64,000 nt of DNA. Source: Branchiostoma floridae. Taxonomy: Eukaryota; Chordata; Leptocardii; Amphioxiformes; Branchiostomatidae. The stretch covers positions 14,529,559-14,593,558 of the forward strand of contig NC_049981.1 of the NCBI RefSeq assembly GCF_000003815.2, given 5' to 3'. The notes beneath the pieces were generated by a model. That model worked only from the letters and a program-made list of their open reading frames with translations. It was not told the DNA's origin and did no database searches. The translations under genes were made by a program, and so were the position numbers. Below, piece after piece: positions 1 through 64,000 of the stretch. The number at the start of each line of letters is the position of its first letter. The stretch's first letter is position 1.

Positions 1-2433
1 GATTATCATTCCTTCTTCATTCCGTCTTCACGCAGGGCTAGGACTAACATACGAGGGCTTTATTTTTTGGAATCTCACCTAAGTCCCTACTTGGCATCTC
101 ACTCACCTCTTCCGACAACAGTTTAGCCTTGCTCTAATGCGGATGTGTGGAGTAACAGACAACAGGGTGAGATTAGCACTGATCTGTGGAACACGGTCTC
201 CCTGCATGACCTGCCTGACACAGAATCAAACTACTGTCCGACAGTCAATGTTCGCCAAACGTCTTTTGGAGGGGGACCGGAGGGGGTTAGGGTGCCCTGC
301 AAGTTACGAAAACTACGAAGATTTATTGGCTCAACAGCGACCTTCATACTTTCAAATACAAAATAAAAGTACAAAGTAAGTCTTACATTTCTACTTGATT
401 AATCAAAGCTATCATTAGTAAATTTATAAGTGACGTTTTAATCAGGTTGGGCTAGTCGTGGCTTTCGGTATCTTTTCTACTAAGCAATCTTTTACGCATT
501 TATAATTACACATTACTAATCTCAGTCCATATCCATGGCTATACTTTATCAAATAGCATATTTCGGAGTCATCAAAAGGCAGTCTTCACTTTATGTCTTC
601 GCCCAACAAAACATTAAAAAGATGAGTAACTCCGCGTCATCACACCCACACACTGTCAGTCTATTGAAACACATGGAGTACTTCTTGTGCTCAGAACAAA
701 GGAGACGACCTTACTGACATTCTAGGATAATAGAATCATGACTCAGAAAGGCCTGCTCAATCTTTTACGACTTATGGTGATTATAATGCGCATTCATCTT
801 CTAAATCTTAGTCCTACCATTCGGCATACCTTCTATGGGTAGGTAATTCTTCTAAGTACTGCGTAGTCATCTCCAACCAGACGCCTTCACACACATACAT
901 GCATGTAGTCCCTTATTCGTGACACTAAATACCCATAGGTACTAGATTCCCTTAAATAGGTTACACATGTTTGTCTTAGTGCTTTTGGGGCTTGACTTGA
1001 AGCTATTACTGGCTTACTGAGGTGCCACACAAGATGGTGAAGTAAGCCTGTCTTTTGAACTCCAAATTTGATATTTTTCTATCAGTAAGAAACTATGAAT
1101 GGAACTCTTGGGTGCCTTAAGCGCATCTTTGCATATTGTCACACTGGATCATCGTTATCAGCCTTCAGAAGACTTGGATATATTCCTTTTCTGTGCTTGT
1201 GTCAACGTGCATTGTCTTGAGTAGGTAGAAACGCTGAGCAAACGAATTGTTTCAACGTTACACGGTCTTACATTATCGACTTTTGTAAATAGTACAAACA
1301 ATTGTATACTACGCCAAAACGCGTAATGTTGATTTATACAATGACTTTGACTGGCAATAAATGTAATCATTAAATCACAAGTCTTTGTAATAGCGAAGCA
1401 TAGCCTTGTGATTACTAGGTTATGTGTCATCATAATTTCCAATCAAGGACAGCATTGCATATATATAGTTATCCTTTATGAATGAACATTTAGACTTAAA
1501 TACAAACTACACAAAACCGAAGGACACCATGCAACAAGAGACGATGAAATCAAACAGGCTTAAGCTTATGGTACCGACATGCCTGTCGTTGATCTTGTCC
1601 ATTGTCAGGGAGGATACGCCACACAAAACGGGGATTACGTGGCTGTATGCATGGTTTATGTTGGAATGATAACTGCCAATGAAAACAGGGAACACAAAGA
1701 GAGAAGTACTGTACTACACTGCCTCTATTTTACCAATGAAAACATTGGGAGGAACATATTGGACAAGACTCGTACTACCTGGAACCAGTAAAACACAGCA
1801 CAAAAGGAAGGGGCGTTAAATAAATATTAGCGAGACCTTTGATTGAACATGTTTGTTTAACAGAGATGCATTTTTTACAAGTCCGGTACTAAATGCTAGA
1901 ATGTACTTTCACAGGCTTGGCATGGGCGCCATCTTGGTTCAAATATGGAGGAGGGTATTGTAAATGATGTAAAGGACTTATGGGTTACACATTTGTTCTT
2001 ACAGCACTGATTATGATATTTCTTACATTAATGTCTTTGTAATTATGTGTTGAATAACATTGGGCTTTTCTTCTCTCATTTCTATCTGAATAACATCATA
2101 TGATTTCCATATTAAGCTTTAATTAACGATCTTCAATAAAATCAACAAAATCAGGAAATCAATCGATCAATCAATCAATTAATTGAGTAACCAACGCACA
2201 AATCAATTACACCAGAAATCACAAAATAGCTAATTGACCAGACAGATGTAAAAACAATAAACTGCAAGTGATCATCCAATCAAATGACAATTATTGTTAT
2301 GATCAATATAATGTTCAGATAGATAATATTTAAAAAACAATCAACTGCAAATGATCTTTTAATAAGCCAATCAGTTGGTTGTTATTGCTTCCCCATTAAC
2401 GTAATGTTTTGTGTGGTTTTCTTGTGTTTACAG
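1..2433. other. No recognised gene; AT-rich sequence upstream of a membrane-protein gene
   Basis: I find no exon that I can support here. Short open frames around 137-379 have no recognisable domain and no clear splice sites. A short imperfect AATC tetranucleotide run lies near 2150-2190. Because the first supported downstream exon (2434) begins in phase 1, the membrane-protein gene must have further exons upstream, either in unrecognised sequence here or before the window. Confidence 0.5.
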
Positions 2434-5400
2434 ATAGAACAACCTCCCAGCCCACCACACAAACGACTAAGCCAGAAACGACTAAGCCAGGTATACAATT
2501 CGTGACCGAAATTGCACTCAAAGCATGCATGAAAAATAATATTTTCTTGGCTTACGTATTAGCCGTAGTTACGTATCAACAACGTATTTAGTGTAGTCAT
2601 TTAGTATCCGTTAGTAAATTGACCTCTGTACCTGGTTGTCCAACGGGGAAATCATATTCCCCCCCAAACTCCTTGAAATGTATTCCCCGAGAGCTATGAC
2701 GTCATGCATGAAAAGACTTTAATAAGTATAATTGGATATACCAATGACAAATTCATATTACAATGGAGTGTCATCGAAGAAGGATGGAGAACGGATCGGT
2801 CAATTTTTGGAGAAAGTGCACAGGAGCAATTTCAGTGGATCTCTCGTCGAAAAAAGAAAAAAAATCCGGCAACGCTATATGCCAGCAAGCGTGGGCATAG
2901 TGGTGCATATTTCTAAAAGCGCACGCGTATTTTGTGCATTAATATTTGCCCTAACTGGCTTTACTAATGTTACCTTTGCTTCCACGGTGTTGCTTGCTCA
3001 TTTTCTTTAACAATGTATGTATACACATTATCTAGCACAACATAGTTATAGATGCTTTTGAGTAGGATTTCTACTATTTCGAAATACATACTATTAATAC
3101 TTCTCTTTCACTGTGAAAATGAAGACATCCTGTTATTCTTTTAATACATTACAAGGCATACTGATTAACATGCTCCAATCAGTTTGAAAAATTGCACTAT
3201 GACCCTCCGAGTATTCTGATAAATATTCATCCTATTTGGGCCAATTTCTACTATATTTTACTCCACAGAAGATTCTGGTACAGACTCCTGTAGTTGTCTA
3301 ACTGTTCTTTATCGTTCACCCAATAGGTGGTGTGGAGGATACTCCCAAACCCCAGACCACAGACAGTACAGGGCTGGTGGTGGGGTTGGTACTGGCACTG
3401 TTGGCAGCCATAGTGGTGGCCGGTGGAGTCATCTACTATTGCCGGAATAAGGGCAGTGGCAGCAGTAAGTAATGTACAATATCTTGTCCAAATGGTTATA
3501 CAAATTATTTGCAATTAAGGTTCTCTCATAATGGAAATGTCGTCAAAACTTGACAAAAATGTAAGTTATGATGCCAGAATATGCTAAGGGTACAAACGAT
3601 ACAATAACGCAGTTTTATCAATATTGTCAGTTATAAGTAAGTTATCTGTCCGAGGTGCATCTAAATTAGATGCGAGAGAGGTGCATAAATCGAAATGTAT
3701 GCCAATTAGACATAGCCTGATGCAAAGTTAGCCTGGCTTTATTTAAAGCTTACAGTTGATAACTTTAGGTAAGGGGGCCTAGAAAAGACGAGGAAAACAC
3801 TTCATCCAATCATTCACTCGCGTCCAATTAGAGGGAGTGGTGCCCTACAGTGCTATCCCACTGGGGCGGAGAACTGGCAGTCTTGATCAAACACTGCAAC
3901 AACACCGACAATGTTGTACCATGTGGGAGGGAGGGGCGCAAATACTTATCCTGCAAGCATTGCAAACATGTCTCCTGGTTTGAAAGATATGTTTGCTCTG
4001 CATTTCGGATTTGAGTTATATGCTTTTAGTAGTATGACTCTATATTCCGGTACAAAAATATCCGTTTTCCCACCCCACATCAACATTGAATTGGACATGT
4101 TTAAACGAAACATAATGGATATAATGGATATAAACCACAAGGGCGCATGCTGTTAAAAAAACTAGATGCAAGGACAACGCATGATTTCGCCATCCTAATG
4201 TTTCCAATAGCAATAGATAATCTATATTTTCTACTTCTGGCCCAAAAGACAAACAGAATCTGCCATTTGTGTTCCCTTTCTTACACAGTACACACCAATT
4301 AAACACACAATCTCCCCAATGCAACGCCGTGCCTAGTGCAAACGCTATTGTTTCGATCGAACAGAAGGAAGTATTTGCCCAAACAGAAGTTGACGCCTCT
4401 TGATAAAAGCAAAGTTTGGAGGATAAGCGGAACATTGCAGGGCCCATTTCCCACAATGTAAGGGCGTTTATCCCCCATTGCTTTTGCAACCACCACCAAG
4501 TTGTTGGGTATTTGCTTCAGAAGTGGACAGGTGTGTTCTATGTGTGTTCTTCTAGTTTAGACTCACTAAAAGATGTGGTGAAAGAGCTGGTTTTACGGAC
4601 GTTAGCACATTGAGGGAACGTCAACAATAAAAGAACGGCAGCGATGTTTGTGTTCTCTCGGTCCTTTAGCTGGGAGTATTTTGGCGTAACCCACATGCTT
4701 TAGGATTAGGTCCCACTTCCCAACCCGGGGCCCGGACGGGTAGCTTTTGGATACAAAATAGGATATAAAAGACAAAAACACACAGAACGAAAACAAAATT
4801 AGTCATGAGCATAATTTGTAAATATTTCTTGGTAAACACTTTTATTTTTCGTTTCCGCAAACGTCGCGTCTGGCCATTGGCCCCGGTTTGGAAATGGCAC
4901 CTAAGCCTAATATTGAAACAACTCTATGCATTCAAGATTTTCAAAGTGACATTCAAAGCTTCATCAGTGAAACCTACTTAGGTTAAATCGACTCACAAAA
5001 GTCAAGAAAACATTCCCGTATGATAGAATGTTCAATACAATTAAAAATGCCATGTTAATTGAACATAGAGAATTAAACTATTACACACAACGAATTCAAG
5101 CTCTCAAAAGGCATATCTCTTCAGCTCTGAACAGCAGTTTCCCGATTTGGGAGTCAAAGATGAATTATTGCTTTCTGCTTTTTTATTATACAGTTGTTGT
5201 TGTTGTTGTCTCTCTAACCGCTTCAGTTTGTCGGTATGTGGTCACATAAAAAGCTTCGTGCTAAAATAAGTCATGCTTTGTCAAAATTTTTAAAAAGATA
5301 TGTCAGATGTCACATGCAGAAATGACAAAATTTCCAACACCAAAGAAATCTTGTCATGTAAAGTACAACATTTATTTTTCTCTTTTTTCCTCAGGTAAAA

Positions 5401-6472
5401 AGGCGGACAAGAAGACCAAGCAGCAGTCTGCGGGGTCACAGAGGTCAGTGACCCTCTGCTCTTACAAGACCGTGCAGCTATGACGTTTGCAGTTTCAACG
5501 GAAACTATGATTTGAATGTTGATTTTTTATCATGAAAAGATTAACCTTCTTTTGAAGTTGATTCAAGAAAGAACAAATCGGTTCTGAAATCTAGCGCTAT
5601 CTTTGCATTTTTTATCGAAATCAAAATTATATTTTACAACAAACTGACCGCTTGGGCAGGCTAATCAGCACTATGGACAAACACGTGACGTCATATTGAC
5701 ACGCTGACCAAACGACAGCTGAGGGACATTTCCTGTTGCTATGCGACGAGCAGACCATAACTTTAATGCCTCCCTTGACATTCTCACTGACTTTCTGACG
5801 GACACTGAATGACCTTGACCGACAGCTGACCGACAATGACCCCTGACGAGCGTCTGTGTCGTCTGACGGGCTCGCTTCTCTCCCAGCAGGCATGCTGACA
5901 TGGAGGCGGGAACGGGCCGGCCGGAGAGCTGGGAGGCGCCAAAACCCAGGAACGACTCGCCCAAGAAGAGGGCGGGGGTGTTCGACACCACTGATGTTGT
6001 GGTACGTAAAATTCAGCCAAAATCTGGAAACAGAATCTTAGAAATCTTAGAAAATGAACTGTAGTATCTTTTACGTAAATCTAGCCAAAACCTGATAGAC
6101 TTTTATCTACCTGAAATTCAGACTGATTGAGTTTTTGTTTATTTTCATATATACAAATGCATATCTGAATAGATGTTAGAAAAAGTGTGCACGTGTGGCT
6201 AGCAGAATGATACTCATTAAATCAAAAGAGAGGGGGTAAAAAGATAATGCCTTGTATACATACAACAAAAGGGATGGATTGTCAGAAGAATCTAATTTTT
6301 TTAAATATTTGATAAAAGTGTCTTTACATTTCAACGTGACTAACGTTCGAGTTCTCGTTCCTAGGGTCCAGGCGATGACGACTTGGACTACTCGAAACAG
6401 GACATCAAGCCCCCGGGGCCTGATGGGAAAAATGGCGTCCACGACAAGAGAAATCTAGACGGATATGTTTAA
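2434..6472 (+). CDS. Single-pass membrane protein, C-terminal exons (5' part not seen)
   Basis: Five exons join in consistent phase: 2434-2490, 3327-3464, 5395-5443, 5890-6001 and 6365-6472, the last ending in TAA. They encode, in order, a Thr/Pro-rich stalk (TTSQPTTQTTKPETTKPG, mucin-like and probably O-glycosylated), one hydrophobic helix of about 23 residues (starts GLVVGLVLALLAA, ends IYYC), a Lys-rich stop-transfer segment (RNKG, then KKADKKTKQQ) and a polar cytoplasmic tail rich in Asp, Lys and Pro, ending LDGYV. The arrangement fits a type I surface receptor or adhesion protein, but the ectodomain is not visible and I cannot name the family. The acceptor at 5885-5889 is a CAGCAG tandem, so one residue may be optional. 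An AATAAA lies about 30 nt after the stop. Confidence 0.72.
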
Positions 6473-6501
6473 TGTTAATGTGGCTTCCAAAGCTCAATCC
6501 T

Positions 6502-6507
6502 AATAAA
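6502..6507 (+). terminator. Poly(A) signal of the membrane-protein gene
   Basis: AATAAA lies about 30 nt downstream of the TAA at 6470-6472. A second AATAAA at about 7868 could serve a longer 3' UTR. The use of either is inferred. Confidence 0.4.
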
Positions 6508-8400
6508 TTCTGTAGCAGGAAGTTTTGTATCATAGTTTTGTTATCGTGTGTAACCTTGATTAATTGACATTTCATCAGTGAAAATGTAATTTTGTATGTT
6601 GTTCCTTTATCTAATTGTCGTCGCTGTTGCAAGCGAATACGTTTTCTGCATTCTGATTAGAGTTTAGAGTGGAATTTCATGGAAGCAATTGCATGCATGT
6701 CGACGTAGTACATACATTTTATTTGTCTCCCATGACGTTTTATGTTGAAGTGTACGATTAGCATTGTTAAGATAGTTAAAAGAGACTGTAATGATATCCC
6801 TTATATCGCCGTCCGAACCACTTGATATAGAACGTTAGTGGAATTCTTGATATTGTTTTATATTTGGGCCGTGAGTTGTAAAATTGTAACTTGAGTTGAA
6901 AAATTGGCATTTGGAGATATCAGAACTTCAGCGCCCTTGATATCATATGATATCGTTTCTTGCAATTCTCGCGATAAAATATCTATGTTTTTTTCTTTCT
7001 TTTAATCTTACATTTGATACGAACTTCAAAACAATATTTTGCATTCATCAGAGGCTTGATATGTTACGTAATCACATAAACTTAATCAATATCTAATAAT
7101 CAAAATCCTATGCAACTATATGGTATGTGACGTCATGTAATGTTATATTCAATCGTTATATTAGATCATTGTTATGACTTAACGTCATTGTAAATTATGC
7201 TATTTCTGTGCCTTTGTGTTTGTGCTGTTTATTATTCCAAGAGAACCTTGCATTACATGTCTTTTGTAAAAGACCACTGTTGATTGATAGCAAATAATAA
7301 TACGAATATAAATTCCAAATCTTAACGTAATACTGAAGAGCTTAAATTCCGTATACGTAGTATCATGTTTGAAAAACTTGGTACTATGATTAGTAGTTGC
7401 TTCCTGTAGTTTGTATTCTACAAGTGAATGTATTGAGGGCCCAAGTAGTGTGAGACATTTGTAAGAAGTGATGTCATTTTCGACAGCAAATTTCACAAAG
7501 CTGTTGTTATTTCACCAGCTATTGTTAATTCTGTCCATCTGTGAAACATCTGAAAAATAATACAATGAGGCAGCTTCCCAGACCACTTGTTTTAAGCCAG
7601 TAAAGTAATCTTTTATGTTCTTACCAGTTAGGACCCTTCATATCCTTGTTTTAATCTTACATGAGTGTTATGAAGTACATACTTGTAGACTCACTTCAAA
7701 AATCGGATCTATTTTTTTAAACAATAGAAAAATGAAGTGGTCGGAGATTACAAAGTAGATGTGATGTACGTTTCGTTGTAATGAAGTGTAGTTGAGATGA
7801 TGCTTTACGTTAGCCTGTAGTTAAAGTGACTGCTGTTGTATAAAGTTAAGTGGAGTTCTTGGTAAAGAATAAAGCAGCCCGCTTTTTTTTTTATAAAGCC
7901 GCCACCTGCTTGGCTTCTGTTGCTTAGCATCTTCTTACATAATTCCCCCAGGTCACATATATCCGCCACCTACAGATATGTGTCTAAAAGGATCTCGAAG
8001 CCTGCATGCTGCACTATAAATGTGTTTTTGAAGTGAATGTTATATGTAGCCCTAACGATCAATGTTTATGGAGGATATGTGAAGTGCGATTTTGATCCCA
8101 GGATGATTTGATGCTAATGTCTACCTTACATTTGCACTCTATAATCACATGTAATCTAAATAGCAACTAAAATTTAATAATCAATATGGTTCAAATCCAG
8201 ATGGATTTTTTCCCCGTTTTTTTTTTCAATGGACGTTTGTCATCGGGGCCATGTTGAATCTTGTTTAAGGTACAAAAAGAAACGTTTCTCTTTTTTTCTA
8301 AAATTTCCTGTAATTTTGCAAAACCTTTCTCAAACATGCCAGTCTCTTGTTTGTCCAGTCACGGTGTAGAGCTACCAACCTATCACCAAGGAAACAAAAA
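6508..8400. other. No gene seen; possible long 3' UTR and intergenic AT-rich DNA
   Basis: No exon-like frame with splice sites was found. An alternative AATAAA at about 7868, followed by a T-rich run, could end a long 3' UTR of the preceding gene. Confidence 0.4.
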
Positions 8401-8965
8401 TGACAGGTTTACGTGTAAGGCCAGATACTTGAAAACCAAACAACAAGGTCATTCGCTCTTTCGTTACCAATTAGGTCCTTACATTTCCAAAGGCTGGAAA
8501 AGTGACACAAGGATTGGAGCACATTGTTTAGAAATTGAAAAGGGTCGTCACAAAAATGTACCATGCCAGATGAAAAGAGAATGTGTTCCATATGCAAAGA
8601 CAGTATTGAAGATGAATATCATTTCCTGATGATATGCCCTTATTATAATGAAGAAAGGAAAAAGCTATTGACCATATGTAACAACATTACCTAAAACAGA
8701 CTGAGAAATATTCAATGTACTTCTATCATGTCCCGACTCCATATATGTCCACCTTGGCTAATATATATACATAACGGATCCGTTAACAGTTACTGCTATG
8801 CAAAAGAGAAGTAGTGTTCTGACAATGTGAAATACACTATGCCGCCATATTTTCTGTTATGTTAGATTAGTATACTGTTGTAGATATTTTGTAGTTGTTA
8901 ATAATACGTCATTTGCCACACATTGTACTTGTTACAATCGTTGCGCAATAAACCCGACTTGACTT
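8400..8965 (+). mobile_element. Non-LTR retrotransposon relic: 3' end of the reverse-transcriptase ORF and tail
   Basis: Around 8509-8550 the sequence encodes RIGAHCLEIEKGRHKN. After a frame change, 8578-8695 encodes a Cys/His segment (CSICKDSIEDEYHF, then CPYYNEERKKLL) ending at a stop. This 'C-x2-C ... H-x4-C' tail after an '(R)I.AH.LEIE.GR' block is typical of the C-terminus of LINE-type polyproteins. AATAAA at about 8947 and a short CTTGA-type repeat (gacttgacttg) mark the 3' terminus. The frame change and the lack of an upstream RT domain show it is dead and 5'-truncated, as usual for LINE insertions. Confidence 0.7.
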
Positions 8966-9149
8966 GTGAAGTGCCCTTATATGGCAGGTGGCGGGTCGTT
9001 GTACTGCTCTGTCACTGAAGTGGACTTTGGCTCCTCCCTAATGTATAGTATGTCAAACAAGTGGTCTCTAGCTGTTATTGTTTAAAAAAAATCAATACCC
9101 ATCGAACAAGAAAATGTCACTTACTTATAAACTTTGCAATGCTGTCTTT

Positions 9150-9300
9150 TTCATTGACAATTAGCATTTTTCTCTTTCATGTCTTTTAGATTTTTTTTAC
9201 CGTAAAACGAGTTGTTGTTACCTTGATACAAATAGTAACGACCCTTTTGAATTTCTAAACAATGTGCTCCAATCCTTAGTATTGTTATGCTATTAGTTAG
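9150..9300 (-). mobile_element. Second, inverted fragment of the same retrotransposon
   Basis: On the minus strand the segment encodes RIGAHCLEIQKGRYY, the same block as in the copy at about 8509-8550. Bases 9238-9277 are the reverse complement of about 8509-8548 with very few differences. It is a short fragment in opposite orientation about 0.7 kb away, so the two could form a hairpin in RNA or promote inversion. Confidence 0.65.
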
Positions 9301-9480
9301 TTTACTAAAGACTTCACAGTTCTTAACACCTAACATATAAGGTTATCTAAAAATATTCTAAAATAGATATATAATGTAATATAATACAGCACAGGGGCAA
9401 AAATGCAAAAGGCACGGGATATGATAAGAAGTAATAATTTCCCTCTGCAACCTCAGAGCTTGCCAATGGGGAGCTGGGAA

Positions 9481-9497
9481 AGGTCAAAACATGACCT
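9481..9497. promoter_or_regulatory. Perfect inverted repeat of nuclear-receptor half-sites, 5-bp spacer
   Basis: AGGTCA at 9481-9486, spacer AAACA, then TGACCT at 9492-9497. AGGTCA is the canonical nuclear-receptor half-site. Inverted repeats with a 3-bp spacer bind oestrogen-type receptors; a 5-bp spacer is less usual. The site is just upstream of the DHFR relic. Function is inferred from sequence only. Confidence 0.35.
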
Positions 9498-9501
9498 GGC
9501 T

Positions 9502-9535
9502 TTTCCCGCCATTTTTAATTGTGTCGACTTTCGCG
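9502..9535. promoter_or_regulatory. E2F-like sites upstream of the DHFR relic
   Basis: TTTCCCGCC at 9502-9510 matches the E2F consensus, and TTTCGCG at 9529-9535 is a second candidate. E2F sites near the start of DHFR genes are a known feature of animal DHFR promoters, so these may be the remains of the original promoter. The sites are seen; their role is inferred. Confidence 0.4.
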
Positions 9536-9579
9536 TTAGCTGCACCTGAAGACATCGGTATTTCCTTATCACTCCCTCC

Positions 9580-9718
9580 TTGGCTGCGTGTAACAACGTT
9601 AACATGGGCATCGGCGTGGACTGCTGTCACAGAGTCTACTTAACCAGGGTATACAAGGACTTCCACTGTGATACGTTCTTCCCCAACATGGACGATACCT
9701 TTAAACTTGTCAGGTCAG

Positions 9719-9796
<78 letters not shown>

Positions 9797-10041
9797 TGTT
9801 TCTGTGCATTTGTGTGTTACTGTTATTGTTAATATACATAATGCAGCATATCAAGTTGTCATACATCCTCAGTCATACAATTTTTTTCTGCGGGGCAGAA
9901 AAGTTGCAAAGAATTAGGAAAGGCTTTTCTGAATTGTATTTGTGCTGTTTGTTTCCATTTAGTGAACCCACAATACCTTCAGAGATGCAAGAAGAAAATG
10001 GCATCGAATATAAGTATGAGGTGTATGAAAAGGTTGCATGA
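9580..10041 (+). pseudogene. DHFR: Dihydrofolate reductase relic: N-terminus fused to the last two exons
   Basis: Dihydrofolate reductase reduces dihydrofolate to tetrahydrofolate with NADPH in the cytosol. Two blocks read like DHFR: 9580-9713 and 9963-10041, joined by an intron with good sites (CAG/GTCAGTG ... TTTAG). The 3' part is diagnostic: HRVYLTRVYKDFHCDTFFP, then EENGIEYKYEVYEK near the stop. The start of the first block (LAACNNVNMGIGVD) resembles the DHFR N-terminus with its Met20/'MGIG' loop. It runs straight into the C-terminal exon, so roughly 110-120 residues (substrate site, most of the NADPH fold) are missing. No upstream in-frame ATG exists before the Met of MGIG; a stop lies at 9547. 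The intron is kept, so this is not a processed copy. An internally deleted pseudogene is the best reading; a misassembled real DHFR is possible. Confidence 0.62.
9724..9794 (+). repeat. (GT)n microsatellite, about 35 units
   Basis: A nearly pure GT run of about 70 bp lies in the last intron of the DHFR relic, starting about 10 nt after its 5' splice site. It gives spurious Cys-Val or His-Thr reading frames on the two strands. Confidence 0.95.
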
Positions 10042-10250
10042 GACCAGGCCCTGTATGCTACCTTGAGGAACACAGCGATCATGAAATGGCCACATTGCTC
10101 TGCTGTGTACAGGTGTTATAACTTTCAGTACTGTAAATCCTATGCTTAAGAACAGCTCGTCGATGAAGGCTAGACATGCAGGTTATAGGATGCGCCAAGT
10201 AGTAGTTACTCAAGCAACTGGATATGGTTTTGGAAACGGTGAGATGTTTC

Positions 10251-10385
10251 AGATAACATCCACTACCCTTTTTCCGTGACACTAGGCAGATCTGCTGCCG
10301 AGCACTCTAACTATGAAGTACAATAGTACAGATCTGCTCAGTGTTACTGACGAAAGGTAGTGGATGCTACCTGTTATGTCTGATC
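10251..10385. repeat. Inverted repeat (hairpin) with arms of about 45-55 bp
   Basis: The left arm, about 10251-10296 (contains ACATCCACTACC and CAGATCTG), is mirrored by the right arm, about 10329-10385 (contains CAGATCTG and GGTAGTGGATG). The loop is about 30 bp. It is probably a small foldback element; nothing shows that it is transcribed. Confidence 0.6.
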
Positions 10386-11776
10386 ATTTCCCAAATTATA
10401 TTCGTTTGCTTGGATAACGACTATTTGGCAAAAGTGAGTGCAAAACTTTTCTGAAAAGCCTTTGGAAGTTAATGGTTACTGCTTAAACCTAAAAAATTAA
10501 TGAGTATTCGGTGATCATTTAATGATACTGCTGATATAGCCTTGTACATTATGGACTTGGTGAACCCTGACAGACAATTTTTACTATGGAGGACATAGTA
10601 GTGGCCTAGAAGATGTGGTACATGTATTTGAAGTAGAATCTAATTATACAAGTTGTAAGATACACAATGTATGTTGACCCTTGACATGAAGAGGTCAATG
10701 TTTTCCCATCAGGAAAGCCATCACAAGGAATCATGTTTTGCTTGTTTAAATATGTTAGATGCTTGTCGACGTAGCATGCTTAGAATTAAATCACGATTAT
10801 AGCAGCCCGCCCGTCACATTTCTATGAAGTACTACTAATACTGTTGTAATGGTGTAGTATAAACTTATCGTATCTCGTCTTATAATTTCTGACTCTATAG
10901 AGACAATGGGGTATTTCATTCACAATTTGTTGCTGAAAATGCTGATTTGAATATATATTGCAGAGACGCTTTATTTGGTGTTGGACTCTTATTTGACCCT
11001 TATCAATATGTAGTTTTAGCAAAGGCCTGAGAGTAGCATGTTGTGTTGTACTGAACTAGGGGTGGGTACTGGTACAGGTATGGTCCAGGTCCAGAGGATC
11101 AGGTCCTGTTTGTACCCAACAGTAAGAAAAGCAATTGTAAATTGGCGTGAATATTTATTCTTGATAACACATTTGTCTCTTTTTTTTTTACAATGTACAA
11201 AGACACACACACATATATTGTACATATATACATGAATTGTATACACACACTATCTTCAGTCATGGTGTAGTGGACTCAAGTATTTTACATTCATGAAGGA
11301 AGCTACGTAGCATTAAAATCCATTTTAAGTTGTGTTTTGACATTGATGCTGTTGCAGAGATGTTAACGTTGGTATCATTTTTGTCGGCCACATATAATTT
11401 ACAACTTACAATGGTGCTTAGTACATTTCCTTTCAATGCCGATATAAGGAATTCTCACACTGACAGCATGTGTGACCAATGCGTACACAGCTTTACAACA
11501 CTAGATACTACCATCGTACATGCATATATCTATGCCTGGCAACCAATTGTTATTTGACTTAACAGAAACTGCTTAAATTGCGTCCCCTTGCTGCGCAGTT
11601 GCTATAAGGTCTTTGCGACCTAAGATGCACTTGATTCCTTCATTTTCCTTTTTCATCGTGGCTTCAAGTATGCATCGCTTTCATTTTTTTATGTTCAATG
11701 TGTTTCTGATATTCTATTCCAAACATCAAACGTGAGTAACAAACACATAGATTTTTTTGCCTCGCCAATAATATAT
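10386..11776. other. Intergenic; nothing recognised
   Basis: No exon with coding similarity was seen. Short CA/TA-rich runs occur near 11200-11250. The stretch lies downstream of both the DHFR relic (+) and the giant reading frame (-), so it may contain their 3' ends. Confidence 0.4.
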
Positions 11777-14700
11777 TTATGTCGACAAATCATTCGACAT
11801 TGAGTCGCTCTCTTCTCCTGATAGCTTAGATTCAATCGAATTTTTGACCTTATTGACGCCAACCTTCATTTTGCGGACAAGCTTAGTTGGGGTGAGTGTG
11901 CCGCCAGATTTCTTAGAAGTGCTTGGTTCTTCCTCTTTTGCTTTACTAGCAGCCAGCGTAGGCTTCCCCTGGTGCCCCCGGCTTGACAAGTCCTTTTTCT
12001 TCTTCTCCGAAGTATTTTTCTGCATCTCCGGGGGAAGCGGTGGACCATAGAACGTTTTTTCGGTCGGGGGGTCCGACTTGTGCGGGAACGTCTCTTCCCC
12101 CTTTCCCGCTTCCTCCATGGCCCTTTCTCTGGCCTCTCTCTCTCTTTTCCTCTCCTTTTCTTTCCTTGACTGGAACATTTGAGAGAACTTGAAAGGTTTT
12201 TTCACTGTCGACGAAGCTTCCTGCACCGGTGTCTCGTCCTTGGCAGAGCACTCCTCTACAGTCTCCAGTTGTTCCATACTTTTCTTCACCATGGTGTACG
12301 CCTTCTTCTCCAAGGCTTTCCAATATTCGTCGTCTTTCAGATCCTCCGCTGAGACGGGTTTGTCCAAGTCTATCTCATCTTCGCTGTCTTCTGACGAGTC
12401 GAAGACTTCCATGTCCAGTTTCTTCGGTACTAAGCCCGTGCCCGGCATGCTCGGTCTGGACCGGACGCCCGTTGACGCCCCGAAGTGACCGGGTAACATC
12501 ACCGGTGATCGGTCGACATCATACTTCACTTGTTTCTCGATGCCAGGTGGCTTGTAGGAGGCAGAGGTCGCACCAAGCTCCCTGCCTGACGATTCAGCCC
12601 GCCGGATGTTTGTGTGAGACCGGTCCTGGCGAAGCCGTGCTCTCTCACGTTCTTCTGGATCCTCAATATTCCACCATGGCTTTTCACGATCTCTGGAGAA
12701 CTTGCTACCCCAGTAGTAGTTAACCTCCGCATCCAGCCGTGCCCTTTCGTCATCATTATACTTCTTTATCCCCGACGACACCCAGCTGTATGGACGCTGA
12801 TGCTCAGAAGTGTCTGGCTCGGAGGATTGTTCAGCGTTTGGAGGTTCTGCTGTAAGTCCGGTCTGGACTATTGGCGGTCCAGCCGTCTGTGCTGTTGACT
12901 CCATACGGGGAGTCCTTGGCCTGTCGTCAGCGTCCTTGGCTGACTGTACAGTCTTCATGGGCTCAGATTTGGTTGGTTTTTCCTCTTTTTCTTTACTAGC
13001 AGCCAGTGTAGGCTTCCCCTGGTGCCCATTTTTTGTCAAGTCCTTTTTCTTCTTCTCCGGAGTATTTTTCTGCATCTCCGGGGGAAGCGGTGGACCATAG
13101 AACGGTTTTGCGGTCGGGGGGTCTGACTTGTGCGGGAACGTCTCTTCCCCCTTTCCCGCTTCCTCCATGGCCCTTTCTCTGGCCTCCCTCTCTCTTTTCC
13201 TCTCCTTTTCTTTCCTTGACTGGAACATTTGAGAGAACTTGGAAGGTTTCTTCAGTGTCGACGAAGCTTCCTGCACCGGTGTCTCGTCCTTGGCAGAGCA
13301 CTCCTCTACAGTCTCCAGTTGTTCCATACTTTTCTTCACCACGGTGTACGCCTTCTTCTCCAAGGCTTTCCAATACTTGTCATCTTTCAGATCCTCCACT
13401 GAGACGGGTTTGTCCAAGTCTATCTCATCTTCGCTATCTACTGACGAGTCGAAGACTTCTATGTCCAGTTTCTTCGGTACTAAGCCCGTGCCCGGCATGC
13501 TCGGTCTGGACTGGGAGCCCGTTGACGCCCCGAAGTGACCGGGTAACATCACCGGTGATCGGTCGACATCATACTTCACTTGTTTCTCGATGTCAGGTGG
13601 CTTGTAGGAGGCAGAGGTTGCACCGGGCTCCCTGCCTGACGATTCAGCCCGCCGGATGTTTGTGTGAGACCGGTCCTGGCGAAGCCGTGCTCTCTCACGT
13701 TCTTCTGGATCCTCAATATTCCACCATGGCTTTTCACGATCTCTGGAGAACTTGCTACCCCAGTAGTGGTTAACCTCCGCATCCAGCCGTGCCCTTTCGT
13801 CATCATTATACTTCTTTATGCCAGACGACACCCAGCCGTATGGACGCTGATGCTCAGAAGTGTCTGGCTCGGAGGATTGTTCAGCGTTTGGAGGTTCTGC
13901 TGTAGGTCCGGTCTGGACTATTGGCGGTCCAGCCGTCTGTGCTGTTGACTCCATACGGGGAGTCCTTGGCCTGTCGGCAGAGTCCTTGGCTGACTGTATA
14001 GTCTTCATGGGCTCAGATTTGGGTGGGACTCCTTGAGACGCTCCTGTGTGCCATTGTGACACTGGAGTCCTGTCCATCACGGGGGTGTTCCGCTTAACAG
14101 CAGTGTCTTTAGACGGTTGTTGAATCTTCATCGGGGATAGTGAGGTCTGTTTGACAGATTTGTCTGTTGCCTGTATGTCTGTGCACCTTGGTGACAATGC
14201 TTCCGTCCCCATCGTGGGAACTTTCCGCCTAACAGCATTGCCTTGAGTTGGTTGCGGAATCTTCGTAGGCAATAGTGAGGTCTGTTTGACAGGTTTGTCT
14301 GTTGCCCGTATGCCTGTGCGCCTTGGTGACAATGCTGTTGTCCTCATCGTGGGATCTTTTCGTTTAACAGTCGTGTCTTGAACCGGTCGTGGAATTTTCG
14401 AGAGCAAAGGCGCTGTTTCTTTGAGAGAGTTCTTTTCCGTTGATTGCATGTCTGCACGCCTTGGCGACAGTGCAGTAGTCCTCATAATGGGAGTTTCCCC
14501 CTTAACATCTACGCCTTTTGTCGCTTGCGAGATTTTTGTAGGCGCTGATTTTGCGGTCTGGTCTCCGGACGGTCCAGCTTTCGGCACGATTGCTCCTTTC
14601 TGTGAAGCTTCAAGACTTGGCTTTTCTTTCTTGTCCTGTGTGGACTCTTTTGTCTGTCCAGATCTGTCCGGACCTGTGACTGGAGGATTTGCTTCCTTAG

Positions 14701-17700
14701 AAGGTGGTGAAGATTTGGCGGTGCTCGATGTACTTGCTACTTTGGTGGATGCCGTGGGTTTAGAAGGTAAGTCCTTGGACGTTACCACGACCTTCTTAGG
14801 AGTGCCCGAGGCTCCTGCTTCTTGTGACCCCTTTAATTTGGATGACATGTCCTTTTTAGTGAAAGCTTTGGGACCGGACCTCTTTGTTGCAGCATCCTTA
14901 GATGCTGAATCAGGCTTTTTAGCATACTTGGACGGGGTGGCTTGCGCCTTGGAGCTTCTGCTTTCATTGACGTCGCCAACAAGGGCGTCCCAAACTTTCT
15001 TGGAATACTCTTTGCGCATCATACCTGCCTTTCCGCCCTTCACAGTGTCCTTCTGTGTTTTAGCTGCTGGCTCAGCCGAGCCCTTCGCTGACTGCTTGCC
15101 AGTTTTTCCAGCCGCAGATCCAGGTGGACTTGTTGAACCACCTGCTGTCTGTATGTACACGTTTTTTAGGGAAGTTCGACCCTGGGCTGCGGACGACTGA
15201 TCCTTCGCCATTCCTGATGCCAACTCCGTCCCAGACGCTGGCTGAGGCCGCATCTCTGGAGTCACGACAACCTTTGGTTTGGGCAGGCTCCGTGAGGGCC
15301 TTTCTTTGCCGCTGGAATAGGCTTTCTCGCCTGGCTGTCTGTACGGATACTTCCTTTCGCTGGTTTGACTTGGTTTCCGGACCAGTGGAATCTGTGAGGC
15401 GCTGTCTTCCGAACGGGACTGTATCCTACAGGTGTGGGTGCGGGGATTTTTCCGCGGTGCCCTATGGTGGATTGGAACCGACCTCTGAACGGGTACTTTA
15501 TCTTCGTCGTCACTCTCTAGGTGCATTTTCATCACCATCGTCACATGGCATTGTTTGCATGTCATTCTTATGGCGCGGTACGTCCATGTATGCTCATGGC
15601 CGTGCTTTTTGGTGTTGCATATAGGCACGGGGACTTTTTTGTGCCCCTCATCCTTCTCGTCGTCATCCTCACTGTCAGTTTCTATATGGTATTTTATAAG
15701 CAGGGGCTCGTTGCAACTCCCGCACTTGAATCTGGTGGGCTCGTACGTCCAGTGGTGGGCGTGGTCTATCATGCAGCAGGGGGTATCCTCCCCATGCACA
15801 ACCTGGTAGTTGTTGTCGCACTGGTACCAAGCGCTTTCACCGTGGTCAGTGTGGTTGCAAAGTGAGAGTTGGTGTTGTTCTGCCCCTTGCAGCTCATGCA
15901 AGAATGGGCGTTCCAGATTGATGGTCAATTTACTGTCCGATTTTATCCACTCTGTAGCCGTCTGGTAGTCATCAGCCGACACTACCACGCCTGGCTCTAG
16001 TGATTCTTCAGAGCACTGGGACCCTGAGTCTTCGACCACATTCATTAATGATGTCGTCATCAGCAGTTCGGAGATACTGGTGTTTATTATCGCGAGCTCT
16101 TCATTTGCCTCTGCTCTCACCTCCTCGAGTTTCTCCGGCGAAATCTGTGACTTGTCTTCCTCGAGCCCGAGGAGAAAATCTGTGACATCCTCCTTGTCCT
16201 GATGGAGCTTTATGGACAATTCCCTTCGACGAAAGAACCTGTCTACTGTCTGTGTTATCTGGTGTTTAAACGTGTCCTGGGGATGGTCATAAGGCTTTTG
16301 GACAAAATACTCAGTAAGCCTTGGCAGTAGAGGTGGTTCCGGGATGTTAGTGTGCAGCACGGCTGCTTTTGTCCCGATGCTGAACTCCTCTGCCGTGCTG
16401 TGTTCTGTGCCCTCGTCACGATGGGTGACGGTTCTCTTCTGAGACAAGGTGGATTCCTGCGCGGCGTACATCGACATGACGGTGTACTGTCGGTTTGGAT
16501 CTGGTACCGGCTGCATGGCCCCGGAGCCGACCAGATCCAAAAGTGGCCGCGGCGACGCCTGGGAGGCATCTCGCTCCGGGAATCCTGAGATTCCGGACAT
16601 CAGAAACTCCATTGTTGGTAAAGCAGGAGGATTGGGGACTTGTCTAGATGTATATCTGATTTCAGACATCAGAAACTCCATCGTCGGCAGCGCAGGAGGA
16701 GACGGAACCCGTCCGGATATATCTGTTATTCCGGCCATCAGTAGCTCCATAGGCGGCAAAGCCGGGGGCGAAGGGACTAGTTCGAATCCTGCCCCATGCA
16801 TCATTAGGTGTGGTGTGGCTCGTGAAAGACTTGGGCGCCTCAGCTGCTCTGGGGTTGGGAGCGGTGGCGGCTCAGGGATATGGCCAAATTCCATTGTACC
16901 CACGGTCTCGCTGGCCTCTGCCACATCTTCTACTGATTCATCTCCCTTTGTGACCTTAGTCTTGTGCGTCATTTTGTTGGAAGCAGTAGTACTCCTCATA
17001 AACGCACCACCACCTTGTCCCTGGCCTGGACACATCAAAGAAGGCGGGTACTGAGGGGTTGCTAGAGCTGAAGGTCCTGCCATTTGAAGCGCCATGTTAA
17101 GCTGTGGCGCCGCAGGTGGAAGACTTGGGCGCCTCAGCTGCTCTGGAGTTGGGAGTGGTGGTGGTTCAGGGATATGGCCAACCTCCATTGTACCAACGGT
17201 ATTGCTGGCCTCTGCCACATTTTCTACCGTTTCATTGCCCTTTGTGACCTTAGTCTTGTGCGTCATTTTGTTGGAAGCAGTAGTACTCCTCATAAACGTA
17301 CCACCGCCTTGTCCATGCCCATGGGACAAAAGTGAGGGCTGAGGCACTGACAGAGCCGATGGTCCTGCTAACTGTAGAGCCATGTTTGGCTGAGGCCGTC
17401 CGAATCCACCTGAGATTCCGGCCATCAGTAGCTCCATAGGCGGTAAAGCCGGGGGCGAGGGGACTCGTCCGAATCCACCTGAGATTCCGGCCATCAGTAG
17501 CTCCATAGGCGGCAAAGCCGGGGGCGAGGGGACTCGTCCGAATCCCCCTGAGATTCCGGCCATCAGTAGGTCCATAGGCGGTAAAGCCGGGGGCGAGGGG
17601 ACTCGTCCGAATCCTGCCCCATTCATCATTAGGTTTGGCGTGGCTTGTGGAAGACTTGGGCGCCTCAGCTGCTCTGGGGTTGGGAGTGGTGGCGGCTCAG

Positions 17701-20700
17701 GGATATGGCCAAACTCCTTTGTACCCACGGTTTCGCTGGCCTCTGCCACATTTTCTACCATTTCATCTCCCTTCGTGACCTTAGTCTTGTGCGTCATTTT
17801 GTTGGAGGCAGTAGTGCTCCGCATAAAAGTACCACCGCCGTGTCCCTGGCCTGGAGACATCAAAGAAGGTGGGTACTTTGGGGTTGCCAGAGCTGAAGGT
17901 CCTGCCATTTGTAGCGGCATGTTAAGCTGTGGCGCAGCAGGTGGAAGACTTGGGCGCCTCAGCTGCTCTGGCGTTGGGAGTGGTGGCGGTTCAGGGATAT
18001 GGCCAACCTCCATTGTACCAACGGTATTGCTGGCCTCTGCCACATTTTCTACCGTTTCATCGCCCTTTGTGACCTTAGTCTTGTGCGTCATTTTGTTGGA
18101 AGCAGTAGTGCTCCTCATAAACGTACCACCGCCTTGTCCATGGCCATGAGACAAAAGCGAGGGATGAGGCACTGTCAGAACCGATGGTCCTGCTAACTGT
18201 AGAGCCATGTTTGGCTGAGGCCGTCCGAATCCACCTGAGATTCCGGCCATCAGTAGCTCCATAGGCGGCAAAGCCGGAGGCGAGGGGACTCGTCCGAATC
18301 CACCTGAGATTCCGGCCATTAGTAGGTCCATAGGCGGCAAAGCCGGGGGCGAGGGGACTCGTCCGAATCCCCCTGAGATTCCGGCCATCAGTAGGTCCAT
18401 TGGCGGCAAAGTCGGGGGCGAGGGGACTCGTCCGAATCCTGCCCCATGCACCATCAGGTGTGGTGTGGCTCGTGGAAGACTCGGCCGTCTCAGCTGTTCC
18501 GGAGTTGGGAGCGGCGGCGGCGGAGGGATCTGCGCAACTTCCGTAGTTGCCATGGCTTGGCTGGCTTCTGCAACGTTTTCCACAGTTTCGTCACCCTTTT
18601 TGACACTCGTCTTTTGTGTCACCTTGGCTGACGTAGATGTGTGGTGCATGGCTGTGCCTCCAGAAAGGCTGGGACCAGTCAGTCCACCAAGCTGTGGCAT
18701 AGGCAAGCCAGGTGCGGTAGGGCGGTGTGACAGCAGACCCATAGTTGGCACAGAACCGGGAATTGCCAGTTCAGCCGGTGGCGTTATCTGAGCATGTGCA
18801 CCGAGACCAAAAGCCGGCAGCGACGGCGTTGGGATATGCTCAGCCTGGACAGCCGCGACCACTTGCGATGCCTCTGCTGTATCCTCAGTCTCCCCTGTAG
18901 ACGTCTTCCTCCTCACAGTGGTGGAGTGTTTCAGCTTGGTTGCCTGGGACTGAAGCCGGAAGGACAAGCTGTCGTTTCCAGGTGAGCCGGACTGCATATG
19001 CCCGGGCACCGCGTGGTCCCTTCTTCCTATTGCATTATGCAAGACTTGGCCCAGCGTCACCGGTGATAGAGGAGGCATGGCCGACACTGGGTGTGCAGAT
19101 AATAAACCCAGGCCAAAGGACGGCAGGGGCGGCGGTGACGGGATTCTGTTGGTCTGAACTGTGGCGACCATGTATGATGCCTCGGCCGTGTCTTCCGTCT
19201 CCCCTGTAGACGTCTTTCTCCTCACGGTGGTGGAGTGCTTCAGCTGCGTCGCCTGGGACTGCAGTCGGAAGGCAAGACTGTCCCTTTGAGTTTGCATCAT
19301 GCCATGTGCTGTATCCCTGCTCTCTGCAACATCACGCAAGGCTGATGCAAGGGCCGTGCTTTGGACCCCTTGGCTTGTGTGGTCCCTGCCAACAGGACTA
19401 GAGCTTCGAGGGGTGCCTGTGGGCGAAGTTGCGCGGGAAGATCGTACACTGCCGACATCACTTCCCGCCACACTGCTGGTGACGCTGCTTCGTGGGGAGG
19501 GGTGGAACTCTACGTGTCTGAATTCCTTGCTCTGAAACCGAGCCAAGAACTGCGGCGGAACGTACACCATTGCAGCTTCCTGCAGCAGTGCCTGTGCCTT
19601 CGGTGTCTTGTCGTCCGACTTGTCGCCGCCCGACAGATAGTAGTCAGGGGGAGGAAGAGGGGGAGCTGCCGGCGGTGCAGCGAACTGGGCCTCCACCATG
19701 GTTGCCATTGTAGCAGTCTCCGTAGAGATCTCTGTGCCATCTTGCTCCCGGGAGCTGACGGTGGCGCGCTGTCCCACCTCTGCCGTTTGTGTCGTGTATA
19801 CAACAGGAGTGGCCTGTGCTGGCGCACTGCCTCCTGGGAGACAGCCTGGCAGTGGGGGAGGAGGAGGCGGAGGGGTGAACGCAAGTGCTGTCTTCCTCAC
19901 CGCCTGACTAGACTCCAGAGAAGTAGTGTCTTTCTTCTTGCCTTTCCCGTATTTGGTCACAGTGCTCTTCTGTGACATGGCACTCGACTGAGAGTTGAAG
20001 TGCAGGGTCTGTTTCTTTTCCTGACGATCTTCCCCGCGATGTTGGAGCGTGTTCTTTAGGTCTTCGACCACTTCTGGGTGGAGACTAGAGCGCCTTCGAC
20101 GGTCTGGCACTTTCCAGATTGTGCCTTCTGGCTCTTCATGCCCGTCAGATTTCTGTGACTTTGGAGGAGAGCGTTTTTTGTCAGACTCCACCTTAGCCCC
20201 TTGTTTGCTGCCTGGCTTCTCTGACTTTCCACTCTCCGCCGCAGTGTGGGGCCTTAATGGGTCTCTTTTCATACAGGGAATGCTTGCTTTTCGTGGCATA
20301 CTAGCTGTCGGCATCATATTCTTTATTCCTGGCGATTGTTCCCGGACTGGATAACGTCCCTTGGACAGTTTGGTCGTCTGCCTTTCACTGCGTGGCTGTG
20401 CGTCTGTAGCGTTTTGATCATCCATGCCAGACACAGAGGGCGGTGGGGAAACTCTGATCGCCAACAGGCGGTTTCCAGTCGACGCTGCCGTGTCTGTCCT
20501 GTCGACAGGAGCGTTTGAGGGGAGTACAGGCAGGCCGCCTTCTTCTGTGGCGCCTATGAGAGGCATCAAGTTTGCTGCTCTTGCCAGGACACCCGACAAG
20601 ATTTCAACAAAGAACATTGTAAGCCCCAGTGTGGCTGCCTCCATCGTGCTGTACGTCTGGTTAACTTGATGGACCAGTTCGCCAAGAAGTGTTGGGTTAA

Positions 20701-22855
20701 AGAGCTCTGCCTCTGTCGCTACCACCACGGGGTTGATGATCGAGACAGCGCGGTTCAGAATGCGGAGGGAACGGTTGTTTGCCATCAGTCCCTCAGTCAC
20801 GGAAACCGTTATTTTCTGAACGGCTATCTTGACTCTGGCCTCTGCACCGTAGGATACAACTGAGTCTGCCACAGCCGTGGATCTGACTCTAGCACCTCTC
20901 TTGGTTTGGGCAGGCTCTGTCTCAGGTGTCCCCCCAGAGGACCCAGATGCAGACGCCAGGCCTTCCATGCCCTTAATGAGGCACTCGGAACTTCTTGGTG
21001 CAGGGGGAGGCTCTTCCATCCCTTCCACGCTTTTATCTGGCCGGACTTCGGTCAAAGAGCGCAACATATAAGGGGCATCGACTCTAGGGTCGGTCATGTC
21101 TCGTGGTTTGTCTTGAGTGGTCCACGACTTTTTCTCCTTAGGGGCCTTTGTCCAGATGGGCACGGGCTCATCAACGGTGGACGAGCCGAGAGCGTCTGCG
21201 TCCAGGCTTGAGGACTTCCTGGCTTGTGTACGTGTCTCATTGGTGAGCGCAGGGGACATCTCACTACCCTGGTCCTTCTGGACAGAACTCATTACACCTT
21301 TTTTCTTGTCGTCCTTCACCTTAAGGATTCCGCCTGATTGAGGAGACTTCTTTCCGGAGGGGACATTGTTTGCCGGGAAGAGCCCTGTCATACCAGCTCC
21401 CTTTGCCTCTCGGGTGACGTTAGAGCCGCCAGATTTCCCGCCAAGATAATCTGGCTTGCTCGCGTTCCCTGTTTGCGGGGAGTCCGTCTTTTCCGAGGGC
21501 TTCAGTAGGGGCTTAGGTGTGAGGCTTGCACCAGGTGCCTCTTTCTCAGCTGGTGCCCCTCCAACAGCCATACCAAGCTTATCTTCTTCGTGGACTTGCG
21601 GATCGTCTGAGTCACCAATCTTAGTGATGCCTGCGAAGTAAATGCTTGAATTCTTTCGCCCGCTGAAGGTAGGTTCGTCCTCTTCGGTCTCCGCATGACA
21701 TGCCAACTTGAGGTCAGAGTGTTTGGAGTGCCTTAGGGAGAGGTTGCTGCAGGGCAGGTCCAGGCCGGGTGGGGGCGGGCCTAACTCGTGCTCCTTTTCC
21801 TGCCTTTGGATCTCTCGGACCCAGTATGTCAGCGCCTTGTTGTTCGGGTTGTGGTTCTTATCGAACTTCTTAACCCACGGCCTAGGGTCAGGAAAGTCCT
21901 CCAGCTCGCCAAAGAAGTTTGGGGTGGTTGTGAATTTTCTGCGGTTGGCTCGACGACGCCTTTCTTGTCTTATGGCCTCCTGCCTTTCTTCCAACTCATA
22001 CTTCTTGACTGCGCCTTTGATGACGTTTGTGGTGAATATCTTTGCCAGCTTCTGTATCTTCTCCTCGTCCTCCTGTTCCTTGGTTTTGGGGGCATCGCCC
22101 TTCATGAACGCCAATCTGTTTCTCACGGTCCAGGCGACCGCCTTAGCGATCGTTTTGAACTTCTTCTTTTTCGGAGGGGCCAACTCCTGTCTGGCGTTAT
22201 AAATCATCTTCTGGCGGAGGATTTCGTTCGTCTTGGAGCATCTGATCCGAAGCGTCTTCCCAGACGCTGTTCGGATCTTCCCCTGTCTCACATCGGCCAT
22301 CGTAGTTATCGACTGGCTTTTGTGGAGATGCTCTGTTGCTGCACCCTTGGAGTCGCGCCTGTGCACGAGCTCGTGTGTGCTCCCCCTCTGGTGGGTCTCG
22401 GTCGTTTCGCGAGAGATCGGCTTAAACTTCGTGATCTGCGAGAGGAGACCGAGGTCTTCCCTTGAGCACTCGCCCTTGATTCGGGTCTTCTCGGCTTGGA
22501 TGAGTCCGGTTATATTAAGAACAGAGTCCATCATGTCCACACCTGACTCACAGCTGCCGCTCGACATAGACGAGCAAGATTCGATTTCAATCTGCAGGTC
22601 TGAAGTGGCGGATTCGATTAGGTTTTTCGCAAAAATGGTGGTGACGTTGTTTTTGGAGCCACCTTTGAACATCTTGCTGATGCTAGTCGCACTGCGGAGG
22701 ACTGTTGGGTCTTTGATCAGTTCCTCTGCATATTTTGATACATCGGTGTTCGACTGCGCAGGGGAGGGACGCGCAACGCTAAGTGTGGGACCTATCCCAG
22801 CACTACTGCTAGAACTACTAGCACTAACATCTAACTTATCTTCTACAGTATACAT
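11777..22855 (-). CDS. Giant uninterrupted ORF: 3692-residue modular repeat protein, unrecognised
   Basis: One open frame of 11,079 bp with no stop, read from an ATG at 22855 to TAA at 11777-11779. I do not recognise the family. Visible parts: a Ser-rich N-terminus; a basic conserved-looking block at about 225-345 (KKKKFKTIAKAVAWTVRNRL; FFGELEDFPDPRPWVKKFDKN); a hydrophobic helical segment at about 670-765; a proline run at about 995; from about 1000 to 2200 a repeated module with consensus 'K.T.KT.V.KG.E ... AEAS ... IP.PPPLP'; nine 23-residue repeats (FGRVPSPPALPPM, then LLMAGISG); three Cys/His units at about 2332-2440 (C-x2-C with upstream H-x-H and WTY); a Lys/Ser/Pro region; four 45-residue repeats; and two 350-residue tandem copies at about 2945-3645. 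Most of it is predicted to be disordered and charged, which suggests a cytoplasmic or nuclear scaffold; this is inference. Upstream exons cannot be excluded. Confidence 0.8.
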   Translation of the reverse strand: MYTVEDKLDVSASSSSSSAGIGPTLSVARPSPAQSNTDVSKYAEELIKDPTVLRSATSISKMFKGGSKNNVTTIFAKNLIESATSDLQIEIESCSSMSSGSCESGVDMMDSVLNITGLIQAEKTRIKGECSREDLGLLSQITKFKPISRETTETHQRGSTHELVHRRDSKGAATEHLHKSQSITTMADVRQGKIRTASGKTLRIRCSKTNEILRQKMIYNARQELAPPKKKKFKTIAKAVAWTVRNRLAFMKGDAPKTKEQEDEEKIQKLAKIFTTNVIKGAVKKYELEERQEAIRQERRRRANRRKFTTTPNFFGELEDFPDPRPWVKKFDKNHNPNNKALTYWVREIQRQEKEHELGPPPPGLDLPCSNLSLRHSKHSDLKLACHAETEEDEPTFSGRKNSSIYFAGITKIGDSDDPQVHEEDKLGMAVGGAPAEKEAPGASLTPKPLLKPSEKTDSPQTGNASKPDYLGGKSGGSNVTREAKGAGMTGLFPANNVPSGKKSPQSGGILKVKDDKKKGVMSSVQKDQGSEMSPALTNETRTQARKSSSLDADALGSSTVDEPVPIWTKAPKEKKSWTTQDKPRDMTDPRVDAPYMLRSLTEVRPDKSVEGMEEPPPAPRSSECLIKGMEGLASASGSSGGTPETEPAQTKRGARVRSTAVADSVVSYGAEARVKIAVQKITVSVTEGLMANNRSLRILNRAVSIINPVVVATEAELFNPTLLGELVHQVNQTYSTMEAATLGLTMFFVEILSGVLARAANLMPLIGATEEGGLPVLPSNAPVDRTDTAASTGNRLLAIRVSPPPSVSGMDDQNATDAQPRSERQTTKLSKGRYPVREQSPGIKNMMPTASMPRKASIPCMKRDPLRPHTAAESGKSEKPGSKQGAKVESDKKRSPPKSQKSDGHEEPEGTIWKVPDRRRRSSLHPEVVEDLKNTLQHRGEDRQEKKQTLHFNSQSSAMSQKSTVTKYGKGKKKDTTSLESSQAVRKTALAFTPPPPPPPLPGCLPGGSAPAQATPVVYTTQTAEVGQRATVSSREQDGTEISTETATMATMVEAQFAAPPAAPPLPPPDYYLSGGDKSDDKTPKAQALLQEAAMVYVPPQFLARFQSKEFRHVEFHPSPRSSVTSSVAGSDVGSVRSSRATSPTGTPRSSSPVGRDHTSQGVQSTALASALRDVAESRDTAHGMMQTQRDSLAFRLQSQATQLKHSTTVRRKTSTGETEDTAEASYMVATVQTNRIPSPPPLPSFGLGLLSAHPVSAMPPLSPVTLGQVLHNAIGRRDHAVPGHMQSGSPGNDSLSFRLQSQATKLKHSTTVRRKTSTGETEDTAEASQVVAAVQAEHIPTPSLPAFGLGAHAQITPPAELAIPGSVPTMGLLSHRPTAPGLPMPQLGGLTGPSLSGGTAMHHTSTSAKVTQKTSVKKGDETVENVAEASQAMATTEVAQIPPPPPLPTPEQLRRPSLPRATPHLMVHGAGFGRVPSPPTLPPMDLLMAGISGGFGRVPSPPALPPMDLLMAGISGGFGRVPSPPALPPMELLMAGISGGFGRPQPNMALQLAGPSVLTVPHPSLLSHGHGQGGGTFMRSTTASNKMTHKTKVTKGDETVENVAEASNTVGTMEVGHIPEPPPLPTPEQLRRPSLPPAAPQLNMPLQMAGPSALATPKYPPSLMSPGQGHGGGTFMRSTTASNKMTHKTKVTKGDEMVENVAEASETVGTKEFGHIPEPPPLPTPEQLRRPSLPQATPNLMMNGAGFGRVPSPPALPPMDLLMAGISGGFGRVPSPPALPPMELLMAGISGGFGRVPSPPALPPMELLMAGISGGFGRPQPNMALQLAGPSALSVPQPSLLSHGHGQGGGTFMRSTTASNKMTHKTKVTKGNETVENVAEASNTVGTMEVGHIPEPPPLPTPEQLRRPSLPPAAPQLNMALQMAGPSALATPQYPPSLMCPGQGQGGGAFMRSTTASNKMTHKTKVTKGDESVEDVAEASETVGTMEFGHIPEPPPLPTPEQLRRPSLSRATPHLMMHGAGFELVPSPPALPPMELLMAGITDISGRVPSPPALPTMEFLMSEIRYTSRQVPNPPALPTMEFLMSGISGFPERDASQASPRPLLDLVGSGAMQPVPDPNRQYTVMSMYAAQESTLSQKRTVTHRDEGTEHSTAEEFSIGTKAAVLHTNIPEPPLLPRLTEYFVQKPYDHPQDTFKHQITQTVDRFFRRRELSIKLHQDKEDVTDFLLGLEEDKSQISPEKLEEVRAEANEELAIINTSISELLMTTSLMNVVEDSGSQCSEESLEPGVVVSADDYQTATEWIKSDSKLTINLERPFLHELQGAEQHQLSLCNHTDHGESAWYQCDNNYQVVHGEDTPCCMIDHAHHWTYEPTRFKCGSCNEPLLIKYHIETDSEDDDEKDEGHKKVPVPICNTKKHGHEHTWTYRAIRMTCKQCHVTMVMKMHLESDDEDKVPVQRSVPIHHRAPRKNPRTHTCRIQSRSEDSASQIPLVRKPSQTSERKYPYRQPGEKAYSSGKERPSRSLPKPKVVVTPEMRPQPASGTELASGMAKDQSSAAQGRTSLKNVYIQTAGGSTSPPGSAAGKTGKQSAKGSAEPAAKTQKDTVKGGKAGMMRKEYSKKVWDALVGDVNESRSSKAQATPSKYAKKPDSASKDAATKRSGPKAFTKKDMSSKLKGSQEAGASGTPKKVVVTSKDLPSKPTASTKVASTSSTAKSSPPSKEANPPVTGPDRSGQTKESTQDKKEKPSLEASQKGAIVPKAGPSGDQTAKSAPTKISQATKGVDVKGETPIMRTTALSPRRADMQSTEKNSLKETAPLLSKIPRPVQDTTVKRKDPTMRTTALSPRRTGIRATDKPVKQTSLLPTKIPQPTQGNAVRRKVPTMGTEALSPRCTDIQATDKSVKQTSLSPMKIQQPSKDTAVKRNTPVMDRTPVSQWHTGASQGVPPKSEPMKTIQSAKDSADRPRTPRMESTAQTAGPPIVQTGPTAEPPNAEQSSEPDTSEHQRPYGWVSSGIKKYNDDERARLDAEVNHYWGSKFSRDREKPWWNIEDPEERERARLRQDRSHTNIRRAESSGREPGATSASYKPPDIEKQVKYDVDRSPVMLPGHFGASTGSQSRPSMPGTGLVPKKLDIEVFDSSVDSEDEIDLDKPVSVEDLKDDKYWKALEKKAYTVVKKSMEQLETVEECSAKDETPVQEASSTLKKPSKFSQMFQSRKEKERKREREARERAMEEAGKGEETFPHKSDPPTAKPFYGPPLPPEMQKNTPEKKKKDLTKNGHQGKPTLAASKEKEEKPTKSEPMKTVQSAKDADDRPRTPRMESTAQTAGPPIVQTGLTAEPPNAEQSSEPDTSEHQRPYSWVSSGIKKYNDDERARLDAEVNYYWGSKFSRDREKPWWNIEDPEERERARLRQDRSHTNIRRAESSGRELGATSASYKPPGIEKQVKYDVDRSPVMLPGHFGASTGVRSRPSMPGTGLVPKKLDMEVFDSSEDSEDEIDLDKPVSAEDLKDDEYWKALEKKAYTMVKKSMEQLETVEECSAKDETPVQEASSTVKKPFKFSQMFQSRKEKERKREREARERAMEEAGKGEETFPHKSDPPTEKTFYGPPLPPEMQKNTSEKKKKDLSSRGHQGKPTLAASKAKEEEPSTSKKSGGTLTPTKLVRKMKVGVNKVKNSIESKLSGEESDSMSNDLST
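11921..14020 (-). repeat. 1050-bp (350-residue) in-frame tandem duplication in the giant ORF
   Basis: Copy 1 (protein order) is about 12971-14020 and copy 2 about 11921-12970. All landmarks are offset by exactly 1050 bp (for example 14011 and 12961). The copies differ at scattered positions only, so the duplication is recent or is homogenised by gene conversion. Each unit encodes a KSEPMK start, a WVSSGIKKYNDDERARLDAEV helix, a KPWWNIEDPEERERARLRQD block, an acidic DSEDEIDLDKP patch and a Lys/Glu-rich helix. The unit length keeps the frame. Confidence 0.95.
14030..14500 (-). repeat. Four degenerate 45-46-residue repeats in the giant ORF
   Basis: Units carry TALSPRR, TDKPVKQTSL, P.KIPQP and VKRK..P.M. 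Successive CCTTGG landmarks on the + strand (14186, 14321, 14459) are 135 and 138 bp apart, so the frame is kept. The SPRR and TSL.P positions resemble proline-directed phosphorylation sites, which is inference. Confidence 0.8.
16560..18460 (-). repeat. Higher-order 825-bp repeat built from 69-bp (23-residue) and AEAS modules
   Basis: The TTGGGCGCCT landmark occurs at 16831, 17125, 17656 and 17950, with a diverged form at 18481. The first and third, second and fourth, and third and fifth are each 825 bp apart, so the unit is 275 residues. Each unit has a block of three 23-residue repeats (69 bp; FGRVPSPPALPPM) and two AEAS / IPEPPPLPTPEQLRRPSL modules. The block nearest the C-terminus (16560-16790) is the most diverged. 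Confidence 0.93.
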
Positions 22856-25800
22856 TTTTTCTTGTGATTTTTGTAACTTTTTTCAACAACTTATACATAA
22901 ACTATATACGTTAAACAGTCTTTGCTTGCTTCGGAGGAAGGAACTTGGCTCTCGTCGGTGATGGTGGTTGGCGGGGATTGACGAGGATGGCCGAAGTCTG
23001 CCGAAGTCTACCAAATTGCAAAGCTGCCTGTAACGAGGCGACGTCGTCCTTCGGAGAGGGAGGGAAAATAATTACTTCTTTCTCGGCAGTAAGATGCATA
23101 TGATTTGTAGGAAAGGATTTTCTATTTCCACCAAGCGCCTTCTATCACGCATTCAAATGCAAATTTGAATTACCATTTTTACTTGACAAAAAGAGAAAGT
23201 TCTAGACAGACCTAATCTACAGCTAGGGTGGATCAGTGTCACGGTTGGTGTAGGAAGACATGCTGATGTTGATCTTGATCCTGATGTTGATAGATAACGC
23301 TTCCTGGCGGTTGTCTCTGGTACAACACCAACGTCACAACCCAGTGGCTTTGCTTCTGCAGGTGCACATGAGTCTCTAGTGAGGTGAGTGGCACTAAGTT
23401 GAAAAGAGGTGATGGAATTGGAGAGATTTCCCTTCTGTACGACTGTTTCTATATCTTTCCGTTTTCGCCAAAGCGTACATGTTATGTCTGTAATGGGCAG
23501 TATACGGAATAAACTGATCCATATTTGTTGCAGGGGAAGGGGACTGACCATGCCCCTCATAGTCAACCAAATGTTGTGGTTATGTGACATGACACCGACG
23601 ACAATTGCCTTTTCATAAGAAATATTTCAAATACCAACACAAACATTTGCACACGTGCTGAGAAAAATGAGAGGGTGTGTGTGGATGGGAAGACAAGCAA
23701 AAGACTTCTAATCACAAAGATTAACACCTTCGCAAAATAACGATTTGTTTTCACTAGAGATGGTTTGTTGATTGCATTTCTAAAGGGGTTTTAAGATTTC
23801 CAGGTGTGTGTAAAGAAATGTATCCCCTGGAAATTTCGGCTTTTCGTGCAGTGTTGGTACGTTTGTTTGCATACAGGGCCTGAAAACGTTGTCTTGCGGT
23901 TGTTTTGTGTATGGCTATTGTATTTTGGGAAAGATCACCAGTTATAATGATTAAATGGAGAATACCAATCTTATAGTGGAAATTTTGCTAGATCGTTTGC
24001 GCACACAAACTTCTCCCAGAGTGGCCTCAAATACGCAGAATGTTATTATTATTATTTAATAAATAAGACATTAAAGACATTTTTGTTATATATGTTAAAT
24101 GGAAACATAGGTTTCATCTATCGCTCCTGTTATCCAGGAAAGTCCGGAAAGGAATTGTCATACACGTGCTGTGGAGATTATTATTGTCCAAAATATGATG
24201 TTAAACGTTTAACTCCATTTACCTTGCCCCTTTACTTGATCAAGAGAATTTATGTCACCGATCCCATAGATAGTTTCAGGAGGAGAGCATGTTTAGCAAA
24301 TGAGTAAATACATTAGATAAGGTTTAAATGTAACATAACCAGTAGTTTTATATCATATCCTGGGAACGTGCTAGGCTGAATGTATTTGTCTTTGTTTCTT
24401 TGTGTCTTTTGATACAATGATTAAAAGAAAACTCCGAGAAAAACCCAGTACTTGATTACTAGCTATAGTATATGGCGACGCACGGAATAATTCTCTTGCC
24501 AGTGGCTTATATTTACTGAAGGTCAGAGATGTACTTCTCCAGCAAAATACGACGTGTCCTTAGGTCTTATATCTTATGACATCTTCAAAACACTGTGTGT
24601 GAATTCCTTTACATACGTTTAAAGAAAAGAAGTAGTGTGTACACCTTTTGCTTTTTAGTTATTCAACGTACTGCATTTAGCCCTATTTCCTTTTTGGGGA
24701 TGGACGTAAATCATTTTTGTTACAAATAAGATTAATTCCTAGTTGTTTGTCGAAAACTGGTGGTTCAAATTACAACGTAAGCACCAAATGAATATCATTT
24801 TCGTGGTCTTATATATTTGAAAACATTAGTACTAATCGTGCCGGTGGTTTAGATGGGAATGATTGAACACGAACTGTTGTATCGACTAACTTTCATGGCG
24901 GGAAACGTCCGTACCTTTTTTGTAAGTACTTGAAAAAAAATCTTCCTGGTCTTTCATATGAGTAAACATTGGTACTATTTACTGGAAATAAGATTAGAAA
25001 CAGAAACTTCACACTAACGTTAACTATTTGCTAGTTATCGACATCATTAAGCATATAAACTCCATATTTTAGAGATATGGACTTTGTACGTCGGATGGAA
25101 ATTGCCTCATAGAATGTACATGTATATCTAATATGATAACTAAACCCGAGCACTGATTTGCTGGAAATTGTCCCTAGCTATCATTAAGTTGGTAAAAACA
25201 GCTGGGTCTTAAGGGTAAGAAATGTGCACCCTATGATTTGTTTAAGACTGTGCTGGCCTTTCTGATAAGACAACTCATTCTTAATTCAATACTAGTTTGG
25301 TGTAGAATAAAAATTAAGACTTTAATCTTTCCCAAACACACACCCTCTCTCTCTGCTGTCTGTAGGTGGGTGGAACTTAGGTCAAAAACGCTCTTCAACA
25401 AAATGTTTACAACAAACGATAGTTAAAATCTATACCCCAATATAAAGGTTGACCTTTCTGAGGTCAGGTTTTGGGGTACAGATATAGAAAAAAAGAAATT
25501 AATCGTTTTTAGTGTTTTATCATACATGGGGTCTAGATTGATTCGAATCTACTACAAGTTCCGTCTGGACAAGGCAAAGAAGATTAAGAGAGAAGAAAAC
25601 ATAGTACTTCTTGCGCATTCTCTAAAATATCTACGGACACTCAGATACACAATGGATGTACATGTGTACAGTGTAGCCATGAGCAGTATTGTAGTCCTTC
25701 AACACATGGTGTAAAAAGCATAAATGGAAGTGTACATAAAAACTGTTACATGATTCAAGTGTGTGTACATCAAAATATCTAAACAAGAGTAAAACGTAAG

Positions 25801-27220
25801 GCTTTTTTAGACTTCCAGGTTTACATTTGTACAATATCACAAAATACGTTCTCTTTTGATTGAATAAAAGAAAAACTATAAGGCCACAGCAAGTAAATTT
25901 TATGGATGATGCTTTCAGCAAGCTCCAAATTTAATGCGTGCGGTCAAAAAAAAAGTGGGCAAAAAGCAAGATGCCCATACTTTCAAGTTTGGAGACAATA
26001 TATATACTTGACTTGAAACAAAATTGTATAACAATTAACAAGGCTTTTATTTCTGTATGCAATAACACAGCGACACTTTCTATGGCAATGAAAACAAACA
26101 ACAACAACACCGGGGCTCATCCGTCTGTGTCTGCGAACCGATAGCTTTATTATACTTTCACGGAAAAAATGGGCTTAAAAATCCTTTGAGACGTGTATAT
26201 GTAAAAGAAATGACATACAGAGGTTCACTGTATAAAAAAAAATCATTGATTGGTTAACAAGGGCGTTGAAGAGGTTCATCAGTCACGTATGAATACAGTT
26301 AATCCAAATTTTCTTTGAGCAATGACTGTTTTTAAAGGTAAAGTACATACCTCCAGATTTTCGACAATGGCGGTTCTTGATGCATCGATAACACTTTCAG
26401 GCTGAATGTTTTGTGACCTAAGCACTCAATCGCAATGACTCAAATAGCTGAACAAAGTCAGTTGCTTTGCTTAACGTCGAACACATACCAGTCGGCAATG
26501 ACTTTGCGATTGCGTTTCTAAATACTTTTTAAACATTAAACGTACATAGAAAAGTTGATTGGCGTAACACAATCAACAGATATACCACCAGGAAACCAAA
26601 GACAACAGCAGTGTGACTCATTACAGTACATATGACGTTTTACGATAGGACTGATGGACGTTTACGACATATTTTTAAATGTCTTTATCATATGTTAACC
26701 ATCGCTAAAGGGTAACAAATTTTTTTTGCGTGTCCCGAAATCATCCAAAATCCATAAAATTTACTTGCTTTTGCCTAGTACTTTTTTTTACAATCTATTA
26801 CTGCAATTTAAGGTGATAAAATTCACATACATCTGTTTCAATGTGTACACAGGAAAGTAGAATACCCACTAGTAATATGATCATAATGATATGGATGTTT
26901 CATATTTTATAATACGCATACTAGTATCCTACTGCCTGTGTACGTATCTGAAACTAGATTCCTCTCTCATTCTTTTGCTTCAACATGATAAAAAACATAA
27001 CTAAACCTGTGAAAACAATTAGTACTAACGGAGACGCAATCTATCGCGTGTGTCAATCAATTCAATCTTGAAGTGAATTAATGAGATAGCGTACTTCTAT
27101 TTCATTATTCACTAGAAGATGAGATAGTACCCTTCATGGAGGTTATATGAAATATTCTCCTCGTACCTTCTATCTTATCATTTCACTAGAAGAACTAAAT
27201 CTTCTTTTGCTAGTGAATTG
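22856..27220. other. Long stretch without a recognised gene
   Basis: The first 250 bp should hold the 5' UTR and promoter of the giant minus-strand gene; a TATATA-type motif lies near 22900-22910. Beyond that I see only AT-rich DNA, a small dyad at about 25429-25484 (TATACCCCAA with TTGGGGTA) and weak open frames. One frame near 24083-24307 has a Cys/Tyr-rich patch (CYPGKSGKELSYTCCGDYYC) but no supporting context. Confidence 0.4.
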
Positions 27221-28080
27221 ATTAGATAGTGCCCCTCTAGTAAACCACGCGGAATTCAGACGGAGCCACGGAAGAATCGATGATTTTATTTTGTTCGTCC
27301 GCTTACGGTATTTTTCTCTGGAACGCCAAACATTACTCAAGAGCAACGGCTCTCAGTGCAAAGTGTCGCCATGTGGCGCCACCTGCCGTAACAAGGCGGC
27401 ACTGCAGCTGACGTCGTCAACCTGAAACGTTAAACTTAACCTAGTGATTCAATCTCTGATATCCTATATAATGAATATTTATTACTTACATATGACTTCA
27501 CAACCCTCACAAGTTGTACCTACCTTGAGTTGGTTGATCTTCGCTGATGTTTTCTACACTTGCTAATGTATAACGTCCATCGCGCTCGCAATGATGAACA
27601 TCACATTTAGATGGATCGCTCTTTGCACTGCTTACTTCTTTTAAGGTGTTCACGACTCGATTTGTTTAACGAGCCACAAATGTAAACTTTCGTGGTTACG
27701 TGTGGAAAATATGACACAGTTGTACGTCCCGACAGCGGGTCGCAGCAACATGCTTATAGCGGGCCTGCTCGCAGTGCCTATATCTATATCTCCTATATCT
27801 ATATTTTCCATAGACAACAGCGAGACAACAAGAAATGAGTGTCTCACCTGACGCCCTGAGGTCTCGAACACTGCGCTGTAAAAAGAACGGTTAGAAAAGT
27901 TCAAATCTTTATTGAGGTTTCTCTAAAAATCGCGGTGATGCTTGAGAGTTGCGACGAATACGTCCTCTCTTCAAGGTCACTTGCAACGATCTGTTTACAA
28001 CTCTTGTTGTGCTACCACAGTGACGTGAGGTGACGTCACTGACGTTAAGTAGTGATGATGGAGTTTAGGTTCTAGAACAG
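27221..28080. repeat. Segmental direct duplication, copy A (about 0.86 kb)
   Basis: Copy A matches 28214-29075 at an offset of 992-993 bp over most of its length, with scattered substitutions and small indels. Shared marks are GTCGCCATGTGGCGCCACC, GAACGGTTAGAAAAGTTC, a minus-strand TTTTTACAG/CGCAG ... TCAG/GTGAGA (an exon-like 28-nt block with AG and GT borders) and a TGACGTCA palindrome at 28031-28038. Its nature is unknown: it could be a duplicated promoter/first exon or an unclassified mobile element. Confidence 0.85.
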
Positions 28081-28213
28081 CTTTAGGCGGCGGGGAGGGG
28101 GGCGTTCCGATTTGAATGTTTTTTGATGGCTGAACTAAACGTGGATTTTTCGTTTCATATAAATTGAGTAAATCTAGTATAGGTAGATTGAAAAAAGAAG
28201 GATTTGGTAATTA

Positions 28214-29075
28214 ATTAGATAGCGCCCCTATAGTAAACCACGCGGTATTCAAACGGAGACACTGAAGAATCGTTGATTTTATTTTGTTCGTCCGCTTACG
28301 GCATTTTTCTCTGGAACGCCAAACATTGCTCTAGAGCAACGGCTCTCAGTGCAAAGTGTCGCCATGTGGCGCCACCTGCCGTAACAAGGCGGCTCTGCAG
28401 CTGACGTCGTCAACCTGAAACGCAAAACTTAACCTAGTGATTCAATCTCTGATATCCTATATAATGAATATTTATTACTTACATATGACTTCACAACCCT
28501 CGCGAGTTGTACCTACCTTGAGTTGGTTGATCTTGATGTTTTCTACGCTTGCTAAGAGATTTAACGTTAATCGCGCTCGCAATTATGAACATCACATTTA
28601 GATGGATCGCTCTTTGCACTGTATACTTCTTTTATGGTGTTCACGACTCTGATTTGTTAAACGAGCCACAAATGTCCACGGACTTACCTACAACTTTCGT
28701 GGTTACGTGCAGAAAATATGACGTGCGCTAACACAGTTGTACGTCCCGACAGCGCGTCGCAGCAACATGGTTATAGCGGGCCTGCTCACAGTGCCTATAT
28801 CTAACGTTATATGTCCTATATGTACATTTTCCATAGACAACAGCAAGACAACAAGAAATGAGGGTCTCACCTGAAGTCCTGTGGTCTCGAACACTGCGCT
28901 GTAAAAAGAACGGTTAGAAAAGTTCAAATCTTTATTGAGGTTCTCTGAAAATCGCGGTGAAGCTTGACAGATGCGACGAAGACGTCTTCTCTTCAAGGTG
29001 ACGATGGCTGCGATGTGTTGCGCCGTGACGTAACGTGACGTCACTGACGGCGTACTGTTTGGGGGTTCTAGAACG
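28214..29075. repeat. Segmental direct duplication, copy B
   Basis: Second copy of the 27221-28080 unit. The TGACGTCA palindrome is kept at 29036-29043, and the minus-strand acceptor and donor around the 28-nt block are both kept despite other substitutions. The spacer between the copies is about 130 bp. Confidence 0.85.
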
Positions 29076-29374
29076 ATTGTTACGTGAAGGAGAGGACATG
29101 CGTCCAAGCAGACGGAGAGCACGTGATCAGCAATTAACACAAAAACACGTGACCAGGCAAGTTTCATTGGTCACTAGGTTCCTCTTGGTAAAGCCATTCA
29201 TCAAAGTTTACATCTTTTTATCAGAAATCAAATCGACGTGATATAAATGGATATAACCAAAATATGTAAATGTTAAGACAAGATATCTTGCATCCTGTTC
29301 TGTTTGTGTGAGCCATTTCAATATTCATACAAAAAATGCATTCACAAACTTTTCAAAGTTGACTTTCTTATCAA

Positions 29375-29510
29375 ACTATCCTGAGGCCTGTGGGTATGGT
29401 CGTTTGGACTCTAAAGGTTCTTGGTTCCAATCCCTACCAGACCCCAATGTTGTGCCTTTGAAAGGGCATTTCATACCTCATTCCACTCATGTGAAAATGC
29501 GTACGTCTGC
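29375..29510 (+). mobile_element. tRNA-derived SINE-like fragment
   Basis: A polymerase III B-box-like GGTTCCAATCC at 29423-29433 is followed by TGCCTTTGAAAGGGCATTTCA and a 'cctca.tccactc' block. This order resembles the tRNA head and central domain of SINEs common in deuterostomes. No poly(A) tail or target-site duplication was identified. Confidence 0.45.
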
Positions 29511-29682
29511 TTAGCTTTCGCTCGAGTTTGAGGAGAGCAGCACATCGAGAACCCATCATCACTTTTTAAAAAGAGTAAAGGTGGTATCTCAATGCACCGG
29601 TGCAGCACTGCAGGGTTCGTTCACTGCAGCATCGATTCATAGATATTTGTATTGATTCTTGAAATTGTGTTCCTAGTCGTAC

Positions 29683-29817
29683 CTTGAAGGTTTAATAGCG
29701 CAATCCACGTCCAAGCGGAACCGTTTGAAGAGTGCTATGAGCTTGGAGATGAGATCCACGTTCCCCACCCTATCGGCGTGGATCAGTACTATGTTCTCTT
29801 CATTGTCCGGGATTCCT
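29683..29817 (-). CDS. Isolated exon-like block, unknown product
   Basis: On the minus strand a 135-nt block is bordered by CCCATAG upstream and by AG/GTACGA downstream and is open in one frame. It encodes an amphipathic, ordered-looking sequence (GIPDNEENIVLIHAD, then DLISKLIALFKRFRLDVDC). A strand followed by a helix and 'LDVD' recalls TIR/SEFIR-type signalling domains, but this is a weak resemblance. I found no neighbouring exons, so it may be a remnant or a chance frame. Confidence 0.3.
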
Positions 29818-30511
29818 CTATGGGACACATCATATAGGTCGTAAAACAACGGTGCATATACGTATAAAAACACAGTTTTTATAAGCTCATCCGGACATAA
29901 AATCTCGGCCGATTATTATATTTCATTTGATTCTTATTTCTTTTCATTATAACCAACGCGAATATTTCTGTCTAGATCTTACAGTAACCTCGTTTGCTGG
30001 AGGTTACAATTTAGGCTAAAAGCAAATATTTCAGGTACTGAAAGAAAGAAAGAGAAGTTAGTGGGGGCAAGCTGGATATACTAGTAACGTTACTGGTTTA
30101 TAGATCCGGCAAAAAATGTACAAAAGGCGCCGCATAGCGGTAAATGTTTATTACTGCAGATGACGGTAGACTAGTATATGGCATGCGCATCAGGGGATGA
30201 AGCACAAGAAAAGAAAAGCGAGTTGATTTAGATTAAGGAATATTCAGAGAGATTTAGATGTAGGAATATTCAGAAAGAAACCTCTGCATCCATATAGTTA
30301 CCACAAGCTCACAGTAATCAAGTTCACATACAAGAAAATTTGGGTGCGTCCAATCTTTGTGTTGGAAATTACAGTTCAACTTTTTCAAGAAGTTCACATA
30401 CAGTCAACCTGTGTTGACAAGGAGACAATCTGACAGTGCAGTAGCGCGCCCTTGTGACATTTATCGGTATTGCATACATGACCAAACTTCCCGACAGCTG
30501 CATTATTCAAG

Positions 30512-33123
30512 ATGGCGGCGCCCATCTCTGCAGACGATGTGAAAAAGTTGATGGCCAGAAAAGATGAAATTGAGGAGGAAATTAAGACATGGCAGGACGT
30601 TTTGGAATCGGTAAGTCCGCACGAAATACCAACAATTAAATCTACGTTATCAAATATCTATAGAACCCGTGCATTTTGTCGAAATTAAACCTGGGGAGGG
30701 GATACTGTACTTTCTGCTTGTTCATGCTGACATGCTGTTTCTGTTTACAAATCTCCGCCTGAAGAAAACAATGAAGAAAAGACTCAAAATGCATACCATC
30801 GTGATAAGTTTTTAATTCATGCCCTCAAATTTGCATCAATCATTTCCTCATTCCCTGAGTTGCATTGCATGCTGCAAATTGATATGTCTGTAAACTGTGT
30901 TCTCCTGGACCAATTCTGTGTAGCAAAAGGGAGTGGGCATGAGTGGCCCCCTGGTGGACACAGAAGACTTTCCACGATCAGACATAGACGTGTACCAAGT
31001 CAGGACAGCACGACACAACATCATCTGTAAGTATTACATCATATCACCAACGAAGAATTTGATGATCTCACGCTTCTTTAAAAGTTTGAAGACTTTTTCT
31101 CGTATGTCTTGTTGTTTTAATTGTCTTCAGTGGATGTAGTGAATGCAACAAAAATACATAATGTTAACGTTAGAGTTTAAAACTGTACCTCCCTGTAAAT
31201 CAGTAGTCTCTTTAAAAAAATCCATGACCTGAACTGTCAGTACCTGATTATTGACTAGTTCTACCATCTCTGATGTACTTCAGGCCACTATGAGATGACT
31301 GACCTTTGCAGTCATCTTCCCACTCACTTCCAGTCACTCTACTCAAACAACTACATACACAGAGCCTACAAAAAAAGCCATACCACAAAATTGTCAAACC
31401 ACTGGCCAACCAACTTGCACCAGAAATTAAACCTGTAACGTCTCGATCGTGTGTCTGCTAACTTAGCCACTCGGTTATTCAATACCACCGGTTTCCTTGA
31501 CATCAATGTTGGATCGACCAATCAGTGAATCACACCTAACCTTGCCACTGAGAGGGTTAATGTGTTACTCAGTTAAAGTTTTATTGACCATAACTTTGAC
31601 CATAGGTTTACAGAATGACCACAAGGCGATCATGCGTGAGATAGAGGAGGGACTACACAACCTGCATGCCCAGGCCAGGGAGAAGGGTCAGGGTGAGAAA
31701 ATAGAAATCCGGCCGGAAAATACGGACAAGCTGGAACCCTTCGCCAGGGTGGACAGCGTTGCTGCAGGGGGGCCTGCCAGTATGGCCGTAAGTACAATTA
31801 TACAGAATGTTTTTTTACTACACTGTTGTGGTAGATTTCTTTTTTTTTCAGAGATTACTATAAGGTCAATTACTTTTGCAGGGAATGAATTTTGCAGTAG
31901 AATGGGAAAGATTTTGTGGCATTTTAAGTTTGAGGTTAAGATTGATTCTGTAGTAACAGTTACTGAAGTGCTAGTGATACACTAGAAATGCATATTTGTA
32001 GTGTTATCAAATGCANTGCAGTAATACAGTCATCTGGAAAATGAAAACATTGTGAAAGTTTTAAGATTTGTCATTAGTGAGGCAAAGGTGCTTCTGTCAT
32101 GTATTCTTTTGCTTTCTGTCCTTTGAACTTATTATAAAAGTACCAGGAGTTTTCTAAACATCTAGAAATGAGTCATCTACGTTGTATCACTATCAGTAAA
32201 ATTCAAGTTGGCAGTGGATGCACATGTTTATCTGTTTGACACAAGTTGTGAGTGCTGACATGTTTCCTCCTTTTGTTGTTTCCAAGGGTCTGCAGGTAGG
32301 AGACCAGGTGCTACAGTTTGGGTCGGTGACACCAGCAAACTTCACAGGCCTGCAGAACATAGGACAGGTGGTGCAGCATAGTGAGGGGGTAAGTACTGTC
32401 TGTACTCCAACCACCTGTCTAACCCTTACCCCTTACCTTAGAATATAGCACAGGTGGTGCAGCTCAGCACGGGGGTAAGCACTGTAGTCTAACCCCCATC
32501 TAACTCTGACTAAGTCAAACCTTTATCTCTAAAAATGCACCCAATTACACATGTATGTTCCTTATCCCTGTGTCTTGTTTGTTTCAAGCACATACAGTAT
32601 ACTGTTGGCAAGTTTCCTCAATCATGATGTCACGATAGAAAATTGATTATATCTATGGCTTCTACAGAAAACGGTTCCAGTCAGGGTTCTGCGGGGAGAG
32701 GAGACGATGAACCTTGGTTTGAGACCACAGAGATGGTCTGGCAGAGGTCTCCTTGGGTAAGAACATTTGAGTGTGACATCATGCAACATTCCGTGGCATA
32801 TTGTCCAACATACCAGTTGTCCATCAATGATTTTATAAGTAGAGATCCGGATCGGAGTGTCTGTTGACAGAGACTCTGATTGGGATCTGTTTCTGTCAAC
32901 TGCATGAGACACTGCTCAAGATTTTTACCAGTAGAATCAATGATTATTAGACATTGATTCATGAAATTTATGAAATATACATTCAGTACAAAATTTTCTG
33001 TAAACTCTTGTCTCCTAGACTTCTAGGAAATAATTAGTATGATAGAAATACCTCTGTGTACTCATCTAATATCTATATTTTTTTCTTTTATTTTTCAGGT
33101 GCAACATAGTTCCTGTTACCTGA
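30512..33123 (+). CDS. PSMD9: 26S proteasome assembly chaperone PSMD9 (p27/Nas2)
   Basis: PSMD9/Nas2 is a cytosolic and nuclear chaperone that binds the C-terminal tail of an ATPase subunit (Rpt5) while the 19S base is assembled. Six exons join in frame: 30512-30610, 30924-31026, 31606-31787, 32287-32388, 32668-32756 and 33099-33123, giving 199 residues (human 223). The N-terminal helical domain ([39 protein letters not shown]) is followed by a PDZ domain (residues about 105-190; [26 protein letters not shown]) and the family's C-terminal [15 protein letters not shown]. The ATG at 30512 lies in a CpG-rich 'caagATGGCG' context and is the only suitable start. Intron 4 holds an 86-bp partial duplication of exon 4. 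A single N lies at 32016 in intron 3. Confidence 0.95.
32442..32474 (+). other. Candidate duplicated mini-exon (33 nt) in PSMD9 intron 4
   Basis: The 3' end of exon 4 and its donor recur 86 bp downstream. The copy is preceded by a CTAAC and a pyrimidine-rich ...CCTTACCTTAG acceptor and followed by GTAAGC. It is exactly 33 nt in phase 0 and encodes [11 protein letters not shown], against [11 protein letters not shown] in exon 4. Inclusion would insert 11 residues in the PDZ domain. The upstream mini-intron would be only 53 nt. Whether it is spliced in is unknown. Confidence 0.45.
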
Positions 33124-33266
33124 TCAGTGTATCATTAGGAAATCATGTTGGATAGTAAATGTACAACTTTTCATGCATTCCTACAGTACACGATGTAAAC
33201 TGTTGAATACATTGTGTTCATGGGCATAAAATATAGATTCTTCACTATGGCAGACATGAAAAGAAA

Positions 33267-33272
33267 AATAAA
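33267..33272 (+). terminator. Poly(A) signal of PSMD9
   Basis: AATAAA lies about 145 nt after the TGA at 33121-33123, in AT-rich sequence. Confidence 0.5.
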
Positions 33273-33449
33273 TTTCGTGTAATTCAAGTGATCATTAGAT
33301 GTTCAATTGCTCATGCCTACATGTTCGTGAATATCAGTGCTATTTTGAGAAATTCTATGTAGTTGGTTACTGCAGGTATTAATAGAGTTTAAGATTTTCA
33401 ACTGCATTGAAACTTTTTTTCCAAATAGACATTCAATTGCTTAATATAG

Positions 33450-34100
33450 ACATTTACCTATGTTACACTTATGCCATTTGACTGTCTAAAAAGACATTGG
33501 TGACATAAGTTATAATTGCAGAACAAGTCAATGTTGTTACTATGTATACAAAGTACATGTAAGTGTTTGTTTGAGCTGTTTAGTCATAAAAGCTCAATTT
33601 TGCTTGGAGGACGCTGTTGTATGACAAACAGTGTTGCTAGATGTCAGTTGAATAATTGTCTGTATTGATATCTATAGAGGTGTTGTTTGATTGGCATTCT
33701 GTGGTATGCCTAGTCCATGCATGTGTAGACACACCCATTTTTACATATTAGTAGCTAATAAATAACAAAGTATGTCTGTAGAAATTCCTATGTCTCCTGT
33801 CGCTCTCCCCTCTGCTGTGATGTTTTCCTGTCCTGTTGTCTTCTTGCATTGCTTGATTCTTGAGTCTCCATTACCGCGGTGAACTGGACTCTATTACACA
33901 TTTGTCTCTGTTACACTTACATCATTTGACCATTTAAAAAAGAAAATTGCTCATGTAAGTTTGCAGACCAAAAGTCAATTTCCTTACACATGTACAAATT
34001 GTAGATGCCATGAGGCATGACTGACAGTGTACTTGAAAGAAGTCAGATGTATAATTATTGTTATATTGGCATTAATACATATTCTGTGGTGTTTCAATTC
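33450..34100 (+). repeat. Diverged direct duplication between PSMD9 and the dehydrogenase
   Basis: A segment near 33463 (TTACACTTATGCCATTTGAC ... CATAAGT) recurs in diverged form near 33912 (TTACACTTACATCATTTGAC ... GTAAGT), and a 'TTGGCATT ... CTGTGGT' end recurs near 33690 and 34066. Many indels are present. It is probably an old local duplication of non-coding DNA. Confidence 0.45.
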
Positions 34101-34264
34101 AATGTGAAGGCACCCTCATACCCATATTGTGCTACACATAATTTTATACAATCATGTAAGTTCAATAGAAAAGGTCCATAGTAGTTTTAGACTCATAACA
34201 ATTAATAGTAGCAAAGTCCATTATAAGCTTCTGGCATATTTGTATTCTACAGGCTCTTGTTACT

Positions 34265-36733
34265 TTAAAATAAAGAAGTTTTTTGTAATTCCATCCAATC
34301 CAGAACCTGTGGAAAGAATGGCCGGAGTTTGGCCATTGGCCACACCATAATCCACGGGTAGTACAGCTCACGTTGCCGTACAGTGCCGCTGCGTATAATC
34401 ACCATGGCAGCATCCTCCGCTGAGAGAGCGGTGAGTTTGCAAGGTATTCGATTCCAAAGAACTTGAAAAGAGAAGAAAAAGAGATTTAGTTGTTTTGAAA
34501 AACCAACAATGTTTGGACTGAGTAGACTTCACATGGAATTTTCTAAAACTGCAAATTGATACCAAATGTTACATATGTATCCTTTTACCTTTGCTGAGTT
34601 CATGGCTTGTTCCGTGTCTATCAAGCCCAGCACCACCAGTGTAATTGACACGTCAGCCTTCTTCAGTTGAAGCTCCTGTCGCAAAGATCCGAAGAATCCA
34701 TCAAGGGCAAACTTTGCCCCCGAGTAGAAGGACAGGAAAGTACTCGTGATTTTACCTGTGGCAACGTAGTGCATGTCAAAAATGCAGGTTACTTTCACTC
34801 TTAGTAATCTGCCTTTTGTCAAGGTAGTTTTATAAGGTCGGTAAATCAATTCAATAAAGTTTTCTTAGGTTTAGTTGCATAATAAAACTTCAATGGTTTG
34901 TTGGTTCTTACCTAAAAGCGATGACACGACCACCACACTGCCGTTGCTCTGCTCTAACATGGGTAGCGCGAGTGATGCCAGCCGTATGTATGACAGGTAG
35001 TTAATGTTGGTGAAGTCCTCAAGGAATGCCATATCTCCGTCCCATAGAAAAGGGCCTCCTTTGTTATAGCTTGAACCCATGTGGTTCAACACAAGGTAGT
35101 CAAGTCCTCCTGTGTACATTTTGCAAGTTGATAAGATGCTTTTAATAAGTTAGTACTTTTTTCTAAAATTGCAACAGAAAAGTGACTTGTGCATTGACTG
35201 TGACTGAGGAAAAATACGTCATGAAATTTTCCATCAAATATTTGCAGTATTCTCCTTTGTGCACAATTTACACAAAGGAGAACAAGAAATCAAAGATCTC
35301 ATAACTCCATGAAATAATTAGTTTTTCCTGATTTCTTTTTTATTGATTCTTCTTAATTCATAGCAGGAAATTGAAGGCTGAAAATGAAACTATTCTGGAC
35401 CTTAAAATTTGACCTGACTTTCTGTCAGTGTCCCAAACATGCCTATAATAGGTTACCCTGAGGAAAGCTGTAGCAAGGGCCAGACATTTGATGTGTTCTT
35501 TGCTGCACTAAAATTACATTTTCAATGTCATTATTACAAGCTTTCAGTAGAAGCCGCTTACTTGAACAACCCATGGTCATTTTGCGAGATTATCTGGTAA
35601 TGGTATGGTAACAATAGCTGATTTGACTTGATGTTAGTATTATGAATACCAAATTTTTCCTTTGCTGTTTGGATGGTCCTCTCACAGTCCTCTGGTTTCC
35701 CCATGTCTCCTGCTACATAGATGGCCTCCTGGGCTCCCAGGTCCTTCATCTTAGCTACAACCTGGACAAATACAGGATGGACCAGAAATAATGTCTCCTG
35801 CTACATAGATGGCCTCCTGGGCTCCCAGGTCCTTCATCTTAGCTACAACCTGGACAAATACAGGGTGGACCAAAAATAATGTCTCCTGCTACATAGATGG
35901 CCTCCTGGGCTCCCAGGTCCTTCATCTTAGCTACAACCTGGACAAATACAGGGTGGACCAGAAATAATGTCTCCTGCTACATAGATGAACTACTGGGCTC
36001 CCCAGGAAAACAGCTTTGACGTATTGCACAAATTGGTTTCATATAACTGCAATAAAATACATAATGTATTTGTTTGTCCCAATGATTTTCCTAACAACTT
36101 TGCCTCTTTGAGTCGTGCCTCCCTCCTTGCGGTGATGACGACCTTTGCACCCAGCCTTGCATAGTGGTACGCCATCTGTTCACCGATACCAGTACTGCAA
36201 CCAGTGACAACAACTCTGGCTCCCCTCAAGGATTCTACAAAGAAAACCATCAATTTTATATTTGGTAACTGTTACCTGTGCGTGTGTTTAAAAACAATTT
36301 CAGGCTCCATTAATTTTGCTTTGAAACAAAAGAGCTGACAAATTTCTCCTTATCAATAAGCTGCTTCACAGTTGGAACTAAGTATGCACAAGGTCAAAGG
36401 TGAAGGCCCCAAACTTAGAATATATATATAAATAAACTTAGAATAAACAATTCTTGCAGCTTTGGCCATCTATTCAACTTTTTATGTAACCATTTACAAA
36501 TTGTGAACTGACAATTACCTAGAATGTTCTTTTATATCTAATCTTTACATTTCTGGATCATCGCATGATCTGGATGAAAAAAAATATAGAATTCAATACG
36601 ACTGAGTGTGATATATGATTAACTACTTATAATGCATGGACAGACACTTACCAGGGTCAAAGCCATCAAAGTACAGATAGCAGCCAATCACAACAGCAGT
36701 CAGTAAAGCAAACAACCATGTCCATCCTGCCAT
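34265..36733 (-). CDS. HSD11B1L: Membrane-anchored short-chain dehydrogenase, HSD11B1-like
   Basis: A classical short-chain dehydrogenase/reductase related to 11-beta-hydroxysteroid dehydrogenase 1: NADP(H)-dependent oxidoreduction of a hydroxyl/keto substrate, anchored to the ER membrane; the substrate is not known. Exons (minus order): 36652-36733, 36104-36234, 35650-35761, 34912-35109, 34589-34755 and about 34265-34414, giving about 279 residues. The sequence shows an N-terminal membrane anchor ([20 protein letters not shown]), the cofactor motif TGCSTGIG, a strand-4 LNHMG, Ser in VVVVSSLLG, the catalytic YSGAK (Y-x3-K) and the family's ALDGFF and LGLIDTE. Exon 2 appears to end at a GC donor (GAG/GCAAAG). 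Exon 3 is followed by tandem copies of its own acceptor side. For the last exon, the frame needs the acceptor GGAG/GAT; the nearby CAG five bases earlier would cause a stop after seven codons. Confidence 0.88.
35705..36002 (-). repeat. 88-bp tandem repeat copying the exon 3 acceptor of the dehydrogenase
   Basis: Units start at 35705, 35793, 35881 and 35969, each 88 bp apart; the last is partial and diverged. Each full unit holds the first ~57 nt of exon 3 (coding [19 protein letters not shown]) and the acceptor TTTGTCCAG. Only the copy nearest the 3' end of the gene (35650-35761) continues to a donor. Since 88 is not a multiple of 3, reading through extra copies would break the frame. Confidence 0.95.
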
Positions 36734-37431
36734 CTATAATAAACATGGGAGTGACATAGGACAAAATATTCCTGTCGTTTTAGTCAACAACCATATTTTT
36801 CAAAGTAAAAAAGGACTTACAAACCTCTTGAGCTAAATCATTGATGTTAAAAGCATATTTTATTTATAAGTGTGAAGAATTTGTGAACTTCAGCTGCAAA
36901 TAACACGAAACAGCAGTAAGACCTGCAATTGTATTGCATGTATTTCTAACCTTGTTGTAACCTATATCCCTGATATGATGAAAAAGCAACCAACATACGG
37001 ACAACTGCAGTTCCTACGTAAGTTGCTAGGGGGCCCAAAGCCCATACAAATCATCAGGGATTGTACACATTTCTTCACATCTTGTACACCCAGAACACAG
37101 ATAAAGTGTAACCTACTAAAACAGGCTAACACCGGTTCTCACTCACAGGTGTCCAAGCAGATCAAGGAGGTTGAACCTCCTTGAGCAGATGTAACGTTAA
37201 GGAGGAAACAATTGTTATTTCAGCTAGCATTCAACTTGAATACTATATACCATAACGTTACTTAACATGCAATTTCCTATACCCTTTGGTTTTCTGGCAT
37301 AATGTGTAGTAGGAATACGGAGGCTGGAGTCAGACGGTCATTCTTTGTGCCAGGTGCAGGTAGCAGTCCGCTGTAGCAAAAAACTTGGGTAAAAGGTCAA
37401 CATGGGGCAAAGGTCAGCTACAAGATCCAAG
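36734..37431. promoter_or_regulatory. Shared intergenic region between divergent HSD11B1L-like and MICOS13 genes
   Basis: The two start codons face away from each other, 698 bp apart, so this interval must carry both promoters. No TATA box is obvious. It contains a perfect dyad at 37162-37184 (TCAAGGAGGTT, one base, AACCTCCTTGA). A joint bidirectional promoter is inferred from the arrangement. Confidence 0.5.
37162..37184. promoter_or_regulatory. Perfect 11-bp-arm palindrome in the divergent promoter region
   Basis: TCAAGGAGGTT and AACCTCCTTGA are separated by one G. It could be a binding site for a dimeric factor or the core of a hairpin repeat. Confidence 0.4.
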
Positions 37432-40400
37432 ATGGCGCTGTCCTTGGTGAAGTAAGTCTCTTTCTGACGAAATTTTAGACGATTGTCAAATTGTTGTTGA
37501 TTTTTAGTGTTCGCGTACTCATGTTAATGTAAGAGCATATCGTAGAGCTACCNNNNNNNNNNNNNNNNNNNNNNNNNNNNNNNNNNNNNNNNNNNNNNNN
37601 NNNNNNNNNNNNNNNNNNNNNNNNNNNNNNNNNNNNNNNNNNNNNNNNNNNNATGTTTTCGGCTCTAAGTCATGTTCTGCTTAGACGTTGTAACAGCGAT
37701 GTCACCCCTCCCCTTTCTCTGCGTTCTTTGTCGATGGTTACGCTACGCCGGCTACGTGTAATCGTTTTTTGCGGGAAATTGAACTATTGCGTTGCGTTAG
37801 TGTTTGCAACTTTAGTACTTTAAATATGTCAACTTGCCTCTTTGAGTAGCCGTGGTAAAAGTTTTTGCTGAAAACAGAAATGTGATTAGTGAAGTTAGAC
37901 TTAGAGGATACTGCCCCAGTACTGTCAATGACTCAATGGACAGGGACACACTGGTATATCCGCACTCTCAAACTTGGAGCTTGTCAGGAAATGGTACGCT
38001 CGTGAGTTTTTTACCGAAAATTTGACATAAATCGCCACTTCGTTCCATTTTGTGATTTTAATTTTTATCTATGTTAACGTTGTCATCAATTGCCCAATAG
38101 CAAATTCTCACAGGAGCCTGCCTGTTCAACAGGAATTCCACTTGATGGATATTATTGTGGCCTTTGATTTGGAACAATTCTCCTGTACTGGGAATTCTTA
38201 CCCACTTTTATTAACTTTTTCTCTCACAGAAATCTAACAAAGATTGTGATTGGTGGAGGTGCCCTGTATGTGACCTATGACCAGGGCATCTGGGGTGAGG
38301 GGTCACAGAGCACCAAGGCACTGACCCGGCTTAGTGGTCAGCTGGTTGCTAAGCAACCACCTTATGTCAAGGAGGTGAGTGACTGAAGTATAGATACTGT
38401 AAAAGGGGAAACGTTTGAAACTTGGTTTGTTCAGTTTTTGTAGGGACATCTTCATAGAAAAGCAAAAACTGCTGCAATAATTTTACTGCTGTCTTCTGCC
38501 CGCCTACTCTATTTTTTCACTCCTAATTTAAAACCACTGCTAAAACTCCATTTTTCTGGCCGCAGAATTAGATCCCCTCAAACCATTAGATTAATATACA
38601 TGTGTATGATGCTCGATTTGATGGACAAAGTCCCAATTCTTTTTCCTTTTACTTAAGAAGTTAAGTTTTAGGGACATATTCCTTTTGCCTGAACTTGAGC
38701 CAAATACTGTATTTGAATCATATTGTGAAACTTAAAAGTGATAAGAGTGATATCTTATTGATTGCTTATTTAAAAACCTTGTCTATCTCTCAAGATGGGC
38801 CATCTTTCATAAGGTAGAAGAAATCTTCTTAACACAGAAGAAATCTTTTAACACACGACCATTTTATGTATATACAGCTACTTTGCATTTGTAAGATGCC
38901 ACCTCATCCTAACATTTGTTTTCATCTAGCACATGTAGATGTACCTGTTTCTCTCGGCCTCTCATCCTGTGCTTTGTGTCTGTTTTTTTTCCATGACTTC
39001 AGCGACTGGGCGGTGTGCAGGTTAGGCTAGCACAGTATATATACTACTGACACCAAACCACGCCATGACCTAGGACATTGGAGTTTTCTTCAGTAATGTT
39101 TCTCACCTGATTGCTTTTCAATGTCTACCTTCCTCAGAGCTTCTGAAGTGCTCCTTCTTGCCACTATATGTAACCAAATGTAGATGGTGCTTTTGCGGCA
39201 AGAATACAATCCCAAACGTGGCTAAGTCTGTACCCATCTTCAAAAGCACATACCTACATCACATATAGTGGCAAGAAGCAACACTTGAGTCAGAAGTTCT
39301 GAGGAAGATAGGCATTGAAACGTAAGCAGTTGAGACTATACTGGTTGAATAAAAGAATATTCCAATATCCTATGTTCGATCAACCCAATGAAATCATTTT
39401 GGAACACCAGGGCTGATCAGGGGAGGGTGGAGGTTGTCTGTAAAATTGTTTAAAATGAGGGAATTGAGAAAATTAAGTTACAAAGTGGAAATTTTGATCA
39501 TACTTTCATGCAGTTTAATTGTTTGTACAGTCATTTCTTCCTACAATCAACATATTGAATGTTAGAAATACCTGTTGTTGTTGTTGTTGTCGCTGTTTAG
39601 ATGCTTCGTTTGATAATTTTTGTTATTGCCATCTTCTGTCACCATAAACACCTGTTTCTTGCCTTGTTGTTTTTTTGTTTGCTGCTTGTTAATACTATCC
39701 TAGAACTTACTACCACCAGCTGTTATAATTTTCAAAATTGTTTAATTAAGACATTTTATGATATTAAAACTGTATGAAAAAGGCTCAAAGATATTTTGAG
39801 TGTTACTTGTTCATGTACATGTATGTCTCTTATAGTTCCCCAGTACTGAAGAGATGGCTGTGAGTGTGAGAGACAACTGGAATTCTGGTAAGTTTGCAAA
39901 AAATGTATATCTAATTTGCTATCTACATGTATATTGTGTTGTATTGTATTGACTTGTGTTGGAACATGATTGTGAAACTGGATGTGACAATTACAGGTGT
40001 GTTTTGAGAGTGTGAAGTATATCTATCATCAGGTAATTCATTTTTTGTGACACAAATAGAACTTGTTGCCTATCTGCCAAATGACAGTAACATTTTGACA
40101 GTTCCCAATGTTGCACTACCATACATAACCACTAGGTGTCCTTCCTGCATTGCATTACATGCTTTTAGTTGCAAATCCTCTGTAAATTTGGACTATGTGT
40201 ATTGTGTAGTACAGATTGACAGGCTTCATCTGTCTTTCAAAACCTTCAATCTTATGACAGTGGATGCAGTTCTTTTTATGCCAGGTAGATGTCTCTGATG
40301 TACTTTTTTCTTCCACAGGGGTGATGAAGGTTTGCTCTGGACTGTCAGCTGCCCCGGCTTTTGTGGGAAAGTACAGCGAAAAGGCAACAACTTCTCTCGC

Positions 40401-40443
40401 CCTCTTCATCAGACAAAACTTGCACCCAAATGTTGGGAAATAG
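37432..40443 (+). CDS. MICOS13: MICOS complex subunit MIC13 (QIL1)
   Basis: MIC13/QIL1 is a small inner-mitochondrial-membrane protein that links MIC10 subcomplexes to MIC60 and is needed for crista junctions. Exons 37432-37451, 38230-38374, 39836-39887 and 40319-40443 (TAG) join in frame, giving 113 residues (human 118). Diagnostic parts are an N-terminal hydrophobic segment (KIVIGGGALYVTYDQGIWG, matching the family's GGA.Y..YDQ) and a C-terminal VRDNWNSGVMKVCSGLSAAP followed by KYSEK. An upstream in-frame ATG at 37402 would add ten residues (MGQRSATRSK). I prefer 37432 because the hydrophobic segment then starts close to the N-terminus, as in the family. Intron 1 contains the assembly gap and intron 2 a foldback transposon. 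Confidence 0.9.
37553..37652. other. Assembly gap of 100 N
   Basis: Exactly 100 unknown bases, a placeholder length typical of scaffold joins. It lies in intron 1 of MICOS13, so the true intron length is unknown and a small exon there cannot be excluded. Confidence 0.99.
39071..39372. mobile_element. Foldback (hairpin) element in MICOS13 intron 2
   Basis: The left arm, about 39071-39180, is the imperfect reverse complement of about 39255-39372. Matching parts include TAGGACATTGG with CCAATATCCTA, TACCTTCCTCAGAGCTTCTG with AGAAGTTCTGAGGAAGATAG, and CTTCTTGCCACTATATGT with ACATATAGTGGCAAGAAG. Arms of about 110 bp around a short spacer are typical of foldback MITEs. Confidence 0.85.
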
Positions 40444-42539
40444 AGGACAGAATTGTGCTGTTTATGAAAACATGTTATCATTTGCCCTTTGTATTATGCC
40501 ACTCTTAGGCTACTAAATTAATATCCATAAAGTAAGAGAGTATGGAACCTAAAAGATAGAGACAACAAGGTATTTCAGTGTGGAATACTATTTAAACGAA
40601 GTCATAACAACTACATGGTCGATTTCTGTGACAAAAGTTGGCTCCAAGAGACAAATACATTGTCAGATAAGCTTAGAATTAAGAAAGTAGAAAAGTTTGT
40701 TTTTGTGTTTGATGATGTCGCATGTTGAAACTTGTATGTTCAGTGAGTGTTTGATCACCAGTAATTGTGTTCTGACATAGATTAAAACAAAGAATATTGA
40801 GTTCTGTATTGTTGGTCTGTGATAAAATTGACACATGTTGTGCTTTATTGTCTTTACCAGCCACTACCACACTAAACATTTGTCAAACCAGACCTTGACA
40901 AAAGTAGCAAGAAAACTGTGTTTTACATTGATATTGCTTTGCTGCTTTGTGTCATTGCACAATTTAGACAAGATTGTTTGTAAAAGAGAAACATGAAGTC
41001 TTAAATGTTGTACTGTAAGTTATTCAAAGGGTAGTATTGTCTCTGAATTAATTTCAAGTGTTACAATTTTTGACCATATTACTGAGCCATATGACTGAAA
41101 AGCATAGAGTAATTAAGTAGAATTATCAAAATATGCACCATCAGAAGTTGTTTCACTGTAATAAGAGAAGCAATGAAAAGAAAAACAGTTGATAAACATT
41201 TTCAACTTGTATGGGGCTTTCATGTTGGTTTCATCAGTTTTTGAAGTAGACAACCAACTTTGATATTCTAAGAGCAATTTGTACTTCAAACCAGTACTAT
41301 GATCTACAAGTGTTACGTAAAGTGCATAAATATACAAGTGTTAAAATTGACAAGCGCACAATGGCTACGCTATATTTAGTAATTGACTTAATCAGGTAGA
41401 GTTCCTATACATCGATTTCTAACTGATGGTACATTCAAATTCAAACATTTTGAGCCTCCTTTTCGTGTCCCATTGCTGACGTTCTCAACGCTCAGGAGCA
41501 AAAGGGTTACGTCCGCTTTTATAAAAAAAAAAGCAGTTAAACCTTCGAAAATTGAAGTACGCACTGCAATAATAATAAAACTATTGATAATAAGCAATTT
41601 TTCCGGATATATTGTATTCCACTGGAAGTTTCTAACCGCTACCTACGTCTTACTCGGCCTAATAGACCAAAAATCGCAAGTGAAATCGGCCCTGGAGCCT
41701 TACATTTTCAGAAATATTTCGGCTGTTTGAACGGCGCTATGCGAGGAGCTACTTTCTTACTAACAATTCATTTAGAATCTAACGTAAGTGCGTGCCGACG
41801 TCAATAGCAAGGGGAGTAAACTAAACATGAAACATCATGCCCAGTACGAACAAACCTCGTGCGTACCGGTGTACATACAAGGCCACTCCGGTACTGTTGC
41901 AATGCCCCTCACCTTTCTCACCTGGCGGGCGGCACACAAAGAGCACAATAGACCTTATCACATCTCTAAGGAAACACCTGTAAACAAGGCGTAAACAGTA
42001 GCCGCGACAGACACCGGTGGCACTTTTGTCTTTTCTATCGCCAGTTTTAACGATATAGTAACAGTACTCGCACAAAAAGTGGGCAGAAGTTTGGATTTTT
42101 TTTCTGTTTTTAATCTAGAACGAGAAGCGGAAGGAACTGAAACCGGAGCGTTTGAAAGTTTCAGCTGATTTTGCTCAGGTGTATCCGCCTCGGAAGAGGC
42201 ACATAAAAGTAGGAACTAGAACCGGAATGGTCAGAACGGAATGCCAGATCTATCCAACACCTAAAGGCGTTGCTGTCACAAGGTCACGCTGTCACACTTC
42301 AATAAAATTTGCCTAAAAACAATACCGGAAAACGTACCAACTGCATTTTATCTTAGCGGTGCTCCCGAGGAAAGAGGTTTTTTTTGCCTAAAAGCAGGAA
42401 AAAATGTTCAGAACTTCCTCAGCTTTGGCATTTAATTGTAGCTATGCATCCAGCGGGATGGTTCAATTATTTTTTTTGTACGTTGTAAATTTGTTTTATA
42501 ACTTATTCAAGTCTATTTAGACTTTTTAGAGTTTCCAAA
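40444..42539. other. 3' flank of MICOS13 and intergenic DNA; no gene recognised
   Basis: The first few hundred bases are probably the MICOS13 3' UTR. From about 41430 to 42330 the sequence is richer in CpG than its surroundings but shows no supported exon. Confidence 0.35.
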
Positions 42540-42840
42540 TAGTGAAGTGCAAACCTGTTTTGATATTCCAGTCTGTTTTACTTTGAGCTATTTGATGTTT
42601 TGCCGAAGTCTGAATGCATTCTATCCAATCACAGTGCTGGATATCGATCACGTGATGGACGGAGGGTCACGATTTCCGGCTTGTGCCAGTGCAGTGTTTT
42701 ACGATATATCTTCCAACCAAACTGAGCAAATTTCACCACATTTTAACGTTTTGGGCCGATATTTGCGCATTTTCCTCCGATGGTTAGACAAGCGAGGCCT
42801 CCATAAATGTCTCATGGTGAGAACATCACCTCTCAGGTGA
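42540..42840 (+). promoter_or_regulatory. Possible promoter and first exon of the downstream SECISBP2L-like gene
   Basis: A CCAAT box near 42628, a CACGTG E-box near 42650, moderate CpG content and two good donors (ATG/GTGAGA at 42816/42817 and CTCAG/GTGAGT near 42837) give a first-exon appearance. An ATG ending exactly at the first donor would be in phase 0, as required by the first recognised exon at 54973. This link is inference; the intron would be about 12 kb. Confidence 0.2.
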
Positions 42841-43667
42841 GTTTTAAGGGGTAGAAATGGTCTGTTTTGAGGGGTAGTTTTATCAAGGCGTGTGTTCTAA
42901 GACCGGTGTGTGTGTGTTCGTGACAGTTTTCCCTTGGTCTGACGCATGACAAAATCTCTCAAATTCTACTCAAAACTCCTGATCAAAACTTAAGCAGTTC
43001 AGCCATCCTTTACGCACTCATTTATTAAGAAATACCCACTGTTTCTGGCTACAGAATCGCGGTAGTCTAAGATATATGGGGTGGGCGGCTGGTAGCGTCA
43101 TGGCCAGTCGCCGGGCCCTAGTAACTAAGACCAAGATTATATTATTCAAAAGACTAAAACATAAGAATAGTATCAAATTAAGTATCATATCAAAATATCA
43201 TCGACGCTTGCACTTGAACAGATTCGTGCCGGTGCACGAGTAACATGTTATGCAGTTTAAGATAGCGGAAACAAAATGTAGGAACATTTTGGAAGAGAAG
43301 TGGGAGGGGGGCTGTGAAAGTGATACCTGTAGGGTTGGGCGGGGCTCAGTGGTAGCTGAGATTGTTGAACTTAGGTCGTTATATAAGGATAATTAAGACA
43401 TTTTGAACACGGAAAAGTGATCCAAATATTAGCATACGCATAAAGTATCTTTACCAAGACATTTTTTGTTATTTGCTATAATTTTTTATGATTGTTTTAA
43501 TAGCTGTCATGTTGGCTATCTTACTAATCGATTTGTTGTGGTCAGGCCAAGGGTCAGTATAATACATTTGTAGTTGGAATGTTCATGATCGTTTGATTTT
43601 CTCAGTGCCAGTTCTTGACACTGCAATGTATATCTTTCAATGTACTATTCAGTGTGAATTGTATTGT

Positions 43668-44310
43668 GTACAGGGGTTGGGGTTTTGTGCGCGTGAAAAA
43701 TGTGCGCGTGAAAACTTGCGCGTGAAAAATCTGCGCGTGACAATATGCAAATTAGCTGATTCCCAAGGGATTTAAAAAAGTTTTTGCAGTTTTAAACTTA
43801 AAAAGCTCAAACAAGATGGCACAGAATGGAATTAAGTATTGTATTGTTGCATTCTAGGGTACAAAATCTCGATCTGATTGATTTTCAAGTGATTTTCAAA
43901 TGTTAAGTTTTCACGCGCAAAAAAGTTTGAAATCTGCGCGTGAAACAATTTGCTTCAAAAAAAGATGAAATGAAGCTTCTAGAATGGAGAAAAACCTCAA
44001 ATTGTAACATTTTACAATATAAAACCTCATACAAGTAATTTTTCCATGTATTTCTGTGAAATTAATGGGATTTTGGATTGTTCATAAAATGCAAATGAAC
44101 CTATTCCCAAGGGATCTAAAAATCAGGATTTCTTCAAACCAAAAATTCTGGTTACATTATGGGAAATTATATCATAGGATCAAATTTTTCTGGCTTAGAA
44201 TTCCTTGCTGCACATTTTCTGACATATTTCAGGAACTTTATTTTTTCACGCGCAAATTCTCCACGCGCACGCGCAAATTCTCCACGCGCAGAAAACCCGT
44301 TCCCGTGTAC
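43668..44310 (+). mobile_element. MITE, family A, copy 1 (about 640 bp)
   Basis: The ends are inverted repeats: GTACAGGGGTTGGGGTTTTG on the left; the right end, read inverted, is GTACACGGGAACGGGTTTTC. Next to each end, and inside, the motif GCGCGTGAAAA or its complement recurs several times (four times within 43690-43745). No transposase frame is present, so it is non-autonomous. Confidence 0.85.
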
Positions 44311-44430
44311 AGTTATTGTTTCAACCTCAAATCTATCAAAAACACAGTAAAAAAAATCCCCCTTCTTCATTCTGGTGAAAGTAAATTAATATACGGTGTA
44401 AGAAACAGTTTAGCACTGTTTGAATTATTA

Positions 44431-45519
44431 CTAACGGGAGGGGGCCATACTTCGACACCCGTTCTAAGTGGATGCGCATGGCTTTTGTCAATGTACATTT
44501 TACAGTGAACTCATAAAAAACAAGTTAAGATCTTGTATGCATCCATATAACTGTTATTGAAGCTGTACAGATATATATTTCATTTAACGGTAGCGTTCCG
44601 CACTGTACTTTGACAGCGCACGAAACTTACGGCAGGTTTTCGGCTTGCGTCCTAGCAGAACGTTCCAACACAAAAAGGGGGTCCAAACTCCGACATAGTA
44701 ATAACTAGACCATCGCCGTGCATTTTTTAACAACTTATGCAAATAAAATAGCACTAAAAGTCTTCATTATAATCTTTTTGTACCAAATATGGGTCATATT
44801 TTGTATTACGCGACTTATTCAAATACGGTGTGTTAAAACGTTTACCTCTAACGGTGAGACCAACTTGCCGCAAAACGGCAGCGCATTGTTACGTTGGACG
44901 GTGATGGCATTTTTCGCTTTTCGGCTTCCTTGATTGCCTTTTCATCCTGTCTTCAGGCAGCAGCAATGGCTACAGGATTTTTTAGTCGGTAGGGATAGAT
45001 TTTTCTTGAATGTTTGTCGCTCTGCGGACGGGTTGACTCAGTTCAACGTGTTGAGCATCGGTCGGCCGCCGGCGTGCGTGATAGTAAAATGGCGGGGCCC
45101 CGACTGGGTGAACATTGTGGTATCATTTTAGCTCCGTTTATCCAACCCATTTAAAGGCAAAACAGAACACAGGTATTATTTTTCGGAAGGCTAATAAACA
45201 TCATTTCTATGTGTGGTGGTATTTTTTCACATGTCGTATTTTGCGAAGAATAATTCCAGAGTTTCCCGGGCCACGGTCTCTATGCGTTCGCTCGTCAACT
45301 TGCACGGAAGGCGTCAAACTTGTGCAAGTTTTTCAATCGTTATCTGTGGGACTTGCTAACTTCGACACATACCCCGTCTTTGTAGTTATATACAACAAGG
45401 TTTGGTCAACAGCTAGTTGTACTTCTAATGTGCAGGCATCTATGCATTTCTCCGCAACAATGATTTTTAAAACCTGACGAAGTTTGGACCCCTGTCGAAG
45501 TATGGCCCCCTCCCGTTAG
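44431..45519. mobile_element. DNA element with long perfect terminal inverted repeats (about 1.09 kb)
   Basis: The left end from 44431 (CTAACGGGAGGGGGCCATAC and seven more bases) is the exact reverse complement of the right end at about 45493-45519. A second inverted pair lies inside (GGTCCAAACTCCGAC near 44685 and GTTTGGACC near 45482), suggesting nested ends. It contains no transposase frame that I recognise. It sits between the two inverted family A MITEs. Confidence 0.85.
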
Positions 45520-45960
45520 CATGTAAGTTACAGACTTGAAACAACCTACAAAATACAAATGCAGCAAACACGTGTTCAAAATAAATGAAATATAACTGTA
45601 GATTATAATTTTATATTGTCCTTCCTCTTATGATATGCCTTCGGTCCGACATTACAGGTACTAGTACTTAGTACAAAGATGTTGGGTCTGCCCTTCACAT
45701 GTGTATGTAGAGCATAATCAGGTGCTTTAATTCCACATTATTCATAGCCTAATGTGTGTATGTGTGTGTTACCATGATTCTATGATCTATGAACAAACAT
45801 GCATGTTTTTGTGTGTGTGTGTGCGATTCTTTCTTAGTAACTTATTATAACAGTGCCACATACAAAGTCCAGACAGAAGGTAAAGGTAGATTTTACCTGC
45901 CTGACCGAAGTCGAAACTTTCATGTTTCTTTCTTGTATTATCTAACTGCAAATATTTACA

Positions 45961-46590
45961 TGTAACGGGAACGGGTTTTCTGCGCGTGGAGAATTTGCGC
46001 GTGCGCGTGAAAAATGTGCGCGTGAAAAATAAAGTTCCTGAAAAATTTGCCGCAAGGAATTCTATGGCAGAAAAATTTGAACCTATGATATAATTCCCCA
46101 TCTGTTACCTGAATTTTTGGTTTGAAAAAACCTTGATTTTTAGATCCCTTGGGAAAAGGTTAATTTGCATATTTTGAACATTTGACAATCACGTAAATTT
46201 GGCAGAAATGAATTGAAAAATTACTCATATGAGGTTTTATATCGTAAAATGTAACAATTTGAGGCTTTTCTCCATTCTAGAAGCTTCATTTCATCTTTTT
46301 TGAAGCAGATTGTTTCACGCGCAAATTTCAAACTTTTTTGCGCGTGAAAAGTTAACATTTAAAAATCACTTGAAAAGCACTCAGGTCGAGATTTTGTACT
46401 CTAGAATGCAACAATATGATGATTAATTCCATTTTGTGCCATCTTGTTTGAGCTTTTAAGTATAAAACTGCAAAAACTTTTTGAATCCCTTGGGAATCAG
46501 CTACTTTGCATATTGTCACGCGCAGATTTTTCACGCGCAAGTTTTCACGCGCAAATTCTTCACGCGCACAAAACCCCAACCCCATGTAAC
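45961..46590 (-). mobile_element. MITE, family A, copy 2, inverted
   Basis: Reverse-complement relative of the element at 43668-44310, with the same ends (AACGGGAACGGGTTTTCTGC on the left, GCACAAAACCCCAACCCC on the right), the same internal blocks (CCCTTGGGAATCAGCTA; GATCCCTTGGGAA) and the same GCGCGTGAAAA subterminal motifs. The pair frames the 44431-45519 element. Confidence 0.85.
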
Positions 46591-48029
46591 CTCCTACATT
46601 CATGTACAAATTTATGTGTATGTATAGATATATACCTGTTTTGTAGTACATGTTCAAGGACATTTTTACAAAATGTTAGACATTTTTAGCCAAACACTGG
46701 GGGGGGGGGGGTTGTAATGAGTAGAGGAATTTGATAATGAATTAATTCTTGTTGTCAGTATGAAACAGTATGATCACAATCCCTATGTAGATAATTTCAT
46801 AAGGTATCATTGACATTGTGTCTGAATCTAGAACAGATTACTTGTAGAAGTTTGCAGATAAATGTGGAAAATTCAAATTCAGGGATCATAAAAAATCACT
46901 ATTTATCAGGATGACCCCACTGTGCATGTCGATAGATCTATTGACATGTCAAGGTTTTCATAAACAGGAAAAACCACCACAATGTTTACACCAAACAGTT
47001 CAAACATAAACATCGAGTTAGTTACAGTACTACTAGTAAACCATTTGCTGATTGCAAGGATAACCAATCACTGGTACTTCAACAACATATGTCACGACGC
47101 ATTTAAGCGAGGTACAGTGATGTCTACAGTACATATATTACGTTAGTTACAGTAATACTATTTTACACTGTTTCCAAGTCAGGACCAGAAATATGCAATT
47201 GTAGTTGGTTAACAAATGGTTGAGATCAAAGGTAGAAGAATATAGAACATTTCATCATATAAATCACCCGGGATGCAAGTTTGCTTGTGACATAAGATTA
47301 GCCTTGTCTGTCCTAAAAATTTGAAATAGTCATCATTACATGACATGGAATTGATGAATTTTTGCATAATAGTAATTTGATGTAAAATAACAGGTTTAAC
47401 AAAATTATAACACCATGGACTCCTAAGCAATGTGCATTGTGCAAATTCAAGGTGGAGAAAATTCAAGGTGGAGACAGCCTTGATAACGTATGTGTAAACT
47501 CAACACCAAGTATGAAAACTCAGTCTATCCTCCTGTAAATACTTTATCAATTGCATTGCATTATGATTTCATTTAAAAAAAAACTTATTAATCAGTACCC
47601 AAAACAATTGATATTCCATTCATTTTGAATTACGGTTGTAAATTCATGAAAGCAGTAGGCTTACAGTTTACTAAAGTCTGTGGGTTGTGAAAAATTTGTC
47701 TTGATCATAGTATTCATACATGATGTATGTCCCATGTTTTTTCAATGTTTTATGATTATATAACATAATGTTTTATATGGTTGGAAAGCCTGTACATTTC
47801 CTTTAAAATGATACCTCACTCTCATTTGTTATGATCACGCTTTTGTGCAATGAGTACTGTTACTGATTTTGTGAGTTGTTTCTTCCCCAAAAGTGTTGAA
47901 ATCACCTGCTAAAGTCAGACACTGTGTTAATAGTGGAACTTGTTGTACTCGATGGTGGGGATCTTCCACTACCCAGTACTGTAGCCTTTTTGCTAGGGAT
48001 GCAAAAGGGAAAATCAATTGAATTTGAAA

Positions 48030-48249
48030 TACTGTAAATGCATTTAAGTTCTTGGGGATTTAATTTCGCAGTAGCGGGAAAAGGGACTTTTCGCGGAGGA
48101 TTTAAGTTCGCGGTAACACCATAGACTGTAGTCTAATACCATAATAGAAAAATGTTCGCGCCATCGCGGTGTTGTTAAGTTCACGGTGAAGTGTTCACCG
48201 CGAAAACCAAGAACATTAATCCACCGCGAACATTTCTGCATTTACAGTA
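48030..48249. mobile_element. MITE, family B (TACTGTAAATGC ends), copy 1
   Basis: It begins TACTGTAAATGCATTTAAG and ends with the complement (CTGCATTTACAGTA). The interior has the family's repeated 'ttcgcgg'/'ccgcgaa' blocks in both orientations, so the whole 220 bp can fold back. No coding capacity. Confidence 0.85.
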
Positions 48250-51123
48250 AACATCTTCTTGTGTGAATGTGGTGTAAAGCCACTAAAATAACTTTGACAA
48301 ATGATTTCTGTAACATAATTTAGAATATAAAAACTATTGAATTTGAAGAAACAGGTTGTACTTTTTGTTTGTGCAAATGCATTTCATCCTTGAAAAGTTT
48401 AAAATACATATATGTGTATATTCACTAGATCTATATTGTCTTAAAATTTTCCTCCTTAAAGATTCTTCCTTGCAGGCACATTCAGAGATAGAAACCTTGT
48501 CCCAACAAAGATGGCATGATATCAGAATGTCATTAACTTGTGACGTCCACATTATTGGGCAATTAATATTTCATACCCCCGACATTAAACGAGCAGTCTC
48601 TCTTTGTCATCGCAAATGCCAGCCCCAGAATCTTCCATCTAAAATGATCTAATCTAAGAAAGATAATGGAAATAACTTTTTCCTTGCACGTTATATATGT
48701 TGAAGATAGAACTTTTTTGTCCCATGGAACAAACACATCCAGATAGAATTAAGATCACATACCTTATAAACTAACTTGGTAGGTACCACATCGAAACACA
48801 TTCAGAGAAATCAAGGTTACCCTTTTCCAAAAAACACATTCAGATAAAATTTTGGGTTAGCCTGTATTATAGGGGAAAAAACAAAACATATCCATCACTG
48901 TAGCCAGAGAAATCTGAAGTTAAGCTATTAAGAAAAATTAATGCCGGTGGGGTTGAAGGTATATAAATTGTGTATGTCCAGATATACTTCAGAAATTTAG
49001 TCCAACTACTAGTATATTTTGGAGAGGAAAGTTAACGTTGTACCCAGAATTTGTCATTTACATAACCTTTCTGGAGTATTTTCTTACTGTGAGTGCCTGA
49101 AATATGAGGTAATTTGTAGTCAAATACAGTAGCTATGTAAAAAGTACCATGAATTGGTACAAATAATGTCTTGGCTCAAAGCACTAATACTGTATAAACT
49201 GTTATTTTACGTAGGGATGTAATTGTGAGTGGAAAAGAGGTTTTTGCGCTGTTTTGTATAGTTGAAAGTGAAAATGCAAAATCATGTATTTTTAGTGTCA
49301 TGAACTTAATATGATATCCAGGCATATAGGCAAAAAAATAAAACCTTTTCCAATATTTCAAGATCTACTGTATATGTTGTGTTGCAATACCTCAAGACTG
49401 CATTGTCATAGGATTTGTCTCTGCAAAGCTCGTGCTGCAAAATATCATTAATAATTCAAGATCTCTTTAGAAAAGAGAGGACCTCATAAGGAACAATTCT
49501 TAATTGTGTTGCTGTCAAAGATTAGTACTTTATGGCTGTGATAAGATGAAAATGGAATTGAAGGTCTTGTAAAAGATACTACGGGGACTTTGTGAAGTCT
49601 TAGACTTATATATAGATATAGGTTGGTATTAGAGGTGGCAGTCACATTTGTCTTACAATCATTTTTACCACCAGCGAAATTTTCATGTACTCATGTACGA
49701 GTAACGGTTCTTTTTCAAAACAATATAACAGACTTTCACACATAAAAGATGTGTCTGAAAAAATCAAGCTACCATGGTACTATGTTGTTAGTGTTATTTA
49801 GCCTTGAAATTTTTAATATTGAAAGATTAGAAAATATAATTTGTGTTTATAAATTATACATTTAGAATAAAGGACAAACTGAACTCAAAAGAAAACATTT
49901 TGAAATTTTGGTCTATAATATCTCCATTCTTACTTCATCAATTTTCTTGTGTAATGTATCACTGGAAAGCTTGATTATCCTTTTAAGTTGCAATGTTGTG
50001 ATGATGCATTCAGGGGTCTTGCACTGGAGCTGCTTGTTAGGTATTTTGGGGAAAAAAGTGCCAAGATTTCCCATGGTCATATGTCTGTTGTTTTTTGATG
50101 ATATTGAGCAGTGTTTTTCATATCATTGGAAAGATTGTCTATTTTCCTTCAAAACGATGCCCCTTGATCATTTGTAAAATATCGCTTTTGTGGAACAAGC
50201 ACCATAGCTGACTTCATTAGCCAAAAAGTGTTTTCTGTCCAGCATCAAACACTATTGTATTGGCAGGGAAATTTTGGCACAAATGTACATGTGACCCACC
50301 CACATACTACTAACCAGCTCTGGTGCTCTATCTGTGCATGTGAGGTAAGGTACTGTATATACAGTTGTAACACTATGAAATTCGAGCTTATGAGACAACA
50401 GAGATATGTTCAACTGAAGTCTAGTTTCCAAGCCTTTTGTGTTTAGTCTAGTTGTGTTTAGTTTGGTCTAATTTAGTACTGGTTTCTCCTCGAAAGGCCG
50501 ATTGTTTGTTGTTTACCCTTAATGTAATTATAGGATGGGAAATTCAATTGATTTGGGTAGCTAAAGACTTGAACTAAACTTCAAACAAGCATGAGGACTT
50601 TGTATTGAGGAGTTCTTGATCTAGTCTGTAATCATGTCATGTGCAGCATAAGATTTTTTGCTGTATGACCCCAATGCTTCCTGTATTACTTTGTTAATTA
50701 ATGCCCTCTAGCTCCCAGTTGGTAAAATAAAAATGGTAAGAAAAATGCCTCTTGTAGTAATAACTATTATCCAAGCAGGTCTGGCAAGGCAGTATCCAAG
50801 GAGTCAAGCAGTATCCAGGTACACACCTGATACTGGTTTGCTTGGAGATTACTCTCCTTCTGCATACATCTTGTTCAATGGCACTTAGTTATAATGGGTG
50901 ATTAACTTAAAGGTCATTGACCCTTACATTGTACACATGTAGGGATGGCCTGTGAGTGACAGTCTGACTTTTACCAAGGATCATGAAAATTATTCACCTG
51001 GCATTATTCATCAGTACTGCAGTAGGCTGTACATATTCAAATTTCAAGCACCTTTTAATGTTTTTCTGAATTTGAAAATGATACTATAAATTTTTAAACT
51101 GGATTTAATTTTTTGAGCCCATA

Positions 51124-51728
51124 TACCGTATATTCTCGAATAAAGTACGCACCCCAATTAAAGTACGCACCTCTGATTTTGGACAAGTCTTAGACAGATC
51201 TTTGGGACTGAAAGGTAAAATGGAAAAACTCAAATAAAGTACGCACCCCTTCTCCACCAATTTTGAACAGACCTTTAACTGGATAAATTCATATTTATGA
51301 TGTTTTCCCCAGGTTATTTTGCATGAAATAACCTGCATTTGCACTGTCATTGTCTCTATAAACTTGTGAATTGCCTACTGCAAATTATAAAAATCACTGG
51401 GAACTGGTAGAAGAAATCAGGAAAAACTAGTTGTACAAGTCAAAGTCACTAACTCAAAAGGATCGTATGCAAATGCCAATCTTATGTAAATCATGTTTAG
51501 ACAATTTCTTTGTTTCATGTTTAGACAACTACAAGACAACAACAATGTGCATGTTTTGAAACATTATTAGAAGTGTAGCTCCACCTTGCTTTATTTTAGG
51601 CTTTTTTACCATTTCTCTGTGCAGTGACCTCAAATAAAGTACGCACCCCAACTTTGGCAACAACTTGTAGCACCTTTTCAATTTTGAAAAGTTAAAAAAG
51701 TGCGTACTTTATTCGAGAATATACGGTA
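51124..51728. mobile_element. MITE, family C, with AAAGTACGCACCCC subterminal repeats
   Basis: It starts TACCGTATATTCTCGAATAA and ends with the exact inverse at 51728; TA flanks on both sides are compatible with a TA target-site duplication. AAAGTACGCACC recurs near 51143, 51160, 51236 and 51637. About 605 bp, without a transposase. Confidence 0.9.
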
Positions 51729-53200
51729 TACACATATCTACATGGAGGACATTATACTTATACTACTTAACAGATCTTGTAAGAAGCATTTGTACTATTA
51801 ACTGCACACGAGGTTAGATTTAAACAAATTCTTTTAAGTTGATGACAGGCTTAAGATTTTTTACTTGTGTTCATTTGACATGTGTTTATGTTGTTGTTAT
51901 ATTGTACAAGACTCAATTACCAAAATTGGTACCTTCCAGTACAACAGTTATTCAATGGTGTGATCTGTCAGATTATCTGGTCACTCCTGACCAATCCTAT
52001 TGTTTATGTGGATTTGAGAACAAAAGCCAGGTGACCCCAACAGGTAAATATTGACGACGTCACCTGGGCGTCCCCACAACAATGTAGACCTACATAGTGA
52101 CCCTGATTTGTTCGGTGGCTTGAATGTGTCATAATGAGCACTTACGTATACTACAAATCATTGTAAAAGTAAAGATCCCATAGACTGCGCCATTTTGAGG
52201 CTATAGAAGCAGTGGGTTGTTATCCAAGTTGTGTCTAGGGCATGTCTAGGAGTGAGGAAAGTAAAAACTGCTAAGGACACAATGTGCTGCCAGACTGTCA
52301 GCTGGAATTAAACCTGCAACCTTGTATCTGCTCCCCTAGCCAGTTTATACAATATTAGAACTAAGATTAGTGCATTGTTGCACCCCAAACTAGAATCCAA
52401 ACCCCTTTTCAAAAGGATGATACATGTGTTACTCTAATTCTAAATGTATATGTAGAAAATATACTTTTCTCTGACTCATGAAAATTAGACCAAAAGTGCT
52501 GCATTAATGCATTTCAGAATTTTGAAGTTGGAGATGTAGACTGCTTTACACAAAGATATTAAGGTTCAAAGAAAATAAAATTTTTGAAATGAACATCTAT
52601 TCTTGTTGATATAAAAACAAATTGATTATGTCCAGACATAAATCCGTAAATGTTAGTGCCAGAAGGAGGACCTATAAATATTATTAGTAGTAAGATAATC
52701 AATTGTAATTTTAAAGCAAGGTCAGAACATGTAACCACTAGGTTCAGTGACCTTTGGTCAGTTTGCTCTTTGATTGACCAGATCAGTCAATTATTGTCCT
52801 TTTGGGGGTTATTTCATCTAGCCAGGTATGTCTTGGGTCATCAATAAGTTTGTGGCCCCACCCAGAAATAAGGTGTACAACTTATATTTCTTGGTAACGT
52901 TATATGGTATGATGTCTTTTGTTAATATCCACTAAATTTCAATTGATTGCGTACTTTTCATTTGAGGTCTTTTTGAAAATCAATCTCGGTAAGTGTTGAG
53001 AAAAACAAGGGTGAACTGTGACCAGGGTGGGTCGTGTTCCTCATGCCATGAAATCTACCAAGATGTTGTCAAAATGTTTCCTCTGTATTTCAACTGGAAA
53101 AAAGTGGGTGTCTGACTTTCTTTGGACCAAGTTGAATGGCATACCTTAGCTTGCAGATCAATTGTTCATATTTTTTATTTCACTCAACTGCCTCAGCGTC

Positions 53201-54572
53201 GTCTCCATAGTAATGATTGTAGTTATTTCAATTTTGGTCAACATTTAAAGAATTCTTCTCCGAAATGTGAGTTGTATTTTAATTCTGGGTTAGGCCACAA
53301 ACTTAGTTATTGATCATCCCTCGTAATCCTACTTGATGTTTTTACAGCATTTTTTTCTTTCTATTTTGCCGAGTTGAAAAGTGTGCTTTGGCAGATTTAA
53401 AATTTTGTACTTGGGTGTAACTGCATATATGCTTGTGTAGTGAATTCAGTGTAGTTATGGCCGTATATATAATATATGAATTGGAACTTACAATTACATA
53501 AGTTGTAAATGTTGAAATGTGCTTGTGATTTATCTTGCAGTTTTTGCATTGACCTCTACAATGCAAATTCATGAAACACAATTGTGTTACCAATGTATTA
53601 CATGTTCTACAGTACTGCATAATTTATTCCACCACATAATTTACTTTTTTTAAGTAAACTGTGAATCTTTAAATATTTGCGGAGGTTTATTTTCGCTGCT
53701 TCTCTCTACTGCAAAATCATATCAACCGAAATCTTCTTCCCCATCAAGCATTGAAATTAAATTCCCTTATGATATTATAGTTTATATAACATTACAGTAA
53801 CATACATGTATTAGTAACGTATATACTGACTGGTAAAAGAAATAACATAGTCTTACTTATTAGAGTCATACAGCTTGCCTATAGTAGTCTCCATAGTAAT
53901 GATTGTAGTTATTTCAATTTTGGTCAACATTTAAAGAATTCTTCTCCAAAATGTGAGTTGTATTTTAATTCTGGGTTAGGCCACAAACTTAGTTATTGAT
54001 CATCCCTCGTAATCCTACTTGATGTTTTTACAGCATTTTTTTCTTTCTATTTTGCCGAGTTGAAAAGTGTGCTTTGGCAGATTTAAAATTTTGTACTTGG
54101 GTGTAACTGCATATATGCTTGTGTAGTGAATTCAGTGTAGTTATGGCCGTATATATAATATATGAATTGGAACTTACAATTACATAAGTTGTAAATGTTG
54201 AAATGTGCTTGTGATTTATCTTGCAGTTTTTGCATTGACCTCTACAATGCAAATTCATGAAACACAATTGTGTTACCAATGTATTACATGTTCTACAGTA
54301 CTGCATAATTTATTCCACCACATAATTTACTTTTTTTAAGTAAACTGTGAATCTTTAAATATTTGCGGAGGTTTATTTTCGCTGCTTCTCTCTACTGCAA
54401 AATCATATCAACCCAAATCTTCTTCCCCATCAAGCATTGAAATTAAATTCCCTTATGATATTATAGTTTATATAATATTACAGTAACATACATGTATTAG
54501 TAACGTATATACTGACTGGTAAAAGAAATAACATAGTCTTACTTATTAGAGTCATACAGCTTGCCTATAGTA
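53201..54572 (+). repeat. 686-bp perfect-register tandem duplication
   Basis: Copy 1 is 53201-53886 and copy 2 is 53887-54572, directly abutting (GTCTCCATAG at 53201 and 53887). Only a few substitutions separate them (for example CTCCGAAATG and CTCCAAAATG; CAACCGAAATC and CAACCCAAATC). It is very recent, or an unresolved haplotype in the assembly. A 92-residue minus-strand frame is identical in both copies, which shows DNA identity, not coding. Confidence 0.97.
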
Positions 54573-54972
54573 TAGACAAATAAGAAGTAGGGGGTAAAGC
54601 AAACATAGACAACCAGTGGTTCTGTGACCTTTACTCTAATTCTTAACGGTTGGGAATTTGTACGTAAACAAAATTACTACATGTCATGATGTGAACTGTT
54701 AAATTCTTACCAGGGTAGGAAGAAAGGAATCTTGTTTTTGGTTATGCTGTGACAATGGGAATTTCAAAATATTTTTTATTAGTTTTTCTGTCAGATTTTT
54801 AATATCAAACCATGATCTAAATGGACTGTTAATTTTTTTTATCTCAAATATATACAATGTATCTTTGCAATAAGGAGTGGAATAGATTTAAGAAACTTTG
54901 TACATTGATTGACACACTTCAATAGAAAATCCCAGATTAACCATGGTGATGTTTGTTGTTGCTTTTGTACAG

Positions 54973-57900
54973 GTGAGCCAGTTGTCTGCTGAGGTGGAGC
55001 CTTTTGTGCCCTCTGCGCTCCCTCTCCCGACCTCTGACCCCAGCGGGGGCACACAGCCGCACGTCCTCCCTAGATATGTCACATCGTGTTACCCGTTTGT
55101 TCAACCTCCGGAGGTGACACCGTAAGTAAAAATACACTGTTCTGTCGTCATGCTGGTCAGTTTAGATGTCAGTGGAGATTTTCCTTTATGTTCTGATCCT
55201 GTTCTATCTCTCATCGCTTCACTGCAGAGTAGTCTAGTGCCTGTTAATAGGGAAACTGTTGGCATTTGAATATTCACTGAAAATACAGGACAGAGATTTG
55301 ATTGGATGACTCACATGGCTCTCATAGGTACAGGTTCAATCTGGCCTTTGATTCCTGTTACATTGCGTCCGAGAAACCCAAATAATGCAGAATATCAGGA
55401 TCATTTTACATCAATGGGGACCAAACTAGTACTATTGTTAAGGTAAAGGGTAGTTAGAGCTACGTTTGTAGAATAGGATGAATTCTAGGCTACTGTCGTC
55501 CACTGCAACTGAAGTCTTTTTTCTTCTTTTTAATCAAGCAATGTACCATTTCCTTTATGTCAAAACTGGCCTGCACCAAAGCAATAAATGTATTGTATGT
55601 TTTGTGTTACAGTGAGGGTTACGTCCAAGAAGTCCGCTGGCCAAGTTCTGTACCTAACCCCCAGTATAACCCCTATCCACCCCTCTCCCCCCAGCCCCAC
55701 CTCCCACATTATTACCCTCCTCACAACACCCCACCGCCACCAGGACCGTTTCTACCTCACCCCTCTCCTTACCCCCCTCCCCTGTATGCAGGGTACCCCC
55801 CTCCCCCTCATCTATACCCACCACCCTATGGGACCAGGTCTCCAACACAGCAGGTCACAAAACAGAAGGTAATTAAGTATTTTATAATATATGTATGATT
55901 ATGTTTCCTGACAGGGGAAAACATATTGTTTCTGCAGGTATGTTCTCCTTACTTTTTCCTTGTCTTGAACCAATCAGAGCTTAGATGGGTTACAACTGCC
56001 AGTGACATCAGCATATCAGCTGTTGCCGGAAATATGAACAAAATATTAGCTGTTGCAGCATAGATACATTTTGTATTCTTTTGCAATGCTTCTGGGCCAA
56101 GTGTACAGTATTGTGTGCTAGTAGCTTGGCAAAGGCAAATTTCTTGAAGGGTAACACTTTCTTAAAAAGTTAAAGATGTTGCCTTTCTAGTTTACCTTGG
56201 ATTGTGATCATGATTGGTCAGTTACAGGTGTAATTTGAGAAATGATCTTGAAAAAAAATAGCAAAATATGGTTGGTAAGTCCATGTGCTTTGTGTCAATA
56301 ATTCTTAATTTATTGAACAAAAAATTAAAGTGATATTTGGTATGATGAATTCTTGTTACTGTTTGCTTGACATTGTTTAAAGTGGCCTTTGACTGTCATC
56401 AGGAACTACTGATACAGTTTGATAACTGACAGTTGACATTTTGATGATGATCTTTTTTCGTGTCTCTGTGACATTAACTTGATTAAATGAAATGCCAGGT
56501 GCTATTTCTTACCTGTGATCATAGAACAAGATCTAAGATGTTTTTTATTTCTTTTGTTAGACCCGAAGGAGAAGCGGCTCACGGTCAGTTCAAACCAAGA
56601 GTATCGCTGTCCAGAAGGAGGCATCCAGCAACAGTCCTGTCCACAACAGACACAGAACTATCATTTTACTGGATGCCAGTCAACAAACTGGTATGAAATG
56701 TTTCCGTCTGTTACAGAGATTTAGTTTATGTTTGTTGGTATGTCTGTTTTTTTTTGTTGCTTATATGCCTGTACCTATTTGAATGCCACAGTGTTTGTGG
56801 TTCTCACATGCTAGGGATGTAGACATTGTAGGGACACTGACAGGAAGTTAGGTGAAAGGTCCTGGAATAGGTTATCTCATTTATTGTCTTCAATTTCTTG
56901 CTCTAGGCATGCCTGAAAATGCTGGAATCAGAAAGAAATTAATTTGCATTTATGAATTGAACAATAAATTCACAAAACTAAGAATATCTGATTGAGGTAT
57001 GACGTCTTCCATTTATTTTCCTCAGATTTCCCTGACGACATTGCAGACAAGTCCTTACGGGATAAACCCAGCCCACTGCTGAGGAAGTCCAAAGCCCGCA
57101 GGTTGGCAAGTCGTAGGCCGCAGGATCCGTCGTCAACAGACTCAGAAGAGGACGAGGGGGGCATCGATAGCGACTCTGGCTACAGCAGTCCGAAACACGG
57201 CAGGAATCAGAGCGCAAATAGTAGTACGTCAGAAGCCGCCACTGGGACTTGTATTGTTCAACAGGTAACCCCTTCTCATCCACATAATCAAATCAGTATG
57301 GCCTTAATACAGGTCACCACTAAATAAGGCTCAAAAAAGTTGCTCTGGGGTTGAGAGTTACTTTTAAGTACCGGGTAAGAAAAAAACTACAAGCTCAGTC
57401 ACATGCATAATGTGATTGTCATAGGGCCGTACAGTTGTAAACATGCTGCTTTTATATAATACATTGTTTACATCTATTACGATGCATAAGTGTTTTGATA
57501 GAAGAACTTGATTGCACGACAGTTGAAGCAGGTGCAATGTATGGCAATCTGTGAACATAGGAGTTGGACCAGTACACGCACTTATGCAAAGATTGTAAAT
57601 AACTATTTGTAATTATTGATATTGTTGTTCTGTATTCCTCAGGCTGGTGCTCCACTAGATTATGCTGGTTACATCCCACCACACTACTACCAAGCCTACG
57701 GATTCACCCACCAACACACCTCTCACGTGGGGCTGACGCACCCCCCACCACCCGGACCTATGATCCGACAAGACACAGCCAGCCCCAGGGGTAGGGGAAG
57801 AGGGAGGGGGGCCTGGGGACAACCACCACCCCCACTACCAGGGGAAGCAAAAGGAAAATGGCGACAGAGAAAGAGATCGCCAAAGAACAGTGGAGGGAGG

Positions 57901-60900
57901 GAAAGAGAGGAGGTAGGACTACTGTAAATGCCTCGAAGTTTCCATTGAATCTATTTCACAATGGGGAGAAGATGGGTTGTTTGCTGTTATTTTAAGTGTT
58001 GTGTAGCACTATTGTCACATGTACTGTACAGTATAAGAAACAAGTCTGCAGTTAAGCATTCACTGCAAAACCAAGACCACAAAACCCCTCGAAAATTACA
58101 GTATATATGTGTATGTATGTATGTATTGTATAAAAAAATTGAAACACAAAAATACTTTTTAAAATTTAAAGCTGGCACATCATCTACGTCATACAAAAAT
58201 GACTGTGTAGGTGTTTCTGATGCCTACATCATGCATTCTAAACCCTGCTGTTTACCAAGGCTCATTATACTCCCCCCTCACCATAGGTAAACTAACCTAG
58301 CTGATACTTGGCTAGTTGAATAGCCTTAAGCATTGAAAATTTCTATTAAGACTTGTACCAGTCTTAAGCAGTTATGCAGTAGTTTTGACCTTACATGTAA
58401 TTCCCATCCACCATCAGCACCCAGAGTTGGATGGTTCGACCCTGCCCTCTACCCCCCGTTCTGTGGCCAGTAGTGATGCGGAGTCCTTACAGTTCCATGA
58501 TGAGATGGAGTTCCCCAGTCTGGGGGCACCACAACAGTCTCAGGCACAGAACCCATCGGCTCCCATGTCATATAGCGCTATACTACAGACTGCTGCACCA
58601 CCTAAGGTACTGGGGCAAAGAAGCAATAATCTAGTTCACAGTTTCAAGTGCTTGTCGAAGTTAAAGGCTCATGGCATAATAAAAAGTGGATGACTTTGAA
58701 AATAAAAGTAACCACTGCAAACATTTCAAGAGTTACGATAACAGCAAAATTAACACTTTTCAATACCTCAGCGTCAGGAAGGGTACAATAATGTAAATTT
58801 TGATATGAAACTTATTTGATTCTTGATCTTTTTTACCTCCACATTAGCAGTTGCCTGGCTCCCAGGAACCCCTGAATCCTGCGACTGTAGTCTCGACACC
58901 TGTTGAAGTGAAAAAAGAGGGGAAGAATGCCAGAAAGAAGAGGAAAAAGGCTCTGCTAGCAGCCAAGGCTGCTGCTGAGGAGTATTCAGAGATCACTCAG
59001 GTAATTTCAGAAAATCAAGTGCCAACATTAACTGTTCAGTTCTTTGTAGGCATCTTTAGAAATTTTCTCAACCACAAGATCACTTGGGTTTCAAATATTG
59101 TTCTAGGTGTCTTATATTGTGGTAAGGGTTGTTGACTTAAAAATCTGAATTTGAATCCCTTACAGACATATTTACTCACTCAACTCAGGGGAAAATGAGT
59201 GTCTACATTGTAGGTTAGGTTAGGGATATCCTTTCGGATGGGACGTAAAGCCGATGGTCATGTGTTTAAGGAGAGCTACATGTGTACATCTCAATGTTAA
59301 AGAACCCACCACACATGAGTAGGACTCCGTCCTGGTGTGAGTGAATCAAACCTTGTAATCTAGTCATCTTGAAAGGCAATAGTCACCCATAGCAATCCTT
59401 CTAAAAATGTCGTAAATCTCAATAATATTAGATAAATCTTGAAAAGTGACAAATATAACTGGCAATAGATGTAGCATTCATGGTTCGAGTTCTTGATATT
59501 GAAGGCGTAAAAACCAATGTTGAGTTCCTTTGTTTCTTGCTTTCTTAGGAACAGTCCAAACTTCAGGAGATTCAGAAGAAGGCGTCTGGGAAGAAGAGTA
59601 AGCAGCCGATGCAGCTGGACCTGGGTGACATGCTGGCAGCGCTGGAGAAGCGACAGCAGGAGCTGAAGCTCAAGACAGCTGCTGGCCCAGCCAAGACAGC
59701 CGCTGTATCAACAGGAACAGTACCTGTACAAGGTAAAGGTCTGAGTAGTGGCATAATTCTATATTTGGGTTGACAGAACATAAGAGAAATGAAAACAGGA
59801 GCTGAAGCTCAAGACAGCTGCTGGACCCAGGCGTCTCTACAGGAACAGTACCTGTACAAGGTAAAGGTAGAGTAGTATCATTCTGTGTATTGCTGTATTT
59901 GGGTCCACAGAACCTAAGAGAAATGACAGCAGAAGCAAAAGAAAGTTCCTGTTTTCGACAAGGCAGCTGGTGTTCAAGGGTTACCTGTTCAAGGGTTCAC
60001 AAAACTAGAGGAAAGGAAGGGAAAAGAAATGAGGAAAGAATTGTGATAAATTCATTGTAAATCATAGGGTAGAGGCTATAACAGCATTCATAGTGATATT
60101 TGTAACACTGTTCCTCTGGTCACCACGAAGATAGAGCACCTTAACAATAACTGATGTAACAAGATGATTATTGTATTGTTAAAATGAATTTTCTGATTTT
60201 GCCTTTTTTCAGTGGTATCATCAGACAATAAACAGTGGAGTGGTAAGAAAGAGGCTTCCAATGTAAGTATGCCTCACAATCCCTTGGACTCACATGCTCC
60301 CGCTGTCAAGAGAGGCAAGGAGAGAGAAACCCCACACAAGAAGAAACCAAGTGCCTTGAAGAAGGTAAAATCACCAAATTGTTACAGCAGTAACTTTCAG
60401 ATTTAGTTTGTAAAAATTAATCCACTGGCACTGAGCTAAATATTCATGCTTTATGCAAGGTCAATTTGTGACAACTAATTAACCAAAAGTTGTTTTAGCA
60501 TTTTTCTTCTAATGAAAGGACTTTAAATCCTTGAAGTTTAAGTTAATCAATAGAAAATATTAATTGCACAGCAATGCCTTCACAGTTCTTTATTATGCTG
60601 CGTAATCTGTAAAAGTTGATTTGGTCTTGCCAAAGTTGGGGTACTGACAGAATTTCAGGATAGACTGATCCCATAGCCTTCCAACCTTGGTCAAAATGTA
60701 AAAATGAAAAATGAAAACCAAAAAATGCAAGTCTTTTGTAGAACGTGCAGCCACTCTCATTGGTCAAACTGCTAGTTACCATGTTGTCACCAAATACTGA
60801 ATACTGCTCATTGGTTGGCCTCCTACATGTAACTGTGATTGACAGTAAGGATCGGTCTATTCCACAGGTTATTCTGAAGGAACGGGAAGACAAGAAGATG

Positions 60901-63589
60901 CAGAAATTGATGGAGGACCAGGCACACTCGGACGCGGAAACTGGCGAGGTCCCGTCCAGCACGGCGTGCTATATCCCGTTTTCCATGGAAGATTCAGACG
61001 GCGGGACGTCCCAGGAGGGTGAGAACACCACAAATTCCCCCCTTTCAGCCAAATTCGATCAAATCACGCAGGACAATAATGCAGGATCACCACCAGACAC
61101 CCTTAAACCGGTAGAACTTGTGAAAACCTCCGGGCAAACTGCAATGGAGGATTTCAATGATGATGATGATGTTGATGATTGGGAAGAAGGTATGTTGAAT
61201 CTTACATATCAGTCTGTCCTCTAGACTTGGTTTGAGGCTTGAAAATCCATAAGATTAAAAGGTTGGTTTGCAGTGGTCTTTTTTCTTCTCCGTTCACTTC
61301 TGTTTGCTTTAGTAGCTGTTAGGCTTTTGAGTGTGAGCTTTCACCTTAGAAATAAACTTTTACTTTCACATGCATTCTTTTACTTAACTTAGACTGTCCT
61401 GTGTTTATTAACACTTCATGCACACTGATGCTTCATCATTTGCTCTGTTGGCATTTTTGTCTGCATGTATCTGTGTAATAAATGTGCATGAATTTTATGT
61501 ACTTTGCTTTTGATAACACTACATGCCTTGCTGCCATACTAAGTACTTGCATTTCACAATAAGCCAGTTCAGTTTAAACTGCATTTGCACAAGGCCATAG
61601 GTGTAGACCCGTAATTTGTAAATCGTTCTTGTCTACACTATGCATAATACATGTCCAGATGTGTTTTGTTTATGTCTCACAGCCTTCAACTTTGACATAT
61701 TACACAATACTACTACATCACACTGTGCATGCACTGTTGGAACCACAAAGTCTTACTATGATTACAATATGTTGTGCTACTACTTCTTTGTAGAGCCCAA
61801 AGCAATGTCTGCACCCGAACCAAAAGAAGAGGAGTATTATGGGGCCCTGTCACAAGATGGTAAGAATTTTCATGAATACTGCATTGTTAATCGTTTTTAA
61901 GAAAAATGTTTGATTGATTTTAGACTAAGAATTCAGACTATGCATTGTGCTCCTAAGACTTTGGACTACTTTCAAATTGTCCTGGATCAATAGGAAAATA
62001 ATCTAAAGGACCACCAAAGAGTGGCCACAATGGCCAAGTGGGCATTATGCACAAGCAGTCAATAGTACCAGTTTGACTGTACTTAAAAATTGTATTTTTC
62101 AGTGACATGTCATTGTTGTTTTTAGAAATACAGAAACAAACTAGACCAGTGTCATCAGGTTAGCAGACCTCTTTCAGAAAAGATGGGAATAAAGCAGCAT
62201 GTAATTGCCAGAAAATGTTGACCCCTTTGATTGAACTATGATTTTTCGTTCAAATTTTCAGACCACAGCTTCCGTGGTTCCATGAGCCTGAGTGCAACGG
62301 GAAGTGAACTATCACCCCTGAGCCAAGCGATGTCACCAATCAACTTCAGCCCGCTGTCGTCTGCGTCGCCGCTGTCCTCTGGAACGGGTAGCCCGCTGTG
62401 CGCACCATCTCCCATCGGACCGAAAATCCACAGCCGGCGGTTCCGCGAGTACTGCAACCAGGTCCTGGACAAGGAAATTGACGCTACCGTCACAATGCTG
62501 CTGCAAGATTTGGTTCGCTTCCAGGACAGGCAGTACCATAAGGTGGGTTCCAAATGTGACACTACCTTCACAGCCAGGTCCCAAATGTGATGCTAACTTC
62601 ACAGCCAAGTCCTAAATATGATACTACCTTAAAGTTTACATCCAGGTCTCAACTGTGATGCTGGTGCTAAATGTGGGGCTATATTCACAGTGCTTTGTAG
62701 TATGTTCACCACTTAATGTTGGGTACAAATGAAGATATTTGAAAATGTTCACCCTATGGTTATTGGATAAGTAAAGACAGATACAATGTTATGAGTGTTG
62801 TATGCGTTTATGGTGGTACATGTTCAAGTCAAATAATATTTAGTTTTACCACATTTGTGGATGTATTGACATAACAGGTGACTGTTACCTTTTCAAGATG
62901 TCCACCCGGACACCAGACTGTAAGGTTTTTATCCACTCGCATTGGGAAGAATGTCCTACGGTGAAGGTATAATTTGTGTGCTATTTCTAAATTATTTTGT
63001 GGTTAACAATTCCACAGGACCCAATCAAGGCCAAGGCCAAAAGACGTATTGTCATGGGGTTACGCGAGGTCACCAAGCACCTGAAACTGAGGAAGCTGAA
63101 ATGCATCATCATTGCTCCAAACCTGGAGAAAATACAGTCCAAAGGTATGATCGTATGCAGGATAGAATGTCTTTAAATATTACTCTAATATGTGACTCTC
63201 AGACTGTCTATATATTTTAAGTATACATTACACTTGAGAAGGTACATTCATTTCATTTATATCCCTATAGGGCTGTTTTGGTTGAAAAGTTGGTTGGAGT
63301 CATCCAACTTGTTTAGAAATAAAGATGTAAAATTGTTGAGTGCCTTTCCCAAGGGCACAGCATTGGGGCCTACAAAGGACCCAGAGCCAGGTGGCATTAT
63401 TCTTGTAAACATGGGACTGTTTTACATTTCCCAGGTGGTCTTGACGATGCTATTGAGACCATACTGAACCTGTGTATGGAGCAGGACGTACCATTTGTGT
63501 TTGCTTTGGGGAGAAAAGCCCTTGGCAGGGCTGTGAACAAACTGGTACCTGTCAGCGTGGTGGGGGTCTTCAACTATGATGGTGCAGAG
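54973..63589 (+). CDS. SECISBP2L: SECIS-binding protein 2-like (SECISBP2L type), partial at both ends
   Basis: The SBP2 family binds the SECIS stem-loop of selenoprotein mRNAs and helps decode UGA as selenocysteine. Fourteen exons join in consistent phase, giving about 891 residues: 54973-55121, 55613-55868, 56561-56690, 57026-57264, 57643-57912, 58418-58606, 58848-59000, 59549-59732, 60213-60364, 60868-61189, 61794-61859, 62262-62542, 63018-63144 and 63435-63589. Visible blocks are the N-terminal LSAEVEPFVP and YVTSCYPFVQ, a Pro/Tyr-rich stretch, ILLDASQQTDFPDDIADKSL, GGIDSDSGYSSPKH, a basic KKRKKALLAAKAAAEEYSE, QLDLGDMLAALEKRQQE, SALKKVILKERE, then the RNA-binding region KIHSRRFREYCNQVLDKEID and an L7Ae/L30e kink-turn domain (RIVMGLREVTKHLKLRKLKC; NLEKIQSKGGLDDAIE; PFVFALGRKALGRAVNKLVP). 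The start codon exon and the C-terminus are not seen; an acidic stretch is in the exon at 60868. Confidence 0.93.
57920..58103. mobile_element. MITE, family B-like, eight bases after a SECISBP2L 5' splice site
   Basis: It starts TACTGTAAATGCCTCGAAG and ends CTCGAAAATTACAGTA. The interior has 'ctgcaaaaccaagaccac'. The terminal 12 bp match the element at 48030-48249. It begins only 8 bp after the exon end at 57912. Confidence 0.65.
59120..59360 (+). mobile_element. SINE-like fragment in a SECISBP2L intron
   Basis: Contains a B-box-like TTTGAATCCC, then 'tttcggatgggacgtaaagc', 'aggagagc' and 'taaagaaccca'. This order resembles tRNA-derived repeats I know from deuterostome genomes. The boundaries are approximate. 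Confidence 0.45.
59657..59934 (+). repeat. 139-bp tandem duplication of an exon end with its donor
   Basis: Unit 1 (59657-59795) covers the last 76 nt of the SECISBP2L exon 59549-59732, its donor and 63 nt of intron. Unit 2 (about 59796-59934) repeats it with a short deletion and substitutions, keeping AACAGTACCTGTACAAG/GTAAAGG. The copy lacks a frame-compatible acceptor. Confidence 0.88.
62543..62690 (+). repeat. Degenerate ~32-bp tandem repeats after a SECISBP2L exon
   Basis: Directly after the donor at 62543 the unit 'ccaaatgtgacactaccttcacagccaggtc' (shortened core: AAATGTGA..CTA.CTTCACAGCCA) recurs about four times with growing divergence. Confidence 0.6.
63340..63410 (-). mobile_element. 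SINE-like fragment (reverse orientation)
   Basis: GTGCCTTTCCCAAGGGCACA followed by 'ggggcctacaaaggaccca' resembles, on the minus strand, the conserved 'ggtgttgtgcccttgggcaagg' part of deuterostome tRNA-SINEs. It is short and 5' to the last recognised exon. Confidence 0.4.
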
Positions 63590-63623
63590 GTACGGATACT
63601 TTATTCTATGTTAAGTGTCCAAG

Positions 63624-63889
63624 TACTGTAAATGTTGAAAATTTGAAATGTTTCTGTGGTTTTTGCATTGTCCTCATTCCGGCAAGCTTAAGTTTCAATT
63701 TCAGTTTATTTATTTATCCAGGAAAGTACACATCGCCTACTGGCGTTTTTCAATACTTAAAAACCACAGTTAAAGTGATAGTTCTGTCTTCTGCCTGCCT
63801 AACCCATTGTTTCAACCACATCTTCAAACTCTCTTTTCTACTTTTAACCATGAAATCAAATGCCTGTGAATTTAAAGGCATTTACAGTA
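63624..63889. mobile_element. MITE, family B-like, copy 3
   Basis: It starts TACTGTAAATG and ends GGCATTTACAGTA, sharing the ends of the 48030 and 57920 elements. The interior differs (contains 'ttatttatttatccaggaaag'). Confidence 0.6.
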
Positions 63890-64000
63890 ATATGTTAAAT
63901 TTTAGCTTCTCCTCACATTAACGACTTGCGTGAAAAAGCCTTGAACTATCTTGGTTTGTCTTTAGGTCAGAGGTTAAGACTCGAAAATGTCATGCTACGA

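Follow-up and report, generated by a model that had tools for sequence, protein, structure and literature searches.

What kind of gene keeps a single reading frame open across eleven kilobases of amphioxus DNA? The frame in question lies on the minus strand of a 64,000-nucleotide stretch of the Branchiostoma floridae genome, hereafter the window, at 11777..22855, and runs from ATG to TAA over 3692 codons. Our listing of open reading frames (ORFs) reproduces the coordinates and length given in an earlier note on this DNA. A stop in the same frame lies upstream of the ATG, separated from it by nine open codons (27 nt), and the stop-to-stop frame is 3701 residues long. The longest ORF among 200 first-order Markov sequences of equal composition has 375 codons, and the longest in the two flanks within the window have 158 and 172; the 3692-codon frame is therefore not a product of chance. 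Its GC content is 0.542, against 0.32-0.44 in scanning windows clear of it. Its GC3, 0.565, falls inside the 0.449-0.655 range of six neighboring ORF pieces, the three of those six with Pfam support lying slightly lower (0.461-0.533). No further copy of the 3692-residue protein was found within the window. Inspection of the sequence located a possible polyadenylation signal, AATAAA, about 620 nt past the stop (11154..11159, minus strand), and another AATAAA at 10975.

Judged from the open frame alone, the coding part is probably one giant exon, or nearly so. A heuristic splice-site scan of the ORF and its flanks, using uncalibrated weights, found no donor or acceptor above its thresholds, and because nothing passed anywhere, the scan says little; its top donor overall, 5.7 at 16120, sits inside the ORF. 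Alternatively, the ORF could be the giant terminal exon of a bigger multi-exon gene, comparable to sacsin or the giant ankyrins, with upstream exons supplying further domains. We regard this alternative as doubtful, if far from negligible. Acceptor-like sites do occur within the opening 600 nt of the ORF (5.2 at 22435, 3.1 at 22753), with a further one before its start (6.9 at 23657), and giant coding exons are on record inside multi-exon genes: Ank2, Ank3 and Clip1 in the excerpted text of PMC10901741, and SACS, whose exon 10 is given as 11,487 bp in that of PMC8745260. Against these points, a stop in frame lies just upstream of a plausible ATG; eight of ten minus-strand ORFs of at least 70 residues between 22.9 and 31 kb have no Pfam match, in a scan that short exons would escape; and two downstream ORFs likewise have none. 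Near the end of the ORF, within its final 600 nt, no donor in the uncalibrated scan scores higher than 1.5, and for that reason the stop looks terminal.

The predicted protein is built largely of repeats. Comparison of overlapping 100-residue pieces with the whole protein, taken together with tandem-repeat calls, bore out the graded series that the earlier note had described; a BLASTP comparison of the whole protein with itself gave no internal matches, probably because the program discards matches contained in a larger one. All features named here are on the minus strand. Residues 640-800 (20456..20938) include the most hydrophobic stretch, with a Kyte-Doolittle 19-residue maximum of 1.82 at residues 739-760; the structure model of this region is mostly helical and of low confidence (mean pLDDT 54, pTM 0.27). 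Ten modules of about 50 residues, each with a [I/V]PxPPxLP-type core, occupy residues 956-2176 (16328..19990), and 23-residue units are interspersed between some of them. Three of the short units and two modules compose a 275-residue higher-order unit, present at residues 1451-1725 (17681..18505) and again at 1726-2000 (16856..17680), with a third unit, partial and diverged, at 2001-2091 (16583..16855). The 23-residue units stand in threes, at residues 1472-1540 (18236..18442), 1747-1815 (17411..17617) and, in diverged form, 2022-2092 (16580..16792). Two possible zinc-binding units follow, HHWTY...CGSC at residues 2360-2390 (15686..15778) and HTWTY...CKQC at 2411-2446 (15518..15625). CxxC occurs twice in the ORF against 0.4 times in shuffled sequence, a count that 16 of 200 shuffles reach, and a single-sequence structure model of the two units (mean pLDDT 37) is uninformative on a zinc-ribbon fold, which has four ligands in two knuckles. 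Next comes a basic region rich in Ser, Thr and Pro with 45-residue repeats, at about residues 2772-2938 (14042..14542), within which a tandem array of period 135 was called at 14088-14399. Two 350-residue units, residues 2944-3293 (12977..14026) and 3294-3643 (11927..12976), stand in register at exactly 1050 nt.

Tandem periods within the ORF (69, 135, 825 and 1050 nt) are all divisible by three, which an open frame requires. Elsewhere in the window this does not hold for the two longest periods, 686 and 88 nt, and holds for some of the short periods but not for others. The frame was built by in-frame tandem duplication. Counts of indels modulo three, taken from nucleotide alignments of repeat pairs, had noisy gaps and were set aside.

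Have the copies been held by selection since they arose? Between the two complete 275-residue units, 32 codon differences are synonymous and 18 nonsynonymous, for a dN/dS of 0.18 (95% bootstrap interval 0.10-0.34; two other estimators give 0.27 and 0.25), and third positions hold 36 of the 53 changes (p = 2.8e-7). Three older module pairs yield 0.30 (0.18-0.46), 0.37 (0.19-0.74) and 0.24 (0.12-0.41), all these pairs of the array overlapping in part and so not being independent. Third positions account for 55 of 106, 26 of 44 and 60 of 118 changes in three partly overlapping module pairs other than the 275-residue one. Since the dN/dS intervals exclude 1 and third positions are favored, purifying selection on the module array is supported by the pattern of substitution. 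The smaller repeats are less informative: dN/dS is 0.16 (0.00-0.68) between 23-residue blocks too similar to tell, and borderline, 0.49 (0.24-0.98), in the 45-residue pair, where third positions hold 32 of 77 changes (p = 0.08). The two CxxC units, at 38 codons, give no usable dS, 88 of 200 resamples being computable and ranging in dN/dS from 0.15 to 1.21.

The 350-residue pair presents another picture, and the contrast with the 275-residue pair has a Fisher p of 0.0012. Over 335 codons it shows 8 synonymous and 23 nonsynonymous codon differences and a dN/dS of 0.68 with an interval spanning 1 (0.32-1.65); for a slightly longer alignment of 352 codons, the values from three estimators are 0.75, 1.14 and 1.13, and changes are spread 15/15/15 across the codon positions. 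The earlier note had argued that selection keeps the frame open, and had put forward a dN/dS comparison of these very copies as a check, with a value near 1 counting as a refutation. The argument is supported for the module array; in the 350-residue pair the values (0.68-1.14) are near 1 or compatible with it, and constraint is unsupported there. The end of the protein appears young, its last duplication having come under no detectable constraint since its origin. The same pair could be cited in favor of the view that the frame as a whole is a decaying or non-coding repeat array, open by accident, but 3692 stop-free codons and four partly overlapping array pairs whose dN/dS intervals exclude 1 make this the least probable of all the explanations weighed here.

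A different explanation for the 350-residue pair is that the gene upstream is real while the second copy is a false duplication, produced in the assembly by the joining of two haplotypes. An alignment of the copies shows 45 mismatches in 1056 nt and no internal indels, and where polymorphism is very high, alleles of one animal could diverge that far; moreover, a nearly exact 686-nt tandem copy occurs elsewhere in the window, at 53198. Allelic changes would, on the other hand, be expected to be mainly synonymous, whereas nonsynonymous differences predominate here (23 against 8). The similarity of the copies also falls toward the junction, reaching 0.88 and 0.87 in the two 20-residue windows that come nearest before it without crossing it, from 0.93-1.0 further inside (residue 2951 to the window starting at 3251), a weak sign of an evolved junction. 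We judge a false duplication unlikely.

What, then, has selection preserved in the array? The [I/V]PxPPxLP-type core occurs at about 19 places, ten in the modules and nine in the 23-residue units, with 16 of 19 matching exactly, and it takes mostly the forms PPALP and PPPLP. Among six diverged modules of the ten, mean pairwise column identity is 0.79 in the eight ligand columns and 0.26 in the 35 others (permutation p = 5e-5), a contrast that is somewhat generous because the conserved prolines also anchor the alignment. The pentapeptide RRPSL adjoins five of the ten modules, always on the downstream side, and extends to RRPSLP in four of the five; we take it to resemble a basophilic-kinase and 14-3-3 site. 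Compared with local shuffles, against which the repeats inflate all such counts, RRPSL occurs 5 times where the expected mean is 0.0, the looser pattern R..[ST].P occurs 14 times against 3.4 in 200 shuffles, and PPLP is present ten times, eight of them in the array and two in the 350-residue units, whereas shuffles average 0.6 and none of 200 reaches ten. In PRPF40A, the first of the WW domains binds PPLP, according to the excerpted text of PMC11079029.

Other peptide ligands show no comparable signal in the ORF. Canonical SH3 patterns number 4 against 4.6 in shuffles, which is no enrichment, and another SH3 pattern is absent against 4.4, so that SH3 partners are less likely. An EVH1-type pattern is likewise absent (0.7 in shuffles), and neither PPxY (1 against 0.4) nor SPx[KR] (9 against 8.1) is in clear excess. 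A pattern for the amphipathic helix by which AKAP proteins bind RII occurs twice against 2.5, and a site may be present all the same. For the microtubule-tip motif SxIP, a loose pattern gives 5 against 5.8; a strict one gives 2 against a mean of 0.3, a count reached by 5 of 200 shuffles, and is not claimed.

These observations suggest a gene with one giant exon whose product would be a flexible scaffold displaying some 19 proline-rich ligands to adaptors of the WW type, a reading that we consider evenly balanced between right and wrong. The protein would be large, mostly flexible and fast-evolving. Its central array would present the copies of the core, which contain or resemble the PPLP ligand of WW domains, and many individually weak sites could jointly bind an adaptor tightly. 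Phosphorylation at RRPSL might switch this binding, and the basic tail and the two CxxC units may dock the scaffold to a second partner. Flexibility of the array is itself a reading from composition only, because by charge-hydropathy 29 of 72 windows classify as folded, and these cover most of the module array. Longer internal exons encode disorder more often, according to PMC9825244.

Searches for relatives returned no significant match in Pfam, NCBIfam or PDB, and the earlier description of the protein as of unknown family holds in that sense, namely that it belongs to no curated family, which says nothing on orthologues. For the whole protein, Peptidase_C2 is the only Pfam match up to an E-value of 1 (E = 0.21, 11 bits, cut-off 23.8), and the sole NCBIfam match scores 13.9 bits against a cut-off of 194. 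Pfam scans of two subregions and of the ten modules found nothing over the gathering cut-off, the best module E-value being 0.036, and PDB held no match to the whole protein, to the CxxC region or to a profile of the modules. Scans of the window with Rfam and for tRNA genes were also empty. Six short peptide patterns had no match in viral contigs, and 18 pattern matches in prokaryotic contigs yielded no confirmed relative, as expected for an animal gene.

Two of the subthreshold matches are to viral families: the CxxC region matches DUF325 far from significance (E = 0.049, 13.9 bits, cut-off 28), and the module match just mentioned is that of a single module to a nepovirus polyprotein model, also below cut-off. 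They could be read, together with the intronless open frame and its GC of 0.54 among surroundings of 0.32-0.44, as traces of a viral or mobile-element insertion carrying large genes without introns, in place of an old host gene. The flanks nevertheless hold no long ORF, GC3 is within the range of neighboring ORF pieces, and both the viral-contig search and the Pfam cut-offs gave nothing; such an origin is very improbable.

Ten ORF pieces around the gene were scanned against Pfam, and matches above cut-off fell in two genes. One is a short-chain dehydrogenase gene on the minus strand at 34.5-36.3 kb, matched by three of its four pieces, and the other, near 63.4 kb on the plus strand, encodes an L7Ae domain and is presumably SECISBP2-like. 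Within the dehydrogenase gene, an 88-nt tandem repeat at 35703-36002 (3.4 copies, 97% matches) has a unit that, by eye, spans an acceptor-like site and an exon start, and part of an exon seems to be tandemly repeated. A plus-strand ORF at 31467-31982 matches the Nas2 N-domain just below cut-off (21.4 against 23.2 bits) and may mark a PSMD9-type gene. Minus-strand ORFs at 27650-27922 and 28703-29170 have closely similar translations and probably belong to one dispersed repeat. Between 43686 and 46568, short tandem units measuring 15-21 nt, of types TGTGCGCGTGAAAAA and CACGCGCAAATTC, appear in several positions. The nearly exact 686-nt tandem duplication extends from 53198 to about 54570, where no gene was recognized, and could have arisen recently or during assembly.

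No report of this gene appears among the matches listed in our searches of the literature on giant or intronless genes. Tentatively, and with less assurance than we attach to the scaffold itself, the locus may represent an undescribed family of animal proteins in which one ligand peptide has been amplified about 19-fold within one exon, selection acting on the ligand while the rest of the module drifts, RRPSL following five of the ten modules, and the newest copies being not yet detectably constrained. Were that so, the gene would display, copy by copy, how tandem duplication grows a multivalent scaffold. If it is transcribed and kept in related species, the repeats at this one locus would form a series in age, the oldest being diverged modules under selection and the youngest a new duplication free of detectable selection, and it would become testable how multivalent scaffolds gain copies and when selection begins to hold them.

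Giant exons, low-complexity or repeated sequence and a scaffold or structural role come together in AHNAK, filaggrin, MAP1B and Bassoon/Piccolo, which the present protein resembles by description, its ORF matching no family model. The Xin/XIRP actin-binding proteins are likewise repeat-built scaffolds with proline-rich parts, and the excerpted text of PMC2478706 gives their 16-residue repeat as GDV(K/Q/R/S)xx(R/K/T)WLFET(Q/R/K/T)PLD and states that its authors found no Xin in Branchiostoma floridae. The present ORF differs in having neither the Xin repeat, since W[LM]F and G[DE]V[KQR] are absent from it, nor a match to Xin in Pfam. Sacsin shares with it a coding exon of about 11 kb, but is a multidomain protein with its own repeats and a UBL domain (excerpted text of PMC8745260), whereas the ORF here is without a Pfam match above cut-off. 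In SF1 and SF3A1, ligands of WW domains are proline-rich PPLP peptides, as the excerpted text of PMC11079029 has it; the putative ligand described here is akin to them but forms an array of about 19 copies, chiefly PPALP and PPPLP. The ORF is striking, yet scaffold genes that are giant, built of repeats and poor in exons form a known kind, and SACS exon 10 is one example on record of a coding exon this large.
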